Assembly (NCBI GenBank): GCA_947247005.1
Contig: OX365950.1
Span: forward strand, 6,026,720 to 6,090,719
DNA length: 64,000 bases
Direction: 5' to 3'
Source: Spisula solida
Taxonomy: Eukaryota; Mollusca; Bivalvia; Venerida; Mactridae
The notes under the pieces were generated by a model. It saw only the letters and a list, made by a program, of their open reading frames with translations, was not told the DNA's origin and did not search any database. Each line of letters opens with the position of its first letter. The first letter of the stretch is position 1. This document shows, piece after piece, positions 1 to 64,000 of the stretch. The position numbers and the translations under genes are program-made.

Positions 1-675
1 CTGAACAAGTGGTTTCCTTAAGTTGTGCACTTTCAAATAGGCATACGAGCATTGTTCACATAAGTCCGTGCTTTTTCTCCCTTGCAACGGCAAGTCTCTT
101 TAGAATGCTCTATCCCTGTGCTAACAAGTATTGATTTCGTACATTGTACATGTTTGTAAGTTTTATATTTATAAGCTTTATATAAAAACTATATATTTTC
201 TCGGTTTTGCATGTGCACCTTTTACCTTTGAAATGGCATTCGTAATTGCGTGTCATACACAGTGCTTTTTGAGGAACGTCAAGCCGAACAACGTCTAGGT
301 CGCTGTACTCATGTAATTATCGCAGAGCTATGAAAGGATCAAGTCCATTATGACAACACAAACATACACAGATTTACATGCTCCTGAAGAAGACAAAAAT
401 CCGGTCTCGGACATAATTACATTATCTGTTGTTGACACCATATAGACACAGGAGTGCTGTAAGGTATAACTAATGGTGTAATAATATTACGCAGATAAGT
501 AAATGTAAGCCGCTTCATATACTTAATCATCCACAATGTCTGAACGTTAATGTGTTTACGAGTAAATTACGATGCGGATGACGTGTACAAAACATTCACC
601 TTTCTAGTTAACAAGCAAACAGCCCAGTGTCCATCGGTATCTTAAGTAACCAATGCTTTAATACCCAATGTAATA

Positions 676-1950
676 ACAACTGCAGAGGGATTACACTACT
701 GTCGGTCCCAAGTAAAGTCCTTTGTCGAATACTCCTGTACAGAATTACCGATGAATTAGACAAAATACTGAGACAAGAACAAGCTGAATGTAGGAGAGGA
801 AAGGGTTGCACAGATCAGATCTTTACCCTCAAGAACATTATAGAACAGTGCATCGAATGGAAGACTTCTTTATTTCTAAATGTCATAGATTTCAAGAAAG
901 CCTTTGACAGCATTAACAGAGAGACACTCTGGACAATACTGCAATCATATGGAGTGACAGAAAAGATAGTAACCCTCATCAGGTGTTTTATACCAACTTT
1001 GAATGTGCAGTACTACTAAATAACAAAGCTACTGATTGGTTTGAAGTCACATGTGGAGTAAGACAGGGTTGCATCATCTCGCCTCTCCTATTTTCAGTTG
1101 CCATTGATTGGGTAATGAGAAAGACGAACAACCAGAAAAGAGGCATAACATGGTCCATGTTCACAACATTAGAGGACCTTGACTTCGTAGACGACATAGC
1201 TCTTCTGTCATCAAAACACGATCAATGCAGGAGAAAACATGTCGACTCAGCCATTTCGCAAACCAAGTTGGGCTCCAAATCAATGCCAAAAAGACACAAG
1301 AAATGCGTTTCAACCCAACATCCAATGCCAGACAAGTTGCTGACAATATAGAAATTGAACAGGTTGAAACTTTTACGTACCTTGGCTCAGTTGTTAGCAC
1401 TGCAGACCCTACACACAAGGACATCAAAAACAGACTAGCGAAAGCAAGATCAGCATTCCACAGACTTAGACCAATATGGAAGTCCAACCAATACAGCCGG
1501 AAAACAAAGTTGCGTATTTACAACAGCAATGTTAAATCCATACTACTGTATGGGAGTGAATCCTGGAGAGTGACCACATTTGACATGAAATCACTATCAA
1601 CCTTCCACCATGGCTGCCTCAGACAAATTCCCAACAAAAAACCTTCTTGATTTAACAAATTCCATCTGTATCATCCAGGTAATCAAACCGCGACGTTTTC
1701 GATGGGTAGGACATGTTCTCAAAATGCCCGTATCAAACAACACCAGAATAGCCCTTCGATGGACACCACAGGGTAAGAGACCAAGAGGAAGACCAAAGAC
1801 CACCTGGCGCCGACAGTAGAAACGGAACTGAAAGAATTGGGACTAATTAACCTGGGGCGAGACTGAAGCGAAAGCCAAGAACAGAGCTGGATGGAGAAAT
1901 CTTGTTGCGACCTTAAGTTCCGACTCGGATCCAGGAGATTAAGTAAGTAA
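676..1950 (+). pseudogene. 5'-truncated, frameshifted non-LTR retrotransposon reverse transcriptase
   Basis: The translation in pieces shows reverse transcriptase landmarks in order: RGITLLSVPSKVL, then FKKAFDSINRETL (motif A), GVRQGCIISPLLF (motif B), DFVDDIALLSS (motif C, with V where A is usual), then a C-terminal stretch with KRPRGRPKTTWRR. The endonuclease and first part of the RT are missing, so it is 5'-truncated. Frameshifts occur near 985, 1225, 1640 and 1815. The first two are shared with the copy at 29908-31178; the last two, plus a 4-base insertion near 1847, are private to this copy. The 3' end is a TAAG microsatellite tail. GTAATA at 670-675 and 1951-1956 looks like the target-site duplication. 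The clade is uncertain (RTE or Ingi/Nimb-like are candidates). It cannot encode a working enzyme. Confidence 0.9.
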
Positions 1951-2078
1951 GTAATAGCATCTCAATTGGTCGAATTTGTATACATGTACACACAAAACAC
2001 CACTAACTTGTACTAGTTAGCTTACCATAAAATATGCCCATTGACAGCCTCTATGCAACGAATATCGTACATACACAA

Positions 2079-2325
2079 GGTAAAGGTAAAAGGTAAATGC
2101 TTTAATTATTATTGTATCACCCCCTGAAAGAGCCAGTCAAAGTAATTTAATTATGAGACAACTATCATTTGTGTACACAGTACCTCTCAAATCCCTTCTC
2201 TTATTGCTGGACACCTAACAGAGATGGACCGACGGTAACCAGTCTTTAACTAGCTGGTGGCTAACCCAGCTGCTTACAGTATACGAACCTGCGATCCCCC
2301 CGCTACCAAGGTGGACGCCCTTATC
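2079..2325 (-). mobile_element. tRNA-headed SINE-like element in R1 copy A
   Basis: On the minus strand a tRNA-like head (AAGGGCGTCCACCTTGG type) is followed by a body and a simple GGTAAA/ACCTTT tail. The same element is in copy C at 42880-43130, so it predates the split of A and C. Copy B diverges before this point. Confidence 0.5.
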
Positions 2326-2636
2326 AATTATGTTCATTTTCATCAATTTATACAAAAACCTTTTTATCAATGACACATTGACGTATAGAAGAATATATTC
2401 CCACGATGCCCTATATACGGGAAAAAAATTAGTTGAAGGTAAAGAAATGACAATATGGTACTAATTGAGCACTCTGACATATGGCAGACAATGGATGTAA
2501 GGGTTAATGGGGAAATGACTTGCTTGATAAATGGATACATCAATTCATCGGATAGTATTTGTCCGGATTCAATTTAGGATGATCTAAAACAGAACATATC
2601 GTTGCTTCATTGTTATGTCTTACCAAAAGTACATTC

Positions 2637-5546
2637 TCAATTTATATACACTGAGGACCGTTCATGTTTCATTTTCTCCATATTATGGTTTCATGTCTAA
2701 GCGATCATTTTGGTTAGCCTGCCATTCCAGCACAAATCGGTCATTTTTGTGTCTCGCAAGCGTCTCCGCTTTGATTGTGTTATATTCACATGAAACTGAT
2801 GAATGTCAAATATGGTCAAGCACCCGGCTATAGATCTAGTACGATTAAATGAATTACTTCGCACACCAAACTGTGGTATAAAGAGAAGCAAAACAAACTA
2901 AACAAATTGACTTAATACATTGATGTAATCACGTGAACCTACTCGATTTCTTTGCTGGACAATGGATTCAACTAGAAAGAAAATGACATTCTATTTTTGT
3001 TGTTTAGATATATTAAACTTACACTTATGACAAAAACTTCATTTTTGAAGAAATTTACAACTGTAAGCATTATTTTCACATTGACGGCATCCGTGAACAT
3101 TAACTAAATTCATACGACTGCTTTGATGTAGCAAAAACAAGCACGCACAATTCTGCTTCTATGATCACTCAAATTAGAAAAGTTTCAAAATAAATCTTAA
3201 ATACATGTAATCATCGAAGTTACAGAAATCTACACATGCCGTGGTTTAATATTCGAAACATGCCAAGACATATCCGTTGCGGTACATATAGCTCGTACGT
3301 CGCTTCCGCATCGATGTCAACGATTTAAACAATGTATTATGATTGTGATTTATCATTGAAAAGTAATAGATTCTATGTAAATAGAAAAGAAAATATTGAT
3401 AACCCTTTGATATGTACAGTATCAATAATTAATTGTTTTATGGCGATTTTTGACTACGTGTCTGGTCAATGCGAGTCACTAAACCTTGCAGCCCTTGCAC
3501 ATGCAGTCTGAGGCACTTTCCTTTGTGAATGTTTGAGAAGTTACCAAAATAAGCATATTGTTTTAGTAGAAATACCCTTATAATAGTATACATAGAGCAA
3601 TAGGAGAATACTGGACAATATAAATAACAGACTGTGAAGTTTTGCATACTGCGAAGCACTCGTCATGCAGATATCAATGATATGTTGTATCAGAATGGTC
3701 TGCCAAATTATTTACAAACGAAAGGATAGACGTAATGTTTCTGACGAATAAGTAGTCAACCAAATGATGTAAGTTTGCATTTGGTAACCGTGCAACTGTC
3801 AGTTTTCCTGTTATTAAGGGACCTGACAAGATCAGAACATATATTTAAGAAGCAATTTAGTTGTACTGTAAATACATCGCGTTAGACGAACTTCTGCCAA
3901 GTTTGTGTGTGAAGCGTGAATTTCAGGCTTTGAGGTGACTTAAACTTACGACTGCTTTCTTATAATGAATGTAATATGCGCGAATCTTAACTCGCGCGAG
4001 ACTGCGTATTTGCCTCTATAAACTATCCGAAGTAGATATCATGGTATCTGTATGTCGCGTCCAAACTTTGCCTCATTTAACGAATACTCAGAAATGCGCC
4101 TAACAACACCATAGGAATGGAGAAATACCATGTGAGGACGTTTGTCTGAAGTCTGGTGTCATACAAGTGTATATTGGGATGAAAACGTATACCAAAAGTA
4201 ACGCTATCTAAAAAGGTCTTACTGTTAGACCTCGTAGAATCAGAACAGTATGAATAACCGATGAAACACGTGATCTATTTTTCAACAAACAATGGTTTAC
4301 ACCAACATTTCTTATAAATCCGTTTATGTCGAGTTCTAAGATAGTATGTCTAACTCTATCATTGAGAATGTGTCTAAGAGGCAAGCTATCTCTAATACGA
4401 GTCTCATTATCGTATCTAACCATTGCACCCGACAAACCGATAGCTCTTGGTTACATTCTCCATTTATCATGCACCTGTGTACTCCAGACATCTTATCTTC
4501 GTTCCAATAAACATACATAGTTATTCTATTGAATTCATGTTTCTAACTCTATCATTTAGAACTTGTTAACGAGACAAATAACCACATAATTTAAGTATAC
4601 TTAATATATATCTATACCCATTGTGGATGATATCTGATTAACCTTTCCATTTATCATGCCTAGACAAAACATCGTCTTGCATATAATAATTTTATCTCTT
4701 CTACATGTTTTGCTTGCATTCATGATTCTTTTTCATGATACTGCTTGTCAAGCAATGCATTGTCATACTATAATAAAACTATCTCAATGTACCATTATTT
4801 ATATTAGAAGTTTGTTTGGTTTCGCCTGTTTTACGCGTTCTGTACATGTTATTTATCAGCTGTACATGAACGAACGGCGGGCCTGAACGGTTTCATAGAA
4901 TTAATTACAAGCACAAAATCAGAAATGAGATAAAGTAGTTTGTTATTCCGCGATTAGGGTTATTGACACCCCCATAGAAAAACTTTGAGCATTACATTGT
5001 GTGTAAAAAGATGTATACTTTACTCGTCCGTAGCGAAACCTAGACAAAAGTTGAACTTGTTACATATTTTGGTCACGTAACACGTCGTCTTATGTCAGAT
5101 AATGGTGAAAACGAAACAAAGGAAAATGCGGTAATGGATCATCGTAACGTGTGTGACATACTTCGAGTGAAAGAAACGTATAAACAAAGACAATGGTTTT
5201 CTAAATAAATCACGTTTCCATATTTATTCATTGAATAAGGAAGGACAAATATATCAAACTAGACTTTAGGACTAGACTAGGTATTGCAGCCTTTTTACTG
5301 TTAGAACTGGATCAGCTTTTTGATTGCTGAAACTAATTCATTCAATTTTTCGACAGCGAATCATTTACTTGTTGAGTTTGGCCTTGTATGTTTGTATGTT
5401 TTCAGTGCTCGGTTGGTTCAGTTTGGCATTGTGCCTTGTATGTTTTTTTATGTTTTCTGTGTTCGGCTTGTCAAGTATAGTGCTTATTATTATTTATCAT
5501 TTTAATCACATGCAAAGACCGACGTCCAAAAGGTTAGCATGTAAAA
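2637..5546. other. No gene recognised; diverged local duplication
   Basis: Only short ORFs without recognisable domains are present. Two diverged copies of a segment lie at about 4330-4500 and 4540-4700; both contain CTAACTCTATCATT and CCATTTATCATGC. Nothing else stands out. Confidence 0.5.
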
Positions 5547-6183
5547 CACGGTTTAGTTAGTAATTAAAAGTAAAACTACAGTAAAACCTCGTTATCTCGA
5601 GGACCCATCGGGACAAGCCAAATGCTCGAGTTAAGCCAGGTGCTCGAAATATCCAAAGTCAATGATGAATTGTTGTTATGACTAATTGTAGCTGTGTTTA
5701 TATGAAATTTGCTCGAATTAGGCCGGTTGCTCGAATAATCGCTGCTCGTATTACCGAGGTTTTACTGTATATGAATTGTATGACATATTAACCAGTGTTC
5801 GGCCACATTGCCTTCACATCACAGAGCTATAGTTCGATAGTAGGTTCAGAGCACCAAAGTGTATTTTTACAATAAAATAGCGATATCAAACTTCTTTGAA
5901 ATCGCGAATTTGCCAGACAAAAAGAGGCGAAATACTCTTCATACGATAGATTGCTAGACCCTCAGCAAATATAGTTTTCAACATCAATGTATGATATGAG
6001 TAAACGATTCTAATCCACATGTAGATTTATGTCGGGACCTAAATTCATATTTGTTTATGGATGGGAAATTCAAGTCGTGTTGATTTAAGCATGATTAATG
6101 AGTTTTTTGTTTATGCTCCAGTATTTCACTAGAAGAAGAGGATGATGAACTATATGGCGGGGTGTTTGTATCAAAGTTTTTTT
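5547..6183. repeat. Segment A0, left copy of the 446-bp flanking repeat
   Basis: Without the MITE and one TA this is 446 bp. It begins at CACGGTTTAGTTAG and ends in a run of seven T immediately before the LINE 3' end. One substitution separates it from A1 near 5790 (TTAACC versus TTTACC). Its left neighbour is unique flank. Confidence 0.85.
5579..5767. mobile_element. pogo/Tigger-like MITE (189 bp)
   Basis: Terminal inverted repeats begin CAGTAAAACCTCG and end CGAGGTTTTACTG. TA dinucleotides flank both ends (5577-5578, 5768-5769). Inner sequence also folds back (TGCTCGAATTAGGCC type motifs). There is no coding capacity. It sits at the exact TA used by the 1,223-bp element in A1 and A2. Confidence 0.9.
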
Positions 6184-6483
6184 CGTTTTTAACATTTTTT
6201 ATTTTCATAAGACTTATTATACAGCTATACACAATACATAATATACAAACAATTTTGTCAAAAAAAAATGTGAAACTAATTCCTGAATCTTTATGATATT
6301 ATTCATTATTGTCATTATGATTTTTGTAGTATATATATAGTGGAGGGGGGAGAGTTATGAGGACAGTCGCTTAGAAGATATGTTGTGGTTGTAGAGAGTG
6401 AGAAAGGAAAGTAAGAGAAAGATAATAAGAAATGGTTACGGGTTCGGGGAATTTACACAATATCACTATTTGAGTTATACAAG

Positions 6484-9400
6484 TTATGAAAACTTCTGCC
6501 ATTTTCTGTTACAGATTTGGAGTTTGGTTTTGAATAGTGCGATTGTTTGTTCCAGTTTTTTTCGATAGTTAATGTATTCTTTAAATGACTGAATCGTCGG
6601 TGTGTGTTTATTGTATTTACATTTAAATATGAAATATTTTGCAAGCAGTATAATATAGTTGGTAATAAGCCCATCTTCTTCTGTATTCTTTATAATGTTG
6701 CAAACTGAAATATTTTGAAATGTGATATTTAAGTCTTTTGAAAGTTTTTGTACTAGATATGACCTAACTTCAGCCCAAAAACTTTGTACAATATGACATT
6801 CCCAGAACATATGGTATATAGAGTCTGGTTGTCTATTGCAAAAATCACATAAGCTTGACTGGGTTATATGACACATGTGTAAAAATGAATTGTCGGGTAT
6901 TATATTCATGAGGTATTTATACTGAAATTCTCTAAGTTTAGTGTCTATTGTAATAGTATTCGTTTGTTGGAAAATTTTAACCCATTCTGTGTCTTCTATG
7001 GTGAACCTGAGATTCCATTTTTGTTTGTATTTTGGTACTGTTGATAGTTTAGTCTTGATTAGTGAATTATATGCAATCTTACTTAATTTGCTTTTTCCAT
7101 TTAGTCTATCGATTAGGTAGTTTGGTGGGTTGTATGTTATAATTTCGTTTTGCATTTGTGTCTTCCATTCTTTCGGTATGTTTTTAATGAGGGTATAGTA
7201 TTTCAAGTAGTCTCCATTAGGGATATCATATAGAAATTTCATCTGCTCGAAGCTGTGGAATATTTTGTGTCTGAAGTCAAATATATGTTCTACATACTGG
7301 ATTCCTTTACTGAACCAGGTGTTATAGTAAAATAACTCATTTTTATTTATATGTTTTATACTTGAATTATTCCAGATGATTTGTTTGGATGTTTGGATTT
7401 CAGTGTTTAGGGTGTTGACCTTAGACCATGAAATCAATATATCCTTTAAAAATTTTGATTTTATATTGAGACTTTTACAGTCTTTTTCAGTAATATAACA
7501 TTTAAATAGTAATAATCCTCCATATTTTTCTAATTCGGTCTTGTAATGAAAACTCCAGTAGGCGTTTGAATTAAAAATTCTTTTTATCCAGCTTATATTT
7601 AGTGAATCTAGAAAACATTCCATGTCTATCATTTTTAGACCCCCGTCTTTGTATTCTTGAATTATTTGTTTACGTGATATTTTATCAGGTTTTGAATTCC
7701 ACAAGAAATCAAAGAAAATTGTATTGATCAATTTTATAAAATGTGCTGGTGGGTTTTGTAACACAGTAAGGGGATAAATTAGCTTTGGAAGAACAAATGT
7801 TTTTAGAACTGCTATTTTTCCAATGAGTGTTCAGTTCCATTTTTTCCATTGTTTTAGGACATTTTTACATTCTATTATCTTATTTGCTACATTTAGATCA
7901 TACATTGAAGATATCTTATTACTGAAGGTAATTCCTAACGTAGTTGCCTCCGACGAAGTCCATTCAAATTCGTTGTCAAAGACAATATCTGTATTTTTTA
8001 GACTTCCAATGCGCAGGACTGAGCATTTGTTTCTATTAAGTTTAAGCCCAGATGTTTTACCAAAATCGTCAAGGGTTTTTATAAGATTTTCGAAAGACGT
8101 TCGATTTCCTTTAAGTAGAAAGCTAGCATCGTCTGCAAAAAGAGTTTGTTTTGTGCTTTTATTGTTTAAATTAATACCTTCTATAGCATCGTTGTTTTCT
8201 ATAGAAATAGATAAAAACTCAATACATAGGATAAAAAGATACGGTGATAGAGGACATCCTTGCCGTACACCACTCTTAATGTTAAAAAAGTCAGAAAAAT
8301 GACCATTATTAGTTATACAGCCCTTCGCATTTGCATAAAAAACTTCAACCCATTGTATGAGCGAATCGCAAAAATTTAGTTCTTTTAAACATTTATACAT
8401 GAATTCATGATTTAAACTATCAAATGCTTTTTGGAAATCAGAAAAGAATATGAGACCTGGTTCATTGTTAAGTTGCATTTTTTCTATTGTTTCAATAATT
8501 GTTCTCACATTCTCTCCTATATATCTTCCCTTGATGAACCCAGTTTGGTTTTCGTTAACTATACTATCTACAACCTTTTTTATTCTATTAGCAATAACTT
8601 TTGAGGCAATTTTATAATCGACATTTAATAGTGATATTGGTCTCCAATTATTAATTGACAAAGGATCTTTATTCTTCTTTGGTATTAATGTTATGATACT
8701 CTGGGTTTGAAGTTCTGTTAACTTCCCTATGTCGTAAGAGTAATTTAGTGAGTTAACTAGGAATGTTTTAATATCGTTCCAAAATATCTTATAGAATTCG
8801 ACAGATAACCCGTCTGAACCAGGGCTTTTGTTATTATTCATTTCTCTTAGTGCGATGGAACATTCATATTCTGAAATTATTCCACTAGTGAGTGTTTTAT
8901 TATCTTCTGATAGGGTATTGTGTCCATTTGAGAAAAAAGTATTATTGCGGGTTAGACTTTCGTTAATTTTATATAAATCAGCATAAAAGTTTTTACAGTA
9001 TGATAAAATATCATTGCTGTTTGTAACTATCGTGTCATTATCAGTTTTCAATTGGTGCATGGTTTTACTTTCAGCTCTTTTGCGCTCTAGATTCGCAAAA
9101 TATTTAGTATTTTTTTCCGCCCCTTCAATCCATTCGGCACGTGATCTTAAAATAATGCCTTTAATCTTTTCTTCAGTTATATCTTTTAATATTTTTTGTT
9201 GGTTAAGTAGTTCGTTATGTAGGTTTTCATTACTTGGTTCAGAGCAGATTTTACGTTCTAATCTTTCAATATTTTGTTGTATTTTTAATTCTTTTTCTTT
9301 GTTTATTTTTTGTAGTTTACTGGAATATTTAATGGCTTCATTCCGGACTGTGCCTTTAACTAGTTCCCATAAAGTATTTGGGTTTGAATCCTTATTTATA

Positions 9401-10174
9401 TTAGCTGTTTCATTAATTGCCTGCTTGACTTTTGTTTGGAAATCTGTATTTAACAATATTGAGTTATTTATTTTGAAGAATCCTCGTCCACGCTCTGTTG
9501 ACGCGAGTTCAAGATCAAATGTAACAACGGAGTGGTCGGATTTAAAGCCCATTTTAATATAACAATCTTTCACATGATTTAAGATGTTGGACGAGACTAA
9601 GAAGTAATCTAGTCTACAATATATTGGTGGTTTATGATTAGATTGCCATGTAAACTGTTTCAAATTGGGATGCTTTAGTCTCCAAATATCATATATATCA
9701 TTATTTTCCATGATCTCTTGAATTCTTTTTGAACATTTCCTGTGTGTAGTTTTGTTACCATTTAGTTTGTCAATATTTACATCAATTATTGTATTGAAAT
9801 CACCACCTATTACAAATGTTTCATCACTATTATCCATAAGTATGTTTTCTAAAATATTTAATAGTTCCTCGTCATCTTTATTAGGTCCGTATATGTTCAC
9901 GAGAAGTAGGCTTTTACCGTCGATCTCTATATTTAATTATTGGAGGCGTCCTTGTTTGTATTCTTTATAGGACTTAAGTGTAAAGTTGACATTTTCATTT
10001 ATGAATATACCTATCCCTTTTCCATTCATCATAATTATTTGATGTACAGTGTATTTCTTGTAAAAAACTTATTGCAAATTTATTAAGTTTCAACCATTCG
10101 AACAATTCGATTCTTTTTGTTTTCGATGCTATACCCTTGACGTTAAGCGTACAGAACTTAATACATGTACTCAT
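6484..10174 (-). pseudogene. LINE ORF2: AP-type endonuclease, reverse transcriptase, C-terminal zinc knuckle (broken)
   Basis: About 1,230 codons in all. The N-terminus near 10174 reads FCTLNVKGIASKTKRIELF, then NIYGPN near 9895 and GGDFNTIID, typical of the endonuclease; the end of the domain has SDHSVV. The RT has IPKKNKDP, NWRPISLLNVDYKI, FSDFQKAFDSLNHEF (motif A), GVRQGCPLSPYLFIL (motif B) and TLFADDASFLL (motif C). The C-terminus has CDFC, then H and C in HMFWEC, a CCHC knuckle as in L1 and Tx1 families. Lesions: a frameshift near 10040, an in-frame TAA at 9939-9937 and an in-frame TGA at 7833-7831, after which the same frame continues (LIGKIAVLKTFVLPKLIYPL). The TGA is at a site that is usually arginine, so CGA to TGA is plausible. 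Copy 2 has the same three lesions. Confidence 0.93.
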
Positions 10175-12714
10175 TAACTACAGTGTAGTGTATAATTTAC
10201 AATGAACAGTACTGCGCATAGAAATATTAAACTTTCTGTATTTGAAATGGAAGAATTTGTAATTGAAGTTATTCCCCTTGATTGTAAGAGCTGAAAAGAC
10301 GAGAGGAAGGGGGTCTGGGAAAAGAAAGAAAGAAGAGGATATAGAAGGATTACAGTTAGAAAAAATGCCTGTCGAACAGGGGGTTAAACTCATACAGGCG
10401 AAAAGAAACATTGCGTTTCTATTTGAAATCGTTTGTAGAAAAAGACGTCAAAATGTGTCTAGGTTGGATAATTGCATATTGTTGTTTTATGATATGTTAC
10501 CTGAGATGTCTTATATACATTTTGGTGTTAACATATAGCATGTATACTTCTTTAAAAGAAGGTAGGTTGTGGCATAAAAAACGTTCCAACTGATGAAAAC
10601 AAATCAGTACGCATATACATGTACAATGTACAACAACTATCAACAATTATTACCATTACTTGCATGAATATACTACAAATATATATTGCCAGTAAGATAA
10701 ATAGCATGCAGGCGAAAAACAAGCATAACGTTCCTATTTGAAATAATTTGTAAAAACGATTTCTAATGTGTCAAGGTTAGATTATAGTGTTGTTGTATTA
10801 TTATATGTTTGTATAAATATATTATATTCATTAGGGTCGACATTTGCGTGTAGGCAGATAGAATATAGACATGTACTTAAAAACAAAAGAATACAAAAAA
10901 GCAAAAATACATATTCCAAGTGTAGTAACATAATCATGTTTAAAAGGTACAACAAGTATCACCATGCTAACTGCCGTTACTAGATTACATTAATATTGTA
11001 TATATTACAATATAGGTAAACAACACACAGAAAATTAAGATTTCAATCCTGTTTTGTCAACATTTAAGGATACGAGGAGGACATTACAACGTGATTGTGT
11101 TATTATAAAAGACCTAAAATGTACGTTTACGAGCAGGCTAATGTAAATAACCGACGTGAAAGAAATTGTAATAGGAGAAAAAATCTTATCAATATGAGGA
11201 CTTTTATTATAATAAAAGCGTAAAGACGTGTTAATGTGCAACATACATGCGTAAGAACAAAACAAAACGTATTGTCAATCAGGAGTAAATATAACTGTTA
11301 CGTACTGCTATATCCATCATTATTGAAGTGTAGGGGATGTTTTTGTAAAAAAATAGATGTACATCAATTTTTTAATATCATTATAATAGATATGTTTTGG
11401 TACTAGTTATAAAGCATAACATTGCCATCAAAGGTATGTACCATGTTGGATATGAGAATGTAATTCTAAGAAATCGGTTGCTGTCAAGCCGAAAACGGTA
11501 TTTATAATACCGCGCACTTAATCGGGTTAATACATGTAAAGCAATATATTTAATATAATTAGTACTTAAAGCATGTACTGACAAAGAAATCATGCGTGCA
11601 ATATTTATATTTGCAGCTCAAAAACATAACGATGTTCCTAATGTCTAGTTATAAATCATACATGGAGGAATACGCCTCTAATACATTACAATACAGACAA
11701 AATACCATATCTTTGAGTGTACATGTCAAGTGCGCAACGTGCCAGTATACATTCTTATATATATTTCCCTTGCGTCGTGACCTTTCATGTGTAAAGGAGA
11801 CGAGAATGGAATCACAGAAAGTATTTATTGATAGAGAAATATAATCATGCAGACATGAGTACGTTCCCAAATAAAATCGCTTCAATCTAGCTAAATGTAT
11901 ACAAACATACAACGCACTTGAAGATTCCTGTTATATGTAACCTTGGCGATATATCGAAATGCAAGGAAACATATTAGGAAAAAAAATAAATATCAAAAAG
12001 TACGACACCATTGTCTTATAATGTAAGCATTTAACACTATATTGTAACATACTTAAGCCATACAACGCCTTTGACCCCTCAAATACGTAAACAGACGGCA
12101 CTTACAAACCACAGACTTGCAATCTCCAGAATAGTAATGGTTACCAGTATCCAGTGCGCAGCCATATTGAGAAAAACAAAACGTGCCCATCTCGATGGGT
12201 CAAGAAACCGCATCATAATTATACTATGACAATACATTAATTTGGATATAGACACTTCGTACTACACATATTTTGCTGATTTGTATGTGATAATTTTATT
12301 TAATCATTTATTCAATTACTCATACAGTAGCAATAGGAGTAATAACTTGTTGTGCTATGATGTGTGCGTTATGTACTTCTATCGATTTGATGGAAGAAAA
12401 CAATAAATTATCATAATTTAGTACTATTGATTTACCGAAGCAATGTCGAAATGTATTAATTAAAGTACATAATATACATAATTATATAATTATTGTAGGT
12501 CGCACAATCTTATGAAGTAGGACACATTCATTCGAGTGTTTATTGAAGTAATACATTCATGATTTCCTTCATTCACTTATATTTGTCGTGAGTTAAATAA
12601 ACACAGAGAGGTTTAATACTACAACTGGCTATCAATGAATTTACACTTCACAGAAAAGTATACGCGCTGCTTTTATCATAAGTATGTCCAAAGTTTTGAA
12701 TAAATTGATGAGAT
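10175..12714 (-). other. 2.5-kb non-coding spacer between LINE ORF1 and ORF2
   Basis: No ORF of interest. It holds diverged internal repeats: a segment starting near 10392 (ACAGGCGAAAAGAAACATTG) recurs near 10709 (GCAGGCGAAAAACAAGCAT) and more weakly near 11590. Many stops occur in all frames. It is present in both LINE copies (also 19716-22255), so it was there before the duplication. Confidence 0.6.
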
Positions 12715-13716
12715 CTACTCCGATTGTTCTTTTTCTTCTGGCCATTTCATTTCAATCCAGTATTTGAACTCACTTTCTTTCACTTCGTGTTTGTCACCAG
12801 TCTTGTTGAGGTAAAAGATACGTCCATCTTTAGACCATGCTGCATCGATCTCGTCCGGGGATTTAGATTGCACACTCGATAAAACCTCAAAGTTTAACTT
12901 GGTCAGATCCTCACATATGAAAACTCCGGTTTTCTTCAGCAGTTTTTTGTTATAGAAGATAAAGTTACGCAGCAGACGAGATTGAAATTTAACGATAATC
13001 TGTTGTTTGTTCTGTTTACGTCTACCAACCCTGTGAGCGATGTCGATGTCACTAAGTCTGAGATTTAGATGAATATCTTGCATCTTTTCGTTCAGAACTT
13101 TGCAGACTAGTGACGTGGTTTCTTCGGCACTTTCGTTAGATGAAACTGGCACTCCATTTATCCGAATACTATTTCGCCGGGAATATTGTTCCAGACTATT
13201 CATTGATAAGTCAGTTTTGTAGACGGCAGCATCGAGATCAGACCTGAGTTGGTCTTTATCATCTTTAAGGTTTAGATTTTCGTTTTCAAGTGCTTTAATT
13301 TTCTCTTTTAGCTCATCGTTTTCTTTTTCTTTATCAAACAATCTACCTTCGAGTATTTCTATTCGTTTTGATACTGAGTCTAATAGTTCATCTTTCACTT
13401 GATTCAGTACTTCTTTAATCATGTTCTTAAGAGAAACGTCACCCTTGGTAATAACATTTGATAATTTCTCGTTCATTTCTTTAAGCTGTGTTTTAATTTC
13501 AGACATTTGCGGACTACTTTCATCAGTAATGGTTTGTTTACCTTTCTTTTTGGTACTAGGTTCAGTTGGTTCTTTCTGCTGTTTTGTTTCAGCCATAGTT
13601 GGCTTTTGTTTACATTTGCGGGTTTTGATGTTTTCACTACTATTTTCCTTATCTTCTATCATTGACACTTCAACACAGGTATTGTCCTCTTTACTATTAC
13701 TTTTAATTTGACTCAT
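12715..13716 (-). CDS. LINE ORF1 protein (RNA-binding chaperone type), copy 1
   Basis: 333 residues, intact. The N-terminus is basic and polar. Residues about 65-175 are rich in K, E, L and N with heptad-like spacing (IEILEGRLFDKEKENDELKE), a probable trimerising coiled coil. Residues about 180-300 match the RRM and C-terminal region of L1/Tx1-type ORF1p (RRNSIRINGVP, then DIDIAHRVGRR and KKTGVFICEDLT). ORF1p coats its own RNA in the ribonucleoprotein particle that moves the LINE. The frame is open although ORF2 is broken. It lies about 2.5 kb upstream of ORF2 on the same strand. Confidence 0.88.
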   Translation of the reverse strand: MSQIKSNSKEDNTCVEVSMIEDKENSSENIKTRKCKQKPTMAETKQQKEPTEPSTKKKGKQTITDESSPQMSEIKTQLKEMNEKLSNVITKGDVSLKNMIKEVLNQVKDELLDSVSKRIEILEGRLFDKEKENDELKEKIKALENENLNLKDDKDQLRSDLDAAVYKTDLSMNSLEQYSRRNSIRINGVPVSSNESAEETTSLVCKVLNEKMQDIHLNLRLSDIDIAHRVGRRKQNKQQIIVKFQSRLLRNFIFYNKKLLKKTGVFICEDLTKLNFEVLSSVQSKSPDEIDAAWSKDGRIFYLNKTGDKHEVKESEFKYWIEMKWPEEKEQSE

Positions 13717-14053
13717 GGTGTAACGAACTTATGTTGAGCAGTATACTTGAAAAATTTGGCAAGCGGAGGTCTTGACTAAACACTTTTGCAATCAAAACAT
13801 TGAAGTTCAAAATTAGAGTACATCAGCAAATATGGCGTCCACCATAACAATATGAAAGATAGTTGAGTATCGAGTATTTTCAATAGTTACCAACCATAGA
13901 CACAATATTATCCAGAATTACAATTCCGTTCACAAGACACAGTTCCCAAGAATAACATAGATCCAAAAAAGTCTCTTGTAGGTTGTTAAAGAAGGCAAAG
14001 ATTCACAATTTTCACGAGAAAATATAAACGTGTCATGTTTTGATTTGTTAAAG

Positions 14054-15724
14054 CACGGTTTAGTTAGTAATTAAAAGTAAAACTACACTAGTCGAATGTT
14101 CTAAGTACACACTTTGTATTTTTCATTTAATTGAAAAAATATTAGACCTATCTGTGAATCGAATGTACCATTGGAGTCAGGAAACTATTGTCTATCACGT
14201 TGAGTTAATTACCATTCTAAAATATAATAACAACATATTAGAAAACGAACATTTAGTTCACTGCTTAAAACAACGAAGTCGCACATCAATATCGTGTATG
14301 ACCACAGTCTGCCCTGTTGATAGCCTGACATCTCTGAGGCTTTGAATTGATAAAGATGTGTACTAATTGCTAAGGGTGTGCATTTAGTGTAGGTAAAGGG
14401 TGCGTTATGAGTTCCTATACGGTCTGGTGTTGTCGTCGTGCTCGGATGCGACACCCAAACTCATCGCAGACGTAATCTATCGGATTTAGGTCCAGGCTAC
14501 AAGGCGACCATACCATCGTGCAACCTAATTAAAAAATTGCATTAAAATGTAATGAGAATGTGTTCGTATCTTACAAAAGACATGATTGATAGAAAAAAAG
14601 TGAGTTTTGTTAAATTTTAGTAGTAATTCGGATGATAAGTGCCTATTGAAAGTTACTTCCATGCTCAAACTAAAATTGCTCCATACAACTGAATGGACCT
14701 ATTCTGTTCAGTTCAACGATTCCACATTATTTCACGATCTTAAAGTGATACAACTATCAGTCAGATGTTGTCATAATCATGTTTTGACGCATTCAACGAC
14801 TAAATGTAAATGACGTCATGTGACGTCTCAATTTTTAATCGAGTCAATATAAACATGCATTTTTTTCGTGAATTAAATGCAGCTACCATAATCATAATTA
14901 TGTGCATGAGTTAAGAACCCCGAAACAGACAATTAATGGATTAAATCTTACCCGTCTTATTGACATGCCGCTTTCAAGCATTCCTATCGCACTTGCGCAC
15001 TCCTCAAGCGTCATTTACGTCATATAATACGAAATATTTTTATGGCTTTATGTTTGGGGGTCAAACATCCATCGTGTATGAAATGCTTTGAACACATTTA
15101 CACATATTTGAGATGTGTGCACTAGAAAAATGTGATTTTATCATTTTCGTCACGTATCAATGATTTTTACGTAGATCTTGATTTTTCTTTTTCTGTATTA
15201 AAGACAAATATCCACATATGATATCTATACAGTTTTAGTGAGTTTAGATAAGTATGTTCCTGATTTATTCTAGTTCTAAAAGTGTGTACTTAGAACATTC
15301 GTCAAGTGTATATGAATTGTATGACATATTTACCAGTGTTCGGCCACATTGCCTTCACATCACAGAGCTATAGTTCGATAGTAGGTTCAGAGCACCAAAG
15401 TGTATTTTTACAATAAAATAGCGATATCAAACTTCTTTGAAATCGCGAATTTGCCAGACAAAAAGAGGCGAAATACTCTTCATACGATAGATTGCTAGAC
15501 CCTCAGCAAATATAGTTTTCAACATCAATGTATGATATGAGTAAACGATTCTAATCCACATGTAGATTTATGTCGGGACCTAAATTCATATTTGTTTATG
15601 GATGGGAAATTCAAGTCGTGTTGATTTAAGCATGATTAATGAGTTTTTTGTTTATGCTCCAGTATTTCACTAGAAGAAGAGGATGATGAACTATATGGCG
15701 GGGTGTTTGTATCAAAGTTTTTTT
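14054..15724. repeat. Segment A1, middle copy of the flanking repeat
   Basis: 446 bp plus the 1,223-bp element at 14086-15308 and its TA. It joins the 5' end of LINE copy 1 to the 3' end of LINE copy 2. Its sequence is identical by eye to A2. Confidence 0.85.
14086..15308. mobile_element. Non-autonomous Tc1/mariner-like element (1,223 bp), copy 1
   Basis: The left end CACTAGTCGAATGTTC and the inverted right end CACTTGACGAATGTTC extend to a 30-bp terminal inverted repeat with two mismatches. TA flanks both ends (14084-14085, 15309-15310). No transposase ORF is present (longest about 80 codons). The superfamily is inferred from TA targeting only. Confidence 0.87.
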
Positions 15725-16024
15725 CGTTTTTAACATTTTTTATTTTCATAAGACTTATTATACAGCTATACACAATACATAATATACAAACAATTTTGTC
15801 AAAAAAAAATGTGAAACTAATTCCTGAATCTTTATGATATTATTCATTATTGTCATTATGATTTTTGTAGTATATATATAGTGGAGGGGGGAGAGTTATG
15901 AGGACAGTCGCTTAGAAGATATGTTGTGGTTGTAGAGAGTGAGAAAGGAAAGTAAGAGAAAGATAATAAGAAATGGTTACGGGTTCGGGGAATTTACACA
16001 ATATCACTATTTGAGTTATACAAG

Positions 16025-19000
16025 TTATGAAAACTTCTGCCATTTTCTGTTACAGATTTGGAGTTTGTTTTTGAATAGTGCGATTGTTTGTTCCAGTTTT
16101 TTTCGATAGTTAATGTATTCTTTAAATGACTGAATCGTCGGTGTGTGTTTATTGTATTTACATTTAAATATGAAATATTTTGCAAGCAGTATAATATAGT
16201 TGGTAATAAGCCCATCTTCTTCTGTATTCTTTATAATGTTGCAAACTGAAATATTTTGAAATGTGATATTTAAGTCTTTTGAAAGTTTTTGTACTAGATA
16301 TGACCTAACTTCAGCCCAAAAACTTTGTACAATATGACATTCCCAGAACATATGGTATATAGAGTCTGGTTGTCTATTGCAAAAATCACATAAGCTTGAC
16401 TGGGTTATATGACACATGTGTAAAAATGAATTGTCGGGTATTATATTCATGAGGTATTTATACTGAAATTCTCTAAGTTTAGTGTCTATTGTAATAGTAT
16501 TCGTTTGTTGGAAAATTTTAACCCATTCTGTGTCTTCTATGGTGAACCTGAGATTCCATTTTTGTTTGTATTTTGGTACTGTTGATAGTTTAGTCTTGAT
16601 TAGTGAATTATATGCAATCTTACTTAATTTGCTTTTTCCATTTAGTCTATCGATTAGGTAGTTTGGTGGGTTGTATGTTATAATTTCGTTTTGCATTTGT
16701 GTCTTCCATTCTTTCGGTATGTTTTTAATGAGGGTATAGTATTTCAAGTAGTCTCCATTAGGGATATCATATAGAAATTTCATCTGCTCGAAGCTGTGGA
16801 ATATTTTGTGTCTGAAGTCAAATATATGTTCTACATACTGGATTCCTTTACTGAACCAGGTGTTATAGTAAAATAACTCATTTTTATTTATATGTTTTAT
16901 ACTTGAATTATTCCAGATGATTTGTTTGGATGTTTGGATTTCAGTGTTTAGGGTGTTGACCTTAGACCATGAAATCAATATATCCTTTAAAAATTTTGAT
17001 TTTATATTGAGACTTTTACAGTCTTTTTCAGTAATATAACATTTAAATAGTAATAATCCTCCATATTTTTCTAATTCGGTCTTGTAATGAAAACTCCAGT
17101 TGGCGTTTGAATTAAAAATTCTTTTTATCCAGCTTATATTTAGTGAATCTAGAAAACATTCCATGTCTATCATTTTTAGACCCCCGTCTTTGTATTCTTG
17201 AATTATTTGTTTACGTGATATTTTATCAGGTTTTGAATTCCACAAGAAATCAAAGAAAATTGTATTGATCAATTTTATAAAATGTGCTGGTGGGTTTTGT
17301 AACACAGTAAGGGGATAAATTAGCTTTGGAAGAACAAATGTTTTTAGAACTGCTATTTTTCCAATGAGTGTTCAGTTCCATTTTTTCCATTGTTTTAGGA
17401 CATTTTTACATTCTATTATCTTATTTGCTACATTTAGATCATACATTGAAGATATCTTATTACTGAAGGTAATTCCTAACGTAGTTGCCTCCGACGAAGT
17501 CCATTCAAATTCGTTGTCAAAGACAATATCTGTATTTTTTAGACTTCCAATGCGCAGGACTGAGCATTTGTTTCTATTAAGTTTAAGCCCAGATGTTTTA
17601 CCAAAATCGTCAAGGGTTTTTATAAGATTTTCGAAAGACGTTCGATTTCCTTTAAGTAGAAAGCTAGCATCGTCTGCAAAAAGAGTTTGTTTTGTGCTTT
17701 TATTGTTTAAATTAATACCTTCTATAGCATCGTTGTTTTCTATAGAAATAGATAAAAACTCAATACATAGGATAAAAAGATACGGTGATAGAGGACATCC
17801 TTGCCGTACACCACTCTTAATGTTAAAAAAGTCAGAAAAATGACCATTATTAGTTATACAGCCCTTCGCATTTGCATAAAAAACTTCAACCCATTGTATG
17901 AGCGAATCGCAAAAATTTAGTTCTTTTAAACATTTATACATGAATTCATGATTTAAACTATCAAATGCTTTTTGGAAATCAGAAAAGAATATGAGACCTG
18001 GTTCATTGTTAAGTTGCATTTTTTCTATTGTTTCAATAATTGTTCTCACATTCTCTCCTATATATCTTCCCTTGATGAACCCAGTTTGGTTTTCGTTAAC
18101 TATACTATCTACAACCTTTTTTATTCTATTAGCAATAACTTTTGAGGCAATTTTATAATCGACATTTAATAGTGATATTGGTCTCCAATTATTAATTGAC
18201 AAAGGATCTTTATTCTTCTTTGGTATTAATGTTATGATACTCTGGGTTTGAAGTTCTGTTAACTTCCCTATGTCGTAAGAGTAATTTAGTGAGTTAACTA
18301 GGAATGTTTTAATATCGTTCCAAAATATCTTATAGAATTCGACAGATAACCCGTCTGAACCAGGGCTTTTGTTATTATTCATTTCTCTTAGTGCGATGGA
18401 ACATTCATATTCTGAAATTATTCCACTAGTGAGTGTTTTATTATCTTCTGATAGGGTATTGTGTCCATTTGAGAAAAAAGTATTATTGCGGGTTAGACTT
18501 TCGTTAATTTTATATAAATCAGCATAAAAGTTTTTACAGTATGATAAAATATCATTGCTGTTTGTAACTATCGTGTCATTATCAGTTTTCAATTGGTGCA
18601 TGGTTTTACTTTCAGCTCTTTTGCGCTCTAGATTCGCAAAATATTTAGTATTTTTTTCCGCCCCTTCAATCCATTCGGCACGTGATCTTAAAATAATGCC
18701 TTTAATCTTTTCTTCAGTTATATCTTTTAATATTTTTTGTTGGTTAAGTAGTTCGTTATGTAGGTTTTCATTACTTGGTTCAGAGCAGATTTTACGTTCT
18801 AATCTTTCAATATTTTGTTGTATTTTTAATTCTTTTTCTTTGTTTATTTTTTGTAGTTTACTGGAATATTTAATGGCTTCATTCCGGACTGTGCCTTTAA
18901 CTAGTTCCCATAAAGTATTTGGGTTTGAATCCTTATTTATATTAGCTGTTTCATTAATTGCCTGCTTGACTTTTGTTTGGAAATCTGTATTTAACAATAT

Positions 19001-19715
19001 TGAGTTATTTATTTTGAAGAATCCTCGTCCACGCTCTGTTGACGCGAGTTCAAGATCAAATGTAACAACGGAGTGGTCGGATTTAAAGCCCATTTTAATA
19101 TAACAATCTTTCACATGATTTAAGATGTTGGACGAGACTAAGAAGTAATCTAGTCTACAATATATTGGTGGTTTATGATTAGATTGCCATGTAAACTGTT
19201 TCAAATTGGGATGCTTTAGTCTCCAAATATCATATATATCATTATTTTCCATGATCTCTTGAATTCTTTTTGAACATTTCCTGTGTGTAGTTTTGTTACC
19301 ATTTAGTTTGTCAATATTTACATCAATTATTGTATTGAAATCACCACCTATTACAAATGTTTCATCACTATTATCCATAAGTATGTTTTCTAAAATATTT
19401 AATAGTTCCTCGTCATCTTTATTAGGTCCGTATATGTTCACGAGAAGTAGGCTTTTACCGTCGATCTCTATATTTAATTATTGGAGGCGTCCTTGTTTGT
19501 ATTCTTTATAGGACTTAAGTGTAAAGTTGACATTTTCATTTATGAATATACCTATCCCTTTTCCATTCATCATAATTATTTGATGTACAGTGTATTTCTT
19601 GTAAAAAACTTATTGCAAATTTATTAAGTTTCAACCATTCGAACAATTCGATTCTTTTTGTTTTCGATGCTATACCCTTGACGTTAAGCGTACAGAACTT
19701 AATACATGTACTCAT
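16025..19715 (-). pseudogene. LINE ORF2, copy 2 (broken)
   Basis: Same domains and the same frameshift and two in-frame stops as 6484-10174; the TGA is at 17374-17372. Differences seen: N for Y in the NSNA(N/Y)WSF stretch and N for T near the C-terminus (FKNKLQ versus FKTKLQ). The shared lesions mean both copies descend from one already dead LINE. Confidence 0.93.
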
Positions 19716-22255
19716 TAACTACAGTGTAGTGTATAATTTACAATGAACAGTACTGCGCATAGAAATATTAAACTTTCTGTATTTGAAATGGAAGAATTTG
19801 TAATTGAAGTTATTCCCCTTGATTGTAAGAGCTGAAAAGACGAGAGGAAGGGGGTCTGGGAAAAGAAAGAAAGAAGAGGATATAGAAGGATTACAGTTAG
19901 AAAAAATGCCTGTCGAACAGGGGGTTAAACTCATACAGGCGAAAAGAAACATTGCGTTTCTATTTGAAATCGTTTGTAGAAAAAGACGTCAAAATGTGTC
20001 TAGGTTGGATAATTGCATATTGTTGTTTTATGATATGTTACCTGAGATGTCTTATATACATTTTGGTGTTAACATATAGCATGTATACTTCTTTAAAAGA
20101 AGGTAGGTTGTGGCATAAAAAACGTTCCAACTGATGAAAACAAATCAGTACGCATATACATGTACAATGTACAACAACTATCAACAATTATTACCATTAC
20201 TTGCATGAATATACTACAAATATATATTGCCAGTAAGATAAATAGCATGCAGGCGAAAAACAAGCATAACGTTCCTATTTGAAATAATTTGTAAAAACGA
20301 TTTCTAATGTGTCAAGGTTAGATTATAGTGTTGTTGTATTATTATATGTTTGTATAAATATATTATATTCATTAGGGTCGACATTTGCGTGTAGGCAGAT
20401 AGAATATAGACATGTACTTAAAAACAAAAGAATACAAAAAAGCAAAAATACATATTCCAAGTGTAGTAACATAATCATGTTTAAAAGGTACAACAAGTAT
20501 CACCATGCTAACTGCCGTTACTAGATTACATTAATATTGTATATATTACAATATAGGTAAACAACACACAGAAAATTAAGATTTCAATCCTGTTTTGTCA
20601 ACATTTAAGGATACGAGGAGGACATTACAACGTGATTGTGTTATTATAAAAGACCTAAAATGTACGTTTACGAGCAGGCTAATGTAAATAACCGACGTGA
20701 AAGAAATTGTAATAGGAGAAAAAATCTTATCAATATGAGGACTTTTATTATAATAAAAGCGTAAAGACGTGTTAATGTGCAACATACATGCGTAAGAACA
20801 AAACAAAACGTATTGTCAGTCAGGAGTAAATATAACTGTTACGTACTGCTATATCCATCATTATTGAAGTGTAGGGGATGTTTTTGTAAAAAAATAGATG
20901 TACATCAATTTTTTAATATCATTATAATAGATATGTGTTGGTACTAGTTATAAAGCATAACATTGCCATCAAAGGTATGTACCATGTTGGATATGAGAAT
21001 GTAATTCTAAGAAATCGGTTGCTGTCAAGCCGAAAACGGTATTTATAATACCGCGCACTTAATCGGGTTAATACATGTAAAGCAATATATTTAATATAAT
21101 TAGTACTTAAAGCATGTACTGACAAAGAAATCATGCGTGCAATATTTATATTTGCAGCTCAAAAACATAACGATGTTCCTAATGTCTAGTTATAAATCAT
21201 ACATGGAGGAATACGCCTCTAATACATTACAATACAGACAAAATACCATATCTTTGAGTGTACATGTCAAGTGCGCAACGTGCCAGTATACATTCTTATA
21301 TATATTTCCCTTGCGTCGTGACCTTTCATGTGTAAAGGAGACGAGAATGGAATCACAGAAAGTATTTATTGATAGAGAAATATAATCATGCAGACATGAG
21401 TACGTTCCCAAATAAAATCGCTTCAATCTAGCTAAATGTATACAAACATACAACGCACTTGAAGATTCCTGTTATATGTAACCTTGGCGATATATCGAAA
21501 TGCAAGGAAACATATTAGGAAAAAAAATAAATATCAAAAAGTACGACACCATTGTCTTATAATGTAAGCATTTAACACTATATTGTAACATACTTAAGCC
21601 ATACAACGCCTTTGACCCCTCAAATACGTAAACAGACGGCACTTACAAACCACAGACTTGCAATCTCCAGAATAGTAATGGTTACCAGTATCCAGTGCGC
21701 AGCCATATTGAGAAAAACAAAACGTGCCCATCTCGATGGGTCAAGAAACCGCATCATAATTATACTATGACAATACATTAATTTGGATATAGACACTTCG
21801 TACTACACATATTTTGCTGATTTGTATGTGATAATTTTATTTAATCATTTATTCAATTACTCATACAGTAGCAATAGGAGTAATAACTTGTTGTGCTATG
21901 ATGTGTGCGTTATGTACTTCTATCGATTTGATGGAAGAAAACAATAAATTATCATAATTTAGTACTATTGATTTACCGAAGCAATGTCGAAATGTATTAA
22001 TTAAAGTACATAATATACATAATTATATAATTATTGTAGGTCGCACAATCTTATGAAGTAGGACACATTCATTCGAGCGTTTATTGAAGTAATACATTCA
22101 TGATTTCCTTCATTCACTTATATTTGTCGTGAGTTAAATAAACACAGAGAGGTTTAATACTACAACTGGCTATCAATGAATTTACACTTCACAGAAAAGT
22201 ATACGCGCTGCTTTTATCATAAGTATGTCCAAAGTTTTGAATAAATTGATGAGAT

Positions 22256-23257
22256 CTACTCCGATTGTTCTTTTTCTTCTGGCCATTTCATTTCAATCCA
22301 GTATTTGAACTCACTTTCTTTCACTTCGTGTTTGTCACCAGTCTTGTTGAGGTAAAAGATACGTCCATCTTTAGACCATGCTGCATCGATCTCGTCCGGG
22401 GATTTAGATTGCACACTCGATAAAACCTCAAAGTTTAACTTGGTCAGATCCTCACATATGAAAACTCCGGTTTTCTTCAGCAGTTTTTTGTTATAGAAGA
22501 TAAAGTTACGCAGCAGACGAGATTGAAATTTAACGATAATCTGTTGTTTGTTCTGTTTACGTCTACCAACCCTGTGAGCGATGTCGATGTCACTAAGTCT
22601 GAGATTTAGATGAATATCTTGCATCTTTTCGTTCAGAACTTTGCAGACTAGTGACGTGGTTTCTTCGGCACTTTCGTTAGATGAAACTGGCACTCCATTT
22701 ATCCGAATACTATTTCGCCGGGAATATTGTTCCAGACTATTCATTGATAAGTCAGTTTTGTAGACGGCAGCATCGAGATCAGACCTGAGTTGGTCTTTAT
22801 CATCTTTAAGGTTTAGATTTTCGTTTTCAAGTGCTTTAATTTTCTCTTTTAGCTCATCGTTTTCTTTTTCTTTATCAAACAATCTACCTTCGAGTATTTC
22901 TATTCGTTTTGATACTGAGTCTAATAGTTCATCTTTCACTTGATTCAGTACTTCTTTAATCATGTTCTTAAGAGAAACGTCACCCTTGGTAATAACATTT
23001 GATAATTTCTCGTTCATTTCTTTAAGCTGTGTTTTAATTTCAGACATTTGCGGACTACTTTCATCAGTAATGGTTTGTTTACCTTTTTTTTTGGTACTAG
23101 GTTCAGTTGGTTCTTTCTGCTGTTTTGTTTCAGCCATAGTTGGCTTTTGTTTACATTTGCGGGTTTTGATGTTTTCACTACTATTTTCCTTATCTTCTAT
23201 CATTGACACTTCAACACAGGTATTGTCCTCTTTACTATTACTTTTAATTTGACTCAT
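22256..23257 (-). CDS. LINE ORF1 protein, copy 2
   Basis: 333 residues with the same translation as copy 1. The one nucleotide difference noticed in the frame (near 23085) does not change the protein. Coiled coil then RRM-like and C-terminal domain, as described at 12715-13716. Confidence 0.88.
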   Translation of the reverse strand: MSQIKSNSKEDNTCVEVSMIEDKENSSENIKTRKCKQKPTMAETKQQKEPTEPSTKKKGKQTITDESSPQMSEIKTQLKEMNEKLSNVITKGDVSLKNMIKEVLNQVKDELLDSVSKRIEILEGRLFDKEKENDELKEKIKALENENLNLKDDKDQLRSDLDAAVYKTDLSMNSLEQYSRRNSIRINGVPVSSNESAEETTSLVCKVLNEKMQDIHLNLRLSDIDIAHRVGRRKQNKQQIIVKFQSRLLRNFIFYNKKLLKKTGVFICEDLTKLNFEVLSSVQSKSPDEIDAAWSKDGRIFYLNKTGDKHEVKESEFKYWIEMKWPEEKEQSE

Positions 23258-23594
23258 GGTGTAACGAACTTATGTTGAGCAGTATACTTGAAAAATTTGG
23301 CAAGCGGAGGTCTTGACTAAACACTTTTGCAATCAAAACATTGAAGTTCAAAATTAGAGTACATCAGCAAATATGGCGTCCACCATAACAATATGAAAGA
23401 TAGTTGAGTATCGAGTATTTTCAATAGTTACCAACCATAGACACAATATTATCCAGAATTACAATTCCGTTCACAAGACACAGTTCCCAAGAATAACATA
23501 GATCCAAAAAAGTCTCTTGTAGGTTGTTAAAGAAGGCAAAGATTCACAATTTTCACGAGAAAATATAAACGTGTCATGTTTTGATTTGTTAAAG

Positions 23595-25266
23595 CACGGT
23601 TTAGTTAGTAATTAAAAGTAAAACTACACTAGTCGAATGTTCTAAGTACACACTTTGTATTTTTCATTTAATTGAAAAAATATTAGACCTATCTGTGAAT
23701 CGAATGTACCATTGGAGTCAGGAAACTATTGTCTATCACGTTGAGTTAATTACCATTCTAAAATATAATAACAACATATTAGAAAACGAACATTTAGTTC
23801 ACTGCTTAAAACAACGAAGTCGCACATCAATATCGTGTATGACCACAGTCTGCCCTGTTGATAGCCTGACATCTCTGAGGCTTTGAATTGATAAAGATGT
23901 GTACTAATTGCTAAGGGTGTGCATTTAGTGTAGGTAAAGGGTGCGTTATGAGTTCCTATACGGTCTGGTGTTGTCGTCGTGCTCGGATGCGACACCCAAA
24001 CTCATCGCAGACGTAATCTATCGGATTTAGGTCCAGGCTACAAGGCGACCATACCATCGTGCAACCTAATTAAAAAATTGCATTAAAATGTAATGAGAAT
24101 GTGTTCGTATCTTACAAAAGACATGATTGATAGAAAAAAAGTGAGTTTTGTTAAATTTTAGTAGTAATTCGGATGATAAGTGCCTATTGAAAGTTACTTC
24201 CATGCTCAAACTAAAATTGCTCCATACAACTGAATGGACCTATTCTGTTCAGTTCAACGATTCCACATTATTTCACGATCTTAAAGTGATACAACTATCA
24301 GTCAGATGTTGTCATAATCATGTTTTGACGCATTCAACGACTAAATGTAAATGACGTCATGTGACGTCTCAATTTTTAATCGAGTCAATATAAACATGCA
24401 TTTTTTTCGTGAATTAAATGCAGCTACCATAATCATAATTATGTGCATGAGTTAAGAACCCCGAAACAGACAATTAATGGATTAAATCTTACCCGTCTTA
24501 TTGACATGCCGCTTTCAAGCATTCCTATCGCACTTGCGCACTCCTCAAGCGTCATTTACGTCATATAATACGAAATATTTTTATGGCTTTATGTTTGGGG
24601 GTCAAACATCCATCGTGTATGAAATGCTTTGAACACATTTACACATATTTGAGATGTGTGCACTAGAAAAATGTGATTTTATCATTTTCGTCACGTATCA
24701 ATGATTTTTACGTAGATCTTGATTTTTCTTTTTCTGTATTAAAGACAAATATCCACATATGATATCTATACAGTTTTAGTGAGTTTAGATAAGTATGTTC
24801 CTGATTTATTCTAGTTCTAAAAGTGTGTACTTAGAACATTCGTCAAGTGTATATGAATTGTATGACATATTTACCAGTGTTCGGCCACATTGCCTTCACA
24901 TCACAGAGCTATAGTTCGATAGTAGGTTCAGAGCACCAAAGTGTATTTTTACAATAAAATAGCGATATCAAACTTCTTTGAAATCGCGAATTTGCCAGAC
25001 AAAAAGAGGCGAAATACTCTTCATACGATAGATTGCTAGACCCTCAGCAAATATAGTTTTCAACATCAATGTATGATATGAGTAAACGATTCTAATCCAC
25101 ATGTAGATTTATGTCGGGACCTAAATTCATATTTGTTTATGGATGGGAAATTCAAGTCGTGTTGATTTAAGCATGATTAATGAGTTTTTTGTTTATGCTC
25201 CAGTATTTCACTAGAAGAAGAGGATGATGAACTATATGGCGGGGTGTTTGTATCAAAGTTTTTTTC
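23595..25266. repeat. Segment A2, right copy of the flanking repeat
   Basis: 446 bp plus the second 1,223-bp element. It ends in the same T-run as A0 and A1, but then continues directly into unique DNA (AATAAATCATCGAG) instead of a LINE. It therefore shows the right side of the original target. Confidence 0.85.
23627..24849. mobile_element. Non-autonomous Tc1/mariner-like element (1,223 bp), copy 2
   Basis: Same element, same TA site (23625-23626 and 24850-24851) and same ends as 14086-15308. It was copied with the tandem unit. Confidence 0.87.
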
Positions 25267-28200
25267 AATAAATCATCGAGTGCAGAAAAAAGTTTGGCAA
25301 ATAATATTTTCATTTTGTTGATTTTGTCGTTTTGGAGAGATACATATGTTTTAGTCAGAAGTATTCATGGTCATTTTTATCTACAACAATTTATGTCAAT
25401 ACGTCTGGGGGTATGCAGCAAAACAATTATTACAAATTACAATTTGATATACACTAAATTATTATGTCTTGCTTATTTCCCGGAGACGTTTTCTACAATT
25501 ATTTCATGTTGTGTTATTATACTATACAATGGACTTACCCGTCACTATTTCCACATGTGAAGGCTCCTTGTGGATAGGAATCAATTAATAACAGTTGCAA
25601 CAGCCACGTATTGTACATTCAATTTGTTAAGTAAGAGTTACGTCACATTCATGCCAATATTTTAGATTATCTACCATAATAAAGATAAGTCAATGGTTTG
25701 AAACCATATCAGCTGAATCGTGTAAATGAGTTTCATTTCTTGGGACTGGAGTTAGTTTGAAAGGTCTTTGAAATATATGTAAATGTTCGATTATGGATTT
25801 CATATGTGCAACAGGGTACTGTTAATCAAAGCACTTAAGGAAACCTTAAACTTACACCTACATTTAAGTTCTTTATAATTCTTTAACAACTACAAATTGT
25901 AGTAAAGGAATCTGGCGCTAACTATTGTCTGGTTGTTGGTCGATATTCTGCGCATGTCTGCTTTCTCCAAACGCTAAAACCAAAGTTGACGTTCATGTAG
26001 TTTTAAGATGACGCAGACAAATTTATAGTAAAAGTGACCAAGCGTTGGTTCGACCATTACAAGTTTTGGCGATCTCTAGTAGAACTATGGTAACGATATA
26101 GCACCACAACCCAGCCTATAATTGTTCCAAATTCGTAGTTGTAAAATAATTACATTATAAGCAATTTATATTTCAGCGTGAGTTCTAGATTTCCGTAAGT
26201 GTTTCGATAAACCGTTATCAAGATGTATATCCATGTTGTTGTCGACACTACCGCAAACTAATATGCGACAATACAATAAATGTACTTTATAGATAAATAA
26301 TTTGAATGTCCACCATGTTTATGCTGCATTAATCTCATTTTAGAACAATATTATTTCCTTTGAGAACAAGCCATATCTCTTCCAGACGGACGATATAACT
26401 AGTTAAGAGATCATAATGTATCACTTTGCACTTCTTCAAATTGGTGCACGTAAATAATTTAAGACTGGGTAATTATGAAGCTGACTAGATACTACTAAGA
26501 ATATGTGAAGAAAATTAATAGATTTATAGACTAAACGAAAAATAATTCGTCTGACAATGTCAGACACGTTCAATCATAACATGTGTTTGTCACTTTACTA
26601 TACCATAAATGAACTGCATTGACAGGGGAAACAAATATAAAATAATTAATATGGAGTATATTAAGCTATTTGAATGTGTTAGTTTCGCACTCAATGGCTG
26701 AATTATTATCATTATCTCATCAGTATCACCTTTTATTACCTGCGAGCCTTGAGCGAGCAGGTATATTGGATATCTCAAAGTAAAAAGTCCATGGAGGGGC
26801 ACGTGACCTGTTCTCGATGGTTTACGATTTAAAAAAAATCCAAAAAAGATGCATTTTGTAAGAATGTCGTGAACCAGACTAATCAAACCGGACGTTACAA
26901 GATTTCAAATTTTCGTTAATGTGTCAGGATTACGGAATTTTGGGTGATCGGCATTTTTTACGCAACCCATAATTTTCTTACGCAAATAGATGGCTGACGT
27001 ATGTCGGTCCGGGCAAGTCGAAATTCTTAGAAAGACCTACAAAATTATCCTCAAAACCCGTCCCTACGATAAAAATGTACACGCAACTAAAAGAGTATAA
27101 AACACGAGTTTAGATCGTTTTATCGTTGGATAAGTTCTTCGCTAATGTTTCATACTCAACACTTTCGTACCACTTCCCACCGTTCGTCCTGAATATTTTA
27201 TTTCGTACTCAACACAATTCGTAACCGGCAATTCGCTCCGTAAATTAATTTTCGGATTTATTTTAGGATCAGCGGGTAAAATTAGTGCTGGTTGTTTCCC
27301 TTGATAAAATTAACAACATAATTATACAGTTTCTTTTGGTCTCCAGAGTCATATAAGGAGAATTACCATTCAGTGTTAATGTCTATTTAGAGACTTAAAA
27401 TTCTAAATGTCTATTGTCATTGGTTTATGATCTTTGCTATTGTTGAACACTGAAAACATGTCTTATGATAATACCTTTTAATGAACTGATACGAGGTTTT
27501 ATTTATAAGCATATAAATAGTATATGGAACAAGGGAGTCATAATATGCAATTATGTGTCTTGAAAATTGGTTTGTTATACATGAAATTATTTAACAATTT
27601 GTTGATAAATTTCGTATGTCAAATAATCGTGCATATAGTTTTCCCAATTTGAAAGCACACTTTTGAGATTTTCATGCTTAATTTTATACACATCAGCTGT
27701 TGAATTATGCAGATAGAAAGTCGAGGATCCTGTCAATTCTCTGTCAAATGAAGTCGGTACATCATTTGCTCGCAGGAACTATTTGACTTGTTAGTATTTG
27801 CATCACTCCGTAAGAGTATATAGTTGATTGATGCCTCTAATATTTGGATAATTACATATCTAAAACCAAATTACTATAATTAGTAATTTTAATTGGAAGC
27901 AACGATTGTTTTTTAACCGATTTGATGCAGATTATGTACTCTGTTTCTAGTAACTTTGTTAATTACATGTATACAGTTTTAACGTATTTGATAACTATAA
28001 AAGAAGAATTATTAAAATACGATGCTCATTAAATGTTATATACATGCTGTTTGTTCTTTCATGTACATTGTGTATACTGATGTGTCATCTTTATGAGTTA
28101 CTGTACGAAAATAACCTATCACATTGCTTCACGAATAACATTTTCTTTCCATCGCTCGTCAATTTTCTGTTGCTACTCATGCCGTAAGAGCTCAACCATC

Positions 28201-28749
28201 TTTAAAAGATCAATTACAGCAATGAATCAATTTGACAATAAGATTGTTATGAAGCACGTAAAAACAAAATAAATACATTAAACCTGAATTTATATACTTA
28301 AAAATATTCAAAGGATATTTTAAACTTCGTTGTGTAGACAAAATTTAATAGAGTCAAACGTCTTTAATCATGTAAACGTCGTAGTGAAATTGAAAACTTT
28401 TAGCCTGAAGTATCAAATTAGTTCGTTTATATATTATACAATGTGAACTATAATTAAGATACCATGAGTAAACACATTAGATTTCTACACAGAGTAGACT
28501 ACAATGTTAAAACACTTACGTTAGAGAAGTCAGCAGCTAATACATGATACAGTAGATATATCTAAGTATATATTTAAACGATCCTGTTCAAGACAATGTA
28601 ATCGTTTCTATATAAAGTGGACAACGTAATGACGTAAATGGGACAAATGTGTAACTCAAAGTTTGATTTAATGCTTGGCAACGACTAGAAGAATCCTGAA
28701 TGCGAAAGGTGTCTGTGTATTTACTTGATATGTGTATTCATGTTCCCAA
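25267..28749. other. No gene recognised
   Basis: Short ORFs only, none with a recognisable domain. A MITE end lies at 25812, and a fold-back-like motif (CCTGCGAGCCTTGAGCGAGC) at about 26740-26763. The rest appears unique and AT-rich. Confidence 0.5.
25812..25880 (+). repeat. Single end of the CAGGGTACTGTT MITE family
   Basis: Starts CAGGGTACTGTTAATCAAAG and runs on to TTAAGTTCTTTATAATTC, matching one terminal repeat of the element at 48007-48249. The partner end was not found nearby, so it is a fragment. Confidence 0.55.
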
Positions 28750-31251
28750 TTATTTGGTTTGTGGATGTATATTATTTTAAAATTATTTACAGTATCTTGA
28801 TGGTTTGTTCCTATGGTATTGACGCATATTATAGTAGGATGTCGGAATTTGCAGCTGTTAGGTATTTAGTGCTCTGCTGTTTCTGGTGAATGATGCCTTC
28901 TCAGAACGATTATTTGTGTTATGTTTGCAATATTGTATTATGAGTTATAAGATAAACAGGAACATAAAATAGTATGCACCCTTTGTCAAGAAAGTATTTG
29001 TACGAGTCATGCAAATGCGAAATCAGTTTCTTATTAATTTGTGTTTGACGCCATAATCGAGATCTCTGTTTTGCCAAGCAATATGACTAAACATACTCTG
29101 ACAATATTTTGGAACATCCGCACAGAGAAATTTATTTTTGGTAAATGAGGTAAGAGATACTTGTATGTTGAGAGATAATTGTCTACACGTGTTCGGAAGA
29201 ATGTCGCCATGCTCTAGCGGTAACCTTCTAGACTCGCAAGAAAACTGAACAAGTGGTTTCCTTAAGTTGTGCGATTTCAAATAGGCATACGAGCATTGTT
29301 CACAAAAGATTCCGTGCTTTTTCTCCCTTGCAACGGCAAGTCTCTTTAGAATGCTCTATCCCTGTGCTAACAAGTATTGATTTCGTACATTGTACATGTA
29401 TGTAAGCTTTATATAAAAACTACATATTTTCTCGGTTTTGCATGTGCACCTTTTACCTTTGAAATGGCATTCGTAATTGCGTGTCATACACAGTTCTTTT
29501 TGAGGAACGTCAAGCCGAACAACGTCTAGGTCGTTGTACTCATGTAATTATCGCAGAGCTATGAAAGGATCAAGTCCATTATGACAACACAAACATACAG
29601 AGATTTACATGCTGCTGGAGAAGACAAAAATCCGGTCTCGGACATAATTACATTATCTGTTGTTGACACCATATCGACACAGGAGTGCTGTAAGGTATAA
29701 CTAATGGTGTAATAATATTACGCAGATAAGTAAATGTAAGCCGATTTATATACTTAATCATTCACATTGCCTGAACGTTAATGTGTTTACGAGTAAATTA
29801 CGATGCGGATGACGTGGACAAAACATTCACCTTTCTAGTAAACAAGCAAACAGCCCAGTGTCCATCGGTATATTAATTAACCAATGCTTAAATACCCAAT
29901 ATAATTACAACTGGAGGGGGATTACACTACTGTCGGTCCCAAGTAAAGTCCTTTGTCGAATACTCCTGAACAGAATTACCGATGAATTAGACAAAATACT
30001 GAGACAAGAACGAGCTGAATTTAGGAGAGGAAAAGGTTGCACAGATCAGATCTTTACCCTCAAGAACATTATAGAACAGTGCATCGAATGGAAGACTCTT
30101 TTATTTCTAAATTTCATAGATTTCAAGAAAGCCTTTGACAGCATTAACAGAGAGACACTCTTGACAATACTGCAATCATATGGAGTGCCAGAAAAGATAG
30201 TAACCCTCATCAAATGTTTTATACCAACTTTGAATGTGCAGTACTACTAAATAACAAAGCTACTGATTGGTTTGAAGTCACATCTGGAGTAAGACAGGGT
30301 TGCATCATCTCGCCTCTCGTATTTTCAGTTGCCATTGATTGGGTAATGAGAAAGACGAACAACCAGAAAAGAGGCATAACATGGTCCATGTTCACAACAT
30401 TAGAGGACCTTGACTTCGTAGACGACATAGCTCTTCTGTCATCAAAACACGATCAATGCAGGAGAAAACAAGTCGACTCAGCCATTTCGCAAACCAAGTT
30501 GGGCTCCAAATCAATGCCAAAAAGACACAAGAAATGCGTTGCAACCCAACATCCAATGCCATACAAGTTGCTGACAATATAGAAATTGAAAAGGTTGAAA
30601 CTTTTACGTACCTTCGCTCAGTTGTTAGCACTGCAGACCCTACACACAAGGACATCAAAAACAGACTAGCGAAAGCAAGATCAGCATTCCACAGACTTAG
30701 ACCAATATGGAAGTCCAACCAATACAGCCGGAAAACACAGTTGCGTATTTACAACAGCAATGTTAAATCCATACTACTGTATGGGAGTGAATCCTGGAGA
30801 GTGACCAAATTTGACATGAAATCACTATCAACCTTCCACCATGGCTGCCTCAGACAAATTTCCAACAAAAACCTTCTTGATTTAACAAATTCCATCTGTG
30901 TCATCCAGGTAATCAAACCGCGACGTTTTCGATGGCTAGGACATGTCCTCAGAATGCCCGTATCAAACAACACCAGAATAGCCATTCGATGGACACCACA
31001 GGGTAAGAGGCCAAGAGGAAGACCAAAGACCACCTGGCGCCGAACAGTAGAAACGGAACTGAAAGAATTGGGACTAACCTGGGGCGAGACTGAAGCGAAA
31101 GCCAAGAACAGAGCTGGATGGAGAAATCTTGTTGCGACCTTAAGTTCCGACTCGGATCCAGGAGATTAAGTAAGTAAGTAATAGCATCTCAATTGGTCGA
31201 ATTTGTATACATGTACACACAAAACACCACAAACTTGTACTAGTTAGCTTA
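28750..31251 (+). repeat. Dispersed repeat family R1, copy B
   Basis: Starts near TTATTTGGTTTGTGGATG, collinear with copy A from 29246 on and with the reverse complement of copy C over its whole length. It ends at CTAGTTAGCTTAC, where copy A continues but B enters palindrome cluster 1. It contains the second LINE fragment. Confidence 0.8.
29908..31178 (+). pseudogene. 5'-truncated LINE reverse transcriptase, better preserved copy
   Basis: Same insertion as 676-1950 (same truncation point, same TAAG tail, same flanking R1 sequence), so the two are copies of one event. It shares the frameshifts near 30215 and 30455, but the last 237 codons (30456-31169) are open and end SSDSDPGD. RT motifs: FKKAFDSINRETL, GVRQGCIISPLVF and DFVDDIALLSS. 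It is dead: no endonuclease and no full RT frame. Confidence 0.9.
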
Positions 31252-32520
31252 CTACAGAAATTTAGCAAATCTCTTAGAACGTTCTAAGAGAAAATTTACC
31301 AATACATTATTCTCAAAGAAAATGGGTGAATCCCCTAGAACGTTCTAAGAGAAAACTGAAGAGAAGTCTACTTAATTACAAAACGTTTGAGCAGAAATTT
31401 AACAAATATCTTAGAACGTTCTAAGAGAAAATTGACCAATAAATTTTTTACATTCTCAATCAAATGGGTGAATCCCTTAGAACGTTCTAAGAGAATATTG
31501 AACAAAATTCTACTTAATTACAAAACGTTTGAACAGAAATTCAAGAAATCTTTTAGAACGTTCTAAGAAAAATGATTAATTTTCCCAATGTGTTATAATA
31601 TTAAAAAATCTCTTAGAACGTTCTAAGAGAATGTGAAAAACGTAGATTGAAATATTTTACAGAAAATTACCAAATCTCTAAGTAAGGTTCTAAGAGAAAA
31701 CGACCAAATCTGGTTGACAGTCATAATATAAACATGTACACATCTCTTAGAACGTTCTAAGAGAAAATTATATATTAATAGCTTGAAACATTTTAACAGA
31801 ATTGATCGAATCTCTTTGAATAATCTTAGAGAACTTGACAAAATATGCAAAAATCTCTTAGAACGTTCTAAGAGAAAATGACCAAATCTGGTAGAATATT
31901 ATAACAATAAAATGCACAAATATCTTAGAACGTTCTAAGAGATTATGACACAATTTGATTGAACATATTTCTGATGAAAGTATCCAACATCTATTCTAAT
32001 GTTATCATATAAATTAACCTATCTCTCTGAACGTTTTAAGGGAAAATGACAAACATTTCTTATCATGTCTTGAGAGAAAAAGATGAGATGTCGTAGAACG
32101 TTCTATTAGAAATTTAAAAAAGTAAGACAGAACTTTTTTTATCTGTAACACAGAGGTAGTATGGTGAGTATCGTCGCTATACAACAAGAACATTTAAGAC
32201 CCAATGTGTCTGTTCGGATAGTGTTACTGTATCGTATGCGGTTCTCACGTATCAAACATTCTTTCTCAAGTTTTCTTCCATTGAAGCCGGAGGTCATTCG
32301 TAATTAAGAATGACCACGCACTTGCGACTGTCTGAGTCGGACGCAACAACGTTGTAATAGAAATTGACCAAATCTCTTAAAACGTTCTAAGTAAAAATGC
32401 CAATAAGTTCATATTAAAGTGTTTTAAGACAAAATGGCGAAATGTCTTAGAGAATATTCTTAGAGAAGACGAATAAAAACGACCGGATCTCTTAGAATGT
32501 TCTAGGAGAAGTCGAAAAAA
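31252..32520. repeat. Palindrome cluster 1 (22-bp palindrome array)
   Basis: About 16 copies or variants of a 22-bp palindrome made of TCTCTTAGAAC joined to its reverse complement, about 60-80 bp apart. Perfect copies start at 31270, 31609, 31743 and 31854. Others differ at one or two outer bases; those beyond 32000 are more decayed. Spacers are AT-rich and related to those of cluster 2 in inverse orientation. No ORF. Confidence 0.92.
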
Positions 32521-33239
32521 ATGACAAAATCTCTATGTTTTTGAGAAATGAAGAGTCGAGCTAACAAAATTTTTCTCAACAAAGTCATAGTATGTTTGAT
32601 TACAATGTCCTTTCAAGTGATTATATTCCATTCCAGTCTTTTGTGATGGTTATCTCCCTGATTCGTCATAGTCTGCAATATAAGTGACGTGGTAATACAT
32701 AATAATAATAACATGTAATTTTCACTTTATCAAAGTCAAACGTTTATTTAGAAGACATTGGTCGTAAGACATTTATATGCGATCCATGCACATTCTTTAC
32801 TTTCTTATAATAAAATACTTAATGTAATGTAAAAATGTAATACTTGTACCAGTAATACAATTATTTATATCCTTTCCGCTACCATATCGTTCTAATGCAG
32901 ACTGGCCGGGATGGCCATTTCGGCTTTCCATAGTTCACGGCCTAAATGCCCAAATTAGGGAATTGTGCTGTCATGGATACACACGCATCCTAGACTTAAG
33001 GATATCACGTGTCCAATGTCGCGCACAGGTTTTTGGTTCCGATGGTCCCCTTTAAAGAGGGATTCTAACGTAGGTCTTCTAAAACAGAAATTAATGCGGT
33101 ACGAGTCCCTGTGGAATTACATTAACAGTTAGCGCCCAAATGTGTTTATCTTGGTATAAAAAGAGGCCAACCTAGCTTAAAAAAGAAGTTATTCACGCAA
33201 GGGTCACTGTCAAAAGTTTTTATAATTGGCTTACAACCT
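32521..33239. other. No gene recognised
   Basis: AT-rich unique-looking sequence. Only short ORFs without domains. Confidence 0.5.
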
Positions 33240-33665
33240 AATCATAGTTATAATAAATATACAATATTGATATAGCGCTTTTTTCATGCACACGTTCAAA
33301 GGCACTATACGTTGTGATGCAGCCACAAGGGCGCATGTGCATTCTCTACCAGTGCAGATACAGCATGATCTGACCAGAGGGACAAACTGAGAGCAAGTCC
33401 CTGAAGGAAGAGAGAGACATTAGATACATGCATGTCGGGCGATGCAAAAATGCGCCTAGCTCTTATTTCGAATAGACAGCCAGGTTTTTTAATGTGCCCC
33501 GTTTACAGCACCGATACACAGCTTCGTAGTACCTTTACCAAGATACTTTGCATTACACCCGGTACTGCGGGAAATATTATAAATATTTCAGAAAATCTCC
33601 GATGCCGAGAATTGAACCCTCGACATCTGAATTGACAGCCCAGTGCATTACCACATAGCTAAATC
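33240..33665 (-). mobile_element. tRNA-derived SINE-like element
   Basis: On the minus strand the 5' end near 33660 has a tRNA-like head: A-box-like TGTGGTAATGCACTGG, then a B-box GGGTTCAATTCTC near 33605. It is followed by about 350 bp of body ending near the TATAGCGC motif at 33270. The body resembles repeats I associate with molluscan genomes, from memory only. Confidence 0.6.
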
Positions 33666-33725
33666 CGCTTATATTATTCTATAATGTTGATATCGAGGAT
33701 TTATACTGGAATATACTGGAGTATA

Positions 33726-33981
33726 TATAGTCCAGAGAATTTAACACGTCTCTCGAACTTCTATTAGCATAATTTCACAGCTGATTTAGTGTCTATATTA
33801 TAATCCCGGTTGTGTGTTTTCATAAGCGGGGAGTATCACGATGACGCTCGATTAATATCAACACTAATCTAAAGGACCGATTTTGCACGATTTGCTCGCG
33901 GAAATTTATATATTCAACGCAAGGAGTCTGTAATATTTTCATGCATATAGGTCAGGATCATGTCAAATTCTCCGTGCTATA
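33726..33981. mobile_element. TATAG-family MITE, copy 1 (256 bp)
   Basis: Terminal inverted repeats TATAGTCCAGAGAATTTAAC and, inverted from the right, TATAGCACGGAGAATTTGAC. A related full copy is at 51407-51666 and an interrupted one at 46581-47566. Non-coding. Confidence 0.78.
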
Positions 33982-34988
33982 TACTACTAGTATTTTCTAT
34001 AAACATACTTTATTTATTTTACGTAGCCGTCATTAATTTAAGCGGCGTTTTACGAATTTACTTAAATTATTAAAATTGCGATTTATTTCTTATTCATAAC
34101 CCACCGTGCGTGTTTTTGGCAAGACTTAGTATTGAATCGTATGTAACATATATCAGCGACTATACTCTTTATGCCCATGATGAAAGCTCTTACCTTTCCT
34201 CAATAATTTAATTAATTGACAGGGTCAAGAATACAATTAGGTTTACACAAATCATCAGTAAATTAACAAAGATCACCCACTGTATTCTTCAACTTTAACT
34301 TTTCAATATGCAATACTTCGATCCTGATTTATCAACGAGATCAGTAGGCGGTCTCTGTGGTTATCGCTAGTCGGCGTAGTTAGTTTGGTATTTTCAAGAG
34401 CACACAATGACAGAGGGGGTATACAAGTATTTTAATTGCTTGTACTTCCAAAAGTAACCGACTTAAGCGTTGATCACTTTGATAGGTATCTATTTAATAG
34501 GTACGATATTTGAATAACTACCATTCAGCTACATATTATAGAATTGGAAGAATATCACATTTTGACAGCAAAATTACGCCTACGGTTGCTAGGGGTTTTA
34601 ACAACCTTATAACATTATACATAGCAACAAAACTGACGGTAAATTGTGTTATGTCGTATTATAATTATAATGCAATGTAGCTGTTACCGCTGTAATATAT
34701 AAGAATCTTCCTACTCCAAGAACATTCAACTACTAATAAACTATCCATGTAGCGTAAAGTATTTAGGTATTTGACGTTACACGCAAAGTCTATGAAATAA
34801 TATAGAACTTACCATGCGACCGCTGTAGATGATAACATGTCTTGCAACTCTCAACAGCACTCCTGTCACAATTAGTTATTATATTTTCTTTATAAAAATG
34901 TGTCCAATCGTCCAGCCCGCTATTTTCCATTGAACTACATACCCGCCAAAATGTAATAAACTAAAGGTTTCCGAGTGTGCAGATATGT

Positions 34989-34998
34989 GTCACGTGAC
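34989..34998. promoter_or_regulatory. Palindromic E-box GTCACGTGAC
   Basis: A perfect 10-bp match to the extended E-box bound by USF and MiT/TFE-type bHLH-zip factors. It lies 13 bp upstream of a candidate ATG with a good splice donor 63 bp on. Function is inferred only. Confidence 0.3.
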
Positions 34999-35010
34999 CA
35001 ACAGCGGACA

Positions 35011-35073
35011 ATGCAGCGAGATAACGAGACCACCGACAGTGATGAGAACACGTTTACAGTGGCTAACATATTT
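35011..35073 (+). CDS. Candidate first coding exon of a small unknown gene
   Basis: ATG at 35011 opens 21 codons (MQRDNETTDSDENTFTVANI then F), ending exactly at a strong donor, GTAAGTATAT. No product is recognised. An in-phase acceptor 3 kb away (38137) would add 23 codons and a stop. Evidence is only the ATG, the donor and the E-box upstream, so a chance match is possible. Confidence 0.22.
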
Positions 35074-38000
35074 GTAAGTATATTTAAGGCCATTACAATT
35101 CACTACTAGATTATCATCTTTCTTAAATGGGGGTTTGTTTCAAATATTGATATAAGCCTGTATGCGTGTTATTTAAATTTGAATTGATACTTTTAAACCA
35201 TGTTTAACTCTCTATGTACATCGCTGGTTTCAAATAAAACAAAATGTATGATTAGACGCAGCAGGCCTGAGACGCAGGAAAGTATGACGCGGACAATTAT
35301 GGTGCTATTTTTTTAAGTGTGGCCTTAAAAAATAATGTCTGCAGATCTATAACAAATGATAAGCACGCGTCATTTGCATACCAGGTTCCATTGAATTCAC
35401 GAGAAGTATATACATGTATTTATCAAGGTAATGAATTCATTGGAAATAGGATATAGATCTTACGCTGGTTTAATATTACACGTTTACACGTAAGTTATCT
35501 TCTTAACAAGATTTGTAAAATACATATGTATATATTTTATGTAATTATTTGATGTAATTAGTTTGTAGTAGATTATATTTATTGAGATGATTTAAATTAT
35601 CAATGCAAGAATAATTATTGTTAAATTGATGTTACCAGTACATGTTTTAATTGCATGCTACAATAGTACAATATATAATATTTTATGTTATTATACAAAA
35701 TAATTTTAGTTTTACAAACTCGGCATACATATTGCATTTGGTAAAATTACACAAAACAGCATTCAGTCATAACTAATTTTAATACTAGTATATACATACT
35801 CACATACATGCACATTGAGAATAATCTTATGACGCGGGGTTTAAAAAGAATATATTTCGACTGATCGTTACTGATAAAAGGGCGTCCTCTTTAAAAGAAG
35901 CAATTTCATAGAAGTTTCTAAAATTTTGAAACCAGATAAGAAATTCAGACAACATACAATTAATATTAAAATATAGCAACAAACTTTGGCTGATCGGATG
36001 AATCGATTGGCAGTTTATGGTCAGTCGGTAATTTCCGTTAGTGGTCGTAAAATTTCCGATTTTTAACGATAACTGCCGGTACACGGTACATAAACTGCGT
36101 TGTCTCGTGCTATCGAATATTAAAATATACCGACGAGAGTCAAATTTCGCGAAATGGACCTGAATGCCTAGTTGTCATGTTTTAATTTCAATATCATGTA
36201 ATGTTGATATGCATATTATGAGGTTCTCGGTACACTATACAGGTTAAAGATGATTTTATATCCCGACGTAAAATAGAATAACGTTAGTATTGTATTTTGT
36301 GAAACCTTCACAGAACATTTCAATGGAAATTTAAGAATTTCTAAAAAAATCACCACATTAAAATAGTACAAAAAAATCAACACATATAGTGTTAAATCGG
36401 ATACAAAAGTTTGGTTAATACTGAATTTATACATTGTTCATGTAGTTATAAAGATACATTTAAGCCATCAGTGCACACTAAAATACATTACATATCTGAA
36501 TGTTATCACATGGTCAAAGTAGTGAGATGTGTGGTCGATATCGAAGGGATTTTAGCGCAAAAAATCACACCTTTCCGTGATTTACTACGGCATTTTAATA
36601 TTCAAGAATATAGAAATTCAAAGCTGCAAATAAAATCCACAAGACAGAGGCGATCGCCGCCCCAATATTTCAGCGAGCAACGGAAAAAAATTCATACAAA
36701 TATACAAAATCTCAATTTTAGCTGAACATTGGCGAGGCAAAACGGCGAAAAAAGGGCTAGGGGTTTCCTTCCTTCTAACATAGCATATGTCGATGATGAC
36801 ATCTTGTTAATTATGTATCAATTAGGTGTGAAAATGTACGCTATAGATTTACATGTATCTAACTGTCACAGTCCGTTAATCGTCGTGGTGATAATAGGAT
36901 TACCGACAAACGCAAGTCATTAAAACAACTTTAACTTTATTTGTATTTACTCAAAATCGCAAAAAAAAGAAAATAATGAAAATTTAATTAATTCCGCAAA
37001 ATAACTTGTAAATGTCAACATGACTAAAGCTAATCAGCCTTATAGCTTCAATTTTCCTAGGCGTTATTTTGGCAAAAAGTCGCCTGAACTCGTTATTCAA
37101 TGCTGGCTGGTTTACGGGCCACTCTTGGCTTCATAACGATGAGATATGTACTATGTCTCGAAGTTTGAGTCTACATGGAATATTTATATCTATATCTCTT
37201 TTGTGTCAACGATTAAATGCATATACTGCACAACTACTAAAGAGCAACGCCCTTTGGGAGATGCAAGTATAGATCGTTGTTTAGAGGTTGTTACTCTTCT
37301 AATATGTCCATATTTTGGTGCATTTAACTGACAACCACTCATTTGTTTATTTGGTTATCGTATTCATAAAGCATTAATTTATGTAACATATACATGTATG
37401 TAGTATCATAAAAGTTTAGACGACAGAAAACAGCAGTTATGGTTTATAACCGAGGTATATTCAAATATTTCTCCAGAACAATAGTCTACACACAACAATC
37501 CGAAGTTTTCATCATTCAGAATACACGATAAAAGTCATGGAAAGTCACGGAAATGGCCCCATTTATGCTTTAGTTTATAAAAAAAAATCGTACATAAAGG
37601 GAGGGGAATCCCCTCCCTTCAAACCCTCCCCCGCCTCCCCAATGTTCGGGAGCGCGCGACGCGCCTGCAAGAAAATTCATTCTCGAGAAGTTTTCTTTCA
37701 TACAATGTCATGTCACGTGTTTCAGTAAACTGTTGATTTCTACATATTACATGTATAGTGATAAAGATCAGGGACAAACACTAGTGGTCACCTAAATCAT
37801 GATCAACAGACGCTTTCGAAATTACAGGTGTTCAAGCGTCCGGCTGATTTAGATCAAACTGTAATCAGAGCCTAAAGCTACACTTTATTGTACTCGCTTT
37901 CGCAATATGTAATAAACCGAGACCAATATCACAAATTATAGATCAATAGCCCAATATTTTAAGTAATATTTAAGGATGTATAACTAACTCCGAGACCAAT

Positions 38001-38136
38001 ATGGAAAGTACATCCCCTGTGCCGGTGGATCTGGGCCTGCAACTGGTTATTAAACTACATGTAAATACTTGCTTGGAAGTTTTATTTCAGGTTACGTTGT
38101 ACATGCACATTATGCATTTTATTCATATACTTTCAG

Positions 38137-38208
38137 AGATGGCATACAATGGGTGATGCGCTGGATGGTCATTTTAAAAATTCACAGGGCTGTGTGGATG
38201 AAATCTGA
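38137..38208 (+). CDS. Candidate second exon of the same small unknown gene
   Basis: Follows a pyrimidine-rich acceptor (TTCATATACTTTCAG). In phase 0 it reads RWHTMGDALDGHFKNSQGCV plus three residues and TGA at 38206-38208. The joint product would be 44 residues without a known domain. Other acceptors in the spacer (for example near 39811) are possible. Confidence 0.18.
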   Translation, partial: RWHTMGDALDGHFKNSQGCVDEI

Positions 38209-40001
38209 GTTTCTGAGAACTTAGAAAAACTCCGCAAATCAGTATGTATCATACTAACCGCGAGGTTGTTTAAACTGAATATTTTTTATTTAATATAGCA
38301 TGGGTTTACCAGCGTCGAGTAAATGTCAATTATTCTCATAAATAAAAAATGTTAAAGTATGTTTACGACTTCCGATTTACACAGACATAGAGTGTAGCTC
38401 ATCAAACCCAATAACTGTAATAAATAAATATTTATTGTATATATTTAGTTTCCAAAAGTCAGGCTATTTTGAAATCTTAGGTGACACTCAAGCCTGATTA
38501 TTACGACTGATAACGCCATAGTTGTAGCGTAATTTACGCAGCGGGTGTCTGTGTAGTCTTGTTATATGATGTAAATTATACATTTTGTAAATATGAAAAC
38601 AATGACCCCACATTTTGATGAAATGCAATCTTACATAATTTGATTGTTCGCTTTGTCGGCATTATACATCATAACATGTACTAGGATAAAACCCGTTAGT
38701 TTTTCGGAATTTCCGGATTAATTGTTCGAGATATTCTGAATTGAAACATATATTGTCATAGTGCAGAATGGTACAATATTCTCGATACTTTTGGCCAAAA
38801 ATGGATGAAAATTCTTACTTGCACCTCTTACCCTAACTGTTTATAACAGACACGGAATGTTAACTTTAGAAATGCGGGCACATCGGCTTAAAGCCCGTTC
38901 ACTGCATATTTCGGATATTTGAACTTGGTTTAATCGGGGTTCAGTCAGTTTCTAAACAATTTCAAAACTAATAGCTCCAGCAACACAATAAATGTAGTAA
39001 TTAATTACGAAGAGATGTTCTGGCATTGCACCGATGGGTTTGGACGTGGAGTACATGTAACACGTACTGCTTCGCGAACTTCCTAATACCTAATACGTAC
39101 TACTAGTATTTATGTTATCTATGATTAACTACTTGGCGACATTCTCACATATCGTATCACATATCAGCCGGTGTCCGAAAAAAACAAATGACATACTTAA
39201 TAATATATCCCCGTGTTCAGACGTTTGATGGAAGGAGCATTGTGCCAGTGTGCCATTAGCTGGATATATCTATTAGCTAGAGCTGATTTATTCAGTTGTG
39301 ACTACCCGATGTCACAATATGCTCCATATACGCGATGACTTTGTGACTGTACGTCAATACATATATATCTATGTTTTCAATATAGCCTATACAAACGCGT
39401 TATCAATTTTGATCCATTATTGTATTGGATTATTCAACAAATGCATGACCAGTGGAATAGACGAAACATATACAATGCTTATTTATCACGTGTTCATATG
39501 CTAGTATCAACAACAAAGTGCGCACGTGTTAGTTATCATGTACACACGTGGTTAGGTAAACTGTCACGTTCGAACGTATCACGTGTACCTGATAAATAAA
39601 AGTATTTCCCATGTCCCCACCATACGCTATACTAAGCATTGGTACATGTAATAACATATCACGTGAACGATATTGTGTACACTTGTATGTTGATTGAGGT
39701 CGACATACATCGTCGTAACATTATTAAATGTATTAACACTTATTTTTTTCCGCGTACTAGTGCTTTACTGTAATTTAGTACATGTAGTTGACATTATAAT
39801 TTTCAGTTGCAGAACGTGATGTTAAAACACGCCTCATCATGAAGTGGAATGAGTCGGCGAAATCCTGATCAACGGAGCAAACTATCATGTGGCTAATGGT
39901 ATATTTACATGAAACAATGTGCGGATCGTATATTATTGTGATGAGCCTTACTTTATGAATTATGAACTAAGTTAAAATGTAATTGATGTATTGGTAAATT
40001 T

Positions 40002-41822
40002 TCTCTTAGAACGTTCTAAGAGATGTGTTTAATTTCGCTTAAAACGTTTTATAATTAGGACCAGTTTCGTTTAATTTTGGTCAATTTTTCTATGAGGTAG
40101 TCAATGTATTAGTCATTTTTTTACCAGTTTTGTAATGAAGTAGAATTTTGATCGTTCTAAGAGATTCGACCATTTCCTTTGAGAATGTAAAAAATGCATA
40201 GATCAAATTCTCTTAGAACGTTCTAAGATAATTGTCAAATTTATGTTACATGTTTTGTAATGAAGTAGAATTGTGTTCAATATTCTCTTAGAACGTTCTA
40301 AGAGATTCACCCATTTACTTTGAGAATGTAAAAAAATTATTCATCAATTTCCCTTAGAACGTTCTAAGGGATTTGCTAAATTTCTGTTAAAACGTTTCGT
40401 AATGAAGTAGAATTTTGTTAAATATTCTCTTAGAACGTTCTAAGAGATTCGGCCATTTTCTTTAAGAATGTAAAATTGCATAGGTCAATTTCTCTTAGAA
40501 CGTTCTAAGAGATTCACCCATTCACTTTGAGAATGTAAAAAATTGATTCATCAATTTCTCTTAGAACGTTCTAAGAGAAATTGATGAATCAATGTTTTAC
40601 ATTCTCAAAGTAAATGGGTGCATCTCTTAGAACGTTCTAAGAGAATATTGAACAAAAATCTACTTCATCACAAAACATGTAACAGAAATTTGACAATTCT
40701 CTTAGAACGTTCTAAGAGAAATTGACCTATGCAATTTTACATTCTTAAAGAAAATGGCCGAATCTCTTAGAACGTTCTAAGAGAATATTTAACAAAATTT
40801 GCTAAATTTCTGTTAAAACGTTTCGTAATGAAGTAGAATTTTGTTTAATATTCTCTTAGAACGTTCTAAGAGATTCGGCCATTTTCTTTATGAATGTAAA
40901 ATTGCGTAGGTCAATTTCTCTTAGAACGTTCTAAGAGAATTGTCAAATTTCTGTTACATGTTTTGTAATGAAGTAGAATTTTGTTCAATATTCTCTTAGA
41001 ACGTTCTAAGAGATTCACCCATTTACTGTGAGAATGTAACACATTGATTCATCCATTTCTCTTAGAACGTTCTAAGAGATTTGCTAGATTTCTGTTAAAA
41101 CGTTTCGTAATGAAGGCGAATTTTGTTCAATATTCTCTTAGAACGTTCTAAGAGATCATTCGGCCATTTTCTATAATAATGTAAAATTGCATACGTCAAT
41201 TTCTCTTAGAACGTTCTAAGAGATTTGTTTAATTTTGCTTAAAACGTTTTATAAATAAGACCACTTTCGTTTCATTTTCTCTTAGAATGTTCTAACAGAT
41301 TTGCTGACTGCGTCTTAAAACGTTTCATAATAAAAAAAATTGTATAGGTTTCTCTTAGAACGTTCTAAGAGACTCAGCAATTTTCTTTTAGGATAAAAAT
41401 GCATTGGTCAATTCTTTGAGAATGTTATAAAATATAAATGTATGGGTGAATTTTCTCTTAGAACGTTCTAAGAGATTCGTTGAATTTCTCTTAAAACGGT
41501 CTATACTCGAGACAATTTGTTTTAATTTTCTGTTATAACGTTCTAAGAGATTTGGCGGAGAATGTATAAATGCATTGGTCAATTTCTCTTAGAATGTTCT
41601 AAGAGATTTGTTAAATTTCTGTTAAAAGTTTGGTAATGTAGTAGAATCTTGTTCAATATTTTCTTAGAACGTTCTAAGAGATTCGCCCATTTTCTATGAG
41701 AATGTTAACAATGTATTGGTCACTTTTCTCTTAGAACGTTCTAAGAGATTTGTTGAATTTCTCTTAATACGGTTTATACTCAAGACAAATTTTGTTAAAT
41801 TATCTTAGAACGTTCTAAGATT
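40002..41822. repeat. Palindrome cluster 2 (22-bp palindrome array)
   Basis: Seventeen perfect copies of the 22-bp palindrome, starting at 40002, 40284, 40426, 40491, 40557, 40623, 40698, 40763, 40852, 40917, 40992, 41058, 41134, 41202, 41351, 41454 and 41727, plus at least eight variants. Two spacer types alternate. One of about 45 bp holds TTTGAGAATGTAAAA; one of about 54 bp holds TTAAAACGTTTCGTAATG. Each spacer thus has a decayed palindrome-like centre, which suggests a shorter ancestral monomer. The palindromes are more constant than the spacers. At 40350-40371 both arms carry the matching change (TCCCTTAG with CTAAGGGA). The block from about 40568 to 40797 is inverted relative to its surroundings. 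Confidence 0.95.
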
Positions 41823-42551
41823 CATGCATGTTATACTATTTTTGCTTGTCATTTTATGTTATATTTTGCAAAATATATTGAAAATAAATTTAGTTATAAA
41901 AATATCGTGTTCAATTTCTCTTTTATATTGCATTTTAAACTGCGAATTTCGCTAATTTGCTTTATAAAATTGAGCACTCTGGATAAATGCTGTTTTTTGA
42001 ATACAACGTGTTGAATGTACTTTTGGTAAGACATAACAATGAGGCAACGATATGTTCTGTTTTAGATCATCCTAAATTGAATCTGGACAAATACTATCCG
42101 ATGAATTGATTTATCCATTTATCAAGCAAATCATTTCCCCATTATTTACCCTTACATCCATTGTCTGCCATATGTCAGAGTGCTCAATTATTACCATTTT
42201 GTCATTTATTTTCCTTCAACTAAGTATTTTGTTTTTTCCCGTATATAGGACATCGAGGGAATATGTACTTAGGAAATAGATCGCTGTTTTGCGTGATATA
42301 CGTGATATTGCGTGTAATTTGTACAAATTTAAACGGACTATTTTCTTTGCGAAGTTGGTGAGTTATTTATCATGTTGCTATAGACAACTTCCGCTGTTCA
42401 AAGAATCGTAACGTACACCCCTGGATTTTTAAGCTTTACTATTATCTTCATTTGTCGCTGAACTGGTGCTTATCTAACGCCAAATTCCAATTACGTATTT
42501 CACGTTTACGCATATGAATTGATACATGCAATTACATATTGCTAGAATATA

Positions 42552-42574
42552 ATATATATATATATATATATATA
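42552..42574. repeat. TA microsatellite
   Basis: About 11 TA dinucleotides in copy C, between the R1 homology blocks. Confidence 0.95.
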
Positions 42575-42879
42575 ATCGACTAAATAAACAGAAACGCTAC
42601 GAAAAGAAAATTACGTAAAACGTCGCGCTCTACGGCGACGTCACAATTCATGACGTCATGAAATAAACAAGACGTAAATTGCATTGATAAAAATCGCGAA
42701 TTATACGCGGGAGATAAAGTAAACAGCCGAAATTCTACCGTGATATACCGTTAATTAGATAACGCTACAGCTCTATATGTTTACATGGAGCAAAATACAG
42801 ACAGTGTTAGAATTATACGTATACGTCAATGTATCATAGAAAAAATAAGTTTTTGTATGAACTTGATGAAAATGTACAT

Positions 42880-43130
42880 CATGGTAAGGGCGTCCACCTT
42901 GGAAGCGGGTGGATCGTAGGTACGTATACCGTAGGGAGCTGGGATAGCCACCAGCTAGTTAAAGACTGGTCACCGTTGGCCCTTATCTGTTAGGTGTCCA
43001 GCAATAAGAGAAGGGATTTGAGAGGTACTGTGCACACAAATGATAGTTGACTCATAATTCGAACTTTGACTGGCTCTTTCAAGGGGTGACACAATAATAA
43101 TTAAAGCATTTACCTTTTACCTTTACCTTG
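42880..43130 (+). mobile_element. tRNA-headed SINE-like element in R1 copy C
   Basis: Counterpart of 2079-2325: head GGTAAGGGCGTCCACCTTGG, body, and an ACCTTTTACCTTTACC tail. Confidence 0.5.
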
Positions 43131-44257
43131 TGTATGTACGATATTCGTTGCATAGAGGCTGCTAATGGACATATTTTATGGTAAGCTGACTAGTACAAGT
43201 TTGTGGTGGTTTTGTGTGTATGCCAATTCGACCAATTGAGATTCTATTACATTGGGTATTTAAGCGTTGGTTACTTAAGATATCCATGGACACAGGGCTG
43301 TTTGCTTGTTTACTAGAAAAGTGAATGTTTTGTCGGCCACGTCATCAGCATCGTAATTTATATGAATTACATTTACGTTACTTGAAAACACATTAACGTT
43401 CAGACAATGTGGATGATTAAGTATATACATCGGCTTACATTTACTTATCTGCGTAATATTATTACACCATTAGTTATATCTTACAGCACTCCTGTGTCTA
43501 TATGGTATCAACGACAGATAATGTAATTATGTCCGAGACAGGATTTTTGTCTTCTCCAGGAGGATGTAAATCTTCTCTGTTGGTTTGTGTTGTCATAATG
43601 GACTTGATCCTTTCAAAGTTCTGCGATAATTACATAAGTACAGCGACCTAGACGTTGTTCGGCTTGCCTTTCCTAAAAAAGCACTGTGTATGACACGCAA
43701 TTACGAATGCCATTTCAAAGGTAAAAAGGGCACATGCGAAACCGTGAAAATGTGTAGTTTTTATATAAAGCTTATAAATATAAAACTTACATACAATGTA
43801 CTAAATCAATACTTGTTAGCATTCTAAAGAGAGTTTGTCGTTGCAAGGGAGAGATAGCACGGAATCCTATGTGAACAACGTTCGTATGCCTATTTGAAAG
43901 TGCACAACTTAAGCACACCACTTGTTCAGTTTTCTTACGAGTCTAGAAGGTTAACGCTAGAGCATGGCGACATTCTTCCGAACACGTGTAGACAATTATC
44001 TCTCAACATTCAAGTAGCTCTTTCCTCATTAACCAACAAAACAATTCTCTGTGCGGGTGTTCCAAAATATTGTCAGAGTATGTTTAGTCATGTTGCTTGG
44101 CAAAACAGAGATCTCGATGATGGCGTCAAACACAGATTAATAAGAAACTGATTTCGCATTTGCATGACTCGTACAAATACATACTTGACAAAGCCACAGG
44201 GTGTAAGGGTGCATACTATTTTATGTTCCTGTTTATCTTATAACTCATATTCTAACA

Positions 44258-44845
44258 CGATCTGTGGATTAATGCATATACACATAGAGCAAATTAGGGC
44301 ATGTATTATTACCCCCATAAAACATACCTATCAAATTGGCTGTTACTATTTACGCCCCGTACCACGTGACATATTTATGAATGAATGAACGTAAACTTTA
44401 TATTAAAAAATTCAACGAGACGCGATGACAAGGCAAGTTGCACGAGTATCCAGTGTGTATCCTATGACGCATCTATTTTTAGAAACTCCAATATAATCTC
44501 GAAACTAAGTTTCATAAAACTTCTGATATTAAACAATTCATTTATATTTTTCATTTCATGAAATAGATACCCTATACTCGTGTTATTAAAATTATTTCAA
44601 TGTTTAAAATGTGTTATTTCCTTCAGACAATTACGAAGGTCGTTTTCATTAACGAGGGAGGTAATTGCACCAGCTAATAAGCCACTCAATTTCAGCGTAG
44701 AATTATGTTCAATGTCAAATGGGTGAAAATGGAATGCGCGCAGTTAAATAGTATGGGATATTATCGTGTTTAGAATCGAAATAAGAACTCTTGTTCTTGT
44801 ATTTTGTCGGTGAGACAAAAAACGCGAACAAATTTTTATTTGTTA
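44258..44845. other. Insertion in copy C, class unknown
   Basis: About 590 bp absent from copy B, between the ATAACTCATA and CAATATTGCAAAC blocks. No clear inverted ends, duplication or ORF was seen. Confidence 0.4.
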
Positions 44846-45035
44846 AATACAATATTGCAAACATAACCAAAATAATCGTCCTGAGAAGGCAGCACTCATC
44901 AGAAACAGCAGAGCACTAAATACTTAACAGCTGCAAAACCCGACATCCTACTATAATATGCGTCAATACCATATAGGGAACAACCATCAAGATTATGTAA
45001 ATAATTATATAATAGTAAACATCCAGAAACCAAAT

Positions 45036-45699
45036 CCACAAAATAATCACATCTCTTGGTGCTGTGACGCTCAGTGTCCATAAAGTCTACAATGTTAATG
45101 CTAGAGTTGAAGAAAGTATTTGTTAACTGAAATATACATAAAGAGTAAACTATCGTAATTAAATTTTCTCGAAACGTTTCGTACTCCGCACCTCATTGAA
45201 TAATTGTAAGAAGCATAATAAAGTCGCTAGCTCTTGTCATAGCGTGGGTGTCGCTGTTACAACTGATTAAAGTTTGTGTGCAACGTCATGTCCCTGAAAC
45301 TCTGATATTCCATTCAAGCCTCACACGTGCATTGGGATCAGTTAATTATATATATTTGTTTGTTGTTCAGGTTTAAGGTATGCTATTGGGGTATGCCAAA
45401 CAACGAACTTGCAACAGTTGTAAATTAATGATAACGCAACTATGGGCCGATTTTTGTCAGGGGTACAACAACGATGTTTATCTCATGTGGCACTAGAACA
45501 ACGAAACATTACAAAGGAGAAGATTCCGTTAGGCCGAGGACACCAGAACAACATGGCAGAAATAACCTAGAAGTCATCATAGCAATGCTCAAACACTATA
45601 ACGAAAAGTTCTTGTATTTTCGTCAACGTAACTTTTTTAATCCTCCACCACGAAGTGGGAGGGGATAATTTGAATGGTCTGCGTAATTTGCGTGTTCAT
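45036..45699. other. No gene recognised
   Basis: AT-rich; a 64-codon ORF at 45474-45668 has no recognisable domain. Confidence 0.45.
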
Positions 45700-46450
45700 C
45701 TGTAGCAAAAATCGTGTGCACTCTATAACTTTTATACGCCTGGGTTGAATTGCATAACATTCAAAGCAAGCTAATTAAGACGACTTTCGGATCTCACATT
45801 CAAACCATGTCAGTTCAAGGTCAAAAGTTTGAGACTTACATTTCGTGTCCGCTCCGTAACTTTTAAACGCCAAATTGAATTAAATTCACAACATATGTTA
45901 CTAGGCAACTATTCACGACCAAAGGTTAACATTAGGTGTCAGCTCCTTAACTTTTGAGCGCTTGTGCCTAAATACATGAAACATACAGCAAAATACCAAC
46001 TAAAGAAGACGCTGTGCCGAACCCACGTTCCAACTGTGTCGGCTCAAGGGTCACAATTCAAGGTCAAAGGTGACGTTTACATTTAGTGTTCATAACTTTT
46101 TAACGCCTGTGCGGTATTACATGAAACTTATAGCAAATGTGTAACACATGAAGATAGTGTGCAAAACCAACGTTCCAACCGTTGCGGCTCAAGGTCACAG
46201 TTCAAGGTCAAACGTTTTAGCCTTACAGATCATGTTCGCTCCATTACTTGTGAAAGCCTTGGTAGAACTGCAAATGTGTAACAAATGATAAGGATGTGCA
46301 GAACCACGTTCCAACGCCTCAAGGTCGAGGACACAGTTCAAGGTCAATGGTGTGAGCCTTAAATTTCGAGTTTGCTCCACAACTTTTTAATGTTGGGCCA
46401 AATTGAATGACATTTTCAGCAAATGTGTATTCTTGCAAGAATGTTAGTGT
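45700..46450. repeat. Diverged tandem repeat of about 150 bp with TCAAGGTCA motifs
   Basis: About five imperfect units. Each has TTCAAGGTCA followed by a TTACATTT.GTGT..GCTCC block, AACTTTT.AACGCC and, in most, CACGTTCCAAC. TCAAGGTCA matches the extended half-site for monomeric nuclear receptors, but the motif is simply part of the repeat. Confidence 0.7.
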
Positions 46451-46765
46451 ACCTTGGCATTGTTGTATCAAATCCCTTACAAAACCCTTAAACTTAATTT
46501 CAGATTGAAATTCTTAAATATTCTTTAAAACCTACACATTGTGTATACGTTCACCCTTGACTGAATAATAATTGGTAAAGTGCAAAGATATTGACACGAC
46601 TCTCGAACCCGCTATTAGCATAATTTCACGGTAGATTACATATCTAAGTTAACTTCGACTGTAATCGTATTGATTATAACGGAAATTCACGTGGTTGCTT
46701 GTATATACCACATTATTTAAATAGACTTCTTACGATACAATAAAGTCGAAATATATGTAGATGAT

Positions 46766-46845
46766 TGGCTCAGTCGGTAGCGCACTCGGGTGTTTCATCA
46801 TACTAATCTTGACGTACAGGGTTCAACCTCTGCGAGCATCTTATG
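46766..46845 (+). mobile_element. tRNA-like segment (SINE head or tRNA pseudogene)
   Basis: A-box-like TGGCTCAGTCGGTAGCGCAC and B-box-like GGGTTCAACCTC about 45 bp apart. The acceptor stem does not close, so a working tRNA is unlikely. Confidence 0.5.
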
Positions 46846-47299
46846 AAGGTTTTTTTTATTTCATGTTTTACAGAAAATATATATGTTTTATCTATTACAT
46901 GTCGTATAATTGTGTTTGTTACTGATCTGTTTTTGATTTGTTTGATTTCTTTTGTCTTTTCACCTTTTCTATAGAGTATCTTTATTTCAAAATAGTTTGA
47001 TATACAATTTGTAATATACCAGCAATATCTGCATTTCTGGACAAATATGATGTACCCTGTTTATCATCATATTTCAAAAACGGCTCAGACATGTTGTATC
47101 TAATTTCTTTTGATTTTGAACCAAAAAATCGACTGTTCTATATGTCCGACATTTTCAAACTGATACAAAACGAAGTGAAAACCTATAAATACACAATTCA
47201 TCCACCGTACATGTATATGTAAAGCAATATTATCATGATGCTAGTGCTTGTTTTAATTCAATAAACACAAGGTTTTTTTTAAATTGAAAAAAAATCAAA

Positions 47300-47395
47300 T
47301 GACTTCACCATAGATTCGAACCCACAACTTTTATACTGTAGTTTGGCTCGCTACCCACTCGCATATGGGGGCTGTCGTGCTTTGAATAGTTCAAA
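47300..47395 (-). mobile_element. tRNA-like segment (SINE head or tRNA pseudogene)
   Basis: On the minus strand, GAGTGGGTAGCGAGCC (A-box-like) and GTGGGTTCGAATC (B-box). A near match to the head at 46766 in the opposite orientation. Confidence 0.45.
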
Positions 47396-47566
47396 TTGTG
47401 TTATGAAAACAATCTACAGAAGTTAAAAGTTACGGTTTAGCCCGAAGTATACCGCTGACCTACGATTCTCGCACGGAAATTTATATATACCGCGTTATCG
47501 ATTTATAATATATTCATGCATAAAGGTCAGGATCGTGTCAAATTCTCTGCACTATATTGAACAATC

Positions 47567-47655
47567 CTTTATCACAATTGGTAGCTATAAAGAATTAAAA
47601 TTTGAATGTAATTTTACGAATGTTGTAAGTGCTTTGATAAAACAGTACCCTGCAA
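47567..47655 (-). repeat. Single end of the CAGGGTACTGTT MITE family
   Basis: Reads AAAGAATTAAAATTTGAATG and then the TAAGTGCTTTGATAAAACAG end, matching the right half of 48007-48249. The left end is missing. Confidence 0.55.
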
Positions 47656-48006
47656 AGATAAAGGGGGGTTACCCTTGCAAAAATGGTAGTGTACGATTGG
47701 GATATCTTGAAATAAACTTTTGTCAGAAACAACACAACAATATAATTAAATAAATGTTTATTTCATTGACAAAGACAGTACAGAAAAAATATTGGATTTG
47801 TGACATATGAGTTGTATACTTTAGCATAACATAAAAAATGTTTAATCAATCAACACCATTCTTTACACAAAATATCAAATGATTGTCAATATGTATGTGT
47901 AAGTTCTTTAAATATGTATATAAATACATGTATATATTATTTAGGTTTAATACCACTTCTCAACGACTTATGTTATACATGGCACCCGATTCACCTTACA
48001 AGTTCT

Positions 48007-48249
48007 CAGGTACTGTTTTATCAAATCACTTACGGAAATCGTAAATTTACTATCAAATTTAAATTCTTTATACTTTGTTTACAATTAGAAAGTGTGGTAA
48101 ATGGAGCTGAACTTCTAATAAGGATTCAGTTAATGAACTCCTACAAACCATATCTGCCACCAATTTGCACTTATAAAAGAATTACAAAGAATTTAAATTT
48201 AAGCGTAACTTTACGATTTTCGTAAGTGCTTTGATAAAACAGTACCCTG
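48007..48249. mobile_element. MITE with about 65-bp terminal inverted repeats (243 bp)
   Basis: Left end CAGGTACTGTTTTATCAAAT; inverted right end CAGGGTACTGTTTTATCAAA. The match continues through TTACGxAAATCGTAAA and AAATTTAAATTCTTT. No clear target duplication. Related single ends lie at 25812 and 47567, and a faint one near 46455. Confidence 0.75.
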
Positions 48250-48984
48250 GACTGTATTCTTAACAGTACTAACTTACCCTTCCACCAGACATAAGCAACT
48301 AACACATATAAATGGGGTAAAAATCTTATTTTGTTTCAAGGAAGGGTAACAAATCCATCCAACTAATCACTAGACCATAGCCACAATGTATTTAACATCG
48401 AAACCCTGAATGTATACATGCGTTTAAATCTCTAATGAACATTGACATACTCATGTTCACGGCTTAAGAAAAACGAAATACAATAAGATTTTCCAGACAT
48501 TTTAATAATACACCAGACAACTCTTGCTAAATGTGACACCCCAGTATCACATATATAATAAATAGAAACATAATTTCAATACTTAATGTCTAATGCAATA
48601 TAATACAAAGTCAAATCTGAATGCAATAACAACCCATTGGTAACAGCAAATAGACGTATTTGTTGACAGGCAGGTCTCTCTTAACATAATATATACCATT
48701 GAAAATTGAAACATTAAATTGTAGCATAGAAAATAGTGAGATAGGTGATCAAATGGATGTTTTTGCAGACAAGTATTGGACTAGTGGTTTTTGTTCCCAG
48801 GGGATTTAACACAGGTTTGACTGTACACAGGTATTCATTTTTGCATGATATAAAGTTATGGAACGTTATAGTAAAAAATACATCAAGAGCTGTCCACGAA
48901 CAGCGCGCTTCACTATTTGCAGTGCCATGCTAAGATAGTATAATCATTATATATTCAAAACCAAATGCTTCATATCAGCAGCAT
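48250..48984. other. No gene recognised
   Basis: AT-rich; a 62-codon ORF at 48745-48933 has no domain. Confidence 0.45.
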
Positions 48985-49670
48985 TACCCTCTGCTGTGAA
49001 GAGGTTGGGGCTTCTAAGTCGAAAAAGGTAGATAATTTGGACGAAATGCAGGAAAGTTACCTACTCATGTGTAGGTCATCTGGGTCATAAAGGTGAACAA
49101 ATAAGCATTTCTAAGTCCAAAATAGGACATAATTTCAATAAAATTCTAATAGTTATCTACTTCCCTGTAGAGGTTGTGATCATGATGGTGAACATGTATG
49201 CAAAGTATCAAATCAATATATCAATGCAATTTGAAGATATTAGAGGTTAAAAAACCTGTACCTTACCTTTAACATTTGCATTTCTAAGTCCAAAAGGGAG
49301 CATATTTTCAACAAAATGCTTGATAGAGCTACCTTTCCCTGTGTAGGGGTTGGGGTCATGATGGTGAACAAGTTATAATAAAAAAGTATGTGATTGCACT
49401 TTGAAAATATTAGAGGTGAAAAAACCTGTACCATTTGCACTTAGTAGAAAAAGGGGGCATAATTTCAACAAAATGCCTCCTGCATATTGGTTGGAGTCAT
49501 GATGGCAAACAAGAAGGCAAAGTATGAAAGCATTATTTCAAAGGACTTTGAAAATATAAGAGGTTAAAAAACCTGTACCTAAACTTAAACATAAGCATTA
49601 CACTGACTCCGCTGCTGACGCTCAGGTGACTGCAATAGCTCCCCTTATTCTATGAAAAGTGGAGCTAAAA
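48985..49670. repeat. Tandem repeat of about 150-170 bp (CTAAGTC / GGTCATGATGGTGAAC family)
   Basis: Four imperfect units repeat TTTCTAAGTCxAAAA, CATAATTTCAACAAAATGC, GGTTGGGGTCATGATGG and AGAGGTTAAAAAACCTGTAC. The block ends in GCTGACGCTCAGGTGACTGC and AATAGCTCCCCTTATTCT, which I recognise as a repeat ending common in bivalve DNA (memory only). Confidence 0.75.
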
Positions 49671-49924
49671 ATAAAAGTATAAATACAAAACAATTGAGCA
49701 ATATTCTATGACAATGTAACATTGTTAAATGTGTATAATGATGACTCTTAAATATAAATGCTAAATATAATGTAATTTATTTGATTTAGGTGTGCTACCT
49801 TCGTTCATTTATTATAGTTCGATTTCGAGCATTGAGCCGTGACTGCACTTTTAAGGTTTTAACCACTAATCGATATAGGTTGGTATAGGTTTGATCAGTA
49901 CGATAAGTAATACAATTAAGGCCA

Positions 49925-50025
49925 ATTATTCCATGTGTCTGGGTGGTCGTGACGGTCAAGCGCTTGATACATTGTAAAATAACTTTTGTCCGACCAGGGC
50001 GAGTTCGAATCCCACCAAAATATTT
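49925..50025 (+). mobile_element. tRNA-like segment with a long variable region (SINE head or pseudogene)
   Basis: GGTGGTCGTGACGGTCAAGC and GGCGAGTTCGAATCCCACC look like A- and B-box regions of a Leu/Ser-type tRNA, and GGTGG can pair with CCACC. The anticodon arm is not convincing. Confidence 0.4.
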
Positions 50026-50348
50026 TTTCATTTTCATCATATTTTTTTAAATGCACACAACTTGTAAAATCCGTGTAATACTAGTATATGTGACAAACCG
50101 TATTTGTTACATGTATATTTTAGAACGTTATGAAGGCTTATCATTCGAATATAGGATGTCAGTAAGCTCGAAATACACCAACGATCGAAATGAGTGAAAA
50201 TGATAAATATATTGAATCGACACCTTTAAATGGAAAAATTTAAATATATAAACAAAATATTTAACTTATAATATCGTCTTTATTTTCTATGGATAACATA
50301 AACTTTTATTATTAGCTTTCAATGGATTACGGAGTTTTTTCAGTAAAA

Positions 50349-50397
50349 AAAACAGTGAAAATAACAGTGAATTACCACTTTGTTATTTTCACTGTTT
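50349..50397. repeat. Hairpin, 17-bp stem
   Basis: AAACAGTGAAAATAACA at 50350 and its reverse complement at 50381, with a 14-nt loop. Confidence 0.85.
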
Positions 50398-50594
50398 TAG
50401 AAGCTGGTTCCAGTATCGTTCAGAAAAAGAAACGTAACGTCAACGGCACCGGGCTTTAAAATGTACGTTACGTCATCATGACGTCACAATGGTCACGTCG
50501 TGACGTTCCAATTTCGACGTGATTTTTCCAATTAACCCAATTACGTACACTTTTTAGAGAAATTAAAGCATAATTATAATAAACAGAAAATTTG

Positions 50595-50745
50595 TTGAAT
50601 TTTGGTGAAAGATCAATTCTATTTCACTCGTGATCACATAAAATTATATTTTCACTCGTGGCTACGCCACTCGTGAAAATATTGATTTTCTGTGATCACT
50701 TGATGAAATAAAATACGATCTTACACCAAAATCAACAAATATCCT
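50595..50745. repeat. Fold-back element
   Basis: Imperfect inverted arms centred at about 50662: TTTTGGTGAAAGATC on the left and GATCTTACACCAAAA on the right, with GTGATCAC and TTTTCAC matches between. Possibly a MITE together with the hairpin 200 bp upstream. Confidence 0.65.
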
Positions 50746-50784
50746 CTATATAATCTCTTCAAATAAAATAAAACAATGAATTAA

Positions 50785-50860
50785 AACAAAATGAGCGAAT
50801 CTGGGGTTCGAACCACCGACATCATGGATAGAAATTCTGAACGTTGCTGACTGCACTAAA
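50785..50860 (-). mobile_element. tRNA-like segment (SINE head or pseudogene)
   Basis: On the minus strand GTGGTTCGAACCCCAG is B-box-like, preceded by TTAGTGCAGTCAGCAACG. No closed cloverleaf was seen. Confidence 0.4.
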
Positions 50861-51049
50861 CTGTAATCTGATTGTAAACAGATATCTGTAAGAATCATAT
50901 CATTAAAAAATGCGCACCGAACGTAATCAATGATAGTCTACCCGCCAAAATAGACTAGTCGGATAGGTCATGGCTCAGGGTTCAAAATTGAACTATACAT
51001 ATGAACAGCAATCATAAACAATATTTACTCAAAATGACTTCAACTTCAA

Positions 51050-51185
51050 CACAAGGTCACAAATTGCAACACTATGTCACATAGCGCAATACAAGGCCAA
51101 ACTATGAAACAAAAGGCCACACAACATAACACAAAGCCACATAGTGCATCACAAGGTCACACAATGTAACACAAGGTCACACAGT
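51050..51185. repeat. Short tandem repeat, about 21-24 bp unit (AACACAAGGTCACA)
   Basis: About six imperfect units with CACAAGGTCACA, CACAAAGCCACAT and similar. It is just downstream of the TBC1D19 stop, probably in the 3' UTR or beyond. Confidence 0.7.
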
Positions 51186-51265
51186 AATTTTGCTGCCAGT
51201 TTGTGTTCAGTGAGGTCAGAAAGTTGCAGATAGACCTATGAAGACCAATACAGCCTAGGCATCTA

Positions 51266-51334
51266 TCATTTAGAGAACAGACTCAGCTGTATCAATGGTA
51301 TAACTTGTAATGTCGTAAGATCAGCCAAGACAGC
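51266..51334 (-). CDS. TBC1D19: TBC1D19, last coding exon
   Basis: 69 nt including TGA; reads AVLADLTTLQVIPLIQLSLF then SK. Acceptor TTATTTTCAG. The poly(A) signal could not be placed. Confidence 0.88.
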   Translation of the reverse strand, partial: AVLADLTTLQVIPLIQLSLFSK

Positions 51335-54300
51335 CTGAAAATAAGATAAAATCAGATTTTACAGTCACTCCCCTTGGTACAAGAACTAATTTACATTTTA
51401 CAGTGTTATAGCCTAGAGAATTTGACATAACTCTCAAACTTCTATGAGCATAGTTTCACAAATGATATATTGTATATATTTATAATCCCAGTTGTATCTT
51501 TTCATAAGTGGCAAACCATTACGAAGACGCTCAAGGTGTAATACCAACACAAATTTAAAGGACCTATATTGCACAATTTGCTCGTGGAAGTTTACATATT
51601 CAATGAAAAACCTTGTAATATATTCATGCATAAAAGTCAAGATCAAGTCAAATTCTCTGTGCTATACAGTGTTACTCCCCTTGGTAGCATAACTATTTTA
51701 AACCAACATATGTGTTACAGAGTTACTCCCCTTGGTAACAGAATTACTTGACATTTTACAAACAAATTGAGCTCTAATACTCTTCTACAGAAAAGTAAAT
51801 TATTTGTGTAAAGGAAAAATATTATAATAGTCTGAGTTAGTCAATAAATATAAATAGTCGGATTTGTAAACTGGGCTGGTCACTTTAAGTGTTTCCATGA
51901 AATTTGCAGTGGTTATGCATAGGTCAACTAACTGCTTGTTTGTCTAATAAACGGTTGCAAGAGAACTGGAAATGATAAAAACAAAATTTACATTGATTCG
52001 AAAACAATTCATATAACTTTTATAATAAAGATCACTATGATTGTCACCTCCCTAAGGTACTAACCAGTATTTGTACCTATTTTAGGAACAGTGAAGGTTG
52101 GTTGTGGTCACATGACCTTCTAATATTGTGCCTCTGTATGAAGGTACAGGTAATAAAGTAATATTAAAATAGGCACTGACAGCCTAGTAGAATAGCATCC
52201 ACTTTGATTTAAGGTCTTGGTTCAATTCAAGGACAAACATACCACAAGTATTACAAATGATACTGTTATTGTGTTTATCTCCCTTGCTTGACGTTCAGCA
52301 CAGTAGTAGTTCTTATTACTGCTGATTTGCCTGAGTTCAGGATAATGGGACTTGGTAGTCTCCATTTAATAGAAATACGGTTGACCAGTTGGACAATATT
52401 TCAAACATAATAAGAAACTTCATAATTGAAATGAAGATTTGAATCGAAAATAGTTTACCTCTGCAGCATTGTATGATTGCACTTTAACCAGATTTGTCTT
52501 TCTGAAGGAGAATATTGCCACAGCAAGAACTGAAACATAACAGTTAAACATTCATTTAGTGCTGTATAAGGAGCATCAACAGCTATGGTTATTTAGGGCG
52601 CATAAACAAATAGTGAACCAAGCATCAATAGTAGGACTGGCACAATTACTCTGTTAATATAATACAATTCGAATACCAGGTGAAAATGGTTTCAATTTTG
52701 CAAAACTGCTAATCATTTTAAAACAATACAAATCCTACAATACCAATAAAATGTATGAAAAAACGTACAAGAGAGGTACCCCACTTTAGTGGAACAGATT
52801 TAACATCCAATATTTTCTTGCCAACATGTTATTATTGAAATATCTCTTTTCCATTGTATATACACTCGGCAAAACTTATAAGTACACACTTGTTTGTTGG
52901 CCAATAGCTTGGTCTATACGTGTTTGATCTTGCTGAATATTTCAACATATGTAGATTGGATGTGTGGAATTACAATACAATCGATGTTTTTAACATCTGA
53001 TTAAAATTGTCACAAACAGAATAAACTAATGATGACATCAGCAGAATCTAAAATCACACAATAATGCCGTGTGTTCATCGGGTTTTTGTCAGGTTGCTAA
53101 TGCACATATGACCCGCTCCGCTGATACAGTTCGGTTTCAAGTCTATGTTCTTATCATGGACACAGTAATAAAGAACACAATGATAGGAACAAGCCTAATT
53201 TAGGTTGAGAAATATTGACTTTGGATAAAAAATGCAATTTCCGACATTGTTAACTCCCCTTGACCATAACAATAAAAAATATTTTTAAAAGTAAATATGA
53301 TATAGGATTGTTAGAATTTGGTGATTGCGGTTCCAGTTATTGCCGTTAGGAAAGAGGTGTTGCAAACATTTTGTCAAAACACGTTTTTGAATGTTAGGAG
53401 CATATTACTGTGTGCTCGACTTCCCATTTTGTAGAATATATATCCAGTTTTACTTGTAGGCAAAAAACCCTCCCGACAATCTGTTGTATATGTTTAACGC
53501 AAATACAGTACAATTGCTTCAGAGCGGCACTCTCTTGACAAACAACATTGGTTTCTATAGCAACACTATCAATTTATCACAGAAGTAACCCTAGACTACT
53601 TATTTAACCTCTCCATAGCAACAACCTCTGTACAGCAACCAAACTGTGTTTCACAATGTGAGTTGCTCAAGAGAGATTGTAATGTTCAGTCATTCAATGC
53701 ATGATTTATGTGTAATACAACCTCTCCAGAGTGGCACTCTGTAGAGAAACAACTGCTTTGTAACAACACCATCAAAGTTTCCCTTAACCAATATTTACAA
53801 TAAATTTAATCCCTGTAGATCAATAACCTCTAAATAATAGCCAATATTAGCAGCTCCCACAGGATGTTGGTCTACAGAGGTTGAACAGTATTATGTTATA
53901 CCTGGAAGAATTTCTAGAGAGTTGAAGGCAAGTATTCTGTCCCAAAGGAGTAAAACTTGATCACTGGAAAGGTACCCAGAAAACGCTCGTACCAACCATT
54001 TAAATGCAATCTTCAACCTACAATAATAATATTCACTTTTTGCCAACAACATAAAAATATCTAAGGGTGTTACAAATTGGGCTGGTCAAGATACCGAAAG
54101 CAAACAGACAACAAACAAATAAATTAATATAAAAACCGAAGAAAGGAAATATCAAGCATGGTTATATACTATACAATTTATGAAGGTAATGTACATCGAG
54201 CCACCGCAAAACTGGGTCTACTGTCAATATTTTTTTAACTTGATGATAGACAATAAAACTACATATACTTGATGCTGTTGTATTCCAATATCAAACACTT

Positions 54301-57300
54301 GGTAACATTTTATCACATAGAGCTACATTTAGGTGCAGAACAGTGTTGTGTTTATTGCGGCCGTAAATAACGATACACAAATTTATAAAATCCGAAATTT
54401 TCAGAATCGTTGTTTTCAGTGATGTACCAAGTATTGATCATACATTGATTGATCACTTATTCATGATGTCAAACAAGTTGTCTAACAGTGTCAGTAACAG
54501 TTGTGAGTCTGATCTGGACCAGGTTCACACGAAGTTACTGGTCCTGAAGGTGAGTTGGTTATGCATAGATGACCTGGACTTGGGCAGTCGCAAATGGTGC
54601 CAGTGTGTTAGTAGTGTGTATCTAGACGAAAAAACTTTGGCACATAACAATTTAACTGTCATGCTATCTCCCATTTGACATCACTGCCACAAGCATACAC
54701 ATGGCCTGATTTTGCTCATATTTAGACAATCATGACATTTTATTCTTAAACATACGCCATTTCTTTTGTGATTTTCTTTCTATCAGCAAAGAGTTTGATG
54801 TAATTTATACCAAAATTTATCATACATAAACGATGCACGTGGAAATTCTGCTTTTTGTGATTCTAACAGCGCACAGGTTTTACGCAAAACGATCAATAAA
54901 ATTTGGATGACGGCCAAGTTTCTACAAGTAAATTAAAGTTACATACGGTTGACATCCCACAGATTTAAGGTGGAAGAACAATGCAGGTTCATGTGTCTGT
55001 AGAAGCGTCTCAAACAGCAAACTTAAGCATACGATACCCTACAAATATACAATACTAGGTTGAATACCATTAAAATGTTAGTACAATAATACCATTGGGC
55101 TTTTCAGAATTTTAATTTTATACATACAGTGGGGGGTCAGGTATGGAAGGGGTACACATGAACGAAATTCAAGGAATTGAATCGCACATTTTGAGGCACC
55201 TCAGCATTTTTCGCATATTGTGCATATACAGTCACTGTGGTACATCCTTGTTTGGACAAGCCCAGTCTTACCCGTGAACTTGTGAAGCATGTATGCATCT
55301 ATGTCTGCCAAATAAGCATTAATTTTTAAGATCCTGGTGAAGTTAGGTGAACTTAGGTGAACCGAATAGACCAATAGGGGTCACCTACGGGTCATGATCT
55401 ACCTACATACGAAAGTGGGGAATCGTAACCGAGCAGTCATAGAGAGTGGGTATAATAACAGAACAGAGACAAGGGCGATGTACAAAAATATTGAATTGCT
55501 AAAAAAGAATTGAATTGGTGGGAAATAATACTAGAGGCAGAGTGGGTGGGGCACAATAACAGAACTGAGTAAGTATAAGATTTACCTGAGGATGTGAAGA
55601 GATACTATGCAACCGGAAGAAGTATCGAGTGTAAATCTCTCGAAATACGTAGTACAATTTGACTGGTTCTTGATACAGGTAACACAAAGGAGCCACTGAA
55701 TTTAAAACAATATCACAGAACTTAAACTACTACATATTGTTACAATATTTATAAGTCAAGATATTTTAGTTTTTTTAACCCTTTACTCCAGGCTCTCTAC
55801 ATATCAAAATCATCTCCATACAGCTTATTGGAAAGTATTTGAAAATTGCCAAGACTGGTGCCTGCCGCAAGTTTACAGTAAAGATGGAACTAGGCTAAAA
55901 ACACACTTGCTTTCAGAGAGGTAACTCACTAAAGCTGTTATTATGGCCCTCTCTTTTTATTTTTCTCTGAGCATATGTCTTAAGGTTTACTCAAAAAGGT
56001 CTGACAGGAAATAAAGTTTTTTGAGATACTAATGATCTTTGTTTGCAGGTGGTATTTTCAGAAACGTTTTGTACTAGTGGCCTTTGTTTGCAGGTGGTAT
56101 TTTCAGAAACGTTTTGTACTATAGCGTTCTTTGTTTGCAGGTGGTATTTTCAGAAACGTTTTGTACTAGCGGTCTTTGTTTGCAGGTGGTATTTTCAGAA
56201 ACGTTTTGTACTAGCGGTCTTTGTTTGCAGGTGGTATTTTCAGAAACGTTTTGTACTAGTGGCCTTTGTTTGCAGGTGGTATTTTCAGAAACGTTTTGTA
56301 CTAGCGGTCTTTGTTTGCAGGTGGTATTTTCAGACACGTTTTGTACTAGCGGTCTTTGTTTGCAGGTGGTATTTTCAGAAACGTTTTGTACTAGCGGTCT
56401 TTGTTTGCAGGTGGTATTTTCAGAAACGTTTTGTACTAGCGGTCTTTGTTTGCAGGTGGTATTTCAGAAACGTTTTGTACTAGCGGTCTTTGTTTGCAGG
56501 TGGTATTTTCAGACACGTTTTGTACTAGCGGTCTTTGTTTGCAGGTGGTATTTTCAGAAACGTTTTGTACTAGTGGTCTTTGTTTGCAGGTGGTATTTTC
56601 AGAAACGTTTTGTACTAGCGGTCTTTGTTTGCAGGTGGTATTTTCAGAAAGGTTTTGTACTAGTGGCCATTGATTGCAGGTGATCTTCGCAGAAAGGTTT
56701 TGTACTAGCAGCTTTTGTTTGCAGGTGGTCTTTGCAGAAAGGTTATAAGACGTGATCTTTGTTTGCAGGAAGTCTTGAACACAGGTTGGACTGTTAGAAC
56801 ATCAGTGTATACTCACCATACATAGCAAATCCATGGAATGGTATGACACCATTAGGTGGATATATGACAGCGTATTCCTCTACACCTAGTTTACCTCGAA
56901 TATATGACTTGGGAGGGCATGCACTGTTACAAGAGAAATGTTTCAACACTTCCGTATCTCGAGTGAATGGTAATAATATCTGAAAAGAAAACAGCATAAA
57001 ATATGGATTTTTTACAGTTTATTTCCAAGTGACATGTTGGCCACAGGCCCAATCACATACATACATACATACATTTACAAAAATGATGGACATAATGGTA
57101 TTTGATGGGCCAACCTATAAAAAGGTGTAACAGCAGACTAAATAGTGACCATATCAGAACAGATCACATCCGAGGAAGTTTCCTTTAAGTTGGAGATCAA
57201 TGGTCAACCTGGCAGGGACAAAGCTGAATGAACCATGCTTAGTAATGTCTCTGTCACATGCAAACAAACCTTCCACCCAAATTCAGGCACCTTATCAACT

Positions 57301-60300
57301 TGTGGAAGATCATTGTTGATATTTGTCACAGAAAGCTGAACATGAGATGTGGACACATTATTCTAGCTAATCTCTAATGAGAACAGTGTAGGCTGTACAG
57401 AAAAAAGGGATAAATGCACAATCAGTCAAAACTAAATGTAACATGGAGTCTTAGACAAAAGTATACTCCAGGTTTGTGTTAATACTACTTGTGATCTTAC
57501 AGCATAAATATTCTCAATTAAACTTACTTGATACAGAAAGTCTTCAAACACAAAATATTGATCATCATTGGTTGCTGTCAGCTTCACATCCTGTTAATAT
57601 AGATAACATAAATTCAATATGGATGTCATATTGATATTTAAAAAAACAAATACTTTTGGCAATTAATCTTGATTCCTGTGTGGCATTGATAGTAATATGG
57701 CCAGGCTATATATTGAATAAATGTTTGAAATGTCAGCTTTCCATTGATACATGACAATGGCAAGCACTTTCCCATAACATTTGGTTGCAACGGTAACACA
57801 TATCCTAAAAAAACACTTTTCCGAAACAATAGCAGGTTTCAAAAAGAATAAGTCAAAAGTTACTAGACTACAGTCAGATCTCGATACAACGACACTGTTT
57901 GTTCCCGATCAAAATGTCGTTACAACGAATTTGTCATTATACTGAATTTCACTAGTGACGAGAATTTTGATTGGGAGATTGTTTCATAGAAATCAATTAA
58001 TGATTAACATATAATTTATTATGTCATAAAATTGACATAATCAGCAAAATCAGCAGTATGAAATTATCATAATTACATAAAATAATATTTAAAATAAAAT
58101 ACAATGTTTTGAGAGAGCTCCAAATAAAGTGTCCGAATTTAAATATAGCCGGATACTACTACAGTAAACTATAAAATCTAACGCTCTAGAGAATAATTTG
58201 GTAATTCATTTTGTTACAAATTTTACCCTATCGTCTTTAAAAATTGATGAATTAATAAATTAAGTCTAGAAATCTCGAGGAACATCGTTTATTTTGTGAA
58301 CCAAACAATTTCTAAAATACGAATATATGCAATGACTTCGCTTATCTCCCTTGATTAGGAATGCGCAAGCCGTAGTACACAAACTGTGATTTGACTGTGA
58401 AAGGTTCCACTATTATAATGAGAGAAATTTAGATGAGTTTCACAAGTATAATAACATAATTAGGCTCGTTGCTTAGACAGTGACTTTGTGAAGCCGATAA
58501 ATAGTTCAGGTGTGAAAAATAGTCCCTTGATAGTGTCAGTATATCGAGTATTAACTACTGTATAAACAATCGATTCTTTCCAATCTTTTTGCTGTTGGTG
58601 TCGGTAAGTGAATATGTCGTTATAACGGATACAATAAACGTATAGAATTCGTCCCCACCAATTGGTGTCGTTATAACGAAATTGTCGGCATATCGGGTGT
58701 CGTTGTAACGAGTCCTGACTGTACCAGCAAGGCATATAACTATGCCAAACCTTGATTCAAGCACAACCACAAGATCTTGGTACAGCTTTAATAAATTTAA
58801 GTTATCTGTTCTGTGAGTGTGAGCACTGCCTAAAAGATGTTACTAAATTTAGGATAAGTCATATTATATATAAGATAAATTTACTAATATAAATGTGTGT
58901 AATTATGTACATTTTGTATGTAACAGCTGAACTCCACATTCAAGTTTTCTGGAAATGATTATTAGAGAAGTTCTGTACATCCACCTCAAACTTAGTTTGC
59001 AAGATTTCAAAGAAGAAAATAACTTGCTAAAAACAAGCGGTAAATACTTTACCTTATACAATAAACTGTCCACCAGTAAATCATGGGCAATCACGTTGGA
59101 TTTCAACTGTTCATAATACAGAGTATCCTGTGAAAACAAAGTATACATAAAGCCTAGGTTCCACTGAGGAATCTCACATTGGCGATGTTCTCCAGATTTC
59201 TTCCGATATCATCTGATTCATCACAATTCCTTTCGATATCACAAACTGTCTCATGACTTCCCGAAGCTTCCCCTATACCATGAGAAACCTGTTACAGATG
59301 TCCTGACAGCTCATTAATTTCAATTGAGAGTACATCACCAAGGCAAAAAATGCTGAGTGGGACCTAGGCTTGATCCTCAGAAATCATTAATATAAAATGT
59401 CAACAATTAATTTACAGGAAAATGGTTTCTATGTGATCTTTGACAAAACAATTCTTTACTAAAAAAGAGTATAAAACAAGGGAGATAATTGAAGGATATG
59501 GTCTGAACAAGGCGAACATCATCAAGGGAGCAAATTCATGAAATTTGTCCCAAAAAGCTGCACATTAGATGTGTGCACAATTGGGTGTATGAAGTGATGG
59601 GTTATAAAAATTATGTGACTTTGATGAACTATATACAGATTATAAGTTCAACAACTGTAAAAATGTGGACTTGCCGCATTGTTTGTTGCCTTATTTGTGT
59701 ACTCAGCTACAAATACCCACAAATGAGTCGAAAAATGAATCATCTTTCAGTTTAAAATCACACCGAAAATATTTCAGTCATGTGGAGTCTACTTAGCCAA
59801 AATTGCTAATAGTATATGGACATTCAGGGCAAATCAGTCCTGGAACTATGTTTGAATGCTGGTGACAAGCATGGCAGCCATTAGACCAGTATCACTTTGA
59901 ATGTCGCCATAAGGGATCAAACCTACAACCTTCTTTTCTGAGACAGATTCAAATGCCTAGACCACTCAGGTCACTTCACTTCTGATCTGTATCAATTTAA
60001 ACTTGGTTCCACTTACAAACTCATCTAGTTCAATTCCTAGAATCTGTCCCCAGAGTATAGCTCTCAGACTGATGGGACATCCCTTCTTCGCATACTCCTG
60101 TGATAATGGACCATGATCAGCTGTAATCACTGAAATAGTGTACAGTAACACAGCATCATAACGGTCACAATGTATTATCTAAAGTAACATTCTACTAAAA
60201 GAGTTTTAGACACAAAAACTAGTTTCCTACAAAGGGCCATTACTCCGACAACAATCATACAACCTAAAATTCCTGACAATATGATCAACTAGCATTAAAA

Positions 60301-63186
60301 CTTTTCAATAATGATCTGTCAAATAAGAAATTTGATTGACTATCAACAATTCTAACATGACCGATGATATAGCCTATCTATACAAAGAGCAAACACAGCA
60401 TTGTATGTCATTCTGCCGTAGGCCTGAGTGATTAATAACAAAGCGTCAGAACTCCAAAACATTTTATATCAGCCGATATACCACAGGTTTTATTTCTTAA
60501 ATATCCTCAGTATAAAATTCATAATGCCACATCAACAATATACATGCTTTCAGTATAATTTATTAGAAGCAATTATTAGAAAATTCATTGACCATAACTT
60601 TGCCATTTCTTGAGATAAATTCGTCAAATAGCTTTTATTTTGGTCAGAAATCATAGCTCATTCAAGACAGACAAATCCGGAAGAAAACTGAACCCCTGTA
60701 GAAGAGAACATACCTTTTTTGCCAAGTTTGACTCTATCACTGTCGAACATTTCTGGAGGTATTTCACTGCTATCATCGACCCCTGTCTGACATTGGTTGA
60801 TGGCCATATCACTGTACAGTATACGCTACAAGTAAAATACATGATCACTGTACAGTATACGCTACAAGTAAAATACATGATCACTGCACAGTATACGCTA
60901 CAAGTAAAATACATGATCACTGTACAGTATACGCTACAAGTAAAATACATGATCACTGTACAGTATACACTACAAGTAAAATACATGATCACTGTACAGT
61001 ATACGCTACAAGTAAAATACATGATCACTGTACAGTATACGCTACAAGTAAAATACATGATCACTGTACAGTATACGCTACAAGTAAAATACATGATCAC
61101 TGTACAGTATACGCTACAAGTAAAATACATGATCACTGTACAGTATATGCTACAAGTAAAATACATGATCACTGTACAGTATACGCTACAAGTAAAATAC
61201 ATGATCACCGTACAGTATACGCTACAAGGAAAATACATGATCACTGTTCAGTATACGCTACAAGTAAAATACATGATCACCGTACAGTATACGCTACAAG
61301 GAAAATACATGATCACTGTACAGTATACGCTACAAGTAAAATACATGATCACCGTACAGTATACGCTACAAGTAAAATACATGATCACTGTACAGTATAC
61401 GCTACAAGTAAAATACATGATCACCGTACAGTATACGCTACAAGTAAAATACATGATCACTGTACAGTATACGCTACAAGTAAAATACATGCTAACATAT
61501 AATCAAAGGCCTAAATACAACAAATGACATTAAATCTCTCAAGATCCACATTGTTAGCCTAGTGGTAGAGCATACACTTTGAGTGTAAGTGAGCTTGGGC
61601 TTGATTCCAGACTGTTACATAACAAAGTCGTTAACAATGGTACTTGTCAACCCTTCATACGGAATGTCATCGTTGGCATTCCCTCTCAGGGTGACATTCA
61701 ACCCTCAGGTTGATAATATCAATGTCACAAACACAGATGTATGATTTTTAAATAACTCAACAATCAAATATCTGAAAATTAAGAATGGAATTAACAGGTC
61801 CACTGTGATGGTTTCTTCTTTTTATTCAACCTATCTATCAAAACCAACTCATTAATGAGACAATTTTTCAAGGATCCAAAGTTGGGTCTTATCATTGAGG
61901 GTTTTACTATATGTATGCATATAATTTTAGCTTACCAGTTTATTGACATCATTTAACTTTAATGGTAACTGGACAAGTCCCCATAATGTGTAAGTTCTAA
62001 AATATACAATAAAACAATATATAAAATTCCACAAAAACCTGATTTTCACGTCAGCCAAGTATAATTTGGCACATGCTGTTTCGTGGCAATGGCCTTGACA
62101 CAACTGGCCCCATGTTCAATCCCAAGTGCTGTTTTCTCACAAGCTATCTACAAAGCAAGTTTCGTCATGGTATCTCATGATATTTCTAACAGAAACTTTT
62201 GATTATGCATGCAAGCTCACCCAACTCCTTGGTTCATTAACGCGCACAGTGTGTAGCACCAATACATGCAAGACTCATCTGAGTTTCCAACCAGTTCATT
62301 CCTAGTTTGGAGGGAAACACCAAAAGCATTTATGAAATTTCCAGTGCCCTGGCCGAGATTGGCAGTCGAGAGCACTGCCATGGACCACTTGCCCACTGTT
62401 CCACCCATATGGTTAATAATAATTATACATTCATTGGTCCCCAAAATGCTGTGTTACCAACAAATACTCAGGTGAAAACATCAGACACTATAATTATGGT
62501 AGTTGAACTGCACCATTGGCATACAGAACACTTGTAATTGATAGGTTAAAGACACCTGCATTTTCCCTAACCACCCTACCCTAGTACAGGTACTGATCTT
62601 AGTATAACTCACCCCGTGGAGTCACCTGCATTGTAGTTTGGATTCTGTAGACACATGATTACCTCTAGGAAATCTTTAGGTGCATACACAGGCCTTATCT
62701 GACTTAGATCTGGAAAGAAAATATTCTATTATTCATGTATTTATTTATTTGTGTTAAACGCTGTTGCTCAACAGTTATTCAGTTATATATATACAGTTCA
62801 ACTGACTAGTTTTTTTTGGACTGCATTCTAAACAGTACAAATGTACCATTCAAAAAGGAACCACCAACTTCTTGACTTGTGACTGGGTAACATGGAGTAA
62901 AGGTTTAGTAAAGGATGTTTCATTACATTAATGTTTAGAAGAGTCATAGATTAAAAGCCCTACATTGGGCACAATTTTAAACATTGAGTTACTTCATTAG
63001 ACATACGTATCCAAAGATAAATACAGGGACATATACATTACAAAAGTGACCCATCGAAAAGAACCTGCATGAAGGAAGTGGTGAATAAATTACATGTAAG
63101 GATAAACCAATGTCAAGGTTACCTGGTCCATCAGTTCCTAATTCTGTCCATCGTGATAGTAAATCTTTCTGCTCCTTCTCAGGTCT
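51266..63186 (-). CDS. TBC1D19: TBC1D19 orthologue, C-terminal 401 residues in 13 exons (5' end outside the window)
   Basis: Thirteen coding exons join in phase, all with AG acceptors and GT donors, into 1,206 nt ending in TGA at 51268-51266. The protein matches what I recall of TBC1D19 along its length (RPEKEQKDLLSRW, SYIRGKLGVEEYAV, FFRLHSISSHP, FKWLVRAFSGYL, LLLWDRILAFNSLEIL). TBC domains usually act as GTPase-activating domains for Rab proteins in membrane traffic; the role of TBC1D19 is poorly known. The usual arginine (IxxDxxR) and glutamine (YxQ) fingers are not seen at the aligned sites (LLVDSLLYK and YPPNGVIPFHG), so it may be non-catalytic. The human protein is about 526 residues, so roughly the first 125 are missing beyond 64,000. 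The introns carry a Tigger-like element, MITEs, SINE heads and two minisatellites. Confidence 0.93.
51407..51666. mobile_element. TATAG-family MITE, copy 3 (260 bp), in the last TBC1D19 intron
   Basis: Ends TATAGCCTAGAGAATTTGAC and, inverted, TATAGCACAGAGAATTTGAC. CAGTGT flanks both sides (51401-51406, 51667-51672), a 6-bp target duplication. It landed in a local repeat with the motif TTACTCCCCTTGGTA. Confidence 0.82.
52180..52245 (+). mobile_element. tRNA-like SINE head in a TBC1D19 intron
   Basis: ACAGCCTAGTAGAATAGCA (A-box-like) and CTTGGTTCAATTCAAGG (B-box-like). Confidence 0.45.
52459..52529 (-). CDS. TBC1D19: TBC1D19, exon 12 of the window
   Basis: 71 nt; reads VLAVAIFSFRKTNLVKVQSY then NAAE. 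Acceptor TTTCAG, donor GTAAAC. Confidence 0.9.
53506..53892. mobile_element. Possible decayed MITE in a TBC1D19 intron
   Basis: Left TACAGTACAATTGCTTCAGA and inverted right TACTGTTCAACCTCTGTAGA are similar. Internal copies of AGxGGCACTCTxTxGA occur near 53520 and 53733. The ends are too degraded to be sure. Confidence 0.35.
53902..54017 (-). CDS. TBC1D19: TBC1D19, exon 11 of the window
   Basis: 116 nt; contains LKIAFKWLVRAFSGYLSSDQ and VLLLWDRILAFNSLEILP, the C-terminal TBC core motif. Donor GTATAAC is weak. Confidence 0.92.
54947..55038 (-). CDS. TBC1D19: TBC1D19, exon 10 of the window
   Basis: 92 nt; reads GIVCLSLLFETLLQTHEPAL then FFHLKSVGCQ. Acceptor ATTTGTAG, donor GTATGT. Confidence 0.92.
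55586..55695 (-). CDS. TBC1D19: TBC1D19, exon 9 of the window
   Basis: 110 nt; reads VAPLCYLYQEPVKLYYVFRE then IYTRYFFRLHSISSHPQ, counting the split first codon. Donor GTAAAT. Confidence 0.93.
56036..56770. repeat. 45-bp minisatellite, about 16 units, in a TBC1D19 intron
   Basis: Unit on the plus strand: GTGGTATTTTCAGAAACG, then TTTTGTACTAGCGGTC, then TTTGTTTGCAG. Most units are 45 bp and nearly identical; one near 56459 has lost a T, and the last few units are diverged. The period is a multiple of three, so long open frames result on both strands; these are artefacts. Confidence 0.95.
56817..56979 (-). CDS. TBC1D19: TBC1D19, exon 8 of the window
   Basis: 163 nt; contains RDTEVLKHFSCNSACPPKSY, IRGKLGVEEYAV and YPPNGVIPFHGFAMY. 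Acceptor TTTTCAG, donor GTGAGT. The 45-bp minisatellite begins about 50 bp into the following intron. Confidence 0.93.
57055..57075. repeat. CATA microsatellite
   Basis: About five CATA units in an intron of TBC1D19. Confidence 0.85.
57528..57590 (-). CDS. TBC1D19: TBC1D19, exon 7 of the window
   Basis: 63 nt, phase 0 both sides; reads DVKLTATNDDQYFVFEDFLY then Q. Donor GTAAGT. Confidence 0.92.
57871..58721. mobile_element. Non-autonomous pogo/Tigger-like element (851 bp) in a TBC1D19 intron
   Basis: Left end CAGTCAGATCTCGATACAAC and inverted right end CAGTCAGGACTCGTTACAAC, flanked by TA (57869-57870, 58722-58723). Inner copies of GTCGTTATAACGA lie near both ends. No transposase ORF. Confidence 0.88.
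59053..59127 (-). CDS. TBC1D19: TBC1D19, exon 6 of the window
   Basis: 75 nt, phase 0 both sides; reads DTLYYEQLKSNVIAHDLLVD then SLLYK. The Rab-GAP arginine finger position appears not to be arginine. Confidence 0.92.
59880..59965 (-). mobile_element. tRNA-like SINE head in a TBC1D19 intron
   Basis: On the minus strand CTGAGTGGTCTAGGCATTTG and GTTGTAGGTTTGATCCC are spaced like A- and B-boxes with a long variable region. Confidence 0.5.
60017..60129 (-). CDS. TBC1D19: TBC1D19, exon 5 of the window (start of the TBC domain)
   Basis: 113 nt; reads ITADHGPLSQEYAKKGCPIS then LRAILWGQILGIELDEF. The GCPISLRAILW stretch is the domain-opening motif (family GIPxxLRxxxW). Donor GTAAGT. Confidence 0.92.
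60714..60825 (-). CDS. TBC1D19: TBC1D19, exon 4 of the window, behind the splice-site minisatellite
   Basis: 112 nt if the last acceptor (TTTACTTGTAG) is used. It reads RILYSDMAINQCQTGVDDSS then EIPPEMFDSDRVKLGKK. Starting with CGTATACTG restores the five residues expected between NKL and DMAIN in the family, and the phase fits both neighbours. Its first 18 nt are the last unit of the tandem array. Confidence 0.85.
60808..61491 (-). repeat. 36-bp minisatellite of 19 units, each an intron-exon junction of TBC1D19
   Basis: Exactly 19 units of 36 bp (684 bp). On the gene's strand each unit is 18 nt of intron end (CATGTATTTTACTTGTAG) and 18 nt of exon start (CGTATACTGTACAGTGAT). The last unit's exon half is the real start of exon 4; the first unit's intron half joins the original intron. 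Variants include CTTGTAG preceded by C instead of A in two units and single changes in TGTACAG. Each upstream unit read as exon is 12 in-frame codons ending in the acceptor's own TAG. Confidence 0.93.
61550..61700 (+). mobile_element. tRNA-like SINE head in a TBC1D19 intron
   Basis: TTAGCCTAGTGGTAGAGCAT (A-box-like) and TTGGGCTTGATTCCAG (B-box-like), followed by about 100 bp of body. Confidence 0.5.
61936..61996 (-). CDS. TBC1D19: TBC1D19, exon 3 of the window
   Basis: 61 nt; reads TYTLWGLVQLPLKLNDVNKL. Ends in phase 0 at donor GTAAGC. The next intron contains the 36-bp minisatellite at its 3' end. Confidence 0.9.
62613..62709 (-). CDS. TBC1D19: TBC1D19, exon 2 of the window
   Basis: 97 nt; reads DLSQIRPVYAPKDFLEVIMC then LQNPNYNAGDSTG. 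Acceptor TTTCCAG, donor GTGAGT. Confidence 0.9.
63123..63186 (-). CDS. TBC1D19: TBC1D19, exon 1 of the window
   Basis: 64 nt, starts in phase 0 after GTGTAACAG; reads RPEKEQKDLLSRWTELGTDG. Donor GTAACC. The exon before it was not found between 63187 and 64000. Confidence 0.88.
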
Positions 63187-64000
63187 CTGTTACACAAACA
63201 ATACATAACATAAGTTAGCAAAACACCAGGTCTGGTATTCACAAAGCATCATAGTGGAGAACTTAAACATTTTGACTTAGATTAAAAATCTGTGCTGTGT
63301 ATATTTGCTCTATAGCCAGGTGAAATTGTGTCTACTAGTACAAAGTCACAACCAATAGATATAGACATGATAGGTTTTAATATGTAAACCAGCGATGAAA
63401 TTTCAATTTCAAAATTTATGAAATATTATATAGAAATGTCTCTGCGTCTCTTTTATAGTATGAAGATGTGTTGGACACATGAAATGTTGTATCTATGGAA
63501 TGAAGGGTTAAATGTTTTCCTATCTATTAATGATAGACTTTTATTTATTCTATCAGGGTTCATACTGTTTTTTTCTTTCACCATTTGGCAGTCATTTATG
63601 ACAAACAGTACACCATTATACCAGTTTTTTTTCTTGAATTTATGATCAACCAATACAAACTAGCTCTTACACAAGCATTACAGACAATGTCTCCTCCTTA
63701 ATTGTAGAGGAAAAGATGTTAGCCAATGTCAAACAGTTTTACAAGTTTATTTACATTTTTGCATAAGTCCCAATTTTGGACAAATAGGGAATCCACCCCT
63801 GAGTTCCAGATTTACAGGATGAAAGTCTAACACCTTATCAACTGTAATATCCAGGTAGGAAGCTACTCAATGAATTATATCCGATACATGGGAAAATACA
63901 TCTATTGAAAATTTAGGACCACTCCATGGTATGATACAACATTAAGTTTGAAATCAAACTCACAAATCAAACTCAACTCAATTTAAGCTGATTTCAATAA
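63187..64000. other. Upstream TBC1D19 intron; no exon recognised
   Basis: Read on both strands; no stretch matches the N-terminal part of the family. The ORF at 63418-63645 has no domain. Confidence 0.5.

Follow-up and report, generated by a model that had tools for sequence, protein, structure and literature searches.

Which acceptor does a gene use when one of its 3′ splice sites has been multiplied nineteen times? This question is raised by a minisatellite in the clam Spisula solida, which we analysed within a stretch of 64,000 nucleotides of genomic DNA (the window). The array lies on the minus strand at 60808-61491, and its 684 bp divide into 19.0 units of 36 bp, free of indels. Read on the minus strand, one unit is CATGTATTTTACTTGTAG followed by CGTATACTGTACAGTGAT, with the intron/exon border between the two. 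It thus holds 18 nt of intron end and 18 nt of exon start, and the array itself is flanked by intron on one side and by an exon of TBC1D19 on the other. The first-pass annotation had described the unit and its flanks in this way, and our repeat and register analysis confirms it. Searching for 30 core bases of the unit at a tolerance of 3 mismatches gives 19 matches in the window and a mean of 0 in shuffled sequences (n=100).

The units are 96% identical to one another, with six kinds of substitution spread over 8 of the 19. The acceptor hexamer TTGTAG is unbroken in 19/19 units, although with so few kinds of substitution this is too little to conclude that the acceptors are under selection. 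Units 12, 13, 14 and 19 do not differ at all from -36 to +18, a span of 54 nt. On the intron side, units 1-8 (61204-61491, minus strand) carry a 72-bp, two-unit higher-order pattern in which unit position 31 alternates between A and G, with G in units 2, 4, 6 and 8. By chance, four among 19 units would be spaced in such a way in 13/3876 cases, and the pattern suggests turnover within the array.

The host gene can be named with some assurance. A search returned 631 proteins at E<=0.001, the top named matches being TBC1D19 of Mya and Dreissena, and the Pfam RabGAP-TBC domain scores 47.5 bits (cut-off 25.2), so that a TBC domain is found together with similarity along the protein. Residues 122-523 of the closest homologue (P0001) are matched by tblastn in 13 ordered minus-strand pieces, all open, with stop-free matched coding residues and identities of 77-100%; in the exon that follows the array, 37/37 residues are identical. 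Residues 1-121 have no convincing match within the window, and the earlier TBC1D19 exons therefore lie outside it. The name exon 4, used previously for the exon after the array, is only a local label. This exon (60714-60825, minus strand, 112 nt) runs from the unit-19 acceptor to the donor AAG/GTATGT, where the slash marks the exon/intron border. The exon before the array (local exon 3; 61936-61996, minus strand, 61 nt) ends in phase 0 at the donor CTG/GTAAGC. If unit 19 is used, the intron between them (60826-61935, minus strand) holds most of the array and measures 1110 nt, compared with 462 nt once 18 units are taken away. The window also contains a second minisatellite, at 56036-56744, which we rejected as another boundary-spanning case as it is intronic, past the donor at 56816. 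Elsewhere in the window there is a tandem duplication of 9.96 kb with 99.93% identity. Scans of the window for tRNAs and Rfam families gave 0 matches.

Related proteins and reading frames both point to a single productive acceptor. The junction at 60825 is continuous without gaps in 19 of 20 aligned homologues, the exception being a Mya arenaria gene model (P0032) that is without other pieces too. This continuity identifies unit 19 (60808-60843, minus strand) as the protein-coding acceptor, and from the proteins of relatives we infer that it is the one in use. With the upstream exon included, the only TAG site that remains open is 60825, out of 20 (19 in the array and one abutting it), and none of 15 CAG sites does so. 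The remaining 18 array acceptors all meet an in-frame UAG within 12 codons. Unit 1 (61456-61491, minus strand), for example, would start the exon at 61473 and give a 760-nt exon with an in-frame stop. The earlier proposals that only the exon-proximal acceptor is productive, and that every other one adds in-frame 12-codon units closed by UAG, are thus borne out, the latter for all 18. The closure itself needs nothing more than an acceptor that ends in TAG, a phase of 0 and a unit length divisible by three.

If unit 19 is used, where is its branch point? The AG-exclusion rule places a branch point relative to the nearest upstream AG (PMC1431707). For the 60825 acceptor this AG is at -22, which by the rule puts the branch point within ~37 nt, all of it array sequence; the branch point serving 60825 should therefore sit inside the array. 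The best in-array candidate is CAGTGAT. The TGAT heptamer lies 19 nt upstream of the acceptor, intact in 19/19 units, and no AG separates the two. CAGTGAT arose from exon sequence at the duplication junction, so every unit is able to act on its own as a complete 3′ splice site. The suggestion that every unit has its own branch point is thus supported in silico only, and the candidate is a mediocre one. With rough weights it scores 3.3 and the variant CGGTGAT 4.1; the best candidates in nine other introns of the gene range from 1.2 to 5.95. We also located a fair candidate for the ancestral branch point that had been postulated upstream of the array. This is CTTTGAT (within 61492-61510, minus strand), whose A is 29 nt from the exon start of unit 1 and which is a candidate only, with a score of 4.7 on the same weights. 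Pairing with U2 is poor for CAGTGAT (+1.8 kcal/mol) and is +1.4 for the ancestral candidate; elsewhere in the gene, candidates in two introns pair at -4.5. By outscoring CAGTGAT, the ancestral candidate would favour unit 1, and this counts against the use of unit 19.

Minisatellites that span intron/exon boundaries are known from amphioxus as 'mirages', where the accounts cited report them without effect on splicing (PMC3087553; PMC3902484). The clam array shares two of their traits, a tandem repeat unit that spans the boundary and a single authentic boundary with duplicates alongside, 60825 being the sole array acceptor that yields the homologous protein. We consider it probable that the array is a mirage of this boundary segment and that splicing occurs mostly at unit 19. 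Slippage or unequal exchange would have expanded a 36-bp segment of a bivalve TBC1D19 into 19 copies. In the first duplication, exon-derived sequence ending in AGTGAT would have come to abut intron-derived CATGTATTTTACTTGTAG, so that all downstream copies carry a branch-point candidate of their own, 19 nt upstream of the AG. The acceptor nearest the exon may thus have been complete from the outset, which would have let the array lengthen while the gene survived.

The advantage of unit 19 would then come from position and not from local sequence, which cannot account for the choice, as units 12, 13, 14 and 19 are locally identical. Exon definition is probably the explanation. The acceptor of unit 19 would be paired with the downstream donor across an exon of 112 nt, whereas the upstream acceptors would need exons of 148-760 nt. 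The rank of this donor, third of seven by a rough score, counts against such an advantage. Transcripts that use upstream acceptors would meet the UAG 12 codons in, give no full TBC1D19 and be expected to be degraded. We also rejected RNA structure as what selects the acceptor. When 847 nt of array, exon and some intron were folded, the result was no more stable than shuffled sequence (z of -0.22, with 7/20 shuffles as good), and nothing in it suggests that the array conceals itself, which counts against the favoured reading. By a rough score, the five GT dinucleotides within the unit score -2.7 to -6.5 as donors, and the seven donors of the gene -0.4 to 6.4. Recursive or repeated removal of units was rejected on account of these poor in-unit donors. 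Nor does the array look like an intron gained by tandem duplication of AG/GT, for CGTATA follows the acceptor and AGGT is absent from the unit.

Other readings disagree about the boundary, the array or the fate of its transcripts. The true exon could start at an inner site, ACAG/TGAT at 60811. The Mya model P0032 joins an upstream exon to DMAINQ at this very place, and in the clam skipping the 61-nt exon leaves such a join open, at unit 19 only. With that exon present the frame closes immediately at a UGA, for which reason we rejected the site. Moreover, 19/20 homologues retain the 61-nt exon as well as the residues that separate the two sites, and the CAG is missing from 4/19 units, which makes this start scarcely credible. 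It is also very improbable that the real array is shorter or absent. Assemblers do slip at tandem arrays, and the 9.96-kb duplication in the same window would fit such an error; against this, the array carries unit-specific substitutions and its internal two-unit pattern and is not a simple copy, and there is no N in the window. A real array may still be a recent private allele, neutral or mildly harmful and perhaps heterozygous, on a haplotype that yields little TBC1D19. The close likeness of the units and the intron-side pattern fit this, as does the polymorphism of amphioxus mirages, where one globin gene is described with 6 units on one haplotype and 3 on another (PMC3087553). The clam gene looks kept, with 13 open coding pieces, but the same would be expected of a recent allele; we hold this reading to be distinctly doubtful.

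The array might instead act as a rheostat, in which a sizeable share of transcripts takes upstream acceptors, meets the UAG and decays, so that array length sets TBC1D19 output. The first-pass annotation had raised such unproductive splicing, with nonsense-mediated decay and tuning by array length, as a possibility, which our analysis did not support; we regard it as unlikely, despite several points in its favour. Eighteen of the 19 acceptors are unproductive though they hardly differ from the productive one, and the ancestral branch point, judged by its best candidate, would direct splicing to unit 1. The usual rule for nonsense-mediated decay is a stop-to-junction distance of 50 nt, which the upstream-acceptor stops exceed, lying 112-724 nt ahead of the following junction. 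On the other side, amphioxus mirage genes are reported, in the accounts cited, to splice normally (PMC3087553; PMC3902484), and the stop shows no sign of selection. A search for truncated isoforms found the array tail in 0/34 proteins, which is weak evidence, as the species coverage of the database is uncertain and it may hold no transcripts of this clam. A more elaborate form, which seems to us quite unlikely, makes the array a bank of poison acceptors: complete branch-point/AG modules, formed where exon and intron sequence were fused, would capture at the upstream units a share of splicing that rises with copy number, each captured transcript would end at a built-in UAG, and array length would quantitatively set TBC1D19 output between individuals.

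The array is a natural competition between 3′ splice sites. Of its 19 acceptors, four share the same 54 nt, and distance to the donors on either side is the only difference. Whether the first, the last or all are preferred is relevant to the choice between branch-point scanning and exon definition. The array also offers a model in which a duplication turns coding sequence into a new branch point.

How does the array compare with known systems? Human IFI6 (6-16) reportedly carries a minisatellite with multiple splice donors, said to have been described by Turri in 1995. That repeat, too, would multiply a single splice site, though a donor, where the clam multiplies an acceptor; 5′ splice sites within the clam units score poorly, and we rejected an array of this type. 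In human segmental duplications, variable internal tandem repeats with a mean unit of 30 bp are described that alter splicing and in part lie, like the clam array, at exon-intron boundaries (PMC2812944). By that account, these create introns or extend coding repeats (PMC2812944), whereas the clam array is nearly all intronic in the expected mRNA and its internal donors are poor. The amphioxus mirages come closest. They are described in Adh3, the globins BflGb6 and BflGb9, troponin C and PGBD5, and there too boundary-spanning tandem repeats multiply splice signals and are homogenised within clusters (PMC3087553; PMC3902484). The BflGb6 unit, like that of the clam, combines the 3′ end of an intron with the 5′ part of an exon (PMC3087553; PMC3902484), in 6 and 3 copies as opposed to 19. 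By the same accounts, amphioxus units are 150-160 bp long (10-72 bp in Adh3) compared with 36 bp, and AG/GT signals are kept in many but not all repeats, whereas the clam acceptors are intact in 19/19. Normal splicing is reported for amphioxus, while the clam array is known here from DNA alone. The phenomenon already has its name in amphioxus, a cephalochordate; the first-pass annotation did not mention these precedents, and the case is less novel than first presented. Our literature searches turned up no bivalve mirage, and the clam array looks like a new member of the class, unusually long and clean and in a mollusc, an indication that mirage minisatellites are not confined to lancelets.

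By homology, the minus strand encodes TBC1D19. A 336-residue conceptual protein, assembled from the window's exons, matched 631 proteins at E<=0.001. The best five of these share 79-87% identity with it across the query, and the best named matches among the 120 listed are TBC1D19 of Mya arenaria and Dreissena polymorpha. The TBC domain passed the Pfam cut-off. In a tblastn search with the closest homologue, P0001, residues 122-523 align to 13 minus-strand pieces in order between 63189 and 51269, with 77-100% identity and stop-free matched coding residues, while residues 1-121 had no convincing match within the window. P0001 is probably transcript-derived, since contigs of at most 1795 bases contain all 523 of its residues.

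The junction between the upstream exon (61996-61936, minus strand, 61 nt, phase 0 at its end) and the array exon (60825-60714, minus strand, 112 nt) is gap-free in 19 of the 20 homologues aligned, a sample of the 120 listed, e.g. NRL|RILYSDMAINQC in P0001 and NKL|RILYSDMAINQC in the window. The 37 residues past the junction are identical to P0001. The sole exception, the Mya arenaria gene model P0032, lacks not only the 61-nt exon but also the opening residues of the exon after it and other segments. Because homologues run gap-free across the junction with these exon limits, we infer that the coding acceptor is the exon-proximal one, at 60825. The other array acceptors lose the open frame, which agrees with the first-pass annotation that the expected protein comes from the exon-proximal acceptor alone.

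The array (61491-60808, minus strand) covers 684 bp, in 19 units of exactly 36 bp with no indels, and the unit reads CATGTATTTTACTTGTAG|CGTATACTGTACAGTGAT on the minus strand. Its 30-base core, with up to 3 mismatches allowed, has 19 matches, whereas 100 shuffles gave a mean of 0. The motif TTGTAG is unbroken in 19/19 units, and the earlier description of a multiplied 3' splice site with 19 tandem acceptors holds. Six kinds of substitution are spread over 8 of the 19 units. One of them puts a G at unit position 31 in units 2, 4, 6 and 8, counted from the intron. Such a two-unit pattern has a chance of 13 in 3876 placements and suggests turnover on the array's intron side.

When the upstream exon is included, the frame survives at one of 20 TAG sites (19 in the array and one abutting the array's intron end) and at none of 15 CAG sites. 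Of 57 AGs scanned more widely, from the intron as far as 40 nt inside the exon, two are open: 60825 and 60786, an in-exon AG whose use would remove 13 codons. Reading on from the upstream array acceptors yields RILYSDHVFYL-stop or a close variant, as expected from the proposal of in-frame extensions closed by a stop. Skipping the 112-nt exon leads to a stop as well. A transcript that omits the 61-nt exon would stay in frame at the inner ACAG of unit 19 (60811), and this join, which matches that in P0032, could give a shorter isoform, minus 25 residues.

The best branch-point candidate upstream of the array is CTTTGAT, with 29 nt from its A to the exon start of unit 1. One study describes a scan that starts at the branch point and stops at the first AG, bypassing any AG nearer than 12-15 nt (PMC1431707). 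Under this rule the candidate would serve unit 1, as anticipated for an ancestral branch point favouring the distal acceptors, and should not serve unit 19. The nearest AG upstream of the unit 19 acceptor is at -22, so the branch point of 60825 is expected no more than about 37 nt upstream, within the array. CAGTGAT, with 19 nt separating its A from the exon, is the strongest candidate in that stretch; it is exon sequence (Ser-Asp codons) put ahead of intron sequence by the duplication. The suggestion that each unit supplies its own branch point has in silico support. The TGAT is unbroken in 19/19 units, and the rough score of 3.3 (4.1 with G at position 31) falls inside the range of 1.2-5.95 spanned by the top candidates of nine further TBC1D19 introns, although these scores come from rough matrices and are rankings at best. 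Against it, pairing with U2 is poor, at +1.8 kcal/mol for CAGTGAT and +1.4 for the ancestral CTTTGAT, while candidates in two other introns of the gene reach -4.5 kcal/mol, again as rankings at best.

No base differs among units 12, 13, 14 and 19 between -36 and +18, so it must be features of longer range that decide for unit 19. Use of upstream acceptors would yield exons of 148-760 nt, as opposed to 112 nt with the productive one, and place the stop 112-724 nt ahead of the next junction. If such UAG-closed transcripts decayed, array length would set TBC1D19 output, a reading to which we assign a low probability. An array-tail query matched 34 proteins, 9 of which were inspected by reading; in a scripted check of 154 proteins, the 34 included, none carried the tail. 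This negative is weak because none was recognised as coming from the very species. We favour exon definition from the donor AAG|GTATGT, 112 nt off and third best among seven donors scored, which would select unit 19. RNA folding lent no support to a structural selector (z -0.22).

The window hosts other repeats. A second minisatellite (56036-56744, 45 bp x 15.7) lies within a different intron of TBC1D19, about 72 nt beyond its donor, and diverged copies may be nearer; on the opposite strand its unit is acceptor-like, TCTTTGTTTGCAG|GT. At 5766-25266 a LINE-like element occurs in two tandem copies of 9960 bp at 99.93% identity. As the period is 9541 bp, a 419-bp segment is present three times (5766-6184, 15307-15725 and 24848-25266). 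Either the retroelement forms a genuine tandem dimer or the assembly has duplicated it falsely. A 701-aa frame in one copy holds endonuclease and reverse transcriptase (Pfam), and the element's 337-aa frame has no Pfam match. Another repeat, in two copies with 96% identity 29 kb apart (1-2025 and 29245-31252), flanks the LINE dimer on both sides, with reverse-transcriptase-like frames by eye. Clusters of repeats based on the palindrome TCTTAGAACGTTCTAAGAGA or close variants occupy 31254-32534 and 40153-41820, their orientation partly inverted between the two.

Human IFI6 reportedly carries a minisatellite with multiple splice donors. In the open-licence literature, bivalve, minisatellite and splice terms retrieved no precedent for a bivalve splice-site minisatellite. 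Repeats at exon-intron boundaries are described, in parts of a study of human segmental duplications, as changing splicing (PMC2812944). In amphioxus, minisatellites spanning an intron/exon boundary are called mirages. Sections of one report state, from Adh3 data and globin RT-PCR, that regular splicing seems undisturbed, and record somatic instability at Adh3 (PMC3087553); troponin C and PGBD5 are further mirage genes in excerpts of another (PMC3902484). The Spisula array has both anatomical features of the amphioxus mirage, and by that anatomy we file it with the mirages, as an unusually long and clean case.
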